Made by a program: the position numbers and the translations under genes
Notes under the pieces: model-generated
What the model was told of the DNA's origin: nothing
Database searches by the model: none
The model's input: the letters and a program-made list of their open reading frames with translations, nothing else
Origin: Arsukibacterium sp. UBA3155
GTDB taxonomy: Bacteria; Pseudomonadota; Gammaproteobacteria; Enterobacterales; Alteromonadaceae
DNA: 64,000 nt
Direction: 5' to 3'
Assembly: GCA_002364615.1 (NCBI GenBank)
Contig: DEYP01000028.1
Location: 125,645-189,644, forward strand
Part shown: positions 1 through 64,000 of the stretch, one piece after another
Layout of the letters: each line of letters opens with the position of its first letter
How positions within the stretch are numbered: position 1 is the stretch's first letter

Positions 1-1625
<1,625 letters not shown>

Positions 1626-1677
1626 TCAATCAGTTTTAAGTTAAACGATAATGCCAGGTGCAACTGTGGTGAGCTGC

Positions 1678-1968
1678 TTAATCGAGGATGACACCTAAGA
1701 TATTGTCTTCTTTGGTGATCACAAACTCCTGACCGTCTACTTTTTCAGTGCGCTCGACATAAGCGCCAAATAATACTTTGTCACCAACTTTCACGTCTAA
1801 AGGCTTCACATCGCCGTTATCCAGGATGCGGCCATTGCCAACGGCAACAACTTCGCCACGGCTCGACTTTTCGGCAGATGCTCCAGTTAATACGATGCCA
1901 CCGGCTGACTTGCTTTCTGCTTCTAAGCGTTTGATGATGACACGGTCATGTAAGGGACGAATATTCAT
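1678..1968 (-). CDS. groS: GroES co-chaperonin (10 kDa)
   Basis: Heptameric lid of the GroEL chamber. The protein has 96 residues, the normal length. It begins [16 protein letters not shown] and carries the mobile-loop region [20 protein letters not shown] (about residues 22-41) that contacts GroEL, then the beta-barrel core ending [10 protein letters not shown]. It is the first gene of the groESL operon, and a heat-shock-type promoter lies about 60 bases upstream. Nothing unusual is seen. Confidence 0.98.
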
Positions 1969-2028
1969 GCTCTAATCTCCTAAAGCGTTTTTTGAGTTTT
2001 AACATGGGTGTTAAAATGTGTGTTCGGT

Positions 2029-2060
2029 ATATGGGGCGGTAGCAAAAAAAATCCAAGGGG
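2029..2060 (-). promoter_or_regulatory. sigma-32 (RpoH) heat-shock promoter of groESL
   Basis: On the reverse strand a -35 block CCCCTTGGA (2051-2060 region) is followed, 15 bases after CTTGGA, by the -10 block CCCCATAT (2029-2036). These match the RpoH consensus CTTGAAA / CCCCATnT with allowed spacing. The site is correctly placed upstream of groES. No CIRCE inverted repeat is seen, so control is probably by RpoH alone. Confidence 0.8.
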
Positions 2061-2316
2061 CAAACTGAAAAATTCTGTGCCACTGTCCCGGATAGGTTTT
2101 GAGCAGCCTACATTTTTAAGAATTAATTAAGATACTTTTGAAAAAATACCAGATGAAATAATTGCGGGCGCTGTCAGGTCTGTTGTTTACCCAGCGCCGT
2201 TACGCGCAATAAGACCAATTGGCCAATATTGTAGTATAAGTCATGTCGTATGAGTAATGCCGTATAGTAGAGCCGGTATTACCCACTAACCGGTAAATTG
2301 AAAGAAGGTTCAATTA
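2061..2316. other. Intergenic region between groES and dsbD
   Basis: Divergent intergenic stretch. It holds the groESL promoter at its left end and the dsbD leader at its right end. Near dsbD, a hairpin of CCGGT/ACCGG (2274-2294) is followed by ATTGAA (2297-2302) and TTCAAT (2309-2314), which flank the ribosome-binding AGAAGG. No convincing sigma-70 promoter and no small gene are seen. The metal-tolerance gene cutA, which precedes dsbD in E. coli, is absent here. Confidence 0.5.
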
Positions 2317-4134
2317 ATGTATAACGTGTTTTTGCTTCCATTGCTGTTGTTGTTTACTTTATTGGCCGGTAATCCCGCCCAGGCACAGCAAAGCTCCGTC
2401 CTGGACAGTTTACTTAAAGGTGACGATAATTTTTTACCGGTTGATCAAGCATTTAAAATGGACTTTCGGCAGCAGGGCGACCAGCTCATCGTCAACTGGA
2501 CTATTGCAGATGGCTATTACATTTACCGTGACAAATTTAAATATGGTGGTGTGGCTGTCAGTTTTTCCCATCCTACTTACCCCGCCAGCATGCAAATTGA
2601 AGATGAATTTTTTGGGGTCACCGACGTTTATTTTCATCAGCTGACTCTGAAAATACCGCTGTCGGATATCAGCGAAGACGCGTTTTTACGGATCCAGTAT
2701 ATGGGCTGTGCTGAAGCGGGCCTGTGCTACCCCCCCATTAATGAAGAAATTCCACTGTCAATTCCGGGTAATTCGGCAGTGACTGCCGAAGCCGACGCAG
2801 TCGATCCCGCAACAGCTGAAGAATCAAATACACCGACTTCCAGCCAGTATGGTTTAGCTGAACGCCTTAGCAGCGGCTCGGTATGGCTGAATATGGGAGT
2901 GTTTTTTCTATTGGGTCTGGGGCTGGCATTTACGCCTTGTGTGTTCCCTATGTATCCTATTTTAAGCAGTATTATTGTCGGTCAGGGCAAACAACTTAGC
3001 ACCGGCCGCGCCTTTGGGTTGTCCTTTAGCTACGTGCAGGGTATGGCGCTAACGTATTCGGCACTGGGGCTGGTAGTGGCCAGTTTAGGCGTCAAGTTTC
3101 AGGCCTGGATGCAGCACCCTGCCGTGCTAATTGTTGCCGCTGTGATTTTTGTGCTTCTGGCGTTGGCGATGTTTGGTGTATTTAACTTTCAGTTACCCGC
3201 CAGTTGGCAGGCTAAAGTTAGTGCCATTAGTAACAAGCAGGAAGGTGGTAGCTTAAAAGGGGCGTTTGTCATGGGCGCGCTGTCTGGCTTGATCGCCTCC
3301 CCGTGCACCACGGCACCTTTGTCCGCTGCATTAATGTACGTAGCACAAAGTGGCGATTTAATGCTCGGTGCACTTACCTTGTACATTCTTAGCCTCGGCA
3401 TGGGTTTACCGCTTATCTTACTTGGTACCTCGGGGGGTAAGTTGCTACCTAAAGCCGGCGGCTGGATGAATATTGTCAAGTCAGCCTTTGGCTTTATCCT
3501 GTTGCTGGTGCCCATCATTCTGCTGGAGCGTATTCTGCCGTTCTGGCAAATTGTGTTGCTGGCATCCTTACTTGGTCTGTTGGTCAGTGGCTATTTATTC
3601 AAGCTGCTGTTTGAGCAACAAGGCAGCAGCGCAAAAGCCAGCTTGTTGGTATCTGCTCAGGTGTTGCTGCTGGCAACGGTATTTTTTAACTGGCACTATT
3701 TTAGCCCCGCTCAGACCAGCAGCGCCGCAGTCAGTAATGTTGGCAGTGCTCCAGACAGCACTACCGGCCAGTTTATCGATGTGGCAGACTTAGCGGGCCT
3801 GGAGCAGCAGCTGGCCGAAGCTCAGGCGGCCAACCAATATACGCTGGTCGATCTCTATGCTGAGTGGTGCGTTGCCTGTAAAGAGTTTGAAAAGCTTACT
3901 TTCCCGGCGGCCCAAGTGCAGGCCCAGACCCGTAACATGCGGCTGATTAAGATTGATGTGACGAAAATGACCCGCTCTGATGAGAAGCTGTTAAATCATT
4001 ATCAGGTACTGGGTTTACCTACCCTGTTGTTTTTCAGCCCACAAGGCGAGGAGTTAACCAGCGCCAGAGTCACCGGTTTTATGGCCGCTACCCCTTTTGC
4101 ACAGCATCTGGCGGCGCTTACCAGCGAACAGTAA
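2317..4134 (+). CDS. dsbD: Thiol:disulfide interchange protein DsbD
   Basis: Inner-membrane protein that passes electrons from cytoplasmic thioredoxin to periplasmic DsbC/DsbG and cytochrome c maturation. Signal peptide is about residues 1-23. The periplasmic N-domain has its cysteine pair at C131/C137 (MGCAEAGLCYPP). The eight-helix membrane domain has C208 (TPCVFPMYP) and C330 (SPCTTAP). The C-terminal thioredoxin domain has C518-V-A-C521. All six redox cysteines are present. At 605 residues it is slightly longer than the roughly 565 of E. coli. The AGAAGG ribosome site lies in the loop of a small inverted repeat just before the ATG. It appears monocistronic. Confidence 0.95.
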   Translation: MYNVFLLPLLLLFTLLAGNPAQAQQSSVLDSLLKGDDNFLPVDQAFKMDFRQQGDQLIVNWTIADGYYIYRDKFKYGGVAVSFSHPTYPASMQIEDEFFGVTDVYFHQLTLKIPLSDISEDAFLRIQYMGCAEAGLCYPPINEEIPLSIPGNSAVTAEADAVDPATAEESNTPTSSQYGLAERLSSGSVWLNMGVFFLLGLGLAFTPCVFPMYPILSSIIVGQGKQLSTGRAFGLSFSYVQGMALTYSALGLVVASLGVKFQAWMQHPAVLIVAAVIFVLLALAMFGVFNFQLPASWQAKVSAISNKQEGGSLKGAFVMGALSGLIASPCTTAPLSAALMYVAQSGDLMLGALTLYILSLGMGLPLILLGTSGGKLLPKAGGWMNIVKSAFGFILLLVPIILLERILPFWQIVLLASLLGLLVSGYLFKLLFEQQGSSAKASLLVSAQVLLLATVFFNWHYFSPAQTSSAAVSNVGSAPDSTTGQFIDVADLAGLEQQLAEAQAANQYTLVDLYAEWCVACKEFEKLTFPAAQVQAQTRNMRLIKIDVTKMTRSDEKLLNHYQVLGLPTLLFFSPQGEELTSARVTGFMAATPFAQHLAALTSEQ

Positions 4135-4144
4135 CCCTATCTAA

Positions 4145-4177
4145 GCCAGTTCGCCTGCCAACTGCAGACGAACTGGC
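4145..4177 (+). terminator. Hairpin after dsbD
   Basis: GCCAGTTCG and CGAACTGGC form a perfect 9-bp stem with a 15-base loop, starting 10 bases after the dsbD stop. The T-run downstream is short (GTTTTC), so termination is likely but possibly inefficient. Confidence 0.45.
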
Positions 4178-4251
4178 CTACCGTTTTCACCTGCTTTTAA
4201 GCGCTTTACGCCTTACTCCATTTCGCCCCTCTGGCTGATAAGACCAGTATT

Positions 4252-4282
4252 TTGCTGCCATTTGTCACGAATTCACTATAAT
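4252..4282 (+). promoter_or_regulatory. Putative sigma-70 promoter of aroQ-accB-accC
   Basis: A perfect -10 TATAAT at 4277-4282 with a poor -35 (TTGCTG, 19 bases upstream). It would give a leader of about 110 bases before aroQ, which contains the structured element described next. Confidence 0.5.
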
Positions 4283-4313
4283 AGGCGCTTATCTGGTGAT
4301 AAAGGGGCGCGGC

Positions 4314-4384
4314 AATGTAACGAAATAAGCAAGCAGGTGCATTTTAATGCTACCTTTCGTAAGATAAGGCTTATTCATTACATT
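4314..4384 (+). promoter_or_regulatory. Folded 5' leader of the aroQ-accB-accC operon
   Basis: Outer arms AATGTAACGAAATAAGC (4314-4330) and GCTTATTCATTACATT (4369-4384) pair over 7+7 bp with a small internal loop. Inside, AGGTGCAT (4335-4342) and ATGCTACCT (4347-4355) form a second hairpin with one bulged base. The right outer arm ends two bases before the aroQ ribosome site (AGCGGA, 4386-4391). Pairing is seen in the sequence; any regulatory role is inferred. It matches no riboswitch class I recognise. Confidence 0.5.
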
Positions 4385-4397
4385 TAGCGGAAATACA

Positions 4398-4859
4398 GTG
4401 CAAATGGCGGCAAAATACCGAATTTTAGTGATAAATGGTCCAAACCTGAATATGCTCGGTGTACGCGAGCCCGGGGTGTATGGTGCTGCCAGCCTGAGCG
4501 AGATCGTGTCTGAACTGGAATCACAAGCTGGCAAACTTAATGTCAGCCTTAGCCATATTCAATCGAACGCCGAGCATGAGCTTATTAATGCTATTCAGCA
4601 GAGTCTGGGCCAGCAGGATTTTATTCTAATAAATCCCGGTGCCTTTACCCATACCAGTGTGGCAATTCGCGATGCCCTGCTGGCTGTGGCCATCCCTTTT
4701 ATTGAAATTCATTTATCTAACGTGCATGCCCGGGAAGCGTTCCGGCGACATTCTTATTTAGCTGATATTGCCCGTGGGGTTATCTGCGGCCTGGGCGCCA
4801 AGGGTTACCACTATGCGCTGGACGCAGCGGTATCAGCCTTACAAACAACCGAAAATTAA
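4398..4859 (+). CDS. aroQ: Type II 3-dehydroquinate dehydratase
   Basis: Third step of the shikimate pathway, 3-dehydroquinate to 3-dehydroshikimate, in the cytoplasm. The dodecameric type II fold is recognised by [17 protein letters not shown], with the catalytic Tyr near residue 28 and the essential Arg near 23, by [16 protein letters not shown] with catalytic His85, and by [19 protein letters not shown]. Length is 153 residues. I place the start at GTG 4398, 6 bases after AGCGGA; ATG 4404 is the alternative and would shorten the protein by two residues. It heads an operon with accB (31 bases later) and accC, an arrangement common in gammaproteobacteria. Confidence 0.95.
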
Positions 4860-4890
4860 CTAACAAATTAACTAACATCAGGCGACAGAC

Positions 4891-5349
4891 ATGGATATTA
4901 GAAAAATTAAAAAATTAATTGAATTGCTGGAAGAGTCTGGCATTTCTGAGCTGGAAATTACCGAAGGTGAAGAATCAGTTCGGATCAGCCGCAACAGCCC
5001 GGTGCAACATTATGCACCTATGCAACCGATGCAATATGCTCAACCACAAATACAGGCCCCGGCACCGGCAGCACCTGCTGCAGTAGCGGCTGAGCCGGCT
5101 AAACCTGCTGCTACCGGCCAGGTTGTTAAATCACCGATGGTGGGTTCGTTTTACCGCGCGGCCTCGCCCACTTCAAAAGCGTTTGTTGAAGTAGGTCAGA
5201 CGGTCAAAGTGGGTGATACGCTGTGTATTGTTGAAGCCATGAAAATGATGAACCAAATACAGTCTGATAAAGCAGGCGTGGTAAAAGAAATTCTGGTTGA
5301 AAACGGCGATCCGGTCGAATTTGATCAGCCGTTATTTATTCTCGAATAA
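4891..5349 (+). CDS. accB: Biotin carboxyl carrier protein of acetyl-CoA carboxylase
   Basis: Carries the biotin that shuttles carboxyl groups between biotin carboxylase and carboxyltransferase in malonyl-CoA synthesis. The N-terminal segment [17 protein letters not shown] is followed by an Ala/Pro/Gln-rich flexible linker (about residues 35-78) and the C-terminal biotinyl domain. The biotinylation site is EAMKMMN with K118. At 152 residues it has normal family length. It is followed by accC after 16 bases, so the pair should be co-expressed. Confidence 0.97.
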
Positions 5350-5365
5350 CCAAAAAGGCTGACCG

Positions 5366-6709
5366 ATGCTAGAAAAAGTACTAATTGCCAACCGGGGTGA
5401 AATTGCACTGCGCATTTTGCGCGCCTGCAAGGAACTCGGGATCAAAACGGTTGCGGTGCACTCTACCGTAGACCGAAATCTTAAGCATGTGTTGCTGGCC
5501 GATGAAACCATCTGTATAGGCCCGGCACCCTCACCTCAAAGCTATTTAAATATTCCGGCGCTAATTGCTGCTGCCGAAGTAACCAACGCCCAGGCTATTC
5601 ATCCGGGTTACGGCTTTTTAGCAGAGCGCGCCGATTTTGCCCAGCAAGTAGAAGAGAGTGGCTTGGTGTTTATTGGGCCTCATCCTGACTCTATTCGCTT
5701 AATGGGCGATAAAGTATCTGCCATCGAAGCGATGAAAAAAGCCGGCGTGCCCTGCGTACCGGGGTCTGATGGTGCCGTCGGAGATGACGCAGAGGCCAGT
5801 AAAAAAATTGCCAAACGCATCGGCTACCCGATTATCGTTAAAGCCGCCGGCGGTGGTGGTGGTCGTGGTATGCGGGTTGTGCGCAGCGAAGAAGAACTGA
5901 TTAGCTCGATCGAAATGACCAAAGCTGAAGCCAAGGCTGCGTTCGGTAATGACATGGTTTACATGGAGAAATTCCTGGAGAATCCACGTCACATCGAAAT
6001 TCAGGTATTAGCAGATGGCCAGGGTAACGCCATTCATTTAGGCGAGCGTGATTGCTCAATGCAGCGCCGCCACCAGAAAGTGGTCGAAGAAGCGCCAGCA
6101 CCGGGCATTACCCCGGAACTGCGCGCTTTTATCGGTGGCCGTTGTGTTGACGCCTGTAAGGTGATGAATTATCGCGGTGCCGGTACTTTCGAGTTTCTGT
6201 TTGAAAACGGCGAGTTCTTCTTTATTGAAATGAACACCCGTATTCAGGTAGAGCACCCGGTTACCGAAATGATTAGCGGTGTTGACTTAATTAAAGAGCA
6301 ACTGCGGGTAGCTTCTGGCATGCCGTTAACCCTGACTCAGGAAGATATTGTGATCCGCGGCCATGCGGTGGAATGTCGGATTAATGCTGAAGATCCGGTA
6401 ACCTTTATGCCGTCGCCAGGCAAAATCACCCGTTTTCACCCGGCCGGGGGAAATGGCGTGCGCTGGGATTCGCACATTTATGCCGATTACACGGTACCGC
6501 CAAACTACGACTCTATGGTCGGTAAGCTCATCACCTATGGCGAAAGCCGTGAAATCGCTATCGCCCGGATGCGCAATGCGCTTGACGAGTTGTTGGTAGA
6601 AGGCATTAAAACCAATATTCCGCTGCACAAAGACATTATGCGCGATGTTGAGTTTTGTAAAGGCGGTACCAACATTCATTACCTGGAAAAAAAGTTGGGT
6701 ATGAAATAA
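5366..6709 (+). CDS. accC: Biotin carboxylase subunit of acetyl-CoA carboxylase
   Basis: ATP-dependent carboxylation of BCCP-bound biotin, the first half reaction of acetyl-CoA carboxylase. ATP-grasp enzyme of 447 residues. Visible motifs are the N-domain [17 protein letters not shown], the glycine-rich ATP loop [11 protein letters not shown] (about residues 158-168), [28 protein letters not shown], and the catalytic stretch [18 protein letters not shown]. It is the last gene of aroQ-accB-accC and is followed by a strong terminator. Confidence 0.98.
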
Positions 6710-6738
6710 GCGTCGCTTAATCAGCTTAGCAGTAGAAT

Positions 6739-6762
6739 AAAGGCCGCAATTGCGGCCTTTTT
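6739..6762 (+). terminator. Intrinsic terminator after accC
   Basis: AAAGGCCGCAATTGCGGCCTTT is an uninterrupted palindrome followed by TT, 30 bases after the accC stop. Confidence 0.85.
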
Positions 6763-6770
6763 GCTATAAT
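6762..6770 (+). promoter_or_regulatory. Extended -10 promoter of prmA
   Basis: TGCTATAAT is a perfect extended -10 (TGn-TATAAT), directly after the accC terminator and 29 bases before the prmA ATG. No -35 is present at the usual distance, typical of extended -10 promoters. Confidence 0.65.
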
Positions 6771-6798
6771 GCGCCAAAATTAGCGCAAGAGAGTCACC

Positions 6799-7683
6799 AT
6801 GCCCTGGATCCAACTACGTATCAGTACCACTGAAGATAAAGCCGAGCAAGTCAGTGATATGCTGCAAGGCTGGGGAGCGCAGGCGGTAAGTTTTGTTGAT
6901 GCCCACGACACCCCGATTTATGAACCCATGCCAGGCGAGGTCATCTACTGGACCAATACCGTGGTAGTTGGCCTGTTTGATGCAGAACACCCGATGGACA
7001 GCGTGCTCGAGAAGCTGCAAAAGGTGGCCTTTTTCAAAGACCGGCTCGACTACAAGCTGGAACAGCTGGAAGATAAAGACTGGGAGCGGGAATGGATGGA
7101 TAACTTTCATCCGATAAAGTTTGGTGAGCGCCTCTGGGTATGCCCCAGCTGGCGGGACATTCCGGACCCGACCGCCGTTAATGTAATGCTGGACCCGGGT
7201 TTGGCCTTTGGTACCGGTACTCACCCTACTACAGCCTTATGTATGCAATGGCTGGATCAGCATATCCAGAGCGATCAAACCGTGGTCGATTTTGGTTGTG
7301 GCTCTGGTATTTTAGGCATCGCGGCGCTGAAACTGGGAGCAAAACGGGTGGTTGGCATTGATATCGATCCCCAGGCAATAGAAGCCAGCACCGCCAACGC
7401 AGCGCGCAATCATGTTAGTGGTCAGATAGAGCTGTATTTGCCGAAAGATCAACCGCAGTTGCAGGCGGATGTGGTGGTCGCCAATATACTGGCCGGCCCG
7501 CTTGCCGATCTAAGTCAGATAATCAGTGCCTACGTTAAACCCGGAGGCTTGCTGGCGTTGTCGGGTATTTTACACAGTCAGGCCCAGAGTGTTATCGCTG
7601 CCTATCAGCACGAATTTAGTTTTGAGCCGATAGCCGAACAAGACGAATGGGTAAGGTTAAGCGCCAGGAAAAATGCCGGTTAA
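6799..7683 (+). CDS. prmA: Ribosomal protein L11 methyltransferase
   Basis: SAM-dependent enzyme that trimethylates L11 at several amino groups. The N-terminal substrate domain begins [20 protein letters not shown]. The linker motif [14 protein letters not shown] (about residues 132-145) and the SAM-binding motif [20 protein letters not shown] (about 161-180) are followed by GIDIDPQAI and [13 protein letters not shown]. Length is 294 residues, as in E. coli. It has its own extended -10 promoter. The following dusB-fis unit is a common gammaproteobacterial neighbour. Confidence 0.97.
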
Positions 7684-7848
7684 ACAATTTTGTAACTGGT
7701 GACAAAATAAACAGCCTTACAATTATCTTTTTAGTCAGGCCGTTGTTTACGGCTTGGCTGTAGCAGGAAAACACGCCTTTTCAGCCTTTTAGCGAATGTC
7801 AATCCCTCAAAGGCCATATTAAATGCAGTTTTGTTTAAATAATAACCT

Positions 7849-7876
7849 TTGCTTTGTTGGCAAAAATCCGTAAACT
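7849..7876 (+). promoter_or_regulatory. Possible dusB-fis promoter with GC-rich discriminator
   Basis: TTGCTT (7849-7854) and TAAACT (7871-7876) lie 16 bases apart and are followed by the GC-rich stretch AGCGCCCC. In E. coli the dusB-fis promoter is controlled by growth rate and stringent response through such a discriminator. The hexamers are only moderate matches. Confidence 0.35.
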
Positions 7877-7908
7877 TAGCGCCCCTTACGGGTAGAGCCT
7901 TGGATTAC

Positions 7909-8883
7909 ATGGTGCGTATAGGTCCTTATCAGTTAGCGAACAACGTAATTTGCGCACCGATGGCCGGAGTGACAGATCACACTTTTCGTGAGCTTTGCAG
8001 ACGGTTTGGTGCAGCTTTAGCTGTATCTGAAATGCTATCAAGCAATCCGCAGGTCTGGCAGAGCGAAAAGTCGCAAAACCGAATGGGCCATCGTCAGGAA
8101 TCAGGCATTCGCTCGGTACAAATTGCCGGCAGCGATCCAGCGCAAATGGCTGCAGCCGCACAGTACAATGTTGACATCGGCGCCGATATTATTGATATCA
8201 ATATGGGTTGTCCGGCAAAAAAGGTAAATAAAAAACTGGCAGGATCAGCTTTGTTGCAATATCCGCAACTGGTTGAGCAAATTATTCGTGCGGTAGTCGA
8301 TGCCGTGAAGGTGCCGGTAACCCTGAAAATTCGCACGGGCTGGGATCCGCTGCACCGCAACGGTGAACTCATTGCCCGTTTAGCGCAGGATAACGGCATT
8401 CAGGCACTGGCGGTGCATGGCCGCACTAAAGCCTGTATGTATAAAGGCGAAGCCGAGTACGACACAATTAAAGCCATTAAGCAGGCAGTGTCATTACCGG
8501 TAATTGCCAATGGCGATATTACGACGCCGGAAAAAGCACAGTTTGTGCTCAATTATACCGGTGCCGACGCCATAATGATTGGCAGGGCGGCACAGGGGCG
8601 CCCCTGGATTTTCAGGGAAGTGGTCCATTACCTGGCGACAGGTGAAAAACTGGCTGCACCAGCAATAGCTGAAGTGCAGCAAATCATGCTGGAGCATGTG
8701 CAGGGCTTACATCAGTTATATGGCGTACATTTGGGGCCTAAAATAGCCCGCAAGCACGTTGGCTGGTATTTAGCCGAGCATGATGCCCAGGGTGTGTTTC
8801 GCAGCGAATTCAATGCTATTGAGCAGGCTGAGCGCCAGTTCGAGGCATTAAATGACTATTTTTATCAACTAGCAGCAACCTAA
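7909..8883 (+). CDS. dusB: tRNA-dihydrouridine synthase B
   Basis: FMN enzyme that reduces specific uridines in the tRNA D-loop. I start it at ATG 7909 (MVRIGPYQLANNVICAPMAGVTDHTF) because this aligns with E. coli DusB (MRIGQYQL...). An upstream in-frame TTG at 7849 would add 20 residues with no homology. Motifs are APMAGVTD, the conserved Cys near residue 101 in NMGCPAKK, LKIRTGWD, AVHGRT and GADAIMIGRAAQGRPWIF. Length is 324 residues. It is followed 17 bases later by fis, the classical dusB-fis operon. Confidence 0.96.
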   Translation: MVRIGPYQLANNVICAPMAGVTDHTFRELCRRFGAALAVSEMLSSNPQVWQSEKSQNRMGHRQESGIRSVQIAGSDPAQMAAAAQYNVDIGADIIDINMGCPAKKVNKKLAGSALLQYPQLVEQIIRAVVDAVKVPVTLKIRTGWDPLHRNGELIARLAQDNGIQALAVHGRTKACMYKGEAEYDTIKAIKQAVSLPVIANGDITTPEKAQFVLNYTGADAIMIGRAAQGRPWIFREVVHYLATGEKLAAPAIAEVQQIMLEHVQGLHQLYGVHLGPKIARKHVGWYLAEHDAQGVFRSEFNAIEQAERQFEALNDYFYQLAAT

Positions 8884-8900
8884 CGTAAAAGAGAAAAGCA

Positions 8901-9191
8901 ATGTTTAATTCGAACGTTACTTCGCCATTTATTACTAATGCCCATGTCCAAACTCAGGAAAAACCTCAGGCGTTAAGCAACGCGGTACAAAAAGCCGTTG
9001 CTAACTACCTGCAACAGTTAAACGGTCAGGATGTTGATGACCTGTACGAACTGGTTCTGTCAGAATTAGAGCGGCCGTTACTGGAAGAGGTGATGAAATA
9101 CACCCGCGGCAACCAGACCCGCGCAGCCAACCTGATGGGCATCAACCGCGGTACGCTGCGTAAGAAGCTGAAACAATACGGCATGAGTTAA
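8901..9191 (+). CDS. fis: DNA-bending nucleoid protein Fis
   Basis: Dimeric DNA-bending protein that activates rRNA promoters and shapes the nucleoid in fast growth. It has 96 residues (98 in E. coli). The N-terminal arm is divergent. The dimer core is [17 protein letters not shown], and the C-terminal helix-turn-helix is [24 protein letters not shown], nearly identical to enterobacterial Fis. Second gene of dusB-fis, ended by a strong terminator. Confidence 0.98.
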
Positions 9192-9220
9192 TGCCACTGC
9201 GGGGCTCCGGCCTCGCCACT

Positions 9221-9242
9221 AAGCACCTTCGGGTGCTTTTTT
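9221..9242 (+). terminator. Intrinsic terminator after fis
   Basis: AAGCACC-TTC-GGGTGCTT followed by T residues: a 7-bp stem with a UUCG-like tight loop, 30 bases after the fis stop. Confidence 0.9.
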
Positions 9243-9291
9243 ATTGGTTAGGTTAAAATCTGATTTCTGCAAGCGACAAGAGAATTAAAGC

Positions 9292-10878
9292 ATGACAACA
9301 TTACGCCCCATTCGCCGCGCACTGTTAAGTGTGTCTGATAAAACCGGTATCGTTGAATTTGCCCGTGCCCTGGCTGCCCGGCAAGTGGATATTCTGTCTA
9401 CCGGCGGCACCGCTAAGCTGTTAGCGGAACACGGTATTAAGGTTACTGAAGTGTCGGACTATACCGGTCACCCGGAAATCATGGATGGCCGGGTAAAAAC
9501 TCTGCATCCGAAAATTCATGGTGGCATTCTGGCGCGGCGTGGCGTAGACGAAGATGTCATGACAGCGAATAACATTGGCCCTATCGACCTGGTGGTGGTA
9601 AACCTGTACCCCTTTGCTGACACAGTGGCTAAAGCGGGTTGCACCCTGGAAGACGCGGTAGAAAACATTGATATCGGCGGCCCGACGATGGTACGCGCGG
9701 CAGCGAAAAACCATAAAGATGTCACCATCGTGGTTAATGCCAGCGACTACGACACGGTACTGGCTGATATGGAAGCGAACAATGGCGCAACCACTCATGC
9801 TACCCGTTTTAGCCTGGCTATCAGTGCCTTTGAGCATACCGCTCAGTACGATGGTATGATTGCCAACTACTTTGGCGCCATGTTGCCAGCCTACGACGCA
9901 CCAACCGCGCCGGTAAGTAAGTTCCCACGCACCTTCAATAGTCAGTTTGTGAAGAAACAAGACTTGCGCTACGGGGAAAACAGCCATCAGAGCGCCGCGT
10001 TTTATGTGCAGGAGGGTGCCACTGAGGCTTCAGTCGCAACCGCTACACAGCTTCAGGGTAAGGCATTGTCGTATAACAATATCGCTGATACCGATGCAGC
10101 ACTGGAGTGTGTAAAGGAATTTGCTGAACCGGCCTGCGTTATTGTTAAGCATGCTAACCCTTGCGGCGTCGCTATTGGTGATTCGATCCTGGCTGCTTAC
10201 AACCGCGCCTATCAGACCGACCCAACGTCTGCTTTTGGCGGCATTATTGCTTTTAACCGCGAACTGGACGAAACCACAGCGAAGGAAATTGTCAGCCGTC
10301 AATTTGTTGAAGTGATTATCGCGCCAGCTGCTTCAGATGCCGCTGTTGCGGTAATAGGCACTAAGCCCAACGTCCGGCTACTGGTATGTGGTGAGTTCAG
10401 CCAGGCCGCTAACGCCCTGGATATGAAACAGGTTAACGGCGGCATGCTGCTGCAGGACCGCGATCAGGCTAAAATCACCGCCGATGATTTAAAAGTGGTG
10501 ACTAAGCGCCAACCCACTGAGCAGGAATTAACAGACTTACTGTTCTGCTGGAAAGTCGCCAAGTTCGTTAAATCGAACGCCATTGTTTATGTCAAAGACA
10601 GCATGACCATCGGCGTTGGTGCCGGCCAGATGAGCCGGGTGTACAGCGCGAAAATTGCCGGTATCAAAGCGGCTGATGAAAACCTGGAAGTTAAAGGTTC
10701 AGTCATGGCTTCTGATGCCTTCTTCCCGTTCCGTGATGGTATCGACGCCGCCGCTGCTGCAGGCATTACCGCTGTCATCCAGCCAGGTGGCTCAATGCGT
10801 GACGCCGAAGTAATTGCCGCCGCCGACGAGCACGGCATGGCCATGGTGTTTACCGGTGTGCGCCACTTTAGACACTAA
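9292..10878 (+). CDS. purH: Bifunctional AICAR transformylase / IMP cyclohydrolase
   Basis: Last two steps of purine synthesis, AICAR to FAICAR (using 10-formyl-tetrahydrofolate) to IMP. The N-terminal MGS-like cyclohydrolase domain (about residues 1-150) starts [18 protein letters not shown] and contains STGGTAKLL and [12 protein letters not shown]. The C-terminal transformylase domain has the active-site [10 protein letters not shown] and [12 protein letters not shown], ending [11 protein letters not shown]. Length is 528 residues, as in E. coli. It stands alone between terminators; purD, the usual partner in enterobacteria, is not adjacent. Confidence 0.97.
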
Positions 10879-10886
10879 GCACGTAG

Positions 10887-10933
10887 TTAATGGATTAAAA
10901 ATGGCCGCTTTGCGGCCTTTTTTAATCCATTAA
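10887..10933. terminator. Symmetric bidirectional terminator between purH and the GGCT-like gene
   Basis: GGCCGC-TTT-GCGGCC core flanked by A-rich and T-rich arms inside a longer palindrome (TTAATGGATTAAAAA ... TTTTTTAATCCATTAA). It serves two convergent genes: purH on the plus strand, and the gene ending at 10937 on the minus strand. Confidence 0.9.
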
Positions 10934-10936
10934 ACC

Positions 10937-11356
10937 CTATGCTTTTTCAGCAAGCAAAAAATCTCCCGATAGTATCTGCTGCAAGCCGTCCGTTGACTGG
11001 TTGTAGATATACACCCAGGCTGTGATAATCTCACCGCTGTTAAGCATGATGGGTTGTTTAAGCCGCAGGTATTCGGTGGGGCTGGCAAAGCCGGGGCCGC
11101 ACTCTTCGTACTGGTCCAGTTCTGCCAGTAATAACGCGGGTTGCTTAAGCTGATACACCTCACCTGTTACCTGCCACTGCGGGTTGTTACTTGCAACGGC
11201 ACCGGGGTAATAATCGACCAGATACAACTTGGCCTGCAACCGGCCCTGGCCAATTAGGCTGGCATGCTGCTGCAGTAACTGAAAGCAGCGCTGGCCGGCG
11301 GCGCGGCGCTTTGCATGTTGGCGAAGGGTACCGTATACAAATAAGTATTCTGGCAT
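10937..11356 (-). CDS. Gamma-glutamylcyclotransferase (GGCT/AIG2)-like protein
   Basis: 139 residues starting MPEYLFVYGTLR. The FVYGTLR segment is the signature of the GGCT/AIG2/YtfP fold that binds the gamma-glutamyl group. The acidic segment LAELDQYEECG carries the glutamate expected to act as general acid/base. Members cleave gamma-glutamyl-amino acids or gamma-glutamylamines to 5-oxoproline, but many bacterial members have no assigned substrate, so the family is sure and the substrate is not. Single gene convergent to purH, sharing its terminator. Confidence 0.8.
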   Translation of the reverse strand: MPEYLFVYGTLRQHAKRRAAGQRCFQLLQQHASLIGQGRLQAKLYLVDYYPGAVASNNPQWQVTGEVYQLKQPALLLAELDQYEECGPGFASPTEYLRLKQPIMLNSGEIITAWVYIYNQSTDGLQQILSGDFLLAEKA

Positions 11357-11610
11357 ATTAATAAAACCTGCTTACACTGTACTCGATAATTCTACATCAA
11401 TTGAATTAATGGCGTTGCATGCTGTGAAATCCACTAACAGCTTGGCAGATAACCGTACTTTTTGGCGAAATACTAAGTAGCATCACCATCAAAATAATGT
11501 AGTCTATTGATTTTAATATATTTATAGAGTGGTCTCATTTTTGCTCTGTCATTGCTGTAGGCAGCAAAGCTGCCACGGAGCAATACTTAATAAAAAAACA
11601 AGGAGCAACT
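11357..11610. other. Divergent intergenic region with a leader hairpin
   Basis: Separates two divergent genes. A short hairpin GGCAGC-AAA-GCTGCC (11560-11574) lies 36 bases before the start of the serine hydrolase and so would be in its leader. No clear promoter hexamers were recognised. Confidence 0.35.
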
Positions 11611-13278
11611 ATGTTGAAACAACTCTGGCTGGCCACAGTATTATGCTGCGCCAGCAGCGTGCTAATCGCCGCTGAACCCTTACCTGACGCCCAGGCTGTC
11701 AGCCGCTATGCCGATCAGCTGCTGCAGCAGCAACCGATAGATAACCATAGTCCCGGCGTGGCAGTGCTGGTAGCACGCGGTGACGAATTACTCTTTAAAC
11801 AGGCCTATGGCCAGGCAAACATTGAGCTTGGCGTGCCATTAAGCCCGGAACATAAATTCCGGATAGGCTCTGTAACCAAGCAGTTTGCGGCGGCGGCCCT
11901 GTTAAAGCTGATTGACGAAGGCAAAGCGTCACTGAGCGATCCACTGAGCAAATACTTGCCAGATTATCCAAATGCAAAAAATATTACGCTATTGCACTTA
12001 CTGAATCATACCTCTGGCGTGAAAAGCTACACCGGTATTCCTGGCTATATGCATAATAAAATTCGCCGGGAGTTAACTACCGCTGAGCTGATTGACGAAT
12101 TTAAAGACTTAGCAGTCGATTTTGCGCCAGGCGCAGACTTCAGATACAACAATTCGGGTTATGTGCTGCTGGGGGCTGTTATTGAAACCATTAGCGGCAA
12201 AAGCTGGCATCAGTATATTAATGATGCGTTACTGCAACCCAATAAACTCAGTAATATTAGATACCCTGGCGAGCAAACTATTATTCCGGGCATGGCCAGC
12301 GGATACAGTCTGCGTCCGGGACAGGACGTTACTCAAGCGGCCTTACTCAGCATGACCCAACCGCACGCGGCTGGTGCCCTGGTGGCAGATGCGCATGCGC
12401 TATGGCAGTGGAACCGCCTATTACATGGCGGCAAGCTGCTAACAGCGGCCAGCTACCAGCAAATGATCACACCAACCGCCGCTGCAGCCAAAAATGACGG
12501 CAATTATGGCTTTGGCATTAGCAGAGGTACGTTACGGGGTATGGAAGAGCTTCAGCATGGCGGCGGCATCAATGGCTTTGTCTCAATGTTGATTTATTTA
12601 CCTCAACCAAAAATAACCGTGGTGATGCTTCGCAACAGCGATGGCCCCGGACCGGATCTAAGCTATTTAGGCCGAAAAATTGCTGCATTTGCCAGCGGTA
12701 ACCCCTACCCGCAGTACACGTCAGTTACCCTGACAGAGGCCCAGTTGCGTGAAGTGAGCGGGGTTTATAGCAAAGGCGAGGACAGTCGCACACTTGAAAT
12801 TCAGGACGGCAAGTTATTCTCGACCCGTGCAGGCAGCCGCCCATTCGAACTGACAGCGCAAGGCAACGACAGTTTTGGCTTTACGGATAGCGTAACCCGT
12901 CTGGTGATCCAGCGAAACAAAGAGGGCAGCCCAATCGGGCTTAACATGTTTTATGACGGTGACGGAGAAGGAGAATTCTGGCAAAGAACCGGTAATATTG
13001 TGACAAAAGCCGATATCAGCCTGACGCCACAACAACAGCAAGCGCTAATTGGTGACTATGCTTCCGATCAGTTGCAACTGAAAATTTTTCAAAATGATGC
13101 TAACGGTCTACTGGTGCAGGTAGCGGGCCAACCGGCGCTGGCCTTAAAAGCTGCCAGTGCGCGTAGCTTGTACCTTACTGTCGTGGACGCCACACTGGAA
13201 TTTGAGCCTGCTACGGGTCAGGCAACACAGCTAACCCTGACTCAGGGACCGGGACGCTTTGTGCTTACCCGCCAATAG
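11611..13278 (+). CDS. Secreted serine hydrolase of the beta-lactamase / class C fold
   Basis: Periplasmic or secreted enzyme with the class C beta-lactamase / DD-peptidase fold. Signal peptide is about residues 1-21. Motifs are SxxK at S87-V-T-K90 (GSVTKQF), YxN at Y179-N-N181 (RYNNSGYVLLG) and the third box H316-G-G. The C-terminal 180 residues form an additional beta-rich region found in many stand-alone hydrolases of this family. At 555 residues it is far longer than an AmpC (about 380), so a peptidase or esterase role is more likely than antibiotic resistance. SD AAGGAG lies 7 bases before the ATG. No ampR-like regulator is adjacent. Confidence 0.85.
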   Translation: MLKQLWLATVLCCASSVLIAAEPLPDAQAVSRYADQLLQQQPIDNHSPGVAVLVARGDELLFKQAYGQANIELGVPLSPEHKFRIGSVTKQFAAAALLKLIDEGKASLSDPLSKYLPDYPNAKNITLLHLLNHTSGVKSYTGIPGYMHNKIRRELTTAELIDEFKDLAVDFAPGADFRYNNSGYVLLGAVIETISGKSWHQYINDALLQPNKLSNIRYPGEQTIIPGMASGYSLRPGQDVTQAALLSMTQPHAAGALVADAHALWQWNRLLHGGKLLTAASYQQMITPTAAAAKNDGNYGFGISRGTLRGMEELQHGGGINGFVSMLIYLPQPKITVVMLRNSDGPGPDLSYLGRKIAAFASGNPYPQYTSVTLTEAQLREVSGVYSKGEDSRTLEIQDGKLFSTRAGSRPFELTAQGNDSFGFTDSVTRLVIQRNKEGSPIGLNMFYDGDGEGEFWQRTGNIVTKADISLTPQQQQALIGDYASDQLQLKIFQNDANGLLVQVAGQPALALKAASARSLYLTVVDATLEFEPATGQATQLTLTQGPGRFVLTRQ

Positions 13279-13289
13279 CTTAACAGCAG

Positions 13290-13336
13290 GTGTTCAACTT
13301 TCATTTTGAACACGCCACTGCTGATCAGCAGTGGCG
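13290..13336. terminator. Two adjacent hairpins between convergent genes
   Basis: GTGTTCAA ... TTGAACAC (13290-13313) is followed at once by CGCCACTGCTGA / TCAGCAGTGGCG (13313-13336), a perfect 24-base palindrome. They separate the hydrolase gene from csaA, which ends at 13337. Poly-T tracts are weak on both strands. Confidence 0.6.
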
Positions 13337-13675
13337 TTATCCCAACTTAGCACCATTGGGCACCTGGCTGTCTACCGTTACCAGCACAATAGCGCCATCT
13401 TCGCGGGCAAAGCCAGTAACCAGGCATTCCGACTGCATGGGGCCGATTTGTTTCACCGGGAAATTAACCACTGCCATTACCTGCTTACCCAGTAACTGCG
13501 CTTTACTGTACAAACTGGTAATTTGAGCACTTGATTTTTTAATCCCTATGTCGCTGCCAAAATCTACTTGCAGTTTATATGCAGGTTTATGGGCCTGTGG
13601 AAAATCGTCCACAGCAATAATGGTACCTACCCGAAGTTCTACTTTGGCAAAGTCTTGCCAGCTAATAGTTTCCAT
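13337..13675 (-). CDS. csaA: CsaA-type tRNA-binding / export-chaperone-like protein
   Basis: 112 residues forming one OB-fold tRNA-binding domain like that at the C-terminus of methionyl-tRNA synthetase. METISWQDFAKVELRVGTI, SSAQITSLYS and VNFPVKQIGPMQSECLVTG closely follow Bacillus CsaA rather than the E. coli YgjH type. Members bind tRNA as dimers, and in Bacillus CsaA has been linked to protein export. SD AGGAG lies before the ATG. Single gene. Confidence 0.88.
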   Translation of the reverse strand: METISWQDFAKVELRVGTIIAVDDFPQAHKPAYKLQVDFGSDIGIKKSSAQITSLYSKAQLLGKQVMAVVNFPVKQIGPMQSECLVTGFAREDGAIVLVTVDSQVPNGAKLG

Positions 13676-13744
13676 ACCGTCTCCTGCGCTAAACTGTTAA
13701 GCTGCTATCCTGAACATAAAGCATAACTTAATCCGGAGAACCCT

Positions 13745-14485
13745 ATGGCGCAATGGTTAAACGCAACGGTTTCTGAAACAATTTATTGGACCAGCAGCTT
13801 ATTCAGTATTAAAGCCAAAACCGGGCCGTTACCCTTTATTGCTGGTCAGTTTGTCCGGCTGGCACTAGAGGGGCCTGACGGACGTGCACAGCGCGCGTAT
13901 TCGCTGGTTAACCCACCGGATAGCGACTATCAGGAATTCTTAGTCAGTACGGTAGCCGATGGTTTGTTATCACCGTTATTACAGCAATTAACACCGGGAG
14001 ATACCGTAGGGATAAGCCAGCCGGCAAGTGGTTTTTTTATTCTGGATGAAGTGCCTGACGGTGATAACCTATGGCTTATTGCTACCGGCACCGGCATAGG
14101 CCCCTACTTATCGATGCTGGCTACCGCTGAACCCTATAAGCGATTTAAACATATTATTCTGGTGCATAGCGTACGCAATTCAGCTGATCTTGCCTATAAA
14201 GAATTAATTGAAGGGTTTGTCGCGCAGCATCCCGGGCAATTACACTATCAGCCGGTGGTTACCCGTGAACCTCATCCCGGCGCACTGCAAGACCGCATTC
14301 CAAACTTAATCAGCAACCATCAGTTACAGCAGCAATGTGGCCAGCTGCTGAATTCCAAGTCACAAGTTATGTTATGCGGTAACCCGCAAATGATCACCGA
14401 TACCAAAGCGTTACTTACCGAGATGGGCCTGACCAAAAACCTGCGACGAAACCCAGGCAATATTACAGTAGAGCAATACTGGTAA
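13745..14485 (+). CDS. fpr: Ferredoxin/flavodoxin-NADP+ reductase
   Basis: FAD enzyme transferring electrons between NADPH and ferredoxin or flavodoxin. It has 246 residues. The FAD-binding motif is RAYSLVNPP (about residues 56-64, RxYS type), the NADP-binding segment is LIATGTGIGPYLSML, and the C-terminal half has MLCGNPQMITDT. The terminal aromatic sequence VEQYW fits the bacterial subclass with a C-terminal Trp contacting FAD. SD GGAG is at proper spacing. Convergent to the TraT-like pair. Confidence 0.93.
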   Translation: MAQWLNATVSETIYWTSSLFSIKAKTGPLPFIAGQFVRLALEGPDGRAQRAYSLVNPPDSDYQEFLVSTVADGLLSPLLQQLTPGDTVGISQPASGFFILDEVPDGDNLWLIATGTGIGPYLSMLATAEPYKRFKHIILVHSVRNSADLAYKELIEGFVAQHPGQLHYQPVVTREPHPGALQDRIPNLISNHQLQQQCGQLLNSKSQVMLCGNPQMITDTKALLTEMGLTKNLRRNPGNITVEQYW

Positions 14486-14507
14486 GTTTGCTGAGCGTCA
14501 CCTCACC

Positions 14508-15326
14508 TTAGAAAATACCGGCCAGTGACCGCAGCAGCCCCTGATGCAGCGGTTGCTCGGCATCACGCCAACTCAGATTCGCTTTATTCGCAAAGCTAAC
14601 GACTTTCACCTGGTACTTACGCCGATCCGTCGCCAGCTCCCACATTAACTCGTTGTTGCCACTGTCGCCCTGCTTCAGTTGCTGCCGACTTACTTCCTGT
14701 ACCTTACCTATACTGTCCGGGGCGATGCGCTCAGCCAGCTGGATGTCAGTTAACATGGTGTAGTATTTATCCTTAACCAGCTGGTTGCCGACATACTCAG
14801 CACCCGCCCAGGCCGCTAATACCACCAGCGCTCTGGCAATATCTTTACCGTCAATGTCAGCGCCAAAGCCGGCATCCGCATAGACCGCAACGTTGCTGGC
14901 GCGGCGTGATGAAGCAATCTGCTCAGGCTCAGGGTCAGGCAACGCAATACCCGGATACAACAGCTGATGAATTTGCTCCGGGCTCATATCGTATTCTTCG
15001 CTGGCAAGCACCACTTCAGGTCGCTCTTTTAACACGGTACGCACATTTACCTGCAACCAGTACTGCGCCTGTTGTGGCGAGTCGACCAGCTGATAACCGC
15101 GGCTAAGCAGTAGTTCGCTCACATCAGAAGCCAGCGGTAGCTGGTACTCCGCCGCCGTCTGGCGAATATCAATAAAAATAGTGCGAAGCTCTGGCTCAAC
15201 CGGATCAAGGTAGATGGTTTCACTCATCCGGGTCTGGACATCAAGCTTACCTTTAGCCACCGAGGTATGCAGCGCCATACAGCCGGTTAATGGCAGAAGC
15301 ACCAGCAAGCACAGGAGCAAGCGCAT
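14508..15326 (-). CDS. TraT-family outer-membrane lipoprotein, second of a tandem pair
   Basis: 272 residues. Lipoprotein signal MRLLLCLLVLLPLTGCMALHTSVAKGKLDVQTRMSETIYLDP with acylated Cys near residue 16. The N-terminal part (through about residue 100) and the C-terminal part (RKYQVKVVSFANKANLSW ... SLAGIF) follow the TraT family, known for surface exclusion and complement resistance on F-type plasmids. The glycine-rich hydrophobic middle of TraT is replaced by an unrelated segment (about residues 120-190). Its ATG directly follows the TAA of the upstream paralogue, implying translational coupling. No conjugation gene is nearby, so the role here is unknown. Confidence 0.82.
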   Translation of the reverse strand: MRLLLCLLVLLPLTGCMALHTSVAKGKLDVQTRMSETIYLDPVEPELRTIFIDIRQTAAEYQLPLASDVSELLLSRGYQLVDSPQQAQYWLQVNVRTVLKERPEVVLASEEYDMSPEQIHQLLYPGIALPDPEPEQIASSRRASNVAVYADAGFGADIDGKDIARALVVLAAWAGAEYVGNQLVKDKYYTMLTDIQLAERIAPDSIGKVQEVSRQQLKQGDSGNNELMWELATDRRKYQVKVVSFANKANLSWRDAEQPLHQGLLRSLAGIF

Positions 15327-16055
15327 TTAGAACAAACCTGCCAGTGAACGCGCCACGCCATCAGTAAGCTGTGGCGCGGCCTCTGGCCACTTTAAATTCG
15401 CCTGGTTGGCATAACTCATTACCCGGCTCTGATACTTGCGCATATCCGTCTGGCGCTGATAGCTTGAGCTGGTGCTGCCGCTATCGCCCTGCAATAGCTG
15501 ATGGTCTGAACGCTCACTGACGCTGCCATTAAACCTTTCCATTATCTGAATGTCAGTAATCGCCGTGTAATACACATCTTCTACCAATGCGTCGACAATA
15601 GTGCCGGCGGCCGCGCCCGCTACTGCAGCCCCTAAGCCAGCAGCGCCAGAGCCACCGGTTGCCCGGTGAATGGCATAACCCGTTACCGCACCACCGGCAA
15701 TGCCAGGGCCGGCTGCAAACGCCCGATTGGCATCACGGCCATTAGTACGCCCCACTTGCAGTACGTTAGCCTGCAACCAATAGTGGGCCTGCCCCGGGCT
15801 GTCAATTACCTGATAACCTTTGGCACGCAAGTTGGCAATAACCTGAGGTTTAATGTCAAATTCGGGTTTGTCTGAGGTGTTTCTCACGTCGACAAAAATA
15901 GTGCGCTGAGCAGGTTCAACCGGGTCTAGAAAGATGCTGGATGACATCTTGGTCTGGACATCAAGATTACGTTTGGCTACAGACGTGTGCAATGCACCAC
16001 ATCCAGCAAGACTCATTAAAACCAAGGCAGTTAGCGCCAGTTTAATCGTATTCAT
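15327..16055 (-). CDS. TraT-family outer-membrane lipoprotein, first of a tandem pair
   Basis: 242 residues, close to plasmid TraT (about 244). Lipobox LAGC is followed by GALHTSVAKRNLDVQTKMSS, then FLDPVEPAQRTIFVDVRNTSDKP, AHYWLQANVLQVG, a glycine/alanine-rich membrane segment (about residues 125-165, GPGIAGGAVTGYAIHRATGG) and the tail RSLAGLF. TraT multimers sit in the outer membrane, block mating with a like donor and reduce complement killing. This is a chromosomal context with no tra genes, so an envelope-stability role is as plausible. It precedes a diverged copy with no intergenic space. Confidence 0.87.
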   Translation of the reverse strand: MNTIKLALTALVLMSLAGCGALHTSVAKRNLDVQTKMSSSIFLDPVEPAQRTIFVDVRNTSDKPEFDIKPQVIANLRAKGYQVIDSPGQAHYWLQANVLQVGRTNGRDANRAFAAGPGIAGGAVTGYAIHRATGGSGAAGLGAAVAGAAAGTIVDALVEDVYYTAITDIQIMERFNGSVSERSDHQLLQGDSGSTSSSYQRQTDMRKYQSRVMSYANQANLKWPEAAPQLTDGVARSLAGLF

Positions 16056-16207
16056 TGGAACCTCTTAAATTAGGATCGAGTGCTTTAAAGCATTGTGCAG
16101 AATTAAACTGAATATTATCTGAATAGTTAGCACAGCGTTAATAAACAACCGTAAAACAATGTAACGGAATATGTGAGGCGTCATGGTGTATTTCACCGTC
16201 AATTATC

Positions 16208-16235
16208 TTTACTTTTTTACTGGAGCCGCTACAAT
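16208..16235 (+). promoter_or_regulatory. Putative suhB promoter
   Basis: TTTACT (16208-16213), 16 bases, TACAAT (16230-16235); the start codon lies 70 bases downstream. Moderate match to sigma-70 consensus. Confidence 0.45.
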
Positions 16236-16305
16236 ACGCGCCGCTCTTTTGTTTGTTCTTTATACAGCTTTTTTATAACGCTCTTTTTAAAATAAGGTAA
16301 TCGCT

Positions 16306-17109
16306 ATGCATCCGATGTTAAACATCGCCATTCGTGCTGCCCGCAGTGCAGGTAACATTATCGCCCGTGCCTGTGGTCAGTTAGATATGGTGCAAAAGCT
16401 GCAAAAAGGCAGCAACGACTTTGTCACCAATGTCGACAAAGAAGCCGAGCAGGCTATCGTGGCAATTTTGAAAAAATCTTTCCCAACCCATGGTATCGTT
16501 GGCGAAGAGCATGGCGATTACGGTAACAGCGACAGTGAATTCCAGTGGATTATTGATCCGCTTGATGGCACCAGCAACTTCATCAAAGGCATTCCGCATT
16601 TCGCGGTATCCATCGCCTTAAAACACAACGGTAAATTAGATCAGGCGGTTATTTTTGATCCGCTGCGCGGCGAATTGTTTACTGCATCACGTGGTCGTGG
16701 CGCCCAGCTTAATGGCACCCGCATCCGGGTTACCGCGCTGCCAGATATGACCGGCGCTATTTTAGCCACCGGCTTTCCGTTTAAAGCAAAACATCATTTA
16801 GATAGCTACAGCAAAATTTTCAACAGCTTTTTTGCTGACTGCGCCGATATGCGCCGTACCGGCTCAGCGGCTCTGGACTTAGCCTATGTCGCTGCTGGCC
16901 GTTTCGATGGTTTCTTTGAAATTGGCTTAAAGCCATGGGATATCGCCGCAGGTGAACTGATTGTGCGTGAAGCCGGTGGTATGGTCTGCGACTTTGTGGG
17001 CGGTTCTAACCATATGAAGACCGGCAATACCGTGGCAGCCAGTCCTAAGGTGCTGCAAGCCATGGTTAAAGGCATGCGGCCACACCTGTCAGAAACCCTG
17101 GCAAAGTAA
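16306..17109 (+). CDS. suhB: Inositol-1-monophosphatase / antitermination factor SuhB
   Basis: Mg-dependent phosphatase of the inositol monophosphatase superfamily. In E. coli SuhB also assists rRNA antitermination with NusA. It has 267 residues starting MHPMLNIAIRAARSAGNII. Metal-binding motifs are VGEEHG (about 65-70) and WIIDPLDGTSNFIKGIPHFAVSIAL (about 83-107, the DxxDGT box), with the second box KPWDIAAGELIVREAGG. Single gene with SD AAGG before ATG. Confidence 0.95.
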   Translation: MHPMLNIAIRAARSAGNIIARACGQLDMVQKLQKGSNDFVTNVDKEAEQAIVAILKKSFPTHGIVGEEHGDYGNSDSEFQWIIDPLDGTSNFIKGIPHFAVSIALKHNGKLDQAVIFDPLRGELFTASRGRGAQLNGTRIRVTALPDMTGAILATGFPFKAKHHLDSYSKIFNSFFADCADMRRTGSAALDLAYVAAGRFDGFFEIGLKPWDIAAGELIVREAGGMVCDFVGGSNHMKTGNTVAASPKVLQAMVKGMRPHLSETLAK

Positions 17110-17128
17110 TACCAATATCACTCACGCC

Positions 17129-17157
17129 GTACCCGTTTAACTAACTTAAACGGGTAC
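17129..17157. terminator. Hairpin between suhB and the rhodanese gene
   Basis: GTACCCGTTTAA / TTAAACGGGTAC, a perfect 12-bp stem with loop CTAAC. It lies between convergent genes and overlaps the last codons of the rhodanese. It lacks a T-run. Confidence 0.5.
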
Positions 17158-17517
17158 GTCTACTGCTAAACCTTGCTCTGTCCATGCCCGGTAGCCCCCT
17201 GCTAAACTCAGTACCTGCTGATAGCCCATGTGCTGCAGGGTTTGCGCTGCAAGCGCTGAGCGATAACCACCACCACAATACAGCACTATTTTCTGTTTTT
17301 TGTCCTGCACCATCTGCTCAATATCGCGTTCAATAATACCTTTGCCCAAATGCATCGCTTCCGGCAAATGGCCTTTCACCCATTCATGATCTTCGCGTAC
17401 ATCCAGCAAGACATAAGGTTGGTTATGCTGCTGTAGTTCAGCAATGGTTATTTCGTTAATTTCAGCCTTCGCCAGATTAACCAGAGCAATAAAACCCGGT
17501 GCATGTTGCGCCGTCAT
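17146..17517 (-). CDS. Single-domain rhodanese (sulfurtransferase)
   Basis: 123 residues, one rhodanese domain. The Cdc25/rhodanese landmarks are VLLDVREDHEWVKGHLPEAMHLG and the active-site loop IVLYCGGGYRSALAAQ with catalytic Cys81 followed by GGGYRS. It ends with LAGGYRAWTEQGL. A persulfide-carrying function is expected; the physiological donor and acceptor are unknown. Single gene, tail to tail with suhB. No signal peptide, so cytoplasmic. Confidence 0.87.
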   Translation of the reverse strand: MTAQHAPGFIALVNLAKAEINEITIAELQQHNQPYVLLDVREDHEWVKGHLPEAMHLGKGIIERDIEQMVQDKKQKIVLYCGGGYRSALAAQTLQHMGYQQVLSLAGGYRAWTEQGLAVDVPV

Positions 17518-17533
17518 AAAAACCTCACCTAAA

Positions 17534-17562
17534 AAAAATGCCAGTCACAGACTGGCATTTTT
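17534..17562. terminator. Bidirectional terminator, mainly for tgt-yajC-secD-secF
   Basis: AATGCCAGTC-ACA-GACTGGCATT flanked by A and T tracts. On the minus strand it follows secF by about 18 bases and has a run of eight T. Confidence 0.9.
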
Positions 17563-17580
17563 AACACATAAGCACGTGTT

Positions 17581-18528
17581 TTACAGCAAAGGTTCGGTAC
17601 CTTCACCTTCTTTTTCAGGTGGTGGTGGTGGCAACATATCTTCGCGACTGATACCAAGTTGTACCGCAAGCGCACTGGCCACAAACACTGAAGAGTAGGT
17701 ACCAATAGCAATACCGAACAGCAAAGCAAAGGCAAAGTTATGAATTAGTGCGCCACCCATCGTAAATAACACCACCAATACAATAATAGTGGTTAATGAC
17801 GTTACTACGGTGCGGTTTAAGGTAGAGGTAACCGCTTCATTAATGGTTTCATGCACTGTTGAATCACGTAACTTGCGAAAGCTTTCCCGAATACGGTCAA
17901 ATACCACGATGGTATCGTTTATCGAATAACCGATTAACGCCAGTATCGCTGCCAGCACGGTTAAGTCGAACTCCAGTTGCAGCAGTGAGAACAGCCCCAG
18001 GGTGATAATGACATCATGGCCCAGTGACAACACCGCGCCCACTGACAAGCGCCATTCAAAGCGCATGGTGACGTACAACAAAATACCAATCAGTGCCGCC
18101 AGCATGGCTAAACCGCCCTGCTCTTTCAGCTCATCACCCACGCTGGGGCCAACAAACTCAACCCGACGCATTTCAATCGGCTCGCTGGATGTCTCGCTAA
18201 GCGCCCGCAAAATTTCATTTGAAATGGTAGATTGGTCGATACCTTCGCGCGGTGAGATCCTAATCGCAACATCTTCACTGGAACCAAAGTACTGCACCAC
18301 AGCATCAGCATAGCCATTATCTGCCAGCACTTTACGCACCTGTGACAAATCGGCACCACCACTGTAGCCCACTTCAATAACGGTACCCCCGGTAAAATCG
18401 AGACCCCAGTTCATACCTTTGACAGTAATAGTGGCTATTGAAGCAATGACCAGCAAACCCGATAAAATCAGTGCCGGCATTTTAAACCGCATAAAATTAA
18501 GCGGCTCTGTAAAGCTAAATATTCTCAC
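17581..18528 (-). CDS. secF: Protein translocase subunit SecF
   Basis: Inner-membrane RND-type partner of SecD that uses proton motive force to finish export through SecYEG. It has 315 residues. TM1 is in MPALILSGLLVIASIATIT, followed by NWGLDFTGGTVIEVGY, a periplasmic P1-like head, and a bundle of five further helices with FDLTVLAAILALIGYSINDTIVVFDRIRE. The C-terminus has a Pro-rich tail (LPPPPPEKEGEG). It starts 9 bases after secD. Confidence 0.97.
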   Translation of the reverse strand: MRIFSFTEPLNFMRFKMPALILSGLLVIASIATITVKGMNWGLDFTGGTVIEVGYSGGADLSQVRKVLADNGYADAVVQYFGSSEDVAIRISPREGIDQSTISNEILRALSETSSEPIEMRRVEFVGPSVGDELKEQGGLAMLAALIGILLYVTMRFEWRLSVGAVLSLGHDVIITLGLFSLLQLEFDLTVLAAILALIGYSINDTIVVFDRIRESFRKLRDSTVHETINEAVTSTLNRTVVTSLTTIIVLVVLFTMGGALIHNFAFALLFGIAIGTYSSVFVASALAVQLGISREDMLPPPPPEKEGEGTEPLL

Positions 18529-18537
18529 ACCGCCTCC

Positions 18538-20391
18538 TTACATTGGCAGTGACTGCACACGGCGGCCACCCCAGAATAAATTAACCAGTAACCGGGTACC
18601 GACTACTGAAGTAAAGATCGAGGTCAGAATACCGATCGCCAAAGTAATAGCGAAGCCTTTTACCGGACCGGTACCGATACCGAACAGGATCAATGCCACC
18701 AACAGTGTCGTAATGTTGGAGTCGGCAATGGTGGCAAACGCGCGATCGTAACCATGATGAATGGCTTGCTGGACACTTCGCCCCTCGGCCAGCTCTTCCC
18801 TGATCCGCTCAAAGATAAGGACGTTGGCATCAACCGCCATACCTACCGTCAAAACGATACCCGCCATACCTGGCAACGTTAACGTTGCGCCTGGGATCAT
18901 CGACATAAAACCGGTAATCAGGATCAGGTTTGCCAGCAAGGCGACATTAGCGACTAAGCCAAACGCTTTGTAATACAACACCATAAAGATGAGTACTACC
19001 ACCATGCCCCACATAATCGCAGTCATACCTAAATCAATATTTTCCTTACCCAGGCTTGGGCCTATAGTACGTTCTTCAATGATCTGGGTTGGGGCAATTA
19101 AGGCACCGGCGCGTAATAACAACGCCAGGTTTTGTGCTTCAGCCGGATTATCAATACCGGTTATCCGGAAACTGCGACCCAAGCGTGCCTGAATTGTCGC
19201 GGCGTTAATCACCTCTTCGTACTTTACCAGTACCGGGGTGCCGTCTTCATTGCGCGCTTCACCCGGCTTATATTCAATAAATACCGTTGCCATTTGGCGG
19301 CCAATGGTGCTGCGGGTGGCGTTAGACAGTAAATTGCCGCCCTGTGCATCCAGTGAAATACTGACTTGCGGACGCGAGTATTCATCGTATCCCGAGGTTG
19401 CCCCGGTAATATGATCGCCGGTTAGCATGGTGCGGTTTTCAAGCAGGTACGGCTGACCATTACGGTCACGATACAGGCTGGCTCCTGCTGGCAAACGCCC
19501 GTCTAACGCAGCGCCTAAATCGGAGTCGTTATCTACCAGACGGAACTCCAGGGTGGCGGTTGCGCCCAGAATTTCTTTGGCCTGAGCCGGGTCTTGTACG
19601 CCCGGCAGCTGAACAATTATCCGATCAGCACCCTGACGCTGCACCAGGGGTTCAGCAACACCAATTTCATTTACCCGGTTACGGATAATAGTGATGTTCT
19701 GCTCCAGCGCATATTCACGAATTTCCCGAACCCGGTTTTCGCTTAAGCTGACTAACAAGCTATGCTCAGTATCGCCCTCGCTGAAGATCAGCTCCTGATC
19801 GGCTTTACCAAGAGCACTGCGTGCTGAGGCTAAATCTTCTGCGCTTCGCAGTAAAATTTGCACCTGACCACGCTCTAAATCTGCTTGCACAGCCCGGTAA
19901 CGAACGCGCTCTTCCCGTAAGTCAGCGCGAAACGCCTGCACCATATCGTTAATGTTTTTATCGATAGCGGCTTTCATATCGACCGCCATCAAAAAGTGTA
20001 CACCACCGCGTAAGTCCAGCCCCAGTTTCATTGGGCTGGCGCCAATTGCACGCAACCACGCCGGTGTAGTTGGCACCATGTTAAGGGCAGTGATGTAGCT
20101 GCTACCTAACTGTCGCTCTGCCACTTCCCGGGCCCGCAACTGGTCTTCAGCACTGCTGAAACGGGCCAGGATCTGGCCCTCGGTCAGCGTTACCGCTTTA
20201 GCCGAAATACTGGCTGCAGCGAATGCCTGTTCAAGTTCAGCACGAGTGGTCTCACTAACTACTCCGCCGCGACTGGCATTAATATTTAATGCCGGATCTT
20301 CTGGGTACACATTGGGCAAGGCATACAGGAATGCTGCAAGCAGCAAACCTAACACCACCAAATACCGCCAGAGAGGATTTTTGTTTAACAC
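18538..20391 (-). CDS. secD: Protein translocase subunit SecD
   Basis: 617 residues (615 in E. coli). TM1 is near residues 8-27 ([20 protein letters not shown]). The large periplasmic P1 domain contains [16 protein letters not shown] and the transducing domain [23 protein letters not shown]. The C-terminal bundle has [26 protein letters not shown], the RND proton-relay region. It couples proton flow to late steps of Sec export. It lies between yajC and secF in the conserved order. Confidence 0.97.
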   Translation of the reverse strand: [617 protein letters not shown]

Positions 20392-20422
20392 AAGTTGATC
20401 CTTTTTCTATTCGCTTTGCCGC

Positions 20423-20761
20423 TTACAGCGACTTTAAGGTGCCTTTTGGTAACACGGCACTAATCGCTGATTTCTGTACGGTAACTTCAGTGCTGTCATT
20501 CAGGGCAACCGTTACGAAATCTTTATCGTCAGCAATTTTGCTGATCCGACCGACAATACCACCCTGGGTTAATACTTCATCACCCTTGCCAAGGGCTGAC
20601 ATCAGATTACGGTGCTCTTTTACCCGCTTGGCTTGTGGCCGGTAAATTAAAAAATAAAAAATCAGGCCAAAGGCCAGCAACATAATAATCAAATCCCAGC
20701 CACCACCTGCTGGAGCTGCGGCGGCGCTGTCAGCGTAGGCATTGCTTATAAATAGACTCAT
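20423..20761 (-). CDS. yajC: Sec translocase accessory protein YajC
   Basis: 112 residues with one N-terminal membrane helix (LIIMLLAFGLIFYFLIYRPQAKR) and a small cytoplasmic beta domain (KEHRNLMSALGKGDEVLTQGGIVGRI). It binds SecDF in the holotranslocon. Gene order tgt-yajC-secD-secF is the standard gammaproteobacterial one. Confidence 0.96.
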   Translation of the reverse strand: MSLFISNAYADSAAAAPAGGGWDLIIMLLAFGLIFYFLIYRPQAKRVKEHRNLMSALGKGDEVLTQGGIVGRISKIADDKDFVTVALNDSTEVTVQKSAISAVLPKGTLKSL

Positions 20762-20803
20762 GGTTTTCCCCTTAAAATTAATAAAATAATGAAGTTTTAA
20801 TTC

Positions 20804-22000
<1,197 letters not shown>

Positions 22001-22014
22001 TTAATTCGCGGCGC

Positions 22015-22043
22015 ATTATAACAGCTTACTGCGTAGATGCTAA
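22015..22043 (-). promoter_or_regulatory. Promoter of tgt-yajC-secD-secF
   Basis: On the minus strand TTAGCA, 17 bases, then TATAAT preceded by TGT (extended -10). Transcription would start about 40 bases before tgt. It shows the operon can be expressed independently of queA. Confidence 0.65.
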
Positions 22044-22067
22044 ACGACAATCTACCTTGCAAAACCT

Positions 22068-22190
22068 GGGCTGGGGCCACGGCTGGGAAATTCTTATTCC
22101 ACCGCCTTCGACAGCACATCCCTGTGCTGTCTCAGCCTGCGCGGCCTCCCTGCCGCTGCTTCATAAGAACACCCAGCCACAGCCCCTCTC
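22068..22190. repeat. Folded palindromic intergenic element between queA and tgt
   Basis: A 120-base imperfect palindrome. Outer arms are TTCTTAT (22091-22097) with ATAAGAA (22163-22169), GGCTGGG (22081-22087) with CCCAGCC (22172-22178), and GGGGC with GCCCC further out. Inside are two separate hairpins: GACAGCACA-TCCC-TGTGCTGTC (22110-22131) and GCGGC-CTCCCT-GCCGC (22141-22156). The result is a three-way-junction shape. It looks like a dispersed palindromic (REP- or MITE-like) element and may also end queA transcription. Only one copy is in this window, so repetition is unproven. Confidence 0.6.
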
Positions 22191-22235
22191 ACCCTCGGCG
22201 AAACAGGAATTCTCTTGCAGCCTATTATCCAGGAA

Positions 22236-23276
22236 TCAGCTAATAAACATCGCATCGCCATAAGAATAAAAGCGATACTGCTCATTAATCGCCATATCAT
22301 AGGCATTTAGTACGTTTTCGCGACTACTGAACGCCGATACCAGCATAATCAACGTTGATTCTGGCAGGTGAAAGTTGGTAATTAGTGCGTCAATGACTTT
22401 AAACTGGTAGCCGGGGTAGATAAAAATCTGGGTATCACCGTTGTAGCTAATCAGCTCACCGTCCCCCTGCATGGCCGCCGATTCGAGAGAACGTACCGAG
22501 GTTGTGCCAACGGCCACCACTTTGTTGCCACGCGCTTTGCAACTGGCCACAGCATCTACAACCTGCTGCGGCACCTCTATGTATTCAGCGTGCATCTTGT
22601 GTTCCAGCACATTATCAACGCGCACCGGCTGAAAGGTGCCGGCACCAACGTGCAAGGTAACAAAGGCAAACTCAACACCTTTAGCACTCAGTTTATCTAA
22701 TAATGGCTGGTCAAAATGCAACCCGGCTGTAGGGGCAGCCACAGCGCCGGGTTTCTCGTTATAGACCGTTTGATAACGCGCTTTATCTTCTTCATTGTCC
22801 GGCCGGTCAATATAGGGTGGCAATGGCATATGACCTAAACGCTCCAGCATCGCCAGTACCGGCTCATCACCAATCACTTCGAGTTCAAATAATTCGTCAT
22901 GGCGCTGGTTCATTCGTACTTCAGCAGCGTTTTCCAACAACAACAGGGTACCCGCCTTAGGCGCTTTGCTGGCACGAACATGCGCTAAAAAGCGTTTGTC
23001 ATCCAGCATACGCTCGACTAACACTTCCACTTTGCCGCCAGACGCTTTCTGGCCAAACAACCGGGCCGGGATCACTTTGGTATTATTAAATACCAGTAAA
23101 TCACCAGGCTGAAGAAAGTCACTGATGTCTTTAAAAATGTGGTGGCTGAGCGCACCGCTTTGTTTATCCATCACCAGTAAGCGGCTGCTTGAGCGCTCGG
23201 TTTTTGGAAAGCGGGCGATAAGTTGCTCGGGTAATTCGAATGAAAAGTCTTTAACTTGCATACTTTTAGCTTGCAT
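22236..23276 (-). CDS. queA: S-adenosylmethionine:tRNA ribosyltransferase-isomerase
   Basis: Makes epoxyqueuosine from preQ1-modified tRNA, using the ribosyl part of SAM. It has 346 residues with [19 protein letters not shown] near the start. I keep the upstream ATG (23276) because AAGGA lies 6 bases before it; ATG 23261 would match the E. coli start. Family motifs are [42 protein letters not shown] and [10 protein letters not shown]. It acts after tgt, which lies downstream. Confidence 0.96.
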
Positions 23277-23352
23277 AGAGGATCCTTGGCTTTACCGACC
23301 AGAGGCACGGCTGTAAAAAACAGCCGCTATTTTAGCAGAAGCGGCTACAAAA

Positions 23353-24261
23353 TTACTGGCATTTTTGCAGCAGTACCTCACTTATCAGGCTGGTCATTAA
23401 GCGATAACTACGGGCTTTACTGGAAGTCGGCCGCCAGGCGACGCCGATATCCCGGTACGCATTGCCGCTGGTCGGCTGCTGGGTAATTAATTCAGTGCTG
23501 TCCAGCAGGCCGCTGTTAATGGCCATTTGCGGAATAAAAGTGACGCCAAGTTTGTTGTTTACCATCTGGGTCAGAGTGTGCAGGCTGGTGGCAAAAAACG
23601 GGTTTACCTTGCGGCTGTCTTCCAGCTCACAGGCTTTAACCGCATGGCCTGTCAGGCAATGCTCCCGCTCCAGTAAAAAAATACTTTCGTCAGGCCACTG
23701 GCTGATATCCTGATTAAAACCGCGGCCAAGCCAGTCTTTATGCAGTACCAGCTTAAAGCCATCCTGCGCCAGTACTTCGGTATGAAACGCGCCCGTTTCA
23801 TAGGGTAGCGCCAGCAGTACCATGTCTAAACGCCCTTCAGCTAACGCATGCAGTGAATTGTCTGAGGTATCTTCGCGCAGCAGCAATTGTAAGTCAGGAT
23901 AGCGCTCACGACACAAACTCATTACTTCACTTAATACAAAGGGCGCGATGGTTGGAATACAGCCCAGCCGGAATGGCCCTGCCATCGGTTTGCCCTGCGA
24001 CTTGGCAAATTCTGTCAGCTCTTCACATTGCTCAATGATATGCCTGGCCTGGCGCACCACGTCCTCACCTAACGAAGTAAAAATAAAAGTTTTATGATCC
24101 CGCTCCAGCAACTGGGTTTGCATGGTTTCTTCCAGGTTAGCGATAGCAGCGCTTAGCGTCGACTGACCAACAAAACATGCCTCGGCAGCCCGACCAAAAT
24201 GTTGGTGTTCGTGTAGCGCCAGCAAGTATTGCAGCTGTTTAACACTGGGAAGTCGTTTCAT
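23353..24261 (-). CDS. oxyR: LysR-type peroxide sensor OxyR
   Basis: Redox-switched regulator of hydrogen-peroxide defence genes. It has 302 residues. The N-terminal winged helix-turn-helix (about 1-60) has LPSVKQLQYLLALHEHQHFGRAA and STLSAAIANLE. The sensing cysteines are C202 and C211 in EREHCLTGHAVKACEL, with the same 9-residue spacing as C199/C208 of E. coli OxyR, which is why I name it OxyR and not a generic LysR. The gene downstream on the other strand is a protease, and no catalase or ahpCF gene is adjacent. Confidence 0.93.
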   Translation of the reverse strand: MKRLPSVKQLQYLLALHEHQHFGRAAEACFVGQSTLSAAIANLEETMQTQLLERDHKTFIFTSLGEDVVRQARHIIEQCEELTEFAKSQGKPMAGPFRLGCIPTIAPFVLSEVMSLCRERYPDLQLLLREDTSDNSLHALAEGRLDMVLLALPYETGAFHTEVLAQDGFKLVLHKDWLGRGFNQDISQWPDESIFLLEREHCLTGHAVKACELEDSRKVNPFFATSLHTLTQMVNNKLGVTFIPQMAINSGLLDSTELITQQPTSGNAYRDIGVAWRPTSSKARSYRLMTSLISEVLLQKCQ

Positions 24262-24662
24262 TGCCTATTCCGATTAAAATGCTAACTCTGTTCGATTATG
24301 CAAATCAATATAAAGTATTGCTAGCGTCAGGTCGAGCAGCCGCGAATATTAACACCTGTATTCATTTTCGTTAAAAATATCAGGTTACTTGCAATATTAA
24401 TTTTTTAAAAACTAAATTTCAGACACTTAAATTTATTTTTTGTATTTATTGTAAATTACAAATTGAAACAATTACGCATTTGTTATAGCTTGAGGTTCTC
24501 ATTGTATGTATCTGTAACCGTGTCGTCGCAGTACCCTGGAATAATTTCCATTCAGATACAAAGGAATGGTACGTACATTGACCGCTGGTTGCGAGTTGGG
24601 CAGTCCGTAACCCGTTTGAAGGAACGATCTATTATAAAAAAATCACCTCAGGAGGGTGAATT
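24262..24662. other. AT-rich intergenic region between oxyR and the subtilase gene
   Basis: About 400 bases, divergent, clearly more AT-rich than its neighbours. It contains a perfect 13-base palindrome TTGTAAATTACAA (24449-24461) and a weak promoter candidate TTGAAA (24463-24468), 15 bases, TATAGC with upstream TGT. That would give a leader of about 170 bases for the protease. The protease ribosome site CAGGAGGGT just before the ATG is unusually strong. No small gene and no clear OxyR site were recognised. Confidence 0.4.
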
Positions 24663-26936
24663 ATGTCCAAATTGACCAAACCACTGGCCATTGCCAGCTG
24701 CAGCCTGCTGGCACTGGCAGTGAATACCGCCCTGGCAAATACCGCTAACAAAACTACTGAAGACAATCGATACATCATTAAATATAAAGACAGTAGCTTA
24801 GGGCTTAGCAAGCAGCAAGACTATGTATTAAGCCAGCATAAACGCACCAAAGATGCCATTCTGGCCCAGCTTAGTAACAACAGCAGCAAACTGAAGCGTC
24901 AGGGCGCGAAAGTACATCATTTACTGGCAGAACAGCGTGCTATTGCTGCAGAACTGCGCCCTGGCATGGTTAACCTGTTAAAAGCCGATCCGGCCATTGA
25001 ACTGATAGAAGTGGATCAGCGTCGTTATCCCATGATGCAACAAGTACCTTATGGCTTCCCGCTGGTGCAGGCCGATTTAGTCAGCGATGAATTCGCCGGC
25101 AATCAGACGGTTTGTGTTATTGACTCAGGCCTCGACTTACCGCATGAAGACTTTGCATCAGGCAATATTGGCGGCACCAATGATGTTGGTACCGGTAACT
25201 GGTTTGAAGCTGGCGGCCCGCACGGTACCCATGTCGCCGGTACTATCGGCGCGCTGAATAATGACACCGGTATCGTCGGTATTATGCCCAATGGCCAGTT
25301 AAACATGCACATTATTAAAGTGTTTAATGCTGCCGGCTGGGGCTATTCATCCACTTTAGCCAGCGCCATTAACGCCTGTGCCGAAGCTGGAGCTACGGTT
25401 GTAAATATGAGTCTGGGTGGTGGTTCACCAAGCACCACTGAAAGCAATGCAATGCAGGCAGCCTTTGATGCCGGCTTGTTATTAATCGCTGCGGCCGGTA
25501 ATGATGGCAATACCGCCATGTCTTACCCGGCATCCTATGATTCCGTTGTTTCGGTTGCCGCCGTAGACAGCACGAAAACGCTGGCTGGTTTCTCTCAGCG
25601 TAATGCCCAGGTAGAACTGGCAGGCCCGGGTGTCGATGTTCGCTCTACGTATCCTGAAGGCACCGCGCTGGAAGCTCAGCTTGGTGTCAACAGTGTCTTT
25701 TATGATGCCAATCCAATGTCAGGCTCTGGCAGTGGCGCAGTGAGTGCCGAATTTGCTGACTGCGGCCTGGCAATTGATGCCTGTACTGATGTTGCAGATA
25801 AAGTCTGTTTAATTTCACGCGGTGAAGTAGCGTTCTCGCAAAAAGTAGAATCATGTCAGGCGGGTGGTGGTTTGGCTGCCGTTATTTATAACAACGAAGC
25901 CGGTAATTTCAGCGGTACCGTGGAAGGCACTACCGCTACTATTCCTGCGGTAAGCATTTCGCAGGAAGACGGCCAGATGCTGCTGACTCAACTGGGTAGC
26001 ACGGCCAATCTGACATCGGGTGCCAGTAACTATGGCCTGATGAGTGGCACTTCGATGGCCTCGCCGCATGTTGCCGGTGTCGCTGCGCTGGTTTGGAGCC
26101 ATTTCCCAACCTGTAGCAATGCCGAAATCCGCGCAGCGCTGGCCGCCAGCGCTGATGATTTAGGCGCAGCAGGTCGTGATACCTCTTATGGCTTTGGTCT
26201 GGTGCAAGCAAAAGACGCAGTCGACTATCTGGCCGAGTTTGGTTGCGCCGGTTCAGGCGATGGTCCAGATGAACCTACACCACCGGGTACCACTGCTTTG
26301 GTCAATGGAGAAGCGGTAACGAATCTTGCTGGCGGGGGTGGTGAATCATTGCTGTTCTCTCTGGACGTTCCAGCCATGGCAACCGATTTATCCTTTGCCA
26401 TGAGTGGCGGCACCGGTGATGCCGATCTGTACGTAAAATTTGGCGCTGAACCTACGGTTAGCGACTACGATTGCCGGCCTTATCTGGCAGGTAACGATGA
26501 AAGCTGTGCAATTGATCCGGCACAAGAAGGCACTTACTACGTTAAGGTCATTGGTTATACCGCCTTTACCGGCGTTAGCCTGACGGGTAGCTTTATCGCG
26601 GAAGATGAGCCAGGCGATCCGGACTTGCCAGATGCGGGTGGTGAAACCATCAGCAACATTAATATTGGCCGTCGCAGCTGGGAGCACTACACCCTGGATG
26701 TGCCAGCAGGTATGGCACAGCTTAGCGTCACCATTACCGGTGGTCGCGGCGATGCCGATCTTTATCTGAAGTATGGCAGCACGCCAAGTGCAGGCAGTTA
26801 CGATTGCCGGCCGAACCGCAATGGTAACAAGGAAACCTGTGTTATCTCAAACCCACAAGCGGGTGTCTGGCATATGTCAGTTTATGGCTTCCGTGCCGTC
26901 AGAGATTTAACCCTGATTAGTGCATACCAGCCATAA
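24663..26936 (+). CDS. Secreted S8 subtilisin-like serine protease with PA and two PPC domains
   Basis: 757 residues. Signal peptide is about 1-25, then an inhibitor-like propeptide (to about 115). The S8 catalytic triad is D154 (VIDSGLD), H190 (GTHVAGTIGA) and S464 (GTSMASPHVAGVAALVW). A PA (protease-associated) insert lies before the Ser (about 365-450, VCLISRGEVAFSQKV). Two repeated C-terminal PPC domains follow a Pro-rich linker, each with GDADLYVKFG or GDADLYLKYG and a CRP...C disulfide pair. PPC domains are usually removed on secretion in marine exoproteases. Likely an extracellular protein-degrading enzyme. Confidence 0.93.
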   Translation: MSKLTKPLAIASCSLLALAVNTALANTANKTTEDNRYIIKYKDSSLGLSKQQDYVLSQHKRTKDAILAQLSNNSSKLKRQGAKVHHLLAEQRAIAAELRPGMVNLLKADPAIELIEVDQRRYPMMQQVPYGFPLVQADLVSDEFAGNQTVCVIDSGLDLPHEDFASGNIGGTNDVGTGNWFEAGGPHGTHVAGTIGALNNDTGIVGIMPNGQLNMHIIKVFNAAGWGYSSTLASAINACAEAGATVVNMSLGGGSPSTTESNAMQAAFDAGLLLIAAAGNDGNTAMSYPASYDSVVSVAAVDSTKTLAGFSQRNAQVELAGPGVDVRSTYPEGTALEAQLGVNSVFYDANPMSGSGSGAVSAEFADCGLAIDACTDVADKVCLISRGEVAFSQKVESCQAGGGLAAVIYNNEAGNFSGTVEGTTATIPAVSISQEDGQMLLTQLGSTANLTSGASNYGLMSGTSMASPHVAGVAALVWSHFPTCSNAEIRAALAASADDLGAAGRDTSYGFGLVQAKDAVDYLAEFGCAGSGDGPDEPTPPGTTALVNGEAVTNLAGGGGESLLFSLDVPAMATDLSFAMSGGTGDADLYVKFGAEPTVSDYDCRPYLAGNDESCAIDPAQEGTYYVKVIGYTAFTGVSLTGSFIAEDEPGDPDLPDAGGETISNINIGRRSWEHYTLDVPAGMAQLSVTITGGRGDADLYLKYGSTPSAGSYDCRPNRNGNKETCVISNPQAGVWHMSVYGFRAVRDLTLISAYQP

Positions 26937-26970
26937 GCGGCGACTTGTACTTTACTGCGTTAACCTAATA

Positions 26971-26997
26971 AAAAGGGGCTGAAATTCAGCCCCTTTT
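26971..26997. terminator. Bidirectional terminator between the subtilase and pit genes
   Basis: AAAAGGGGCTGAA-A-TTCAGCCCCTTTT, a near-perfect palindrome with A and T tracts, between convergent genes. Confidence 0.9.
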
Positions 26998-27012
26998 ATC
27001 ATGTCAGCATCA

Positions 27013-28281
27013 CTACAGCGAAAAGAAGAACTGCAGAATATAGAAGAAGATAATCGCCAAACCGGCACCGACTGGCAGGGTAATGACCCAGGAAATAAAG
27101 ATATTACGCACCACGCCTAAATTAAGTGCGGCAATACCGCGGGCTAAGCCTACACCAAGCACTGCACCGACTAAGGTTTGCGTAGTAGAAATGGGCAAAC
27201 CGGCACCGGATGCGATAACCACAGTAGACGCGGCTGAAAGCTCAGCAGCGAAACCACGGCTTGGGGTTAAATGGGTAATGGCGGTACCTACCGTTTTAAT
27301 GACACGGGCACCCAGCGTAGCCAGACCAATAACAATACCAATACCACCCAGTGGTAATATCCACCAGGCTAATGCTGCTTTACTGGCAATTTCGCCGCCA
27401 GAGCTAACTACACTCACCACGGCAGCCAGCGGCCCTATGGCATTGGCCACATCGTTTGAACCATGGGCAAATGCCATACAGCAGGCGGTCGTGATCATTA
27501 ACACGCTGAAAATACGCTCAACATTATTAAACTGCATTTTCTTATCAGCTGCGGGGTCAATTTTAATCCGGCTGATAGCCACTTTCCCAACCAGACCAAC
27601 AATTACCCCCAGCACCAGTGCCATTAAGTAACCATTGGCCGTACTGATATCCAGACCAATATGCTTTAAGCCTTTTTGCACCGTCACCAGCGCCATGATA
27701 AAAGCAGCAAATGCCATATAAAACGGCACATATTTTTTAGCGTTGGCGATAGGATGGTCCGTATCGAAAATCAGCTTTTGCGCACTCATAAAAAACATAT
27801 AAGCCAGAATACCTGCCAGGATAGGCGTTACCACCCAGCTGCCGACAATGCCGCCCACCTTATCCCAGTGCACCGCGTCAAAACCCACGCCAACCGCAGC
27901 GAAACCAATTATAGCCCCGACAATGGAGTGAGTGGTGGATACCGGCCAGCCAAAATAAGATGCGGCAATTAACCAGGTTGCTGCAGCCAGCAGCGCGGCG
28001 ATCATGCCGTATACCATTAACTCCGGTGCGTCGACAAAAAATGCCGCATCGGTAATGCCGCCACGGATGGTTGAGGTAACCGAGCCGCCAGCCAGATAGG
28101 CGCCCGCAAATTCAAAGATAGCTGCAATAAAAATGGCTTGCTTAATGGTCAGTGCTTTAGATCCAACCGAGGTGCCCATTGCGTTGGCAACATCGTTAGC
28201 GCCAACACCATAAGCCATCAGAAAACCAAATACTGCAGCCAGAATAATCAGAATGAGGCCGTATGATTGAATAATATCCAT
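27013..28281 (-). CDS. Low-affinity inorganic phosphate transporter, Pit family
   Basis: Inner-membrane symporter (H+ or Na+ coupled) for metal-phosphate. It has 422 residues and about ten membrane helices. The two inverted halves each carry the PiT signature GANDVANAMGTSVGSKAL (about residues 27-44) and AHGSNDVANAIGPLAAV (about 268-284). It is also an entry route for arsenate in many bacteria. It lies 18 bases after the DUF47 gene, and this DUF47-pit pair is a widespread unit. It is close to a PitA/YkaA-type system; whether to call it pitA is uncertain. Confidence 0.93.
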   Translation of the reverse strand: MDIIQSYGLILIILAAVFGFLMAYGVGANDVANAMGTSVGSKALTIKQAIFIAAIFEFAGAYLAGGSVTSTIRGGITDAAFFVDAPELMVYGMIAALLAAATWLIAASYFGWPVSTTHSIVGAIIGFAAVGVGFDAVHWDKVGGIVGSWVVTPILAGILAYMFFMSAQKLIFDTDHPIANAKKYVPFYMAFAAFIMALVTVQKGLKHIGLDISTANGYLMALVLGVIVGLVGKVAISRIKIDPAADKKMQFNNVERIFSVLMITTACCMAFAHGSNDVANAIGPLAAVVSVVSSGGEIASKAALAWWILPLGGIGIVIGLATLGARVIKTVGTAITHLTPSRGFAAELSAASTVVIASGAGLPISTTQTLVGAVLGVGLARGIAALNLGVVRNIFISWVITLPVGAGLAIIFFYILQFFFSL

Positions 28282-28299
28282 CAGTAATACCTTTTTTAA

Positions 28300-28977
28300 T
28301 TAACGGGCGAGCATAATTTCTAAGCGGGAACCCACTTTCTGGGCAATGTCGGCTAAATCGCCAATCCACTCGATGGTCCGGTATAAAAACATTACGTCTA
28401 CCGGGTTTAAATCGGCTTCGGCAATCCGAACCGCTTTGCGCAGTTTAATTTGCATCTCGTCCGTGTCATGTTCGATCGCATCCAGCTTTTCCACCATTTT
28501 GATCACGAGTTCAACCTCACGACCACGGAAACCGGTTTCCAGCAATTCATCCAATTCATTAATAGCTTCAGAAGCCATTGCCGTCGCATCGATACAGCGC
28601 TGGATATACGCATGAAAATCAGTCTGAATGGCAGCGGGTATTTCCAGCTCGCGGCCCAGCACCCGACCTGAGATATCTTTAGTTTTATTGGCAATTTTAT
28701 CCTGTTGTGCCACTAACTCCAGAATATCGGTGCGATCTACCGGCAGAAATAACCCGCGCGGCAGGTTAATACGGATTTCCCGTTTCATGCGGTCGGCTTC
28801 TTTTTCCAGGGTAACGATGTCTTTTCGTACTTCTGCCGCTTTAACCCAATCTTTCTGATAAACCGCAGCAAAAAACGGTAACAGCAGCTCACTGGCTTCG
28901 TGTACCTTGCGAATATGTTCTTCAATAGGTTTTATCGGTGATTTAGCGAACACGGATAAAAAAGTATTACCTGGCAT
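28300..28977 (-). CDS. DUF47 / TIGR00153 PhoU-like Pit accessory protein
   Basis: 225 residues, all helical, like YkaA of E. coli. Recognised from MPGNTFLSVFAKSPIKPIEEHI, DKIANKTKDISGRV and the PhoU-like metal-binding segment EWIGDLADIAQKVG near the C-terminus. Family members are encoded before pit genes and are thought to modulate Pit activity much as PhoU does Pst; this is family knowledge, not shown here. SD GAGG lies 7 bases before ATG. Confidence 0.9.
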   Translation of the reverse strand: MPGNTFLSVFAKSPIKPIEEHIRKVHEASELLLPFFAAVYQKDWVKAAEVRKDIVTLEKEADRMKREIRINLPRGLFLPVDRTDILELVAQQDKIANKTKDISGRVLGRELEIPAAIQTDFHAYIQRCIDATAMASEAINELDELLETGFRGREVELVIKMVEKLDAIEHDTDEMQIKLRKAVRIAEADLNPVDVMFLYRTIEWIGDLADIAQKVGSRLEIMLAR

Positions 28978-29072
28978 AGTGTGGCCTCATAATATTCAGG
29001 GTGAATAAGGTCGGCGCGCATTGTAACTGCAATCAAACCGCAATAAAAATGAAATATTAGCAGATAAAACAG

Positions 29073-29107
29073 AAACGCCTCAGCCAGAAGTCTGGTTGAG
29101 GCGTTTT
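29073..29107 (-). terminator. Terminator after phoU
   Basis: AAACGCCTCA(G)CCAGA and TCTGG(T)TGAGGCGTTT form a 14-bp stem with one mismatch and a tiny loop, 26 bases after the phoU stop on the minus strand. Confidence 0.7.
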
Positions 29108-29132
29108 AAAAAAGCGAGCCTGTTATGAAAAG

Positions 29133-29843
29133 TTAGCTGCGGGCTTCTTTCTCAAGCATTTCTTCTGAGCTGTGTCTGACCACCTTGCCCTTTACAAAGA
29201 AAATAATATATTCAGATAAATTTTTACACCTGTCGCCAATCCGCTCCAGTGAACGGGCGGACCACAGCACATTCATAATTTTTGGAATGGAACGCGGGTC
29301 TTCAATCATATACGTCATTAACTGACGAGTAATAGACTCGTATTCCCGGTCAACTTTTTTATCTTCTTTGTGCACCGTTAGCGCCGCTTCAACGTCCATT
29401 CTGGCAAACGCGTCCAGCACATCATGTAACATCTGGCCAACATGGCGGCCCAAGTTATCAAGATTAACCAGCAGGTCTTGCTGGGCACTGTTAAACGATT
29501 CCAGGGCAACTTTGGCAATACGCCGGGTTTCATCGCCAATACGCTCTAAATCGGCTATGGTTTTTAAAATTGCCATAATTAACCGTAAATCGCTGGCCGC
29601 GGGCTGACGCTTGGCAATAATCCGGGTGCATTCCTGGTCAATTTGCAATTCCCAGTCGTTTACTTTTAAATCATTGGCAATAACCTGCTGGGCCAGTTCG
29701 CTGTCGCTATTGGCAATGGCTGCCAACGCATCAAACAGCTGCCTTTCAATTAAGCCGCCCATCGCCATTACATGGTTACGAACCTGCTCTATCTCATCGT
29801 TAAACTGACTGGAGATATGCTTTGATAAATTTAACTTATCCAT
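29133..29843 (-). CDS. phoU: Phosphate signalling protein PhoU
   Basis: Links Pst transport to PhoR, keeping the Pho regulon off when phosphate is plentiful. It has 236 residues and two three-helix repeats. Metal-binding motifs are [15 protein letters not shown] (about residues 94-108) and [16 protein letters not shown] (about 196-211). It is the last gene of pstS-pstC-pstA-pstB-phoU, the order seen in E. coli, 44 bases after pstB. The second Pst operon of the window has no such complete phoU, only a divergent relative nearby. Confidence 0.96.
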
Positions 29844-29887
29844 TGCCTGACCCTTGCTGCTGTTAAATGTGCTGCTTGCTGAATCCG

Positions 29888-30655
29888 CTAACCGAAGCGT
29901 CCGGTAATGTAATCCTCCGTCGCGCGTTCGCGGGGATCAGTAAACATCTTATTTGTTTCATCAAACTCTATCAGCTGCCCCATATTTAAAAAAGCGGTGT
30001 AATCTGACACCCGGGCAGCTTGTTGCATATTGTGCGTTACGATGACCAAAGTATAGTGCTGTTTTAAATCGTACATCAGCTCTTCAATTTTTAAGGTTGA
30101 AATGGGATCTAATGCCGATGCGGGCTCATCCAGCAGTAACACTTCCGGCTCTATCGCGATGGCTCTGGCGATAACCAGACGCTGCTGCTGACCACCGGAT
30201 AAATTCACCGCGCTATCATGCAAACGGTCGCGTACTTCGTCCCACAACGCTGCTTTACGTAAAGCAGACTCCACCAACTCATCTAATTGTCTTGCTTGCT
30301 TAATGCCCTGCAAACGCAAACCAAAGGCGACATTTTCATACACACTGTGCGGAAAAGGGTTAGGTTTCTGAAAAACAATGCCAACTCTGCGCCGCAGTTC
30401 AGCCACCTCTACCGCCGAGTGATAAATATTCTGGCCATCCAGCAACACCTTGCCGGTGGTCTGGGTATCGTCCAGTAATTCATTCATCCGGTTAAAACTT
30501 CGCAGCAAGCTTGATTTACCGCAACCAGAGGGACCAATAAAGGCGGTAATCTTATGCTGTGGAATACGCAAGTTAATCCGCTGCAATACGGTTTTATCAG
30601 CAAATTTCAGCGATAAATCCTGCACTTCCAGTTTTGCGGCAACCTCTACCTTCAT
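29888..30655 (-). CDS. pstB: Phosphate ABC transporter ATPase PstB (system 1)
   Basis: ATP-hydrolysing subunit of the phosphate importer. It has 255 residues. Walker [14 protein letters not shown]-loop [18 protein letters not shown], signature [16 protein letters not shown], Walker [14 protein letters not shown], and the PstB-typical ending [10 protein letters not shown]. It diverges clearly from the second copy at 54.4-55.2 kb, so this is a separate system and not a recent duplication. Starts 28 bases after pstA. Confidence 0.96.
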
Positions 30656-30683
30656 ATATTACCCTGCTATTGTTACAGTTTTA

Positions 30684-31673
30684 TTACTCGCTGGCCGGTC
30701 GATTACGGTAGCGTAAATTTAAACGCTTACGCAGCCGATAAGCCAGCAAATTCAGCATAAATATCAGTGTTATCAGCACTAACGCCGAGGCGAACACCAG
30801 CGGCTCAGCGCGCTGCGCGTCCGGGCTTTGTAAACCAGCATCATAAATATGCATACTGAGGCTGGTTATTTTTTGTTGCAGCTGTAAGTAAGGGAACTCA
30901 GAACTAACCGGTAGCGACGGTGCCGACTTGACTACGCCAACAAAGACTAACGGCGCCACTTCGCCAGCGGCACGGGCTATCGCCAGCATCAGGGCGGTAA
31001 CCATTGCCGGAGATGCCTGTGGTAACACGATCTTCCAGATCACTTCGGCTTTGGTGGCACCCAGCGCAAAACAGCCCAGTCGCAAATTTTTAGGGATACC
31101 GGCCAGCCCCTGCTCCGTAGCAACAATAACAACCGGCAAGGTGAGCAAAGCCAGCGTCAGTGATACCCACAATAGTCCTGGGGTACCAAAAGTTGGCGTC
31201 GGCAGGCTGTCCGCATAAAACAGACTATCAATGCTGCCACCAAGAAAATAAACGAAGAAACCCAGACCAAACACACCAAATATAATAGAAGGCACGCCGG
31301 CCAGATTATGTACTGCAACCCGAATCACTTTTAATAAGGGCCCGTCTTTGGCGTACTCATGCAGATAAACGGCAGCCAGCACGCCCAGTGGTGTCACCAG
31401 CACGGACATCAACAGCACCATCAGCACGGTTCCCAGAATGGCCGGGAAAATTCCCCCTTCGCTTGAAGTGCCAGTGAGAAACTGCCACCAGTTCAGCAGA
31501 TACTGCAGCAGTTTGTTGCCGATATGGCCTGGCATCTCTGCTGGCCAGAACACGCCAATACTTTGCAGCACAATAAAGGCCAGCAAGCCCCCCACCAGTA
31601 ACAGGCTAAGGGCAACAGCCCCGGCATTTAACCAGATCCAGGGGGTACCCTGAGCAAACCACTTTCGCAGCAT
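30684..31673 (-). CDS. pstA: Phosphate ABC transporter permease PstA (system 1)
   Basis: 329 residues, six predicted membrane helices. Contains the binding-protein-dependent permease loop LGCFALGATKAEVIWKIVLPQASPAM (EAA motif) and the PstA-like NLAGVPSIIFGVFGLGFFVYF. It forms the channel with PstC. Its ATG follows the pstC stop by two bases, with GAGG inside the pstC end as ribosome site, so the two should be translated together. Confidence 0.95.
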   Translation of the reverse strand: MLRKWFAQGTPWIWLNAGAVALSLLLVGGLLAFIVLQSIGVFWPAEMPGHIGNKLLQYLLNWWQFLTGTSSEGGIFPAILGTVLMVLLMSVLVTPLGVLAAVYLHEYAKDGPLLKVIRVAVHNLAGVPSIIFGVFGLGFFVYFLGGSIDSLFYADSLPTPTFGTPGLLWVSLTLALLTLPVVIVATEQGLAGIPKNLRLGCFALGATKAEVIWKIVLPQASPAMVTALMLAIARAAGEVAPLVFVGVVKSAPSLPVSSEFPYLQLQQKITSLSMHIYDAGLQSPDAQRAEPLVFASALVLITLIFMLNLLAYRLRKRLNLRYRNRPASE

Positions 31674-31675
31674 GG

Positions 31676-33496
31676 TTATAACCTCTGATACTTTTTGCGC
31701 AATCGTTGCCTGATCACTTCAGCCGTGGTGTTGGCAGCAAAGGTAAACAGCAATAACACCAGAGCGGCAACAAACAATACCCTGAAATGACTACTGCCGA
31801 CGGTTGCTTCAGGTAATTCCATAGCCAGGGTCGCCGTTAAACTGCGCAGCCCCTCAAACACATTAAAATTAGTTATCGGGCTGTTGCCGGTTGCCATCAG
31901 AATAATCATAGTTTCACCGATAGCCCGGCCAACGCCCACCAGCGTCGCGGCAATCAGGCCGGGGGCAGCCAACGGCAGGCTTATCCGCAGTACCGTTTGC
32001 CACGGTGTGGCTCCCAGAGCCAGCGCACCACGGGTAAGTTGTGGCGGCACCTGATGCAACACATCATCGGCAATAGCAAAAATGCCCGGTACTACCGCAA
32101 ATCCCATCGCGATGCCGATAACCAGAGCATTGCGTTGCTCATAGTACATGCCCTGCTGCTCCAGATACGCGCGCAGCCCGTCTTCGAACAAGCGGCTGTC
32201 TAACTGGCCTGCAACTACAAACACCAAAGCGCTAACGACAGCCAGCCAAACCATTAACAGCACAATTTCCCAACCATCACTGCAGCGCTGCTTAAGCTTA
32301 AACGGAACCCTGGGCCATATTGCCGCAAGCGCCAGAATACTTAATGGCAACAATATCACCCACAGTAATAGCGCCAGCAAATGCGCTTCGATAACCGGCG
32401 CCAGCCAAACTGCGGCTATAAAGCCCAGAATTACCGTCGGAAAGGCCGCCATCAGCTCAATTAAGCCCTTTATTCGCCGCCGTGGCCCCGCAGGCAAAAA
32501 ACAGGCGGTATAAATGGCCGCCATAATGGCCAGCGGCGCGGCAAACAACATGGCGTAAAACGCGGCTTTCAGGGTGCCGGTGGTTAAGGGTACCAGTGAA
32601 AACTTCGGTTGATAATTATCAGCCGCGGAAGAGGTTTGCCAGACAACATCAGGTCTGGCAAATCCTTCATACCAGACGCTGTGCCATAACGTTTGCCAAT
32701 TAACCTCAGGATGCGGATTATTCAACGCATAAGAATAGCGGCTGGTATCGGTGTATATACTCAGCTTTTGATTGTCAGCCGAAAATACTAACTCTACTGC
32801 GGCGGTAATGGCGGTATTCTGCTGCCACAATGGCCGGGCTAGACTCGAGTAGTACAGCGCCAGCGTGCCGTCGGCGGCCAGAGTGGCAAATCCACGGCGG
32901 TTATGTTCCGCGGCAATATGCATTATTGCCGTCTGCTGACCGGGCAGCTCTCTGACCAGCTGTAAATGCGCTGCGCTGCTATTTTCAGCCAACAAATACC
33001 ATTGTTGTAAACGGCCACTCTGATAACCCGCCAGCACAGCCTGATCGGCAGTCAGCCAACGCAGACTGGTCAGGGTGTCGTCGGTTTGGGTTAGCTGCCA
33101 CTGTTGGATACAGCCCGCAGGGTATTTGGTAAAACGCAGGCAGGCATGGCCAGTTGCAGTCGCCGTAAGCTGATATTGGCCACTGGAAGACGTGGCGATA
33201 AATGTCGCATTTTTAACGCTAATCTCAGCTCCGCCAAATTGCCCATTCTGCCCTGCAGTGGTTTGCGCTGCCAGTTCTGACGGCCGTTCAGACACGACCG
33301 GTGGCAATGCAGTGCCAGTGACACTTCGCAATACCGGAATCACCTCGCTGAACAAATAGATAAACATGGCGGCCAGCATCAAAACCACACTGATCCCTGA
33401 CAAACCAATAACCGCATGCAGCAGACGATTATACCAGCGTCGACGGCGTTGCAACCCCCTAGAGGCCTGGTGTGCAGAAAGCGGTTTTGCTGTCAT
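31676..33496 (-). CDS. pstC: Phosphate ABC transporter permease PstC (system 1) with large extracytoplasmic insertion
   Basis: I start at ATG 33496, which overlaps the pstS stop as ATGA; the longer in-frame ORF starts inside pstS. 606 residues, about twice a typical PstC. TM1 is about residues 25-48. Then about 230 residues (roughly 60-290) of soluble beta-rich sequence with repeat-like strands (LTSLRWLTADQAVLAGYQSG, RRGFATLAADGTLALYYSS, VELVFSADNQKLSIY) resembling WD40/beta-propeller blades. The normal five-helix permease core follows, with LIELMAAFPTVILGFIAAVW and LALGATPWQTVLRISLPLAAPGL. The insert faces the periplasm. Confidence 0.92.
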   Translation of the reverse strand: MTAKPLSAHQASRGLQRRRRWYNRLLHAVIGLSGISVVLMLAAMFIYLFSEVIPVLRSVTGTALPPVVSERPSELAAQTTAGQNGQFGGAEISVKNATFIATSSSGQYQLTATATGHACLRFTKYPAGCIQQWQLTQTDDTLTSLRWLTADQAVLAGYQSGRLQQWYLLAENSSAAHLQLVRELPGQQTAIMHIAAEHNRRGFATLAADGTLALYYSSLARPLWQQNTAITAAVELVFSADNQKLSIYTDTSRYSYALNNPHPEVNWQTLWHSVWYEGFARPDVVWQTSSAADNYQPKFSLVPLTTGTLKAAFYAMLFAAPLAIMAAIYTACFLPAGPRRRIKGLIELMAAFPTVILGFIAAVWLAPVIEAHLLALLLWVILLPLSILALAAIWPRVPFKLKQRCSDGWEIVLLMVWLAVVSALVFVVAGQLDSRLFEDGLRAYLEQQGMYYEQRNALVIGIAMGFAVVPGIFAIADDVLHQVPPQLTRGALALGATPWQTVLRISLPLAAPGLIAATLVGVGRAIGETMIILMATGNSPITNFNVFEGLRSLTATLAMELPEATVGSSHFRVLFVAALVLLLFTFAANTTAEVIRQRLRKKYQRL

Positions 33497-34458
33497 GGTA
33501 GCTCCGGCAGGGCTGGCAAACCCAGGGTCTGCCGCCACTGGGCAATAACTGCTGCTGGCAACGGTAAAAAACCGTCCTGCAGCACGATTTGCTGACCCGC
33601 CGCTGATAACACCAGATCAAAAAATGCGTACTGGTTTGCTGTTAACGCCTGGCCGGGTGCCCGGTTAACATAAATATAAAGCTGCCGGGCCAGGGGATAA
33701 TTGCCGTTTAGCGCATTATCTGCCGTTGGCGAAAAAGCCGGCCCATCGTCACTCGCCAGTGCCAGTACCTTTACGTCACGCGTGGCATAGCCGATACCGG
33801 AATAGCCGATACCGCCCGGCGACTGGCTGATTGCCCTGAGCATGGCTGACGACCCAGCCAGCTGATTTGTACGGGCTTTAATGTCGCCGTTACATAGTAC
33901 ATGTTGCTTAAAGTAGCCATAGGTTCCCGACACGGCATTGCGGCTGTACAGCGTAATAAATCGCTGCTGCCAACGCCCGGTCAGGCCTAACTGCCCCCAA
34001 CGCTGAATATCAGTCGGTGCTCCACAGCGCCGGTTTATAGAAAACAGGGCATCCAGCTGCGCCAGGCTTAATTGTTCCAGCGGATTATCGGGATGAACAT
34101 AAACCGCCAGTAAATCAATCGCTACGGGCACGGCCGTTGGCTGATAACCAAAGCGCTTAGCAAACTGCTGCAACTCCGTCTGGCGCATTGCCCGGCTCAT
34201 AGGACCAAGCTGCGCCGTACCTTCAATCAGTGCAACCGGTGCGGTGGAAGAGCCAATACTCTGGATTTGAAAATTTACGTTGGGGTGGCGATGACGGTAT
34301 TCGTCTGCCCACAACTCCATGACATTTTGCAGCGTATCAGAACCGACACTGGACAGCGTGCTGTCGGTCTTAGCAGCAACCTCTGACACCCAGACACAAC
34401 CAATACACCCTATCAGGAACAGCCCTGGCAATACTGTGCGCCATCTGGTTAACACCAT
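33493..34458 (-). CDS. pstS: Phosphate-binding protein PstS-like (system 1)
   Basis: Periplasmic binding protein feeding PstCA. I start at ATG 34458 (MVLTRWRTVLPGLFLIG, a signal peptide); an upstream in-frame start adds 24 cysteine-rich residues without signal features. Length is 321. Ligand motifs are SSVGSDTLQNVMELWA, SIGSSTAPVALIEGTAQLGPMSR, SRNAVSGTYGYFKQH and QSPGGIGYSGIGY. It differs strongly from the second PstS (58.2-59.2 kb). I see no good PHO box upstream. Its stop overlaps the pstC start. Confidence 0.9.
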   Translation of the reverse strand: MVLTRWRTVLPGLFLIGCIGCVWVSEVAAKTDSTLSSVGSDTLQNVMELWADEYRHRHPNVNFQIQSIGSSTAPVALIEGTAQLGPMSRAMRQTELQQFAKRFGYQPTAVPVAIDLLAVYVHPDNPLEQLSLAQLDALFSINRRCGAPTDIQRWGQLGLTGRWQQRFITLYSRNAVSGTYGYFKQHVLCNGDIKARTNQLAGSSAMLRAISQSPGGIGYSGIGYATRDVKVLALASDDGPAFSPTADNALNGNYPLARQLYIYVNRAPGQALTANQYAFFDLVLSAAGQQIVLQDGFLPLPAAVIAQWRQTLGLPALPELP

Positions 34459-34663
34459 CTTTTCTACCCGTACTATCGGACTTGCTGGCCTTATCTTATA
34501 ACAGCTGCACATGACAAGACAGCAAACCAAAAATAAATAGTTAACTAGCGTTTTAAAATCAGAAAGTTGGGTCTACACTCTAAAACACTTTTTCACGTAT
34601 ATTATGTAATAACAGACCGCATACCGGCGGTTTAACCTTGAGTGATAGTAAGGGAATGTCCAT

Positions 34664-35173
34664 ATGAAGCAGTTAGTCCTTACCGTTATTGGTAAAGATA
34701 AAGCAGGATTAGTAGAACAGTTAGCCAGAGTGATAAATGATCAAAATGGTAACTGGATGGCCAGTAACTTAAGCCACCTTGCAGGTTACTTTGCCGGCAT
34801 AGTGCAAATAGAAGTGGCAGAGCCTGATCTGGGGGCTTTAGTTACAGCGCTTAGTAAAGTCAGCGATTTAGATATCAAAGTGCAGCAAGGTGAGCACAGT
34901 GAGCTGAATAAACAGCAACAGTTGCGCTTTGTTATTACCGGCAATGATCGCCCTGGTATTGTCCGTGAATTATCGTCAGTGATTAAGCATAAAGGGACCA
35001 ATATCATTCAATTTTCCAGTAACAAACAAAGCGCGCCGAATTGGGGGGTACCGCTGTTTCATGCTGAAGCCACCGTGCAGTTGCCAGCAGGCCTTAGCCG
35101 CGATGAGGTAATAAAAGCGCTGGAAGCGATAGCTGCCGATATAGTGGTCGATGTGGAAACCTCAGTAGACTAA
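34664..35173 (+). CDS. GcvR-like protein with two ACT domains
   Basis: 169 residues made of two ACT domains: MKQLVLTVIGKDKAGLVEQLARVINDQNGNW (about 1-75) and LRFVITGNDRPGIVRELSSVIKHKGTNI (about 85-165). Resembles the glycine cleavage repressor GcvR and related small-molecule-sensing regulators, which bind partner proteins and not DNA. No gcv gene or LysR partner is adjacent; it lies between divergent pstS and ppk. Function beyond ligand sensing is open. Confidence 0.8.
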   Translation: MKQLVLTVIGKDKAGLVEQLARVINDQNGNWMASNLSHLAGYFAGIVQIEVAEPDLGALVTALSKVSDLDIKVQQGEHSELNKQQQLRFVITGNDRPGIVRELSSVIKHKGTNIIQFSSNKQSAPNWGVPLFHAEATVQLPAGLSRDEVIKALEAIAADIVVDVETSVD

Positions 35174-35256
35174 TCCCCGTCACCTTAACTATGGTTATCA
35201 CCCGTTATGCTGAATCACGGCTGCCAGCGGTTAGCTGGCGGTCTGGTTTCATCATT

Positions 35257-35278
35257 CTGTCACAAAAATGCCATAGTG
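35257..35278 (+). promoter_or_regulatory. Candidate PHO box upstream of ppk-ppx
   Basis: CTGTCACAAAA (35257-35267) followed at once by ATGCCATAGTG (35268-35278): two 11-bp PhoB half-sites, the first a 9/11 match and the second weaker. It ends 32 bases before the ppk start. The expected -10 after 5-6 bases is not clear. Pho control of ppk is known in other gammaproteobacteria. Confidence 0.4.
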
Positions 35279-35310
35279 TGCTTTGCAGGCAGTAAGCAGG
35301 AGCAACCCGT

Positions 35311-37446
35311 ATGGATCAGCCAGCATCACCATCACAAACCAGTGGGGCTCACCCCGACTACCCGTTATTCCCGCGCGAATTAAGCTGGCTGGCCTTTAAT
35401 GGCCGGGTTTTGCAAGAAGCTGCCGATACCCGCAACCCACCTATTGAACGCCTGCGGTTTTTAGGTATTTACTCCAATAACCTGGATGAGTTTTTCCGGG
35501 TTCGGGTTGCCGATGTTAAACGGCGCATTCTGCTGAAAAAATATCAGACCTGGGAGCATGAAGATGCTGAGACCCTGCTACAGCAAATTCAGCTGCAGGT
35601 TAAAGAGCTTGCCAAACAATTTAATAAAATATATCTGGATATTCAGCTGGAGCTGCGCAAGCACAATATCGAATTGATTGATGACAGCAAGTTGACCGAT
35701 GCGCAATCAAGCTGGGTAAAAGCGTTTTTTCGCAGCGAAGTAAAACGGCATATTTCACCTATTATCTTATCCAGCACCGATAGCTCGCTCAGTAAAATTC
35801 TGGAAGATAACACCACCTACCTGATGGTTGAAATGACCGGCAGCGGCAAACCGGATTACGCCATTATTGAAGTGCCTACTGCGGAGGTATCCCGATTTAT
35901 CGAGCTGCCACTGCAGTTAAATACCCGTAAAAAGAATGGCCACTACCGCCGGCAAATCTTATTACTGGACGATATTATCAACCATTGTGCCAGTGATTTA
36001 TTTAATGGTTTTTTTCAGTTCGACACCATATGCACCTTTTCGCTGAAACTAACCCGCGACGCCGAATACAATATCAGCGATACACTGGATCAAAGTCTGA
36101 TTGATAAGATGTCAAAAGGCATTCGTCAGCGTTTGAAATCTGAACCCACCCGATTGGTTTACGATGCCGCCATGCCGGAACAAATGCTTAAAGTTCTGAC
36201 ACGACAATTGGGCACCAGCTCTACCGATGCCCTGATTGCCGGCAGCCGCTACCGTAACTTTAAAGACTTTATTGGTTTTCCGAATCTGGGCCATCAGAGT
36301 ATGGAGTTTCCAGCGATGGAGCCTTTACCAAGCCCGGATTTTGAACACTACCCTACCAGCTTTGATGCTATACGTGCCTCCGACATTATGCTGTACTACC
36401 CGTATCATAACTTTAGTTATTTTACCGAGTGGGTGCGCCAGGCATCGTTCGATCCTAAAGTCAGCCACATTAAAATGACCATGTACCGGGTTGCCAAACA
36501 TTCACGGGTTATCCATTCGCTGCTGGATGCCGTGCGCAATGGCAAAAAAGTCACCGTTGTGGTCGAGCTAAAAGCCCGCTTTGATGAAGAAAATAACATT
36601 AACTGGGCACGAAGAATGACCGATGCCGGTATTGAAGTTATTTTTGGCCAGACCACCTTAAAAATTCACTCAAAACTGTGCTTAATTACCCGTCAGGAAA
36701 AAGGCAAAGCCATTCGTTACGGTCATATTGGTACCGGAAATTTTAATGAAAAAACAGCCCGTATCTATACCGACATGAGCCTGTTTACCTGCCATAGCGA
36801 AATTACCGCTGAAATTGATCAGGTTTTCGAGTTTATCCAGTATTCCTACCGGCCTTTCAATTTTCAGCATTTAATTGTCTCCCCGACCTGGAGCAGGCCC
36901 AGGCTGCTCAGCTTAATTCAACGGGAAATTGACTTTGCTGTCGCAGGGCGCAAAGCGGAAATCTTTCTGAAAGTGAATAATCTGGTCGATGAAGAAATTG
37001 TTCAGCTGCTGTACCGGGCCAGTCAGGCCGGGGTGAAAATCCGCATGATTATCCGGGGCATGTGCTCATTAATGCCCGGCCTGGCCGGTAAAAGCCAGAA
37101 TATTAAAATAATCAGTGTACTTGACCGTTATCTGGAGCATGCGAGGGTATATTTATTTCACAACGGTGGCGACAGTGCACTTTATATCTCTTCTGCCGAC
37201 TGGATGACCCGTAATATCGACCAGCGGGTTGAGGTCGGCGTACCGGTCTACGATAGCCGGATTAAGCAACAAATTATCAGTACCCTGGATATCCAGTGGC
37301 GGGATAACGTTAAGGCGCGTATTATTGATGGCAAACATTCAAATGCCTATGTTAAGCGTGGCAATAAAAGGAACGTGCGTTCCCAGCAGGAGATTTATCA
37401 TTTTCTGGCGCGACAACAGGCGGTAAAGGTTGATACAGACAATTGA
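35311..37446 (+). CDS. ppk1: Polyphosphate kinase 1
   Basis: Reversible synthesis of inorganic polyphosphate from ATP, at the inner membrane. It has 711 residues. The N-domain is FPRELSWLAFNGRVLQEA and the head is YSNNLDEFFRVRVADVKRR. The catalytic domains have the autophosphorylated His453 (TTLKIHSKLCLITR) and second essential His610 (DRYLEHARVYLFHNGG), spaced as H435/H592 of E. coli. GHIGTGNFNEKTARIYTD and SADWMTRNIDQRVEVGVP are also present. SD AGGAG precedes the ATG. It overlaps ppx by four bases. Confidence 0.97.
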   Translation: MDQPASPSQTSGAHPDYPLFPRELSWLAFNGRVLQEAADTRNPPIERLRFLGIYSNNLDEFFRVRVADVKRRILLKKYQTWEHEDAETLLQQIQLQVKELAKQFNKIYLDIQLELRKHNIELIDDSKLTDAQSSWVKAFFRSEVKRHISPIILSSTDSSLSKILEDNTTYLMVEMTGSGKPDYAIIEVPTAEVSRFIELPLQLNTRKKNGHYRRQILLLDDIINHCASDLFNGFFQFDTICTFSLKLTRDAEYNISDTLDQSLIDKMSKGIRQRLKSEPTRLVYDAAMPEQMLKVLTRQLGTSSTDALIAGSRYRNFKDFIGFPNLGHQSMEFPAMEPLPSPDFEHYPTSFDAIRASDIMLYYPYHNFSYFTEWVRQASFDPKVSHIKMTMYRVAKHSRVIHSLLDAVRNGKKVTVVVELKARFDEENNINWARRMTDAGIEVIFGQTTLKIHSKLCLITRQEKGKAIRYGHIGTGNFNEKTARIYTDMSLFTCHSEITAEIDQVFEFIQYSYRPFNFQHLIVSPTWSRPRLLSLIQREIDFAVAGRKAEIFLKVNNLVDEEIVQLLYRASQAGVKIRMIIRGMCSLMPGLAGKSQNIKIISVLDRYLEHARVYLFHNGGDSALYISSADWMTRNIDQRVEVGVPVYDSRIKQQIISTLDIQWRDNVKARIIDGKHSNAYVKRGNKRNVRSQQEIYHFLARQQAVKVDTDN

Positions 37447-38975
37447 CAGATTCTGACAAAATAGTGTCATCAGACGCTGATTACATGGCAGCCGTAGATC
37501 TTGGCTCCAATAGTTTTCATATGGTTATTGCCCGGGTAATTGACGGCTCACTGCAGTTATTGCACCGCGAAAAGCAAAAAGTGCAATTAGCGGAAGGCCT
37601 GAATGATGAGCTGGTGCTTAGCGAAGAAGCTATTGAGCGGGGCCTGCAGGTACTGGCCCAGTTTGCCGATACATTACAGCCATTCGCTCCCAATGCCGTT
37701 CGGGTTATTGCTACCTATACCCTGCGCCGTGCCCGCAACTCAGCGACGTTTTTACGCCGGGCCAAGGTGGTGTTTCCGTTTCCGATTGAAGTCATTTCCG
37801 GCCAGGAAGAAGCCCGCTTTATTTATCAGGGGGTGGCTCATTTTGAGCATTTCGGTAATAAACGACTGGTTATTGATATTGGTGGCGGCAGCACTGAATT
37901 TGCCATTGGCGAAGGCCTGCAACCCTTACGGTTAAGCAGCCGCAATATGGGCTGCGTCAGCTACGGTCAGAGTCATTTCAGCCAGGGCAAGATCAGCCCG
38001 CGCCGGTTTGAGCGTGCTGTGCTGCAAGCAGAGCAGGAACTTGAACCGATCGTCAGCAGTTTTCGCAACGCCGGCTGGCAACAAGCGGTCGGCACCTCGG
38101 GTACCGTAAAAACCATTAAAGATGTCATTTCGGGGCTTGGCTGGAACAGCACCAGTTTGCGACTGAACGATTTAACGGCCTTAAAACGGCACGTGTTGCA
38201 ATACGATAATGCCAGCGAACTGGAGCTGGCCGGCTTAACAGACGATCGAAAGCTATTGCTTTGTCCCGGACTGGCGATATTAATTGGTGCATTTAACATG
38301 CTGCAAATTGACGAAATGGTCTATGTCGACGCTGCCCTGCGCGAGGGTGTGCTGTATGAAATGAGTGACCGGCTGCAACACCACGATATTCGTGAGCATA
38401 CTATCAGCAGTATGATGCGCCGCTACACGGTTGATGACGCCCAAACACAAAGGGTACAACACACCGCGCAAGCGCTATTTAGCCAGGTGCAATCTGCCTG
38501 GCAATTATCAGATGACGATGGCTTGTTACTCAGCTTCGCCTGCAGAGTTTATGAAATTGGTCTGCATATAAATTCTTCCGGGATCCAGAAGCACTCTGCC
38601 TACATTTTGCAAAATGCTAACCTGCCCGGCTTTAATCAGGAGCAACAGTTGTTGCTGGCGTGCCTGGTTCGCTTTCACCGCCGTAAAATCCGCGCCGACG
38701 AACTGCCTATCTTTAGTCTTTACCAATTACCGCAAGTCATTAACCTGCTGGTATTACTGAGGCTTGCGGTGTTACTTAACCAGAAGCGACGCGACAGTTT
38801 CGTACCTGAATTTACCGTAAGCGCGGGTGCGCAGCAGCTGCAACTGGTGTTACCATCAGCATGGCTGGCGCAGCAAATGGTGCTATCTGCCGATTTACAG
38901 CTGGAGCAGAAAGCATTGAAAAAAATCGCGTTTCGGCTCGACTGCCCCGGTTTAATTGATGTCGCCAGCGGCTAG
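37443..38975 (+). CDS. ppx: Exopolyphosphatase / guanosine pentaphosphate phosphohydrolase
   Basis: Releases phosphate from polyphosphate ends; the family also includes pppGpp hydrolases (GppA). It has 510 residues. The start is TTG 37443, overlapping the ppk TGA as TTGA; it gives a 14-residue lead before MAAVDLGSNSFHMVIARV that matches the length in E. coli Ppx. Sugar-kinase-like ATPase motifs are VDLGSNSFHM and VIDIGGGSTEFAIG. The C-terminal HD-like helical domain (about 310-500) is present. Co-transcription with ppk is certain from the overlap. Confidence 0.94.
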   Translation: MTDSDKIVSSDADYMAAVDLGSNSFHMVIARVIDGSLQLLHREKQKVQLAEGLNDELVLSEEAIERGLQVLAQFADTLQPFAPNAVRVIATYTLRRARNSATFLRRAKVVFPFPIEVISGQEEARFIYQGVAHFEHFGNKRLVIDIGGGSTEFAIGEGLQPLRLSSRNMGCVSYGQSHFSQGKISPRRFERAVLQAEQELEPIVSSFRNAGWQQAVGTSGTVKTIKDVISGLGWNSTSLRLNDLTALKRHVLQYDNASELELAGLTDDRKLLLCPGLAILIGAFNMLQIDEMVYVDAALREGVLYEMSDRLQHHDIREHTISSMMRRYTVDDAQTQRVQHTAQALFSQVQSAWQLSDDDGLLLSFACRVYEIGLHINSSGIQKHSAYILQNANLPGFNQEQQLLLACLVRFHRRKIRADELPIFSLYQLPQVINLLVLLRLAVLLNQKRRDSFVPEFTVSAGAQQLQLVLPSAWLAQQMVLSADLQLEQKALKKIAFRLDCPGLIDVASG

Positions 38976-39019
38976 TCGCACTGAAAACGTCTTAATCAAT
39001 CCCCCAAGTATTATGCCAG

Positions 39020-39874
39020 CTAAAGCTGGCTGCTCGTCACATGCCGTAAACCCGTTTGCCGGCCGGCCTGATAACCCGCTTCCAGTTGTTGGGGGTCCTG
39101 ACAAAAACGGCCGACAGCAAAGCCAACAGGTGGCGCCACTACCCTTATCCGACAATCTGCGGGTGGCTTAGCAATAAAATCCAGCGCCTGGTTATAGCGA
39201 TGCGTGCGGTTTAGTACCGCGGTAAATAAATCAGGGTATTGTTTAAAGAAGGGTTTCATTAGTACTGGTAAGCGGCTGACCCGCTTACGATAGCCGTGTG
39301 GTTGTGACAGTACCACGGTAATATCACGGGCGCCCATTTCGTATGCCTTAATGACCGGAATGGCATCTGCAAGACCACCATCGGTCATCCGTTCGCCGTC
39401 AATCAACGGAAATTCCCGATACATCAGCGGTATGGCGCAAGAGGCCGGAAACAGCTGATGCATATTGTCCCTGGTCACCTCAAAATAACAGGCCTTAGCG
39501 GAATTTACGTTGGTGGTCACCGCGAAAAGTGGCACCTGCTGGCGTAGATAATGGTCAATATTTAGCGGTACTTCATCAAATGACGCATGCCACAACCAGC
39601 TAACATCGCAAAAGTGGCCGCCTTTCAGATAGCGGCGCCAGTTCAAAAAATCAGTACGCCTGGCATGGTCCAGCAAAATTTGCCGGCTGCGGCCATGGTT
39701 GGCGGCCAGATAGCCAATTAAGGTGGTCGAGCCGGCAGACACGCCTATCGCGAACTGATACGGCTGATACTGCTGTTCAATAAAGGCGTCCAGCACACCG
39801 GCAGCGAAAATACCCCGCATGGCGCCGCCTTCTACAACCAGCGCTGCATTATCCGGCTTTGTGGCCAGGTTCAT
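39020..39874 (-). CDS. Patatin-like phospholipase (YjjU type)
   Basis: 284 residues from ATG 39874, chosen because GGAGG sits 4 bases before it and only one base before the ATG at 39877. The Ser-Asp dyad of patatins is clear: oxyanion loop VEGGAMRGIFAAGVLDA, nucleophile elbow GVSAGST, and DGGLAD with the catalytic Asp. Expected to hydrolyse acyl esters of phospholipids; no signal peptide, so cytoplasmic or membrane-associated. Convergent to ppx. A GCCAGC-TAAA-GCTGGC hairpin overlaps its stop codon. Confidence 0.87.
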   Translation of the reverse strand: MNLATKPDNAALVVEGGAMRGIFAAGVLDAFIEQQYQPYQFAIGVSAGSTTLIGYLAANHGRSRQILLDHARRTDFLNWRRYLKGGHFCDVSWLWHASFDEVPLNIDHYLRQQVPLFAVTTNVNSAKACYFEVTRDNMHQLFPASCAIPLMYREFPLIDGERMTDGGLADAIPVIKAYEMGARDITVVLSQPHGYRKRVSRLPVLMKPFFKQYPDLFTAVLNRTHRYNQALDFIAKPPADCRIRVVAPPVGFAVGRFCQDPQQLEAGYQAGRQTGLRHVTSSQL

Positions 39875-40057
39875 CATTCCTCCCGTTGCTGGTTTATCGC
39901 CATGTTAATCCCTATCAGACGATTAGTCTGCTTATGGTAAACTGCTTCTGAACAGGATTAAACCCCAGGTTACACCGGTGCATGTTGTGACATCGCGCAT
40001 CGCCGGTCTGATTAGCGTACAGCAAACTGACTTATCCCGCATGGCTATGGAGGCACT

Positions 40058-41014
40058 ATGATCCGCTTATTTACTATAGAACACAGTATTATCCGCGAGA
40101 TCCCCGTGGCTGGTGACACCCACGATATCGAGCTGATGCGCACCGCCCATTGGATAGATGCCCTTGAACCTACCGACGCTGAACGCGATTTGTTAAGTAC
40201 CTTGCTCAGCGTTGAACTACCGGAGTCTGATGATGTAGAAGAAATTGAAGCCTCTGCCCGTTGCTTTGTTGACCAGGCGGGTATACATGTTCACTCACTC
40301 TTTCTGGCGCCGCAAGAGGGGCGCCATGCCACCGTAACCGTTGCCTGTATTTTGCAGGAGGAGCGGCTGATTACGATTCGGGAAGATGAAATTGCGGACT
40401 TTCGACTGCTGCGGCTGCGAGCCCGCCGGGGTCAGGTGAGTTGTTCTGATCCGGCCGGACTGCTGGTCACCATATTAGAGCAAAAAGTTGAGAACCATGC
40501 CGATACGGTAGAGGATTTACACCGCCAACTGGAAGAAGTCAGTCATCTGGTGCTGGAAGAAAAAGACTCTGAACTGTATCAGGCGATCAGCAAAATGGCG
40601 CGGCTGGAAGACAGTAACGGAAAAATCCGACTTTGCTTAATGGATACTCAACGCGATATTTCGTTTTTACTGCGTAACCTGAAAGGCCGGCCAACGCATG
40701 AAGAAACCCTGCGGGAGATTATGCGCGACGTGGAAACCCTGATGTCTCACACCACCTTTCTGTTCGATAAAATTAACTTTCTGATGGACTCGACTCAGGG
40801 CTTTATCAATATCAAACAAAACCAAATCATTAAAACCTTTTCCATTGCTGCAGTGGTATTTTTACCCCCGACCCTGGTCGCCAGTGCCTACGGCATGAAC
40901 TTCAGCCATATGCCAGAACTGGAATGGCTGCTGGGCTATCCCTGGGCTCTGGGATTAATGCTGCTATCCGGTTTTGCCCCTTATTGGTTTTTTAAACGCA
41001 AAGGCTGGTTATAG
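40058..41014 (+). CDS. corA: Magnesium/cobalt transporter CorA
   Basis: 318 residues. Cytoplasmic funnel domain with DIEASARCF-like VEEIEASARCFVDQAGIHVHS, a long stalk helix (KIRLCLMDTQRDISFLLRN), then two membrane helices near the C-terminus. The GMN selectivity motif is in VASAYGMNFSHMPELEW, and the basic end is FKRKGWL. The match to E. coli CorA is close, including LCLMDTQR and MPEL, so CorA is preferred over ZntB. SD GGAGG precedes the ATG. Single gene. Confidence 0.95.
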   Translation: MIRLFTIEHSIIREIPVAGDTHDIELMRTAHWIDALEPTDAERDLLSTLLSVELPESDDVEEIEASARCFVDQAGIHVHSLFLAPQEGRHATVTVACILQEERLITIREDEIADFRLLRLRARRGQVSCSDPAGLLVTILEQKVENHADTVEDLHRQLEEVSHLVLEEKDSELYQAISKMARLEDSNGKIRLCLMDTQRDISFLLRNLKGRPTHEETLREIMRDVETLMSHTTFLFDKINFLMDSTQGFINIKQNQIIKTFSIAAVVFLPPTLVASAYGMNFSHMPELEWLLGYPWALGLMLLSGFAPYWFFKRKGWL

Positions 41015-41045
41015 TTATTCAGCAGTAAAACAAGACGATTTATGC

Positions 41046-41066
41046 AAAGCCGCAGCTTGGCTTTTT
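41046..41066 (+). terminator. Terminator after corA
   Basis: AAAGCC-GCAGCTT-GGCTTT with following T residues, about 30 bases after the stop. The stem is short (6 bp). Confidence 0.5.
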
Positions 41067-41118
41067 GGCGGGCAGCGCTTAAGGTAGTCATACACCAATA
41101 CCTTGATCCGGAATTTCT

Positions 41119-42441
41119 ATGCGCCTGTCATTGCTGAGTCTGACTTTACTACCCTTTTTGTATGCCCCGCTGGCTGATGCCGAGCAGCAGCCGGCTGTTA
41201 AACATCAATTAAGCAAGCAAATTGAGCAGGTTATGCCCAAGGTTATTGAATGGCGGCGAGACATTCACCAGCATCCGGAATTGTCTAACCGCGAAGTGCG
41301 CACGGCGGCTAAAGTAGCTGCGCATTTAGAAAAACTTGGTTTGGAAGTCCGGACCGGCATTGCTCATACCGGCGTGGTCGGTATTTTAAAGGGCGGCAAG
41401 CCCGGCCCGGTGGTGGCGCTGCGCGCCGATATGGATGCCCTGCCGGTAACCGAACAAACCGGTTTGCCCTTCGCCTCAAAAGTAGTCAGCGAGTTTAACG
41501 GCCAGCAAACCGGAGTAATGCATGCCTGCGGCCATGATGCGCATGTTGCGATGTTAATGGGCGCAGCAGAAGTGCTGGCCAGCCGGCAAGCTGAGATTGC
41601 CGGTACCATTATGTTTGTGTTTCAACCAGCTGAAGAAGGCCCGCCAGCCGGTGAAGAAGGCGGTGCCAAGATGATGCTGGCCGAAGGGCTATTTGCAAAC
41701 CCCACCCCGACCGCCATTTTTGGCCTGCATGTCTGGCCGGGAAGCCCAGGCCAGCTGCAGGTTAAAACCGAAGGCATAATGGCCGCGGCCGACAGCTTTC
41801 AGATAACTGTTAAAGGCAAACAGGTGCACGGCTCCAGCCCATGGCGTGGCATCGATCCGATAAATGTCACCGGCCAGCTAATCAACGCCATTAACCTTAT
41901 TCCGGCGCGGCAGATAGATGTCACCAAAGCGCCGGCAGTGGTGTCGTTTGGCCAGGTGCACGGTGGTATTCGCTGGAATATTATTCCTGACGACGTAAAG
42001 CTGGAAGGTACCATTCGCACCTTTGACAGCGATATGCGCGAAGACTTAATCACCCGCATGGCGCATACCAGTAAGCATATTGCCAGGGCCAGTGGCGCCG
42101 AAGCCGAATTTCATGTGCATAATTTTGCCGCTGTTACCTGGAATGACCCGGCACTTACCGACTGGGCTATGCCAAGCCTGAACTGGGCCGCCGCTGATCA
42201 TGGCGTAGCGGCAATAAAACCCATTACCGGCGCCGAGGATTTTTCATTCTATCAGCAGCAAATACCCGGGGTATTTTTCTTTTTAGGTATATCGCCGGAT
42301 AACACCCCGCTAAGCGAGGTGCCACCTAACCATTCGCCGATGTTTGATGTAAACGAAGATGCCCTGATAACCGGCGTACGGGCACTAAGCGGCTTAGCAT
42401 TGGATTATTTAGCGAATCCGCCTGAGCTTGCCCAAAAATAA
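41119..42441 (+). CDS. Exported M20-family amidohydrolase (IAA-amino acid / hippurate hydrolase type)
   Basis: Zn- or Mn-dependent peptidase-like hydrolase, 440 residues, with a signal peptide (about 1-21, ending ADAEQQ), so periplasmic. Motifs are WRRDIHQHPELSNREV, ALRADMDALPV, MHACGHDAHVAMLMG (metal ligands), FVFQPAEEGPPAGEEGGAKMM and TGAEDFSFYQQQIPG. It belongs to the M20D group that cleaves N-acyl amino acids or related amides. The substrate cannot be told from sequence. It is followed 16 bases later by tag, possibly co-transcribed. Confidence 0.88.
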   Translation: MRLSLLSLTLLPFLYAPLADAEQQPAVKHQLSKQIEQVMPKVIEWRRDIHQHPELSNREVRTAAKVAAHLEKLGLEVRTGIAHTGVVGILKGGKPGPVVALRADMDALPVTEQTGLPFASKVVSEFNGQQTGVMHACGHDAHVAMLMGAAEVLASRQAEIAGTIMFVFQPAEEGPPAGEEGGAKMMLAEGLFANPTPTAIFGLHVWPGSPGQLQVKTEGIMAAADSFQITVKGKQVHGSSPWRGIDPINVTGQLINAINLIPARQIDVTKAPAVVSFGQVHGGIRWNIIPDDVKLEGTIRTFDSDMREDLITRMAHTSKHIARASGAEAEFHVHNFAAVTWNDPALTDWAMPSLNWAAADHGVAAIKPITGAEDFSFYQQQIPGVFFFLGISPDNTPLSEVPPNHSPMFDVNEDALITGVRALSGLALDYLANPPELAQK

Positions 42442-42457
42442 GGAATAAGGAAAAAGC

Positions 42458-43036
42458 ATGAGCACTCCCTGCCGCTGCCACTGGGTTGATTTAAGCAAAC
42501 CCGATTATGTTGCCTACCACGATACCGAGTGGGGAGTTCCGGTTTATGATGATAATAAGCTGTTTGAGTTTCTAATGCTGGAGGCGGCACAGGCGGGGTT
42601 AAGCTGGTACACCGTATTAAAAAAGCGCGACAGCTATCGGGCGGCGTTTGCGCAGTTTGACCCGGTACAAGTGGCAGCCTTTGATGACAGCAAAGTCGCA
42701 GAGCTGCTGCAAAACCCGGGCATTATCCGTAACCGCCTTAAAGTGGCCGCGGCGATTAACAATGCCGCCCGCTTTTTGGAGGTGCAGGCCGAGTTTGGTA
42801 GCTTCAGTGACTATCAGTGGCAGTTTGTCGGCGGCAAACCGCTGCAAAACAATATTGCCGACCCGGAAGATTTTCGCGCTACCAGCCCCGAGTCAGATGC
42901 CTTTAGCAAAGATTTAAAAAAACGGGGTTTTAAATTTGTTGGCTCGACCATTATCTACGCCCATATGCAGGCCTGCGGCATGGTGAATGATCACGCTAAC
43001 GCGTGTTTTAGAAAATCACAGGTTATCAGCCGTTAA
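42458..43036 (+). CDS. tag: 3-methyladenine DNA glycosylase I
   Basis: Removes N3-methyladenine from alkylated DNA. It has 192 residues. Zinc-site residues include the N-terminal Cys in CRCHWVDLSKPDYVAYHD and the C-terminal His/Cys pair (MVNDHANACFR). The HhH-type core has EAAQAGLSWYTVLKKRDSYRAAF and NPGIIRNRLKVAAAINNA. SD AAGGA precedes ATG. It closely follows the M20 hydrolase gene, with no functional link evident. Confidence 0.95.
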   Translation: MSTPCRCHWVDLSKPDYVAYHDTEWGVPVYDDNKLFEFLMLEAAQAGLSWYTVLKKRDSYRAAFAQFDPVQVAAFDDSKVAELLQNPGIIRNRLKVAAAINNAARFLEVQAEFGSFSDYQWQFVGGKPLQNNIADPEDFRATSPESDAFSKDLKKRGFKFVGSTIIYAHMQACGMVNDHANACFRKSQVISR

Positions 43037-43247
43037 GTAACATCTCGCCACTGCATTTATTACATTGACCGGCAGTAAGAGATTCAACCCCAGGCATTGC
43101 TTACTGGCACTGGCACGGCTGAAACGGTAGCGCTTGGCTGCTACATACCTGATCTACAATCACTTTTTCTCTACCCTCACCCCGGGCATAAAACCTGCAA
43201 CACCTTTTTACTATACTTATTTATTTCCTTTGTCTTTGCTGCTGCCA

Positions 43248-43325
43248 GGAGGTGCTGAATGACAAGCAAAAATCAATTTATAATTCAGGCTCAAAAGGCG
43301 CTGATCGGCGGTGGAGAGCACCTCC
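43248..43325 (+). promoter_or_regulatory. Ribosome-site-masking inverted pair around a leader ORF
   Basis: GGAGGTGCT (43248-43256), containing the strong ribosome site of the small ORF at 43259, is perfectly complementary to AGCACCTCC (43317-43325) near that ORF's stop codon. The 9-bp long-range stem would hide the ribosome site, and translation of the ORF would break it. Pairing is directly seen; regulation is inferred. Confidence 0.5.
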
Positions 43326-43330
43326 CTTGA
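43259..43330 (+). CDS. Short upstream ORF (23 residues), possible leader peptide
   Basis: ATG 43259 follows AGGAGG by six bases, the best ribosome site in the area. It encodes MTSKNQFIIQAQKALIGGGE followed by HLP and ends with TGA at 43328. The next gene's probable ATG (43339) comes 8 bases later in another frame and lacks its own ribosome site, so reinitiation or coupling is likely. Alternatively this is the original N-terminus of the downstream gene separated by a frameshift. I recognise no homologue. Confidence 0.45.
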   Translation: MTSKNQFIIQAQKALIGGGEHLP

Positions 43331-43338
43331 GCGCCCCG

Positions 43339-44169
43339 ATGAAAGATACCGCTGCTGAGCCGGCTGGCTCAGCGCTGGGCAAAATTAACCAGCACTTTCA
43401 CCAATGCTATACCCGACGCAAACTGGATTTTAAAAACAAGGTAAGCCAGGGTGAGGTACTGCTGATTATCCGGATGGATAGTCGGCTGGTGGCCTGCTGT
43501 GGTGATGACATTCAGGAGTTACCGGTTAATGGCGAAACGTATCATCAGTTAAAAGCATTAGCGCACAGCACCCTGGCAGCTTATTACACCTTACTGCACT
43601 CACCGCCTGAGCAGGCCGTATCTCTGATATCAGACTGGTTGCCGCAGCTAAAAACTGAGGCAGCGCCGCAACTGGCCAGCGCTATTGCTGCCATTATCGG
43701 TCAGCTGCTTGATCATGTTGATAAGCACAACACCATTAGCCATTTGCAAATTCAGCAGTACGCCAAGGAGCTGGAGCCGGTATACGCCCAGTTACTTGTG
43801 CTTAGTGCTGAAGATGAGGTTAAGCAGTTACACTGTCAGTTAACCGCGCTGACCAGCCGCTATGACATTCCCACTTCAGATAGCTTTTTTATTGTATTTG
43901 GTGGCCCGCAGGCCCGCTCGAGGGAGCTGGCGAAACTGGTTTTTACCAAATGGTGTGACGAGTCCGATGATTTGCTGGCAGATAGCCGCCACCATGTCCG
44001 TTACGTTGAAAATGCCACAACAATAGCCGATGCCACTGAGCTGGTTGCCACCCTGATGGCAGACCGGGAGCTGGCACAGACTTTTCTGGGTCGGGCAGAG
44101 GGCTTAGAGCAGGATGTGCTGGGTAAAGCGGCTGAAAAGATTATTGAGCGTTGCTGGACTAAATCGTAA
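43339..44169 (+). CDS. Unknown cytoplasmic protein
   Basis: 276 residues from ATG 43339 (MKDTAAEPAGSALGKINQHF). An in-frame GTG at 43252 lies inside the AGGAGG ribosome site of the small upstream ORF and so is unlikely. Mostly helical, no signal peptide or membrane helix. Segments such as GEVLLIIRMDSRLVACCGDDIQEL and SFFIVFGGPQARSRELAKLVFTKWC suggest a folded two-part protein, but I recognise no family. It has no ribosome site of its own and is probably coupled to the leader ORF. Function unknown. Confidence 0.7.
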   Translation: MKDTAAEPAGSALGKINQHFHQCYTRRKLDFKNKVSQGEVLLIIRMDSRLVACCGDDIQELPVNGETYHQLKALAHSTLAAYYTLLHSPPEQAVSLISDWLPQLKTEAAPQLASAIAAIIGQLLDHVDKHNTISHLQIQQYAKELEPVYAQLLVLSAEDEVKQLHCQLTALTSRYDIPTSDSFFIVFGGPQARSRELAKLVFTKWCDESDDLLADSRHHVRYVENATTIADATELVATLMADRELAQTFLGRAEGLEQDVLGKAAEKIIERCWTKS

Positions 44170-44302
44170 CGCCAGCGAATAATGATTGTTATCGTAGCTT
44201 TTTTGCACTATTCCTTTCTGGCTGCAATACTTAGCTCAATTTGTAACTTTTTGTAACCTAAGCTGGCGATACACAGCCGGTTGGTATAACGGATCAATTT
44301 TT

Positions 44303-45070
44303 ATGAAAGTCTGCATTATAATGCTACTGGTGTTATGGCCTTGCATGAGTCAGGCAAATACGGTTATTTCGGTGTGTTATGAAGGTTCTGGCATGGAGCC
44401 ATTCATCAGCGCCGGTAACGATGAGCGCCAACCGGTGGGTTTTCTGGTTGAAATGTTAAATACGGCAGCAGCACCTCTGGCCATTCGCTTGCAGTTTCAG
44501 CAAGCGCCCTGGCTAAGATGCCAAAAAATGGTACAAGAAAATCAGCTTAATGCCACCTTAGCAATGATTTGGTCACCTGAGCGGGCGCTATTGTACCGTT
44601 TCCCAGACCAGCAAAGCGGCAGTGAACAGTCACAACGTTATTTATGGCGCGCAAAATATCCGGTATTTCATGCCAAAGATAGGCGCTTTAAGTTGGAAGA
44701 GTATCAACCGCAGTTTGGGATTAGCGCGCCGCTGGGATACCTTGTCGAAGACTGGCTGCAACAGCAACGCTGGCTAAGCCCATACAAATTCAAGCTGGAT
44801 GACGGCCTTAAAATGGTCGCCGACGGCAAACTGGATGGGTATAGCGTCGAACGTCTGATTGGTGACTATCATCTGCAACAGCTTGGTCTTGCCGACAAGT
44901 TGGTCGCCAGTGATGATAACCTACTGGTTAAAAACTGGCACATGGTATTCAACCCAGACTTCTATGCGGAAAATACCCAGCTGGTCGAGCAGTTTTGGTT
45001 TAACCTAATCGCTGAGAGAAAAAAGCTGGAGGCGAATTATCCTCACGCTCAAACGACTTCGCAGCATTAA
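44303..45070 (+). CDS. Periplasmic solute-binding protein, family 3 type
   Basis: 255 residues with a signal peptide (about 1-18, ending SQANT). The fold resembles the amino-acid type (SBP family 3): TVISVCYEGSGMEPFISA...PVGFLVEMLNTAA at the N-terminus, then SPERALLYRFP and a hinge-like second lobe (GYLVEDWLQQQRW). No permease or ATPase gene is adjacent, so it may serve an unlinked transporter or a signalling role; many such orphan proteins exist in Alteromonadales. Convergent to phoR. Confidence 0.75.
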   Translation: MKVCIIMLLVLWPCMSQANTVISVCYEGSGMEPFISAGNDERQPVGFLVEMLNTAAAPLAIRLQFQQAPWLRCQKMVQENQLNATLAMIWSPERALLYRFPDQQSGSEQSQRYLWRAKYPVFHAKDRRFKLEEYQPQFGISAPLGYLVEDWLQQQRWLSPYKFKLDDGLKMVADGKLDGYSVERLIGDYHLQQLGLADKLVASDDNLLVKNWHMVFNPDFYAENTQLVEQFWFNLIAERKKLEANYPHAQTTSQH

Positions 45071-45118
45071 CGCGAAAGCTGGTGATAAAATACGGGTTCA
45101 GGCGACTCACTATTGATG

Positions 45119-46462
45119 TTATTTTACTTTAAACTTGGCTTTTTTGACGGGGGCGGCACTGACATTACCCAATACCAGCTCGGCGGGTATGGTAAACGAA
45201 AAGCTGCTGCCCCGGCCGGGCTCGCTGAAAATCATCAGCTGGCTGTTGTGGCGTGACAACACATGTTTAACGATAGCTAAACCAAGGCCGGTACCACCGG
45301 TATTGCGGGCCCGCGCCTGATCCACCCGGTAAAACCTTTCGGTTAAGCGCTTTACATGATGCGGCGCTATGCCCTCGCCGGTATCATTAACTGCAAACAC
45401 AGCCCGCTGATGCTGACGTTGCCAGCTGACACTTATCTCGCCCCCTGCCGGCGTATACTTAATGGCATTGGTCACCAAATTAGAAAAAGCACTGCGTAAT
45501 TCTTCAGTAACTCCGGATACTTTTAATTCGGGATCAATACTAAAACTGATTTGGTGCTGTTTTTCGTGATTCAGCGCCTGCGCTTCCTGCTCTAGGGTCG
45601 CCAGCATGGCGGGGACATCAACTTCATCATCTAACTGCACCCGGGCTGACGCCTCAATTCGTGATAAGGTGAGGAGTTGCTGCACTAAACCATCCATCCG
45701 TTTAGTTTGCTCCAGCATAACAGTATGAGCCTTTTGCCACATAGCTGGCTCGGGTAAGCGATTAGCGTCAATTACTTCCAGGTAGCCCTGCAACACCGTT
45801 AAGGGTGTGCGCAGCTCATGCGAAACATTGGCCACAAAGTCTTTGCGAATTTGTTCTAATTGTTTCAGCTGAGTGATATCGCGGATGATTAGCAAGTACT
45901 GTTCGCTGCCGTATGGCATCATCTTGCATTCCAGCACCACACTGTTGCTGCCTTTAGCACTGATTTCCAACGGCTGCTGAAACTGCTTTTGCTTTAAGAA
46001 GCTCTGAAATTCGGGGTTGCGGACCAGGTTATCAATCCGCTGGCCTTCATCACTGGGCCAGCGTAAGCCCACCAGCATTTGTGCCAGTTTATTACACCAG
46101 ACAATAGTCCAGTCGCTGGTCAGTACAACAACCGCTTCCGGCAGTGCTTCTGCGCCATCACGAAAACGCCGCACCAAGGTTCGTAACTCTTTACGTTTTC
46201 TGCGCTCGCGCCGTTGCTGATAATAAATGCCATCGAAAATTTGCTGCCAGAAACCCTTGCCTTCCGGCGGCGTCAGCTTTCGGTCATGCCAGAGCCATTT
46301 AGTAATTAAAAACAGGTGGTTATAGTTAGATGCCAGCAAATAAAAGCTCAGCAGTAACATAAACAGCATGCTCTGACCAAAAGGCCAACCCACTAGCCCT
46401 GCCAGAGTATACAAAAGGCAGACCTTGCTAAAAATCTTCCCTTTAGAAAGCTGTGGCCGCAT
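45119..46462 (-). CDS. phoR: Phosphate-regulon sensor histidine kinase PhoR
   Basis: 447 residues. N-terminal membrane segments (about 14-50), a charged linker, a PAS domain (about 95-190, AEALPEAVVVLTSDWTIVWCNK), HisKA dimerisation domain with the phosphorylated His in VANVSHELRTPLTVLQGYLEV, and an ATPase domain with NAIKYTPAGGEI, DTGEGIAPHH and GGTGLGLAIVKHV. The PhoR layout matches E. coli. It controls PhoB together with PhoU and Pst. It starts 5 bases after phoB. Confidence 0.96.
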   Translation of the reverse strand: MRPQLSKGKIFSKVCLLYTLAGLVGWPFGQSMLFMLLLSFYLLASNYNHLFLITKWLWHDRKLTPPEGKGFWQQIFDGIYYQQRRERRKRKELRTLVRRFRDGAEALPEAVVVLTSDWTIVWCNKLAQMLVGLRWPSDEGQRIDNLVRNPEFQSFLKQKQFQQPLEISAKGSNSVVLECKMMPYGSEQYLLIIRDITQLKQLEQIRKDFVANVSHELRTPLTVLQGYLEVIDANRLPEPAMWQKAHTVMLEQTKRMDGLVQQLLTLSRIEASARVQLDDEVDVPAMLATLEQEAQALNHEKQHQISFSIDPELKVSGVTEELRSAFSNLVTNAIKYTPAGGEISVSWQRQHQRAVFAVNDTGEGIAPHHVKRLTERFYRVDQARARNTGGTGLGLAIVKHVLSRHNSQLMIFSEPGRGSSFSFTIPAELVLGNVSAAPVKKAKFKVK

Positions 46463-46467
46463 AAAAC

Positions 46468-47154
46468 CTACTTAGCAGAAAAGCGATAGCCGGAGCCTCG
46501 CACCGTTTGTACCAGCTTATCATGCCCGGCGATAGAAATCGCTTTGCGCAACCTTCGAATGTGCACGTCTACCGTGCGATCTTCAACATAGACGTTGGTG
46601 CCCCAAACATGGTCAAGCAGCTGCTCACGGCTATACACCCGCTCCTGGTGAGTCATAAAGAAATGCAACAGGCGGAATTCAGTTGGTCCCATATCCAGCG
46701 GCTGCTGCTCGGCCATTACCCGGTGCGCTACCGGATCCAGCTTCAGGCCCTGCACTTCTATCACTTCATCCAGACTGGTCGGCGATACCCGGCGGATAAC
46801 CGCTTTTATTCGCGCCATCAACTCTTTCGGTGAAAACGGCTTGGTAACGTAATCATCAGCGCCAACTTCGAGACCACGCACTTTGTCTTCTTCCTCGCCG
46901 CGGGCGGTGATCATGATAATCGGGATATTACGGGTCAAATCGTGCTGCTTCATTTTCTTGGCAAACTGGATTCCGCTGCCGCCCGGGATCATCCAGTCCA
47001 GCAACACTAAATCAGGATAGGGTTCAATCAGTTGGTTAACCGCGCTGGGGAAATCTTCGGCGGTAATGGCCTGATAGCCATTTTGCTCCAACACAAAACA
47101 CAACATGTCGCGGATTGGTGCTTCATCTTCCACCACCAGGATCTTTCTTGCCAT
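46468..47154 (-). CDS. phoB: Phosphate-regulon response regulator PhoB
   Basis: OmpR-family activator of the Pho regulon. I start at ATG 47154 ([18 protein letters not shown]), which aligns with E. coli; a GTG four codons upstream is less likely. 228 residues. Receiver domain has the phospho-acceptor in [15 protein letters not shown] and [30 protein letters not shown]. The winged-helix domain has [46 protein letters not shown], almost identical to E. coli PhoB, so it should bind the standard PHO box. A PHO box lies in its own promoter. Confidence 0.97.
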
Positions 47155-47217
47155 AAGGTTCACCACATTCTGTTAGCCGGTTTGAGTGCCGGACGGTTCT
47201 AACTGTCTCTGCTACTT

Positions 47218-47251
47218 AGTATTGCTGCAGTTTATGACATTTTTATGAAAA
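47218..47251 (-). promoter_or_regulatory. PHO box and promoter of phoBR
   Basis: On the minus strand TTTTCATAAAA (47241-47251) then ATGTCATAAAC (47230-47240), 8/11 and 9/11 matches to the PhoB half-site, followed after 6 bases by the -10 AATACT (47218-47223). The same PHO-box-to--10 layout is found before the porin and pstS, which supports all three. Autoregulation of phoBR is established in E. coli. Confidence 0.75.
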
Positions 47252-47343
47252 CACGAGGTTAATCTTGGCATCAGCTTACCCTGCAGAGCATTTGTACATA
47301 TAAATAACACTATTCACACTATTGAAACCTCAGGCAAAGGCGA

Positions 47344-47365
47344 CTGCATGACAGCTAAATGAATT
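47344..47365 (-). promoter_or_regulatory. Possible second PhoB site upstream of phoB
   Basis: On the minus strand AATTCATTTAG then CTGTCATGCAG, in 11-bp phase. The second half-site is good and the first weak. It lies about 190 bases from the phoB start, in the shared divergent region. Confidence 0.3.
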
Positions 47366-47415
47366 TTTTTTGACACTCTTAACACCAGACCATAGCCAGT
47401 CACTGCTGCCAATGG

Positions 47416-47459
47416 CTGTCACTCAAGCGTCGTATTTATGTAATAAAAGCGTCATTCGC
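47416..47459 (+). promoter_or_regulatory. Candidate tandem PhoB half-sites before the lipoprotein/TonB receptor genes
   Basis: Four consecutive 11-mers in phase on the plus strand: CTGTCACTCAA, GCGTCGTATTT, ATGTAATAAAA and GCGTCATTCGC. The first and last keep the GTCA core, and the middle ones are degenerate. They end 62 bases before the lipoprotein start. No convincing -10 follows at 5-6 bases, so Pho control is suggested mainly by position and phasing. Confidence 0.4.
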
Positions 47460-47521
47460 CTGCTGTAGGGTGCCAACAACTTAATTGGCAACACCGATAA
47501 CAACTCAATGGAGAGATGGTA

Positions 47522-50209
47522 ATGGCTTTACGCAAACTGTTAAAACTCAGCGCGATAGCGTCAGCATTAATACTGGCTGGCTGCGGTGGCGACTTAGTCG
47601 TTAATGCTGGTGGCACTACTAACGGCGGCGGTAATGGCGGTGGTGGTGGCACTCCTCCACCAGTCACTTCAGATTGTCCGGCCTTTGCTACTGAAGGCGA
47701 CAGTCTGGCCGGGGTTAACCTGACGGTATGTGAAATCAGCGGTACTATTACCAGTGACACCCGTCTGAGCAATGATATTGCCTGGTCTTTAAGCGGCAAA
47801 GTTACCGTCGGTAACGACAATGCGGATAATTCAACCCTGACTATCGAACCCGGTACTTTTGTATTTGGTAAAAGCGGCGCCGATTATCTGGTTGTAGCCC
47901 GAGGTTCAAAAATTCAGGCAGTCGGCACCGTCGACGCGCCAATCGTGATGACTTCAGTTAACGACATGCTGGGATTATCCGACAATGAGTCAACTGCCGA
48001 ATGGGGTGGTTTGGTGTTATTAGGTAACGCACCAAGTAATAAGTGTGATCAGGCATCACTGGCAACCTGTGAAATTCAGGCTGAAGGTGAAGCCGGTCCT
48101 TACGGTGGTGCTGACCCGGAAGATGACAGCGGTGCGTTGCGTTATGTACAAGTGCGTTACGCGGGTTTTGAAGTCATTCCGGACAATGAGCTTAACGGTA
48201 TTACCTTTGCCGGTGTAGGCAGCGGCACTGACGTTGAATACATTCAGGTACACAACAACCTGGATGACGGCGTTGAGTTTTTTGGCGGCACGGTAGATGC
48301 TAAATATGTGGTATTAACTGGCAACCGCGATGACTCATTGGACTGGGCAGATGGCTGGACTGGCCGCATGCAGCACGTGTTGGTCCGTCATAACCCGAAC
48401 AATACTAAAGCGAACCGCGGCATTGAAGCGGATAACCAGTCAGGTAACTTTACTGCTACCCCGGTGTCAAAACCACGCATTGCCAATATGACTATCGTCG
48501 GTAATAACTTTGACGGTGAAGATGATTCTGAAGGCGTATTGTTGCGCGCAGGCACCGCGGCTGAATTATATAACTTTATTGTTACTGGTCCGGCTGGCAT
48601 GGGTGAATGTTTTGAAATTAACTCCGCGGAGTCAGTAACGAACGCTGGCAATGGCGAAATTGTCTTCCGCAACTCTATTCTTGATTGCCCTGAGCCTACC
48701 AAGAACTCTGTAGATGGTGCAGATAATATCACCCTGGATGCTAACGCCTGGTTCCGTGCTCAGCCCGGCAACATTATTGGTGACGCTTTATTGGGTGGCT
48801 ATATTCCTGCGCCAAACTCTCCTGCACTGGGCAATGGTTACAACGTCGCAAACAACGTTGACAGCTGGTTTGACAATGTTGATTACATTGGTGCCTTTGA
48901 CGGTGAAGAAGACTGGACTGTAGGCTGGACCGTTGGACTTCACCCGGAAGATGACTTAGCTGCCTGCCCTGCCGGTACCAGCGAAGTTAACAGCTTATCA
49001 GGTCGCTTAAACTGTCAGTTAACCGGTGACATTACTGCCAACGTGACCCTGGCTGCTGGCGCTGACTACGTGCTAAGTGGCCGGGTACGGATTGGTGTAG
49101 ATAACACCACCGCCGCCACCCTGACCGTTGAACCAGGTGTGCGGATTTATGGTAAATCAGGCGCTGACTTCCTGGTCGTTACCCGCGGCTCAAAAATTGA
49201 AGCTAACGGTACCGCAGCCAACCCTATCGTGATGACCTCAGTACAGGACATTATCGGTTCGCCAACCGCAGCCGGCCAATGGGGCGGTTTAGTATTGCTG
49301 GGTAAGGCACCAAGCAACAAGTGTAACCAGGGAGATTTAGCCAGCTGTGAAATTCAGGCAGAAGGTGAAGCCGGTCCCTATGGTGGTGCAGTAGCCAACG
49401 ACAACAGCGGTACCTTAAATTACGTAGTAGTTAAGCATGCTGGTTTTGAAGTTATCCCGGATAACGAATTAAACGGTATTACGTTTGCCGGTGTAGGTTC
49501 TGGTACTAAGTGCTCTAACATCCAGGTACACCAGAACGTTGATGATGGTATCGAAATGTTCGGCGGTAGCGTCAGCTGTAAAAACGTGGTGTTAACCGCT
49601 AACGGCGATGACTCAGTAGACTGGGCCGATGGCTGGAACGGTAAACTGCAATTCGTGCTGGTTAAACATGCTGCCGATGGCGCCAAGGCTAACCGCGGTA
49701 TTGAAGCAGATAACCAGTCTGGCAATTTCACCGCCACCCCGGTATCCAACCCAACCATCGCCAACTTGACCATTATTGGTAACAGCTTTGACGGTGACGA
49801 TGACTCAGAAGGTGTATTACTGCGCGCTGGTACCAATGCTCAGCTGGCCAACTTCGTTATCACCGGCCCCGAGACCATGGGCGAATGTCTGGAGTTCGAT
49901 TCTAACGAGACCAAAGCATTAGCTGCAGCAGGTTCACTGACCATGACACACTCTGTTATTGCCTGTGCAGAGCCGTTCAAGGGTGACCTTGGTAATGGTA
50001 CCACCACCGAACAGTGGTTCCTGGGACAAACCGGTAACAGTGTTGCAGCTAACCAGGCTGCAGTACTGGACGGCATTTACACTATCGATGCCACCACCCC
50101 AAAAGACATGTCAGCACTGGATAGCTTCTTTGAAGCGGTTAACTTCATCGGTGCAGTAGAAGCCGGCAATGACTGGACTGCTGGCTGGACAGTTGGCTTA
50201 GAAGACTAA
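47522..50209 (+). CDS. Large surface lipoprotein with tandemly duplicated beta-helix-like domain
   Basis: 895 residues from ATG 47522, which has GGAG seven bases upstream; ATG 47516 is too close to it. Lipobox LILAGC is followed by a Gly-rich linker. The rest is two copies of about 400 residues offset by 426: copy 1 starts CPAFATEGDSLAG, copy 2 CPAGTSEVNSLSG. Shared blocks include GGLVLLG, CEIQAEGEAGPYGGA, AGFEVIPDNELNGITFAGVG, DSLDWADGW/DSVDWADGW, KANRGIEADNQSGNFTATPV and DDSEGVLLRAGT. Asp-rich loops suggest calcium binding and a right-handed beta-helix. Paired with a TonB receptor downstream and flanked by Pho genes; I infer substrate capture at the cell surface. Confidence 0.85.
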   Translation: MALRKLLKLSAIASALILAGCGGDLVVNAGGTTNGGGNGGGGGTPPPVTSDCPAFATEGDSLAGVNLTVCEISGTITSDTRLSNDIAWSLSGKVTVGNDNADNSTLTIEPGTFVFGKSGADYLVVARGSKIQAVGTVDAPIVMTSVNDMLGLSDNESTAEWGGLVLLGNAPSNKCDQASLATCEIQAEGEAGPYGGADPEDDSGALRYVQVRYAGFEVIPDNELNGITFAGVGSGTDVEYIQVHNNLDDGVEFFGGTVDAKYVVLTGNRDDSLDWADGWTGRMQHVLVRHNPNNTKANRGIEADNQSGNFTATPVSKPRIANMTIVGNNFDGEDDSEGVLLRAGTAAELYNFIVTGPAGMGECFEINSAESVTNAGNGEIVFRNSILDCPEPTKNSVDGADNITLDANAWFRAQPGNIIGDALLGGYIPAPNSPALGNGYNVANNVDSWFDNVDYIGAFDGEEDWTVGWTVGLHPEDDLAACPAGTSEVNSLSGRLNCQLTGDITANVTLAAGADYVLSGRVRIGVDNTTAATLTVEPGVRIYGKSGADFLVVTRGSKIEANGTAANPIVMTSVQDIIGSPTAAGQWGGLVLLGKAPSNKCNQGDLASCEIQAEGEAGPYGGAVANDNSGTLNYVVVKHAGFEVIPDNELNGITFAGVGSGTKCSNIQVHQNVDDGIEMFGGSVSCKNVVLTANGDDSVDWADGWNGKLQFVLVKHAADGAKANRGIEADNQSGNFTATPVSNPTIANLTIIGNSFDGDDDSEGVLLRAGTNAQLANFVITGPETMGECLEFDSNETKALAAAGSLTMTHSVIACAEPFKGDLGNGTTTEQWFLGQTGNSVAANQAAVLDGIYTIDATTPKDMSALDSFFEAVNFIGAVEAGNDWTAGWTVGLED

Positions 50210-50216
50210 GCAAATC

Positions 50217-50250
50217 GGCACTGCCGGGGCAACCCGGCAGTGCCTTTTGT
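50217..50250 (+). terminator. Attenuating terminator between the lipoprotein and TonB receptor genes
   Basis: GGCACTGCCGGG-GCAA-CCCGGCAGTGCC followed by TTTTGTT: a 12-bp GC-rich stem 7 bases after the stop. It likely lets only part of the transcript continue into the receptor gene, giving more lipoprotein than receptor. Confidence 0.85.
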
Positions 50251-50311
50251 TATTCCGACATTCGATATACCAAGACTAGTATCCGTTTAAAGCTGATAGG
50301 ACAACGTTCAG

Positions 50312-52972
50312 ATGAGCAGCATTCAAAAATTTAGTTTCAGCCGTGTTGGCCGCAGTGTATTGCTGGCCTTAGGCACGACCACTGCGATGATGTCGTTAAA
50401 TACCATTGCACAAGAAACGCCAGAACCCACTCAAGCCGAGCAGGAAGAGGTAGAACGTATTTCTGTCTCCGGTCGCCTGATGAGCTCTGCTGCCTCTGCT
50501 GCTGCAGAACGTCGTGAGCAAGCCTATGTAGCAGAAGTACTCGGTATGGAGCAAATTTCCCGTGCCGGTGACAGTAACGCTGCCGCTGCTTTGCGTCGGG
50601 TAACGGGTTTAACCCTGGTAAAAGACAAGTTTATTTATGTTCGCGGCTTGGGTGAGCGTTATTCCAGTACCTTATTAAATGGTGCCATGGTGCCCAGTCC
50701 GGACCCGACCCGTAACGTTATTCCGCTGGACATGTTTCCGGCGGGCATTATTGAAAGCCTGGTTGTACAAAAAGCCTATTCTCCTGAGCTACCCGCAGCC
50801 TTTGGTGGTGGTAATGTCAATATTCGCACCACGGCTATTCCGCTGCAAACCAGTTTTAATGTCTCAGTGGCTACCGGCTATAACAGCCTGAACAGCGACG
50901 ATGGTTTTGATTATGCTGGTGGCGGTGATGACTGGCGTGGTAAAGACGATGGCACCCGGGGTATATCACCGGTGCTGGCCGATGCTCAGCAACAATTTGG
51001 CGTGCTGACTCCCATTAATATCGCCGAGGGCTTAGGTGGCATTAATGCCGGCAATCTGGCACAGGCAGAAACCATTGTGCGTGAGCTCGGTACTGCATTT
51101 AACCGTGATATTGATATTAGCCGAACCACCGTAAAACCTGATTTCGACGCCAGTGCCTCCTTTGGCACCCGCTTTGATCTGACAAAAAATATTGTGTTTG
51201 GGTTGATGACTGGCTTAAGTTACGATCGCTCTACCCAGAATATTGAAGAGCAGGAACGTTACTATTCTGTCTCAGGCGACAGCCTGGTGCCGTTGAATCG
51301 TTACGATGATATTAAAGGTACTGAGCATCAGGTAAAACTGTCTGGCATGCTTAACTTTGGTTTAGAGCTGGGTATCGATCACCGCATCGAAACCTCCACC
51401 ATTTATCTGAGTGACACCAAAGATGAAATAAAGATTAAAAACGGCGACAGTATTGAAACCATTAACGAAACCAACCGGTTTAATACTGATACCAGCATTT
51501 TGTATGAAGAACGCACTATGCTGAGTAATCAGCTACGTGGTAAGCACAACTTCCCGTACCTGATGGATTTGGCAGTAGACTGGCAGTACACCGATGCCAA
51601 AGCACGTCGCAACGCGCCAGGCGAAGTGGAATATCGGTATCTGAATGAGACGCAGGCTGATGGCTCAGTATTCTCATTTTTACGCCGCAACCAAAACGCC
51701 GTTAATTACAGTTTCAGTGATATGAAAGATAACACTGAAAACCTGAGTTGGAATGCCAACTTACCGCTCACGCTGGGCAAAGCAGAAATGACTTTCAGTG
51801 GCGGTTATAGTTACTTCGAACGTAGCCGTAACGCACAAACTGACCGCTTTAACTTTGATACGGTGGGTTACAGTCTGCAGCAACTGTCTGGTCGCTTTTC
51901 AGAGATTTTCTCTGACAGCGCTATTTCAGACCCGGCCAACGGCTTTAAAATTTCTAACGTGACCACTCAGGCTGATGATTATCTGGCAGCCCAGATGATC
52001 GACGCGGGTTACGGTGCCATGGAGCTGACGTACGACTATCTGCTGCGGTTAAATATCGGTGTGCGCTATGAAGACTTTAAACAAATCTCACTACCGCTGC
52101 GGGCAGATGGCGCCATAAGCGGCAATGTAACTGACTCTATTTTGATGGAGGATGGCTTTTATCCGGCGTTGTCATTAACCTGGTTTGTTAACGACGACTT
52201 ACAGGCGCGCTTTGGCTATAGCAAAACCGTGGTTCGCCCAGATTTACGTGAAGTGACCCCGGTATTGTATGTTGACCCGCTAACCGACTTTAAAGTAACC
52301 GGTTTTTCAGGCCTTAAAAGCACTGACATAAGCAGTTTTGATGCCCGCTTAGAGTGGTATTATGACAGCAGCAACTACAGTATTGGTCTATTCTATAAAG
52401 ATCTGGAAAACCCAATTGAAGCCATTGAATTATCAGGGTCAGACGGTAACTTGCTGATGTCATTTCGCAATGCCCAGAGCGGCAAGGTGTATGGCGCAGA
52501 AGCGGAGTTTTTACAGCAGCTGAATATGTTCAGTGGTGATTTTGGCAAGTTTGCCAATAACTTTTTTGTTGCCGGTAACCTGACAGTCAGTGAGTCTGAA
52601 ATCAGCATTCAACCCTTTCCGGGTGCCGATTTAACCAACCTGAAGCGTGGTTTAAGCGGTCACTCGAAGTATGTTGCTAACCTGCAACTGGGCTTTGACT
52701 CTGACAATAACCAGCATAATGCCACCCTTACCTATAACGTATTCGGTAAGCGGATAGCCTTTGCCGGGGTTAACGACAAAGACGATGCCTTTGAGCAGCC
52801 ATTTAATTCACTGGATTTCACCTATGGTTACACGCCGCTTGAGAATATGACCGTAAAACTGGGCTTGAAAAACTTACTGGATGAAGAAGTGGAAATTTTG
52901 CAGCAGGGTGAAATTCTGCAGCAGCGCACTGAAGGTCAGAGCTACAGTTTAAGCTTCTCTTATAAATACTAG
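50312..52972 (+). CDS. TonB-dependent outer-membrane receptor
   Basis: Active outer-membrane importer, 886 residues. Signal peptide is about 1-34 (ending IAQE). A TonB-box-like stretch EEVERISVSGRL is followed by the plug domain (AAAALRRVTGLTLVKDKFIYVRGLGERYSSTLLNGAMVPS, IIESLVVQKAYSPELPAAFGGGNVNI). The long beta-barrel (about 250-886) ends in the aromatic SYSLSFSYKY. The plug resembles the group of receptors with RGLGERYS..LNG. The ligand is unknown. Encoded with the duplicated lipoprotein and sandwiched between phoB and a phosphate porin, so a phosphorus-containing ligand is the leading guess. Confidence 0.9.
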   Translation: MSSIQKFSFSRVGRSVLLALGTTTAMMSLNTIAQETPEPTQAEQEEVERISVSGRLMSSAASAAAERREQAYVAEVLGMEQISRAGDSNAAAALRRVTGLTLVKDKFIYVRGLGERYSSTLLNGAMVPSPDPTRNVIPLDMFPAGIIESLVVQKAYSPELPAAFGGGNVNIRTTAIPLQTSFNVSVATGYNSLNSDDGFDYAGGGDDWRGKDDGTRGISPVLADAQQQFGVLTPINIAEGLGGINAGNLAQAETIVRELGTAFNRDIDISRTTVKPDFDASASFGTRFDLTKNIVFGLMTGLSYDRSTQNIEEQERYYSVSGDSLVPLNRYDDIKGTEHQVKLSGMLNFGLELGIDHRIETSTIYLSDTKDEIKIKNGDSIETINETNRFNTDTSILYEERTMLSNQLRGKHNFPYLMDLAVDWQYTDAKARRNAPGEVEYRYLNETQADGSVFSFLRRNQNAVNYSFSDMKDNTENLSWNANLPLTLGKAEMTFSGGYSYFERSRNAQTDRFNFDTVGYSLQQLSGRFSEIFSDSAISDPANGFKISNVTTQADDYLAAQMIDAGYGAMELTYDYLLRLNIGVRYEDFKQISLPLRADGAISGNVTDSILMEDGFYPALSLTWFVNDDLQARFGYSKTVVRPDLREVTPVLYVDPLTDFKVTGFSGLKSTDISSFDARLEWYYDSSNYSIGLFYKDLENPIEAIELSGSDGNLLMSFRNAQSGKVYGAEAEFLQQLNMFSGDFGKFANNFFVAGNLTVSESEISIQPFPGADLTNLKRGLSGHSKYVANLQLGFDSDNNQHNATLTYNVFGKRIAFAGVNDKDDAFEQPFNSLDFTYGYTPLENMTVKLGLKNLLDEEVEILQQGEILQQRTEGQSYSLSFSYKY

Positions 52973-52985
52973 CAATTTAAACGTT

Positions 52986-53019
52986 AAAAGCCACCGTATA
53001 ACTACGGTGGCTTTTTTTT
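52986..53019. terminator. Bidirectional terminator between TonB receptor and porin genes
   Basis: AGCCACCGTA-TAAC-TACGGTGGCT with a run of eight T on the plus strand and A residues on the other side, between convergent genes. Confidence 0.92.
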
Positions 53020-53030
53020 AAAGTAGCTAT

Positions 53031-54140
53031 TTAGAAATGGTATTGGGCTCTTACCCCGAAACCAATAGGCTCCTCATTGATACCTGAAGCTGTATCAACA
53101 TCAGTAAACACAATATTACTCATAAAACGGATATTACTACTTAAGTAATAGTTAACGCCAACGGTCAGATTTTTCTGCTCGCCACCCATAACAACACCGT
53201 CATTAAGGTCAGTAACAGAGTATCTGGCGGCAACTTCAATTGCGCCTTTTGCTGAGCTTGGTTTAATACCACTGAATGAGCCGTTTTTGTATGAACGCGA
53301 TTCTCCAGTTATCACATAACTTGCCTGCATGTGGTATCCGCTAAAGCTAAGATCCTGCACTGCAGAGGATGTATTCACTGATAATGCTTCAGCTTCAAAT
53401 GACCAGGCGCCATTAATTGCTGCAAACTCCAGTCCGGTAGTGATCAGATTATCAACGTTATTGAGCGTTCCGGTGTCGATAAGACGAATGGCCGGATCAA
53501 TTCTTAACTCAGGGCGGTCCCGAAAACGCAAGCTGTTATAGTCGCCTAAATCCTGATACACCACTGCCGCACCAAAGTGGTACTGAATATTATTGATTTT
53601 GGGGTGATAAACCAGACGTTGCGCCAGGCCCATGCTGTCGTCCTTTCCAGCATCGCTTTCAGTATTCATGGTTCTGCCAAAAGCCATCGAGCCTGAAGTA
53701 ATATCACCAAAGGTTTTATCAAAACGAACGCCTAACTTACGGTCAGGCGTAATCACTGTTGAACCACTTGCCCGCTCCATAAAGGTAATAGAGTTTGAGC
53801 TCGTCAGGGTATTAAGGCTAAACGGCAACCGTTGGTGGCCAATAGTCAATGAACCACCGGCGAATTTTGTCCGCAGGTTTACATCGGTAGCACTCGCGTC
53901 ACCACCTTCAGCAAAATCATATTCAATGACAAAGCGCCAATCTGATGAGAAATTACCTTGTAATCCCATGCGGCCCCGACGAACATTAACGCCATTACCA
54001 AATTCTGTTTGGTCATCATTGACAAACCCAGCATCGAGGTGCAGGCGACCTCGTGGTTCTACTTCAATATCTGCCGCCAGAACGTTTCCGGCAATTGAGG
54101 CCAAAAGTATCGCAACAGTGATTTTGCTCATTGAGTTCAT
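53031..54140 (-). CDS. Phosphate-selective porin O/P family (OprP-like)
   Basis: 369 residues, signal peptide about 1-22 (NVLAADIEVEP). The sequence RGRLHLDAGFVNDDQTEFGNGVNVRRGRMGLQGNFSSDWRFVIEYDFAEG is typical of OprP/OprO porins, which form 16-stranded trimers with an arginine/lysine-lined pore for phosphate or pyrophosphate. It ends with the aromatic GVRAQYHF of outer-membrane barrels. SD AAGGA lies 6 bases before the ATG. Strong tandem PHO boxes upstream make PhoB control near certain. Whether it prefers Pi or longer phosphates is unknown. Confidence 0.93.
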   Translation of the reverse strand: MNSMSKITVAILLASIAGNVLAADIEVEPRGRLHLDAGFVNDDQTEFGNGVNVRRGRMGLQGNFSSDWRFVIEYDFAEGGDASATDVNLRTKFAGGSLTIGHQRLPFSLNTLTSSNSITFMERASGSTVITPDRKLGVRFDKTFGDITSGSMAFGRTMNTESDAGKDDSMGLAQRLVYHPKINNIQYHFGAAVVYQDLGDYNSLRFRDRPELRIDPAIRLIDTGTLNNVDNLITTGLEFAAINGAWSFEAEALSVNTSSAVQDLSFSGYHMQASYVITGESRSYKNGSFSGIKPSSAKGAIEVAARYSVTDLNDGVVMGGEQKNLTVGVNYYLSSNIRFMSNIVFTDVDTASGINEEPIGFGVRAQYHF

Positions 54141-54188
54141 TACTATTCCTTTTGAAGGTTAAAGATGTAACTAATGTTTACCGAGAGA

Positions 54189-54262
54189 GTATATTTCAGC
54201 TTAATGACACTTTAATGACAGCGTGGCATTTTTATGACGCTAAAATGATGTTTTTATGACTG
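54189..54262 (-). promoter_or_regulatory. Tandem PHO boxes and promoter of the OprP-like porin
   Basis: Proximal box on the minus strand: CTGTCATTAAA (54211-54221) then GTGTCATTAAG (54200-54210), 5 bases, then -10 TATACT (54189-54194). Upstream, three more half-sites in exact 11-bp phase: CAGTCATAAAA (54252-54262), ACATCATTTTA (54241-54251) and GCGTCATAAAA (54230-54240), separated from the proximal box by 8 bases. This is the strongest PhoB target in the window. Confidence 0.88.
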
Positions 54263-54345
54263 TCTATACACAGCATGCTACTACCATCACTATAAGAAGT
54301 ATTAATCAGTTTAGTCAGATAGCCAAGTCTATAATAAAATAACAG

Positions 54346-54370
54346 AAAGGGAGCGAATGCTCCCTTTTTT
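54346..54370. terminator. Terminator after pstB (system 2)
   Basis: AAAGGGAGC-GAAT-GCTCCCTTT with T residues, 25 bases beyond the pstB stop on the minus strand. The longer T-run is on the plus side; on the minus side it is TTTCTGTT. Confidence 0.75.
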
Positions 54371-54394
54371 AGCGCTTTTGACATCGCAACGATC

Positions 54395-55180
54395 TCAACC
54401 GTAGCGCCCGGTAATATAATCTTCAGTTCGCTTATTAATAGGGTTGGTAAAGACTTCGTTGGTGGCACCAATTTCTATTAAATCACCCAGATGGAAAAAC
54501 GCAGTGCGGTCTGAGACCCGGGCGGCCTGTTGCATATTGTGAGTAACGATAACGATAGTAAAGTTTTGCTTTAACTCATCAATCAGTTCTTCAATAATAG
54601 AAGTTGCAATAGGGTCAAGCGCCGAACACGGTTCATCCATGAGTATCACATCCGGGCTGACCGCGATACTGCGGGCGATACATAACCGCTGCTGCTGGCC
54701 ACCGGATAAGCCGGTGCCAGGCTGATCCAGCCGATCTTTCACTTCATTCCATAAGCCGGCGCGGCGTAAACTGGACTCCACCACATCGTCCAGCTCTGAC
54801 TTGCGACTGGCCAGGCCATGTAAACGCGGGCCATAAGCAATATTTTCATAAATTGATTTTGGAAACGGGTTCGGCTTTTGAAATACCATGCCAACCTGAG
54901 CGCGCAATTGCACAACGTCCAGTGACGGGTCATAGATATCGCGGCCATCCATTTTAATACTGCCGGTTACCCGGCAGATATCAATGGTATCGTTCATCCG
55001 GTTTAAACAACGTAAAAACGTTGATTTGCCGCAACCTGAAGGGCCGATAAAGGCAATAACTTCGTTTTCCATTACATCCAGATCAACACCATGGATAGCT
55101 TCATTGTCGCCGTAAAAAACCCTGACATCACGTGCTGTCATTTTTACCTTGCCCATGCTGTTTGTCTCAATCGCTGTCAT
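54395..55180 (-). CDS. pstB: Phosphate ABC transporter ATPase PstB (system 2)
   Basis: I start at ATG 55180 ([19 protein letters not shown]), with GCGGA upstream; a GTG eight codons earlier is possible. 261 residues. Walker [45 protein letters not shown], signature [16 protein letters not shown], Walker [22 protein letters not shown], and the end [10 protein letters not shown]. It is closer to E. coli PstB ([21 protein letters not shown]) than is the system 1 copy. Last gene of pstS-C-A-B. Confidence 0.96.
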
Positions 55181-55248
55181 CGCTAAATCCGCCGTAGTTA
55201 CCACTTATTCAGTTAATTTTCTGGAGTTGGCTGCGCTGCGCGTCAGAC

Positions 55249-56640
55249 CTACCAGCGCTTTTCATATTTTTTACGCAGCCAGATGGCTAGCCCGTTTAAT
55301 GTCAACATCAACGCCAGCAATACGATAATGGCGGCAGAAGTACGGGCTTCAAAAAAGTTACGAAGCTCATTGCCCTGCCACAAATATATTTGTACTGGTA
55401 AGGCGGTCGATTGCTCGAACGGGCCGGCCGGTATTTGTGAGACAAAAGACTTCATGCCAATAAGTAATAATGGTGCTGTCTCACCTAAAGCCTGGGCCAC
55501 ACCAATGATGGCGCCAGTAAGAATACCCGGGATAGCCAGTGGCAACACATGATGAAAAACAGCCTGCATTTTAGACGCCCCCAGCCCTAAAGCTGCCTGG
55601 CGAATGGATGGCGGAATGGCCTTTAAGGTAGAGCGTGTGGCAATAATCACGGTCGGTAAGGTCATTAAGCTTAATACCAGGCCGCCAACAATGGGCGCCG
55701 ACATCGGCAGTTTAAACCAGCCGATAAACACCGATGCACCCAATAAGCCAAATACAATGGACGGCACCGCAGCCAGGTTATTAATATTCACCTCCACTAA
55801 GTCGGTGAATTTATTTTTGGGCGCAAACTCTTCCAGATAAATGGCGGCGGCAACGCCCATTGGTACCGCCAGAAAAATCACCACCAGCATCATATATAAC
55901 GAACCGACAAAAGCACCCGCCAGGCCAGCAGATGCTGGCGAACTGCGGGAGTCGGGATTAATAAACAAGGCAAAACTAAAGCGATTTTCAATAATGCCCT
56001 GCGCTGACAGCATTTCAACCCATTCCCGTACTTTCGGGCTAAGCTGCTGCTGCGAGTCAGGCAGACTGCGGTCAATATTACCTTTTAACCAGACATCAAT
56101 ATTCGCATCAGTAAGCAAATTTACCGTTTTGGTCTGGCCAATGATTTCGGGGTTTTCTATTACCATATCGCGTACGGCGTAGCGCTCACCTGAGGTCACT
56201 ATCCGCGCGGCGTCACGACGATACTGGCGCTCTTGAGCTTCCGGTATGACCTTATTCAGGCCATCCAGAATTAAGCGGTTAAAGTTAACCATGCCCACTT
56301 CAGTTTGCCATTCAATAAAACGCTGCCGAAATTCATTGTCTGTTTCATCCGCACCTTGCACTGGTTTTTCGCTGATACTAATCACTTCAGGGTCAAAGTA
56401 AATATCAAGCGTAATGTGCGCCTGCCAGAATGCAGGGACACCTTTGGCAAAAATATTAACAAACAAAATAGCGACCAGGGTCAGGCTAATAATGACAGCG
56501 CCCAGACCAACGCCTTTAAACAGCTTTTCCTGACGGTGCCGACGAGCCAGTGACGCCGCCACTTGTTGCTGGGTTTTACTTAGTAACACCGGTTCAACAG
56601 CGACATCTTTGTCGGTGGAGCTCAGTTTGTTATCAGTCAT
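55249..56640 (-). CDS. pstA: Phosphate ABC transporter permease PstA (system 2)
   Basis: 463 residues, longer than the usual 290-330 because of an N-terminal cytoplasmic tail, TM1 (about 42-64) and about 170 residues of extracytoplasmic sequence (DUF3333-like: FDPEVISISEKPVQGADETDNEFRQRF...). The permease core then begins with AGLAGAFVGSLYMMLVVIFLAVPMG and contains NINNLAAVPSIVFGLLG and the EAA loop LGLGASKMQAVFHHVLPLAIPGI. It starts 3 bases after pstC. The extended form is common in marine gammaproteobacteria. Confidence 0.94.
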   Translation of the reverse strand: MTDNKLSSTDKDVAVEPVLLSKTQQQVAASLARRHRQEKLFKGVGLGAVIISLTLVAILFVNIFAKGVPAFWQAHITLDIYFDPEVISISEKPVQGADETDNEFRQRFIEWQTEVGMVNFNRLILDGLNKVIPEAQERQYRRDAARIVTSGERYAVRDMVIENPEIIGQTKTVNLLTDANIDVWLKGNIDRSLPDSQQQLSPKVREWVEMLSAQGIIENRFSFALFINPDSRSSPASAGLAGAFVGSLYMMLVVIFLAVPMGVAAAIYLEEFAPKNKFTDLVEVNINNLAAVPSIVFGLLGASVFIGWFKLPMSAPIVGGLVLSLMTLPTVIIATRSTLKAIPPSIRQAALGLGASKMQAVFHHVLPLAIPGILTGAIIGVAQALGETAPLLLIGMKSFVSQIPAGPFEQSTALPVQIYLWQGNELRNFFEARTSAAIIVLLALMLTLNGLAIWLRKKYEKRW

Positions 56641-56643
56641 AAG

Positions 56644-58041
56644 TTACTCGTATTGTTCCCGATATTTACGCACAACAACCAACGCTACAATATTCAGCAG
56701 CAAGGTAATGACAAACAGGGTTAAGCCCAATGCAAAAGCGACCAGGGTCTGAGGGCTGGCAAAGTCGTTGTCGCCGGTTAGTTGGTTAACGATAGACACC
56801 GTTATCGTCGACACGGCCTCAAAGGGATTGGCAGTCAATGTCGGGCTGTTGCCCGCTGCCAGCACCACAATCATGGTTTCACCAATAGCCCGACTGGCAG
56901 CAAGCAGCACCGCACCCACTATGCCAGGCAGCGCAGCGGGCAGCACCACCTTGCGAATGGTTTCAGATTTCGTCGCGCCCAGGCCAAGCGAGGCATCCCG
57001 AAGCGCCTTGGGCACCTGGGTAATAATGTCATCAGAGAGTGACGAGATAAAAGGTACAATCATTATGCCCATCACCACGCCCGCGGTGAGTGCAGACGTC
57101 GCACGGATAGTCAGGCCAATACTGGCGCCAAAATCGGCTAGAAATGGCCCTACCGTCACCAACGCAAAGAAGCCGTAAACAATCGTTGGAATACCAGCAA
57201 GCACTTCAATAATGGGTTTGGCGGTTGCGCGAAAGTTGGCCGGCGCATATTCTGCCAGGTAAATCGCGACCATTAAACCAAGGGGAATTGCGACCAGCAA
57301 CGCGATACCCGCAATCATCATCGTACCTGAAAGCAACGGCAGCAAGCCAAAACTTCCCTGACTTCCGGTCAGCGAACCTTCACTCACTCCTGTCGTCGAA
57401 AAGCGTGGGTTCCAAGTCGTACCCAGGAAAAAATCTGCTGGCGGTATAAAACTGAAGAACTTGATGGTTTCACCCACCATTGATAGCACAATGCCGATAG
57501 TGGTTAAAATGGCAACAGTGGAGCAGATTATAAGCACAGCTTTAACGGTGCGTTCGATTTGATGGCGCGCCCGCAAATGAGGCTGAATGCGTTTAAAACT
57601 GAAAAACAAACCCGCAGCGGCTATCGCTGCCATCAGACCAGTTAACAGTAGAGCACTACTGGTTTGTAACTGTTGCATGTACGCCGCAGCGTCGAGCTCC
57701 CACTGCGCAGCCTCTGCCACCACACCAAAATTAGTGGCAAGATTGCTGATCCGGCGCATTATCACATCGGCAGTTAAGCCTTCTGCGGCCAACGCTTCTG
57801 CAGGCAATTGGGCAGCCACCATGCCGTTAATGACGCCGGGGGACAACAGTGTCCACAATACCAGAATGAAAAACGCCGGGATAACGGCCCACAAGCCGAC
57901 CATCATGCCGTAATGATGCGGTCTGGAGTGCATTTTTTGCTGCGGGTTAACTATCGCGACCTTGCGACTGCGCACCATGCCAAGCTGATAGCCTATCGCC
58001 ATCAATGCCAGCAGCAGTACAATTAACGAAAAATTACTCAT
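56644..58041 (-). CDS. pstC: Phosphate ABC transporter permease PstC (system 2)
   Basis: 465 residues from ATG 58041 (MSNFSLIVLLLALMAIGYQLG), with GGAG five bases upstream; an in-frame ATG six codons earlier lacks a ribosome site. Eight predicted helices: two extra N-terminal ones plus the six-helix permease. Core motifs are PIIEVLAGIPTIVYGFFALVTVGPF and LGLGATKSETIRKVVLPAALPGIVG. Compared with the PstC of system 1, this copy lacks the beta-propeller-like insert. It is separated from pstS by 169 bases with a hairpin. Confidence 0.95.
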   Translation of the reverse strand: MSNFSLIVLLLALMAIGYQLGMVRSRKVAIVNPQQKMHSRPHHYGMMVGLWAVIPAFFILVLWTLLSPGVINGMVAAQLPAEALAAEGLTADVIMRRISNLATNFGVVAEAAQWELDAAAYMQQLQTSSALLLTGLMAAIAAAGLFFSFKRIQPHLRARHQIERTVKAVLIICSTVAILTTIGIVLSMVGETIKFFSFIPPADFFLGTTWNPRFSTTGVSEGSLTGSQGSFGLLPLLSGTMMIAGIALLVAIPLGLMVAIYLAEYAPANFRATAKPIIEVLAGIPTIVYGFFALVTVGPFLADFGASIGLTIRATSALTAGVVMGIMIVPFISSLSDDIITQVPKALRDASLGLGATKSETIRKVVLPAALPGIVGAVLLAASRAIGETMIVVLAAGNSPTLTANPFEAVSTITVSIVNQLTGDNDFASPQTLVAFALGLTLFVITLLLNIVALVVVRKYREQYE

Positions 58042-58141
58042 GGTTGCTCCATTGCCCAATCCGGGTTATCCCACAGGGATAAATACTTCTTAATAAGCCG
58101 CGCCAGCTTAACGCGCCTATATTGCAGTTTTATTACAGTGT

Positions 58142-58163
58142 CTGTCATATTACTGAAATAGAA
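58142..58163 (+). repeat. Inverted copy of the pstS PHO-box sequence, downstream of pstS
   Basis: CTGTCATATTACTGAAATA (58142-58160, plus strand) is identical over 19 bases to the PHO box upstream of pstS (59294-59312, minus strand). The two copies are inverted and flank the whole pstS gene. No -10 follows this copy, so it is unlikely to be a promoter. Confidence 0.8.
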
Positions 58164-58164
58164 A

Positions 58165-58186
58165 AAGAGGACCGCGGGGTCCTCTT
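58165..58186 (-). terminator. Partial terminator between pstS and pstC (system 2)
   Basis: AAGAGGACC / GGTCCTCTT, 9-bp stem with a 4-base loop, followed on the minus strand by TTT. It lies 25 bases after the pstS stop and inside the operon, so it likely raises pstS mRNA over pstCAB. Confidence 0.7.
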
Positions 58187-58210
58187 GCTTCTTTTAGCTT
58201 ACTAAAACAG

Positions 58211-59239
58211 TTATAGCGACTTTTTGGCGCGAATGTTGGCGATAATAGTGGCGCGCTCATCATCATCCAGTGGAATTAAGCCTGCGGCTTCCAGCGGACT
58301 GCCAAAGCCTGAAGCAGCGTCAGAGACAAAGTACTCAGCGAATTCCTTCAAACCCGGAATAACGCCAATATGTTCACCCTTCACGTAGAAAAACAGCGGA
58401 CGTGATACCGGGTAAGTGCCGTCAATAATATTGTCAACGGTCGGCTCAACACCACTTACTGTGGCTACTTTTATGCGGTCACGGTTTGCTTCATAAAAAC
58501 TTAAACCAAACACACCAAGCGCATTTTTCTGCGCCTGCAACCGGGCCAGTGTTTCAGTGTAATCACCTGCAATTTCTACCACGCTGCCATCGGTACGCAT
58601 CGCTAAACAAAAATTGTTTTGCTCTGCTTTTGGCAGTGCCTGCACTTCTGCAAAAGTTTTACAGCCATCCAGTATTACTTTTTCTTCGTACACTTCACGG
58701 GTACCGTGGTTTGAACCCGGAATAGCCAGCAAAATGGCCTGATCGGGTAAAGACTTATCAATTTGCTGCCAGTTAGTGTAAGGGTTGGCCACCATTTTGC
58801 CATTTTGCGGCACTTGTGCCGCCTGAGCCAGAAACACATGTTCAGGTTTTAATTTAAAGATGCCGGCATCAATCCGCGAAGCAAACACAATACCGTCATA
58901 ACCAATTTTCACTTCGATAATGTTGTTAACGCCATTGGCATTACACGCTTCTACTTCAGCCGGGCGAATGGCTCGTGAAGAGTTAGCAATATCGATGGTG
59001 TTGGTGCCAACACCCTGACAAAATTGACGTAAGCCACCTGAAGAACCACCTGAGCCCACGACCGGAGTACGGAACTGGGCAAAGTTATTACCAAATTCTT
59101 CAGCAGCAATTGAAGCGAACGGCAACACGGTTGACGAGCCAGCCACCTGCACTGTATCGCGGTTGGCATGCGCCTGTCCTGCAAACGCCAGGCTAACGGC
59201 AGAAGCAACAATCAGTTTAGTAAGCTTATTCATTTTCAT
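58211..59239 (-). CDS. pstS: Phosphate-binding protein PstS (system 2)
   Basis: I start at ATG 59239 (MKMNKLTKLIVASAVSLAFAGQAHANR, a clear signal peptide cleaved after HAN or AHA); the longer ORF extends into the promoter. 342 residues. Phosphate-contact motifs are VAGSSTVLPFASIAAEEF, PVVGSGGSSGGLRQFCQGVG, DIANSSRAI, IGYDGIVFAS and PGSNHGTREVYEEKV. Two Cys pairs suggest disulfides. It is not the E. coli-type PstS but the PtxB/SphX-like 'PstS' common in marine bacteria. First gene of pstS-C-A-B, with a PHO box upstream. Confidence 0.94.
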   Translation of the reverse strand: MKMNKLTKLIVASAVSLAFAGQAHANRDTVQVAGSSTVLPFASIAAEEFGNNFAQFRTPVVGSGGSSGGLRQFCQGVGTNTIDIANSSRAIRPAEVEACNANGVNNIIEVKIGYDGIVFASRIDAGIFKLKPEHVFLAQAAQVPQNGKMVANPYTNWQQIDKSLPDQAILLAIPGSNHGTREVYEEKVILDGCKTFAEVQALPKAEQNNFCLAMRTDGSVVEIAGDYTETLARLQAQKNALGVFGLSFYEANRDRIKVATVSGVEPTVDNIIDGTYPVSRPLFFYVKGEHIGVIPGLKEFAEYFVSDAASGFGSPLEAAGLIPLDDDERATIIANIRAKKSL

Positions 59240-59278
59240 TGGGTCGATCCTCAGTATGAGATGCATTTGATGCTGCAC

Positions 59279-59312
59279 AGTATGCGATACTTTTATTTCA
59301 GTAATATGACAG
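59279..59312 (-). promoter_or_regulatory. PHO box and promoter of pstS (system 2)
   Basis: On the minus strand CTGTCATATTA (59302-59312) then CTGAAATAAAA (59291-59301), 6 bases, then -10 CATACT (59279-59284). The start codon lies 40 bases downstream. It has the same geometry as the phoB and porin sites. Confidence 0.82.
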
Positions 59313-59333
59313 CTCACTCCAGACGACGGACAT

Positions 59334-59357
59334 AAAAAAACCCGCTACGATAGCGGG
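59334..59357 (-). terminator. Terminator after the small lipoprotein gene
   Basis: CCCGCTA-TCG-TAGCGGG followed by seven T on the minus strand. It isolates the small lipoprotein transcript from pstS. Confidence 0.9.
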
Positions 59358-59411
59358 CTCTTACACTGCAGGTTAAAAAAATATATGCCTAGTGGCGTTT
59401 CAGGTACCGGT

Positions 59412-59633
59412 TTACTTCTGTTCTTTATTTACTGCCACACGTTTGGTTGGCGGGTTTAACCAGACCACATGGCCGGTATGTTTTGAGGTACGGGTTAAAC
59501 TGTTGGCTTCTGTCAGCTGGTCATTGTCTAACACATAAGTGTATTGCTGTTTGCTCATGCTGGAACAACCCGATAAACCAACAAGTGCTACCGCTGCTAA
59601 TACTGTCACCAGGTGCTTTTTATTCATTTTCAT
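59412..59633 (-). CDS. Small lipoprotein of unknown function
   Basis: 73 residues from ATG 59633, with AGGAG seven bases upstream; a GTG one codon earlier is not needed. Signal with lipobox VGLSGC at about residues 18-23, then a 50-residue mature part with YTYVLDNDQLTEANSLTRTS and HVVWLNPPTKRV. The basic tail is VAVNKEQK. I recognise no assigned family. It has its own promoter and terminator between pstS and the PhoU-like gene, so it is not simply part of the pst operon. Confidence 0.8.
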   Translation of the reverse strand: MKMNKKHLVTVLAAVALVGLSGCSSMSKQQYTYVLDNDQLTEANSLTRTSKHTGHVVWLNPPTKRVAVNKEQK

Positions 59634-59661
59634 CACTGTACTCCTGCTACGTCTTACCCAG

Positions 59662-59690
59662 ACTATAGTCAGCGCCGCACCGGCTGTCTA
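59662..59690 (-). promoter_or_regulatory. Promoter of the small lipoprotein gene
   Basis: On the minus strand TAGACA, exactly 17 bases, TATAGT (each 5/6 to consensus), ending about 30 bases before the start codon. A degenerate PhoB half-site CTGTAATAAAA lies just upstream; without a good partner I do not call it a PHO box. Confidence 0.65.
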
Positions 59691-59855
59691 GCATATTTTT
59701 ATTACAGTTTAGTGAAGGTTGGCGATATTTTTTAAATTACCCTAATACATTGTTTTTAATGCAGTTATTAGCGTGACGGTAATGTGCTCACCGTCATAAT
59801 TACGTCATGTTATTTAATTAGTTGTTAATGATGTATTTTGAAGCCTGAGCAGGCC

Positions 59856-60590
59856 TTACCGGGGGCGTCGTGGTTGTAATTCAACCCGGGCTGACTGCCC
59901 CCTGCTGACTCTGGCCATAAATATGGCCTGCCTGGCCAGATTAACACTGTGCTCGGCGATCCGTTCCAGCGCTCTGGCCACCCAGTTCACCGCTAAGACA
60001 GCATCAAGCTGATCCGGTTGCTGACCGGTATCAGCCAGATTACGTCTTAATATGGCGCCATAACACTGATGAACGGTTGCTGCCATAGCAAGCGCCTGCT
60101 CCGCCTTGGCAGTACTGGATTGCTGCAGTGCCGCAAGTGCCAGCGTAAGCATAGTGCCTACCGGTGTGGCCAGGCTATCAATTGCAGCCAGCTGCTTTGC
60201 CGACGGGGCGCTTGTTGTGTTCAGCAGCACCTGCTGGGCTATCTGCACATTCTGATTGCAAACCTGCTCGATATCACTGATTGCCTTTAACAGCGCCAGC
60301 ACTAGCCTTAATTCACGATCGCTGGCGGTATGGTTTAACATATCAAGACAATGATCATCCATTGCTACTTCAAAATCATGTGCGCGTTGCAACTGGCTCA
60401 GCACCTGCTGTGCCAGTCGGCTATTGTTGCTCTGATAGGCACTCAGCGCGTGCTCAAACTGTTGCAGGGCCAGGCTGCTGACAGCGTGTAACCGCTGCCG
60501 GGCCTGAGCCATTTCAGCACTGAAGCCTGCCTGGCCACTGTCCGGCACAGTTTGGCTGCAGTCTGATCCTGACTTGCTGCTGGTAGGCAT
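59856..60590 (-). CDS. Divergent PhoU-like protein
   Basis: 244 residues from ATG 60590 (AGGA upstream); the longer ORF adds 25 residues that include the promoter region. The two-repeat PhoU pattern is visible: MAQARQRLHAVSSLALQQFEHALSAY...QRAHDFEVAMDDHCLDML, SDIEQVCNQNVQIAQQ (repeat 1) and ALERIAEHSVNLARQAIFMAR (repeat 2). The metal-binding ERIGD motifs of true PhoU are changed to IEQVCN and ERIAEH, so metal binding and signalling may differ. It lies upstream of the second pst operon in the same orientation. The C-terminus is basic (RVELQPRRPR). Confidence 0.75.
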   Translation of the reverse strand: MPTSSKSGSDCSQTVPDSGQAGFSAEMAQARQRLHAVSSLALQQFEHALSAYQSNNSRLAQQVLSQLQRAHDFEVAMDDHCLDMLNHTASDRELRLVLALLKAISDIEQVCNQNVQIAQQVLLNTTSAPSAKQLAAIDSLATPVGTMLTLALAALQQSSTAKAEQALAMAATVHQCYGAILRRNLADTGQQPDQLDAVLAVNWVARALERIAEHSVNLARQAIFMARVSRGQSARVELQPRRPR

Positions 60591-60674
60591 TGTTGTTTCC
60601 TGTGCAATCTGAGTATGTCCGCATCTTAACGCTGCCACTGCCAACGGTAAAGCGGCCATGTTCAACCAGGCCGC

Positions 60675-60713
60675 TTGACATATGGAAAAATGAATATATG
60701 ATTATTCGCATAT
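60675..60713 (+). promoter_or_regulatory. arsR promoter with overlapping ArsR-type operator
   Basis: TTGACA (60675-60680), 16 bases, TATGAT (60697-60702): consensus -35 and 5/6 -10. An inverted repeat ATATG-ATTATTCG-CATAT (60696-60713) covers the -10 and start region, the usual position and type of site for ArsR/SmtB repressors. Binding would block the polymerase until arsenite is present. Confidence 0.75.
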
Positions 60714-60737
60714 TTAGCCACCAGGTAATGCAGCCCT

Positions 60738-61082
60738 ATGTTAAACCCCCTGCTATTTTATAAAGCTCTGGCCGATGATACCCGCTTAAAAAGCCTGTTG
60801 TTAATTACCGAGCAGCAGGAGCTGTGTGTCTGTGAGTTGATGACAGCACTTGACCAGAGCCAGCCCAAAATCTCCCGCCACTTAGCCCAGCTACGTAAAG
60901 CCAATATTTTGCAGGATCGACGTAGTGGCCAGTGGGTATTTTATTCTTTGCACCCTGCACTACCGGCATGGGCGAATCAGGTATTGCAACAAACCTTGCT
61001 GGCCAACCAGTCTTATCTGGCGCCATGCCGGCAACAACTTACTCTGGTATCCGGGCGGCCTGTTGAACAGGCCTGCTGTTAA
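60738..61082 (+). CDS. arsR: ArsR-family arsenite-responsive repressor
   Basis: 114 residues, winged helix-turn-helix ([16 protein letters not shown] ... [17 protein letters not shown]). The arsenite-binding ELCVCEL pair (C30, C32) lies at the DNA-recognition helix as in E. coli ArsR. Additional cysteines are C98 and the terminal C113-C114, which could supply the third ligand. It controls the gapdh-arsJ genes behind it. GAPDH starts 19 bases after its stop. Confidence 0.92.
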
Positions 61083-61101
61083 CAATGAAAAGGAAACTGA
61101 C

Positions 61102-62112
61102 ATGAGCATAAAAGTAGGCATAAATGGCTTTGGCAGAATTGGCCGTCTGGCGTTACGCGCTGCCTTTGACTGGCCTGAACTTGAGTTTGTACAGATTAAC
61201 GACCCGGCTGCAGATGCTGCTACCCATGCCCACCTGCTGAATTTTGACTCGGTACATGGTATCTGGCGCCACAATGCCAGCACCGAAGGCAGTAATATGC
61301 TGATCAATGGTAAAACCATAGCGGTCAGTCACAATAAAGCGATTAGCGATACCGACTGGTCGGGCTGTGATGTGGTAATCGAAGCCTCCGGCAAAATGAA
61401 GACCGTGGCCGCTTTACAGGATTATCTGCGCCAGGGGGTTAAACGGGTGGTCGTCAGCGCCCCGGTGAAAGAAGCCGGAGTACTGAATGTGGTGATGGGC
61501 GTTAATCACCAGCTGTATGATAAAACGAAACACCCGATCGTCACGGCAGCCAGCTGCACCACCAATTGTCTTGCGCCAGTGGTGAAAGTTATTCACCAGC
61601 AGTTGGGTATTAAACATGGTTCTATTACCACCATTCACGATTTAACCAATACCCAGAGTATTATGGACACGCCGCATAAAGATTTACGCCGGGCCCGGGC
61701 CTGCGGCACTAGTTTAATTCCGACCACAACAGGCTCGGCAACCGCTATTGTTGAGATATTCCCCGAGTTAAAAGGTCGCTTAAATGGCCATGCGGTAAGG
61801 GTTCCGCTGACAAACGCGTCGCTAACCGACTGCGTTTTTGAAGTAGAGCGGGCAACAACCGCAGAAGAAGTAAACCAAATGCTCAAAGCTGCAGCTGAAG
61901 GCGAGCTGAAAGACATTCTGGGCTTTGAAACCCGACCTCTGGTATCCATCGATTATAAAACTGACCCACGCTCCAGCATTATCGATGCGCTAAGCACCAT
62001 GGTGATTAATGGTACTCAGGTTAAAATTTATGCCTGGTACGATAATGAGTGGGGTTATGCCAACCGTACGGTAGAGCTGGCAAAAATGGTCGGTTTGCAG
62101 GATAAAGCCTGA
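61102..62112 (+). CDS. Arsenate-associated glyceraldehyde-3-phosphate dehydrogenase
   Basis: I start at ATG 61102 ([22 protein letters not shown]); the longer frame runs through arsR. 336 residues, complete GAPDH with NAD-binding INGFGRIGR, catalytic C152 in [11 protein letters not shown], and [16 protein letters not shown] near the end. In ars operons this enzyme uses arsenate in place of phosphate to form 1-arseno-3-phosphoglycerate. That product is the substrate of ArsJ encoded immediately after. The IND/FDS ([22 protein letters not shown]) region is typical of the ars-linked type. Confidence 0.93.
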
Positions 62113-62114
62113 AT

Positions 62115-63308
62115 ATGATTGCCGCGTCGCTGTCGCCTGCCGTACGCCAGTATTTGCTGGTAACGGCTAACTACTGGGCATTTACCTTAACCGACGGCGC
62201 GCTGCGCATGTTGGTGGTATTGCACTTTTACAGCCTGGGCTACAGCGGGCTGAGCATTGCCATGCTGTTTGTGTTTTATGAAGTATTCGGGGTAGTCACC
62301 AACCTGGTCGGCGGTTGGCTTGGTGCCCGTATCGGCTTAAATAAAACCATGAATATTGGTTTATTTTTACAAGTTATCGCGTTGTCGATGTTACTGCTGC
62401 CCGCAGCGTATCTTATTGTTCCCTGGGTAATGGCAGCCCAGGCGCTGTCCGGCATTGCCAAAGATTTAAACAAAATGAGCGCCAAAAGCAGCATTAAAAT
62501 GCTGGTATCGAGCAAGGCTCAGGGTACTTTGTTTAAATGGGTGGCGCTGCTAACCGGTTCCAAAAATGCGTTAAAAGGCCTGGGCTTTTTTATCGGAGGG
62601 TTATTGTTAACCCTGGTTGGCTTTCAGCTGGCCATTTTGTGTATGGTGATAATGTTACTGCTGGTCTGGACCTTAAGTTTAATTAAACTAAAGCAGGATT
62701 TAGGTAAAAGCAGCACCAGGCCTAAATTTCGGGAAATATTGTCGAAAAGCCGGGCGATAAATATTCTGTCGGCTGCCCGTCTGTTGTTATTTGGTGCCCG
62801 TGATGTCTGGTTTGTCATCGCGTTGCCGCTGTATCTGGCCAGCCAGCTCGGCTGGGATCACTGGAGTGTCGGCAGCTTTTTAGCGATATGGGTAATTGGT
62901 TACGGTGGTGTGCAAAGTATTGCGCCATTATTGCTGGGAAAAAACAGCATACCAGACGCGAAAACTATCACATTATGGGCCTTGTTGTTATGTGCCATTC
63001 CCGCGCTGATTGCCATAGCATTAACCGTTAACTGGCAGCCTGAACTTGCCCTTCTGGGCGGTTTAATGCTGTTCGGTGCCGTGTTTGCGATAAACTCCTC
63101 GGTACACAGTTATTTAATTGTCAGCTATGCCAAAAGCGATGGCGTGTCGATGGATGTCGGTTTTTACTATATGGCCAATGCACTCGGCCGGTTACTGGGA
63201 ACCGTGCTTTCAGGCTGGTTGTATCAGAGTGCGGGGCTGACAACCTGCTTATGGGTATCCAGCACAATGTTAATTTTAGCCGTATTAATTTCCAAGCGGC
63301 TGAACTGA
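62115..63308 (+). CDS. arsJ: Organoarsenical efflux permease ArsJ (MFS)
   Basis: 397 residues, about twelve membrane helices of the major facilitator superfamily. It starts 2 bases after the gapdh stop (MIAASLSPAVRQYLLVTANYWAFTLTDGALRMLVVLHFYSLGYSG), which strongly favours ArsJ over a generic MFS exporter. Together with GAPDH it removes arsenate as unstable 1-arseno-3-phosphoglycerate, as described for Pseudomonas. Part of the arsR-gapdh-arsJ operon, adjacent to the high-affinity Pst genes, the likely arsenate entry route. Confidence 0.92.
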   Translation: MIAASLSPAVRQYLLVTANYWAFTLTDGALRMLVVLHFYSLGYSGLSIAMLFVFYEVFGVVTNLVGGWLGARIGLNKTMNIGLFLQVIALSMLLLPAAYLIVPWVMAAQALSGIAKDLNKMSAKSSIKMLVSSKAQGTLFKWVALLTGSKNALKGLGFFIGGLLLTLVGFQLAILCMVIMLLLVWTLSLIKLKQDLGKSSTRPKFREILSKSRAINILSAARLLLFGARDVWFVIALPLYLASQLGWDHWSVGSFLAIWVIGYGGVQSIAPLLLGKNSIPDAKTITLWALLLCAIPALIAIALTVNWQPELALLGGLMLFGAVFAINSSVHSYLIVSYAKSDGVSMDVGFYYMANALGRLLGTVLSGWLYQSAGLTTCLWVSSTMLILAVLISKRLN

Positions 63309-63454
63309 TAGCCGCCTGATTTTTGAACCCGACTTATACAAAAGTAATATTTACAGAATTAATATTGAGGGTGATAAAACGCGAAGGTCATTCGCACAAC
63401 CAGAAAAAAGCGGCTACAGTAAACTAACCCGATTAATTCGCAGTATCGACTTGA

Positions 63455-64000
63455 ATGCCGAATAGCTTAGAACATAGCCAAAATTCCGTTGTTAATTACC
63501 CTAACCAGCTGCATAAGCTGCGCACCAAACGTTTATTACAAATAATAGGCCTGACCTTATTCGGCCTGGTACTGGCAGTAGCGGTTGCCAGCGGTACAAC
63601 AAAATGGGTACTGGTAGCAGGCTGTTTTACCCTGGCATTAGCGGGCATCTTTGCCTATCAACGGAAAATTATTACAGCAACCGTAGTGTTACTATGGGCC
63701 ATGTGCCTGATGTTGTCAGCCTTGGCTTTTATTTCTGGCGGGATCCGCGATCTCGCTTTGCTGGGTTACCCTGGCGTACTGGTGTTTGCTGCCATGCTGG
63801 GCAATAGCAGGCTGTTTTTCTCTCTAATTGCCTTCATGCTGGCCTTTTGCGCCTCACTTACCTATCTGGCAGTTAATGGCATGGTTGTCCCGGTTATACC
63901 GACGATCAGCGCAGCACACTTTGTGTTTGTAGCGGCAATTTTACTGGTAACCGGTGTCAGCGTGTATTTGCTATATCGTGATCAACAACGTTTAATGAGT
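63455..64000 (+). CDS. Polytopic membrane protein, N-terminal part (right edge)
   Basis: 182 codons visible, open at the edge. It begins MPNSLEHSQNSVVNYPNQLH, then about six hydrophobic helices: LLQIIGLTLFGLVLAVAVASG, WVLVAGCFTLALAGIFAY, ITATVVLLWAMCLMLSALAF, LALLGYPGVLVFAAMLG, LFFSLIAFMLAFCASLTYLA and HFVFVAAILLVTGVSVYLLY, ending at RDQQRL. The six-helix block followed by a basic exit resembles the sensor part of histidine kinases or GGDEF/EAL enzymes, but the output domain is outside the window. No strong ribosome site precedes ATG 63455. Confidence 0.6.
   Translation, partial: MPNSLEHSQNSVVNYPNQLHKLRTKRLLQIIGLTLFGLVLAVAVASGTTKWVLVAGCFTLALAGIFAYQRKIITATVVLLWAMCLMLSALAFISGGIRDLALLGYPGVLVFAAMLGNSRLFFSLIAFMLAFCASLTYLAVNGMVVPVIPTISAAHFVFVAAILLVTGVSVYLLYRDQQRLMS

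Follow-up and report, generated by a model that had tools for sequence, protein, structure and literature searches.

The lipoprotein and receptor gene pair

The window analysed here, a 64,000-nucleotide stretch of contig DEYP01000028.1 from Arsukibacterium sp. UBA3155, contains a lipoprotein gene and a gene for a TonB-dependent receptor (TBDT) placed between phoB and a Porin_O_P gene, with pst-type transporter genes beyond the porin (Table 1). Pfam and NCBIfam profile matches bear out a preliminary description of the sequence, which had put the receptor directly after the lipoprotein, between phoB and an OprP-like porin. The lipoprotein open reading frame (ORF; 47516-50209, forward strand) encodes 897 aa from its first ATG and 895 aa from its second. 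Its predicted processing site is an outer-membrane-type lipobox as in the ElpS family, LAGC followed by Gly, and Cys21 is kept in 33/33 family members. The two halves of the protein are 56% identical (240 of 430 alignment columns), and equivalent conserved pairs (D248/D674 and E252/E678) give an offset of 426 residues, exactly as described earlier for the two copies in this 895-residue protein. The modules were delimited with an HMM built from both window halves and a Caulobacterales protein, L144. Against Pfam and NCBIfam the lipoprotein gave only sub-threshold matches (X8, 0.014; a spore-coat regulator model, 0.059), and sequence searches of the PDB with a single query or a profile found no solved relative.

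Table 1 Positions of features in and around the lipoprotein-TBDT locus, in window coordinates.
Feature	Position	Strand	Basis or remark
phoR	45119..46462	-	NF008235 579.9 bits (cut-off 390)
phoB	46468..47166	-	TIGR02154 370.6 bits (cut-off 296.2)
PHO box of phoB	47234..47251	-	score 23.3
Four in-phase PHO half-sites (two PHO boxes) facing lipoprotein gene	47416..47455	+	motif scoring
ElpS-type surface lipoprotein, two tandem predicted beta-helix modules, 895 aa	47522..50209	+	alternative start 47516
Lipobox LAGC, Cys21 then Gly, no Asp+2	47573..47584	+	sequence
Module 1, residues 47-474	47660..48943	+	domain HMM
Module 1 acidic ladder (D248, D249, E252, D270, D271, D274)	48263..48343	+	module alignment
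Module 2, residues 476-895	48947..50206	+	domain HMM
Module 2 acidic ladder (D674, D675, E678, D696, D697, D700)	49541..49621	+	module alignment
Lipoprotein/TBDT intergenic hairpin, 12-bp stem, T-rich tail, covarying in relatives	50217..50244	+	sequence, alignment
TBDT, CC0171 type, 886 aa	50312..52972	+	Pfam, fold search
Porin_O_P (OprP-like) porin	53031..54140	-	Pfam 1.7e-58
PHO box of porin	54204..54221	-	score 22.7
pst-type block: ABC ATPase (pstB), two permeases (pstA, pstC), binding protein (pstS)	54395..59317	-	families by Pfam; gene names assigned from these

The TBDT matches both the plug (1.5e-8) and the barrel (1.9e-23) domains of Pfam. Haem and siderophore receptors top its fold search, yet identity is just 10-14% in the best fifty matches, so these matches indicate only the general TBDT fold, and we rejected an iron-receptor identity. 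The lipoprotein has an adjoining TBDT at 74 of 75 loci, and the 28 genomes (of 60) that encode the lipoprotein are also those that encode the TBDT, which agrees with the earlier view that they act together as an outer-membrane pair.

The hairpin between the two genes has a perfect 12-bp stem and a GCAA loop, with TTTTGTTA directly after it. When the window is aligned with 26 Rheinheimera-group loci (27 sequences), two-sided compensatory changes are seen at 4 of 7 predicted pairs, and a perfect stem of at least 8 follows the lipoprotein gene in 31 of 68 loci as a raw count. The preliminary description had called this element a 12-bp terminator; the stem holds up, but the element is better called terminator-like, since several relatives keep the stem without the T-run. 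The hairpin may raise the level of the lipoprotein over that of the TBDT.

Relationship to ElpS and other known systems

The lipoprotein type had been described as having no assigned function. On the strength of homology, however, it is a member of the known ElpS/FI family, reported to be induced by phosphate starvation in Caulobacter and Flavobacterium (PMC2996285, PMC8115612). Both window halves match L144 over the module, with 32% and 35% identity (E 8e-58 and 1e-57), and the adjacent CC0171-type TBDT is 30% identical to the TBDT adjoining L144. L144 itself bears the marks of ElpS (after PMC2996285): LAGC at positions 17-20, Asn38, and adjacent TBDT and gspD genes. ElpS (CC0170) of Caulobacter crescentus is described as a surface lipoprotein that is made on phosphate starvation and encoded beside the TBDT CC0171 (Le Blastier 2010, PMC2996285). 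Compared through L144, the Caulobacter and window loci share a homologous lipoprotein and TBDT, the order of the two genes, the LAGC lipobox, and a link to phosphate starvation. In contrast, ElpS is a single-module protein encoded ahead of type II secretion system (T2SS) genes, while the window protein has two and lies beside phoB, pst, and Porin_O_P; neither adjacent T2SS genes nor a single ~50 kDa module was taken as defining the family. No T2SS genes were found among the genes identified near the window pair, and a T2SSN (GspN) gene is on another contig. According to the same report, cc0171 is expressed alike in rich and poor media, and this constitutive expression differs from the presumed Pho control in the window. 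Intracellular phosphate was reported as unchanged when Caulobacter passed from rich to poor medium, by a method its authors call possibly insensitive (PMC2996285).

In Flavobacterium johnsoniae, FI is reported as the top Pi-induced gene and the most abundant exoprotein of its study, with strong Pi induction of both FI and its partner TBDT, while FII and its TBDT lie within a phoBR gene cluster with oprP, which that study describes as not Pi-induced (Lidbury 2020, PMC8115612). By this published description, FI and FII (PUSIII and PUSIV) resemble the window pair in being kin of ElpS (reported 31-36% identity), in their link to phosphate shortage, in having a TBDT partner, and, for FII, in the nearby phoBR and oprP genes, but they belong to another phylum, and PUSIII has T9SS-type and S41 peptidase neighbours. 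The SusCD/BtuBG-type transporters of Bacteroidota (BtuBG: PMC10404256) likely work alike, combining a surface lipoprotein with a TBDT. Unlike SusCD, the window lipoprotein is a predicted beta-helix and gave no Pfam match to a SusD-family domain.

PHO boxes and homologous loci

The in-phase half-sites upstream of the lipoprotein gene that had been noticed earlier number four, CTGTCAC-GCGTCGT-ATGTAAT-GCGTCAT, at 11-bp steps. Together they score 20/28, a measure that was chosen after seeing the site and that 0/3000 first-order Markov resamplings reached. Taken alone, the best pair of half-sites (10/14) is not significant (p 0.11). With a PHO matrix threshold of 12.3, which by construction sets the rate for other ORFs (41/817), boxes are found in 44/71 lipoprotein upstreams versus 1/70 TBDT upstreams. 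Among lipoproteins without a divergent phoB, 16 of 41 upstreams carry boxes, compared with 3 of 41 on the reverse strand. The 99th percentile of the matrix is reached by no lipoprotein upstream, unlike most phoB and pstC upstreams, and the upstream of L144 scores 4.0, under the threshold. Genome-wide, the PHO pattern, which was written after seeing the site, occurs at 7 places versus 5 for the backwards pattern, and hence is not enriched overall. Four of the seven are in the window (two at the lipoprotein, one at the porin, and one at ppk); the others are one box above the 95th percentile before an ORF and two sites inside ORFs. The conserved PHO box upstream of the lipoprotein gene and its footprint in relatives support the phosphate-starvation control of the pair that had been suggested previously, as far as sequence can indicate it.

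Co-occurrence with phoB, which the preliminary description had proposed surveying, is seen in 30 of 31 Rheinheimera-group loci, where phoB adjoins the pair; phoB-like genes lie within 9 of the 44 other loci, five of the nine being from SAR86. Of these five SAR86 regulators, the two that were scored (L087 and L093) fit PhoB models best, at 248 and 239 bits, below the cut-off of 296. A Colwellia blast match (L076) fits the sortase-system regulator TIGR03787 best and was therefore left out of the phoB count. SAR86 loci also carry a PHO4 transporter and, in some, a phytase. In 23 of the 44 non-Rheinheimera loci, none of the searched phosphorus, T2SS, or TonB genes lies within 10 kb, and loci without Pho genes have varied neighbours, such as an ammonium transporter, a sulfate permease, or an ABC exporter. 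Consistent placement near iron genes, named earlier as evidence that would count against a phosphate role, was not seen among the identified neighbours, which represent only the annotated part of the ORFs.

In a genome of the same genus (G027), the corresponding phoB locus carries a different lipoprotein-TBDT pair; PHO boxes mark both its lipoprotein (19.6) and a divergent ExbB/ExbD/TonB cluster (19.8). In the window's own genome, the sole DUF3450-ExbB-ExbB-ExbD-TonB cluster has no box over threshold. The boxed cluster in G027 fits import and argues against an Oar-like outward role, in which the TBDT would export the lipoprotein or hold it at the surface with no import of nutrients. Such a role is suggested by reports that ElpS reaches the surface without need of the T2SS (PMC2996285) and that protein secretion in Myxococcus needs a TBDT, Oar (PMC6434023). 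However, ElpS production, as distinct from its localisation, is reported to continue when cc0171 is deleted (PMC2996285), and we consider an outward role highly improbable.

Secretion or overproduction of ElpS was accompanied by higher alkaline phosphatase activity in the supernatant (PMC2996285), which counts against import in that it also fits a helper role. The lipoprotein would then be displayed, clipped, and stabilise or activate alkaline phosphatase outside the cell, with the TBDT importing the released compound or only loosely linked. Consistent with this possibility, 10 of the 44 non-Rheinheimera loci have T2SS genes at most 10 kb from the pair, and the window's genome carries PhoX and T2SS GspN genes elsewhere. 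PhoX was ruled out as a neighbour of the pair, its gene being on a different contig with an upstream score of 11.2, under the PHO threshold. We think a helper role quite unlikely, given that the strict genomic partner of the lipoprotein is a TBDT and that the sole phosphatase among annotated neighbours, which cover part of the ORFs, is the phytase of some SAR86 loci.

Acidic ladder, predicted fold, and a model for phosphorus capture

One common acidic ladder is found in 160 of 164 modules, and the four exceptions are all paralogue modules. With these four left out, E188, D201, D248, D249, E252, D270, D274, and E302 are invariant in 160/160 modules; this set contains no Lys or His, and R127 is present in 157/160. 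From this spacing and conservation, rather than from coordinates, we infer a metal site at the ladder. The paralogues (L151, which adjoins a tricorn-like S41 protease, L152, and L153) have no Pho genes nearby, no TBDT neighbour detected by blast, and have lost D248 and E252, indicating that the wider superfamily is not wholly Pho-linked. Within the family, the beta-helix module has been repeatedly multiplied, or else its copies have been homogenised.

Structure prediction of the repeat, as proposed in the preliminary description, models the modules as right-handed beta-helices. The best Foldseek matches of the predicted lipoprotein are PL6 alginate lyases (E 1.1e-5) and, more weakly, pectate lyase Pel9A (E 9.1e-3), and Pfam Beta_helix matches weakly in 7/33 members (best 4.3e-6). 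Along with the invariant acids, this predicted fold could suggest a surface enzyme, a hydrolase or lyase akin to polygalacturonases or pectate and alginate lyases, which would cleave a phosphorus-bearing polymer and leave the product for the TBDT to import; polygalacturonase modelling led Lidbury et al. to propose either a binding or a hydrolytic role (PMC8115612). However, the five best matches have TM-scores of at most 0.24 and identities of 9-11% (two-domain pose), and with no invariant Lys or His no catalytic set could be matched. We consider an enzyme an unlikely, though not negligible, explanation.

We favour, with a probability of roughly 0.68, a PhoB-controlled system in which the ElpS-type lipoprotein and the CC0171-type TBDT capture and import a phosphorus compound. 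This reading is based on the homology, the anatomy and the duplication, on the PHO-box footprint and the strict pairing, and on the invariant acids and the predicted fold; phosphate-starvation induction and surface location, known from papers on relatives, support it. The constitutive expression of cc0171, the continued ElpS production on its deletion, the unchanged intracellular phosphate in Caulobacter, the 23 loci without searched partner genes, the Pho-less paralogues, the lack of any lipoprotein upstream at the 99th percentile of the PHO matrix, and the low L144 and PhoX upstream scores weigh against it. On phosphate shortage, PhoB of the host would bind the half-site array, and lipoprotein and receptor would be transcribed, with the conserved hairpin probably setting the lipoprotein in excess of the receptor. 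Once exported to the outside of the outer membrane, the lipoprotein would use its beta-helix modules to hold the ligand at the stacked Asp/Glu ladder, most likely through bound divalent cations, the two modules offering two ligand sites. The receptor could then take over the phosphorus-containing ligand and draw on TonB energy to bring it in, leaving the last steps of uptake to periplasmic phosphatases and PstSCAB. More tentatively, the pair may be a proteobacterial phosphorus-import machine in which a cation-loaded ladder catches a phosphorylated polymer or ester for a dedicated TonB receptor, module number having grown to two or three on many independent occasions for added capture capacity, with its own PhoB-controlled ExbB/ExbD/TonB motor in some genomes.

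The kind of lipoprotein (ElpS/FI) and its phosphate-starvation induction in relatives were already known. New here are the strict lipoprotein-TBDT co-occurrence, the swap at the phoB locus of G027 with its PHO boxes, the repeated multiplication or homogenisation of the module, and the single acidic ladder. ElpS and FI are conspicuous products of phosphate starvation in two different phyla, and the TBDT pairing, the in-place swap, PHO boxes in several genera, and the invariant ladder lead to a testable model of metal-dependent capture and TonB-driven import, for which the conserved features of the family now name the residues and the gene pair to test. The pair probably helps bacteria scavenge phosphorus and, if the model is true, would give marine and freshwater bacteria, SAR86 among them, an energised phosphorus route beside the passive phosphate porin.

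Gene block and family of the lipoprotein

On the minus strand of the window lie phoR and phoB, and the lipoprotein gene (895 residues) diverges from these; the gene for the TonB-dependent receptor (TBDT, 886 residues) starts 102 bases past it. Beyond the TBDT gene, the minus strand carries a Porin_O_P gene and then pst-type genes. The lipoprotein has an LAGC lipobox and two beta-helix modules, residues 47-474 and 476-895, which are 56% identical and bear out the two copies offset by 426 residues in the preliminary description. Its nearest relatives among the named loci are those of Arsukibacterium indicum and Arsukibacterium sp. UBA5043 (lipoprotein 96%), which suggests a host from the Arsukibacterium/Rheinheimera group. 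The window also holds polyphosphate kinase and Ppx genes. A PHO-like box (CTGTCACAAAAATGCCAT, score 21.1) lies 54 bases 5' of ppk, and polyphosphate metabolism may therefore be part of the Pho block.

Sequence searches of Pfam, NCBIfam and the PDB returned no family covering the lipoprotein. A scan of genome contigs yielded 113 stretches with 97 relatives, the best 80 of which were kept as 75 distinct loci, and all counts quoted per 75 loci are based on these best 80 of 97. In the Henriciella order, 94 of 120 genomes searched contained relatives; twelve loci were taken from them, with the lipobox readable in eight. One fetched protein, L144 (512 residues), has LAGC at 17-20 and Asn38, with TBDT and gspD genes adjoining; as the LAGC position, Asn38 and these neighbors are published marks of ElpS, it is ElpS-type. 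The first half of the window lipoprotein aligns to residues 1-491 of L144 and the second to 78-491, and the two TBDTs match in sequence. The window lipoprotein almost certainly belongs to the ElpS family.

Published work gives the Caulobacter gene order as ElpS (CC0170), CC0171 and gspC-N (PMC2996285), places T2SS and various TBDTs in the Caulobacter PhoB regulon (2024 paper, PMC11208175), and describes a TBDT neighbor and a phoBR cluster with oprP for the Flavobacterium johnsoniae relative FII (PMC8115612). The preliminary description's remark that it knew of no assigned function is thus half right: induction and location of relatives are published, but no ElpS ligand was found in the portions of the mostly open-access literature searched.

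Pairing and gene neighborhood

A TBDT gene adjoins the lipoprotein gene in 74/75 loci, the exception being L099, where the lipoprotein ends the sequence; in L104 and L105 the TBDT is 5' of the lipoprotein. Across 60 genomes of relatives, own included, both genes occur in the same 28 and are absent from the same 32 (E-value limits of 0.001 for the lipoprotein and 1e-60 for the TBDT).

In the Rheinheimera group, phoB adjoins the pair in 30 of 31 loci, and a contig end cuts the remaining one. Within ≤10 kb on each side in the other 44 loci, we found a phoB-like gene in 9, at least one of phoB, pst, phytase and PHO4 in 11, ExbD/TonB in 6, and T2SS in 10, including Hyphomonadaceae and SAR86 and several directly after the pair as in Caulobacter; 23 had none of these, and the counts are lower bounds because they are built on clustering with Pfam-checked representatives. 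At SAR86 locus L085, a PHO4 phosphate transporter gene is directly 5' of the lipoprotein; 3' of the pair come another TBDT and a phytase. The pair is likewise joined by an additional TBDT, phytase and PHO4 in L093, L094 and L101, and the four loci resemble an island for phosphorus acquisition in this marine group. PMC8115612 also lists an S41 peptidase, such as adjoins one lipoprotein paralogue (Table), in F. johnsoniae PUSIII.

Genome G027, of the same genus, retains phoB (92.7%) and the adjacent M20 hydrolase (92%) and TAG (90%) genes. Its phoB-side lipoprotein has one module and is 31% identical to the window protein, its TBDT is 37% identical, and both are flipped relative to phoB compared with the window. 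Divergent from this pair is a DUF3450-ExbB-ExbB-ExbD-TonB-TPR cluster; PHO boxes score 19.6 for the lipoprotein and 19.8 for the cluster. The G027 module groups with that of Pseudidiomarina (L106), albeit on a long branch. The same regulatory place at phoB is thus held by another pair of this type.

Coordinates of features in the window and in fetched loci
Source	Position	Strand	Feature
Window	35311-38975	+	Polyphosphate kinase and Ppx genes (Pfam)
Window	47347-47387	-	Second half-site run toward phoB, 19 of 28; adjoins phoB box 47234-47251
L154 (genome G027)	5616-15350		Other lipoprotein-TBDT pair at phoB locus and PHO-boxed ExbB/ExbD/TonB cluster
L161 (own genome, C10)	705-3833		Oar-like TBDT (CarboxypepD_reg and barrel), borderline PHO box 13.4
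L151	6904-13006		Lipoprotein paralogue adjoining tricorn-like S41 peptidase

PHO boxes upstream of the pair

We derived a PHO matrix from 27 distinct sites that precede phoB, pstS, pstC and porin genes in these loci and scanned it over 300 bases upstream, setting the threshold at the 95th percentile among 817 other ORFs. The threshold was exceeded by 44 of 71 lipoprotein upstreams (four of the 75 had no usable upstream or ORF call) and by 1 of 70 TBDT upstreams; in 36 of the 44 the box sits 75-100 bases 5' of the start codon used. On the reverse strand 28 of the 71 exceeded it, as expected from divergent phoB boxes. Where phoB is not divergent (41 loci), 16 passed, compared with 3 on the reverse strand; the 16 are from Aliikangiella, Idiomarina, Glaciecola, Alteromonas, Colwellia, Henriciella, Hyphomonas, Glycocaulis, Parvularcula and SAR86. 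Fisher p values for the enrichment were 3.6e-32 and 5e-10, which overstate independence because the loci are related. None of the 71 exceeded the 99th percentile, so the lipoprotein boxes are weaker than most phoB/pstC boxes. In Caulobacterales, 4/7 two-module upstreams passed and 0/7 reversed (7 script-readable of 30 loci tried), but just 1/7 one-module genes passed; the ElpS-type gene of L144 scored 4.0, below threshold. The pair is very probably under PhoB control.

Modules and proposed capture mechanism

Proteins of the family have between one and three modules. A tree was built from 70 of the 164 modules; in it, the modules at the two ends of a protein often cluster together by clade, and mapping the label "first" requires 13 changes, each of them imposed by well-supported branches. 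Either many separate tandem duplications occurred or copies were homogenized. In the Rheinheimera group, first modules are nearer to other first modules, so conversion is not under way there. The single module of Rheinheimera D18 (L072) clusters with first modules, which points to loss of a module.

E188, D201, D248, D249, E252, D270, D274, E302, N322 and N351 (window protein, module 1) are constant in 160/160 modules, a set that includes L144 and G027 and sets apart four modules of paralogues L151-L153, which are without D248 and E252; D271 is retained in 154/160. The pairs D248/D270, D249/D271 and E252/D274 are each spaced by 22 residues, likely one beta-helix turn. AlphaFold2 predicts two mainly-strand domains (mean pLDDT 88), with their relative pose unsure because pTM is 0.55. 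Foldseek matched the model to beta-helix proteins, PL6 alginate lyases at the top (E 1.1e-5), with low TM-scores. The TBDT model is an ordinary TBDT (pLDDT 82).

Loci of the Rheinheimera group keep the stem 3' of the lipoprotein stop in register, and 4/7 of its pairs show two-sided changes; the T-run after the hairpin is absent in some members. The hairpin may act as a leaky terminator or protect the end of the message, and either role would put the lipoprotein in excess of the receptor.

We propose that PhoB-controlled, cation-loaded beta-helix modules would capture a phosphorus compound, which would then be imported in a TonB-driven step. Some data from Caulobacter run counter to this reading. 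We put its probability at 0.68, taken over the complete import pair.
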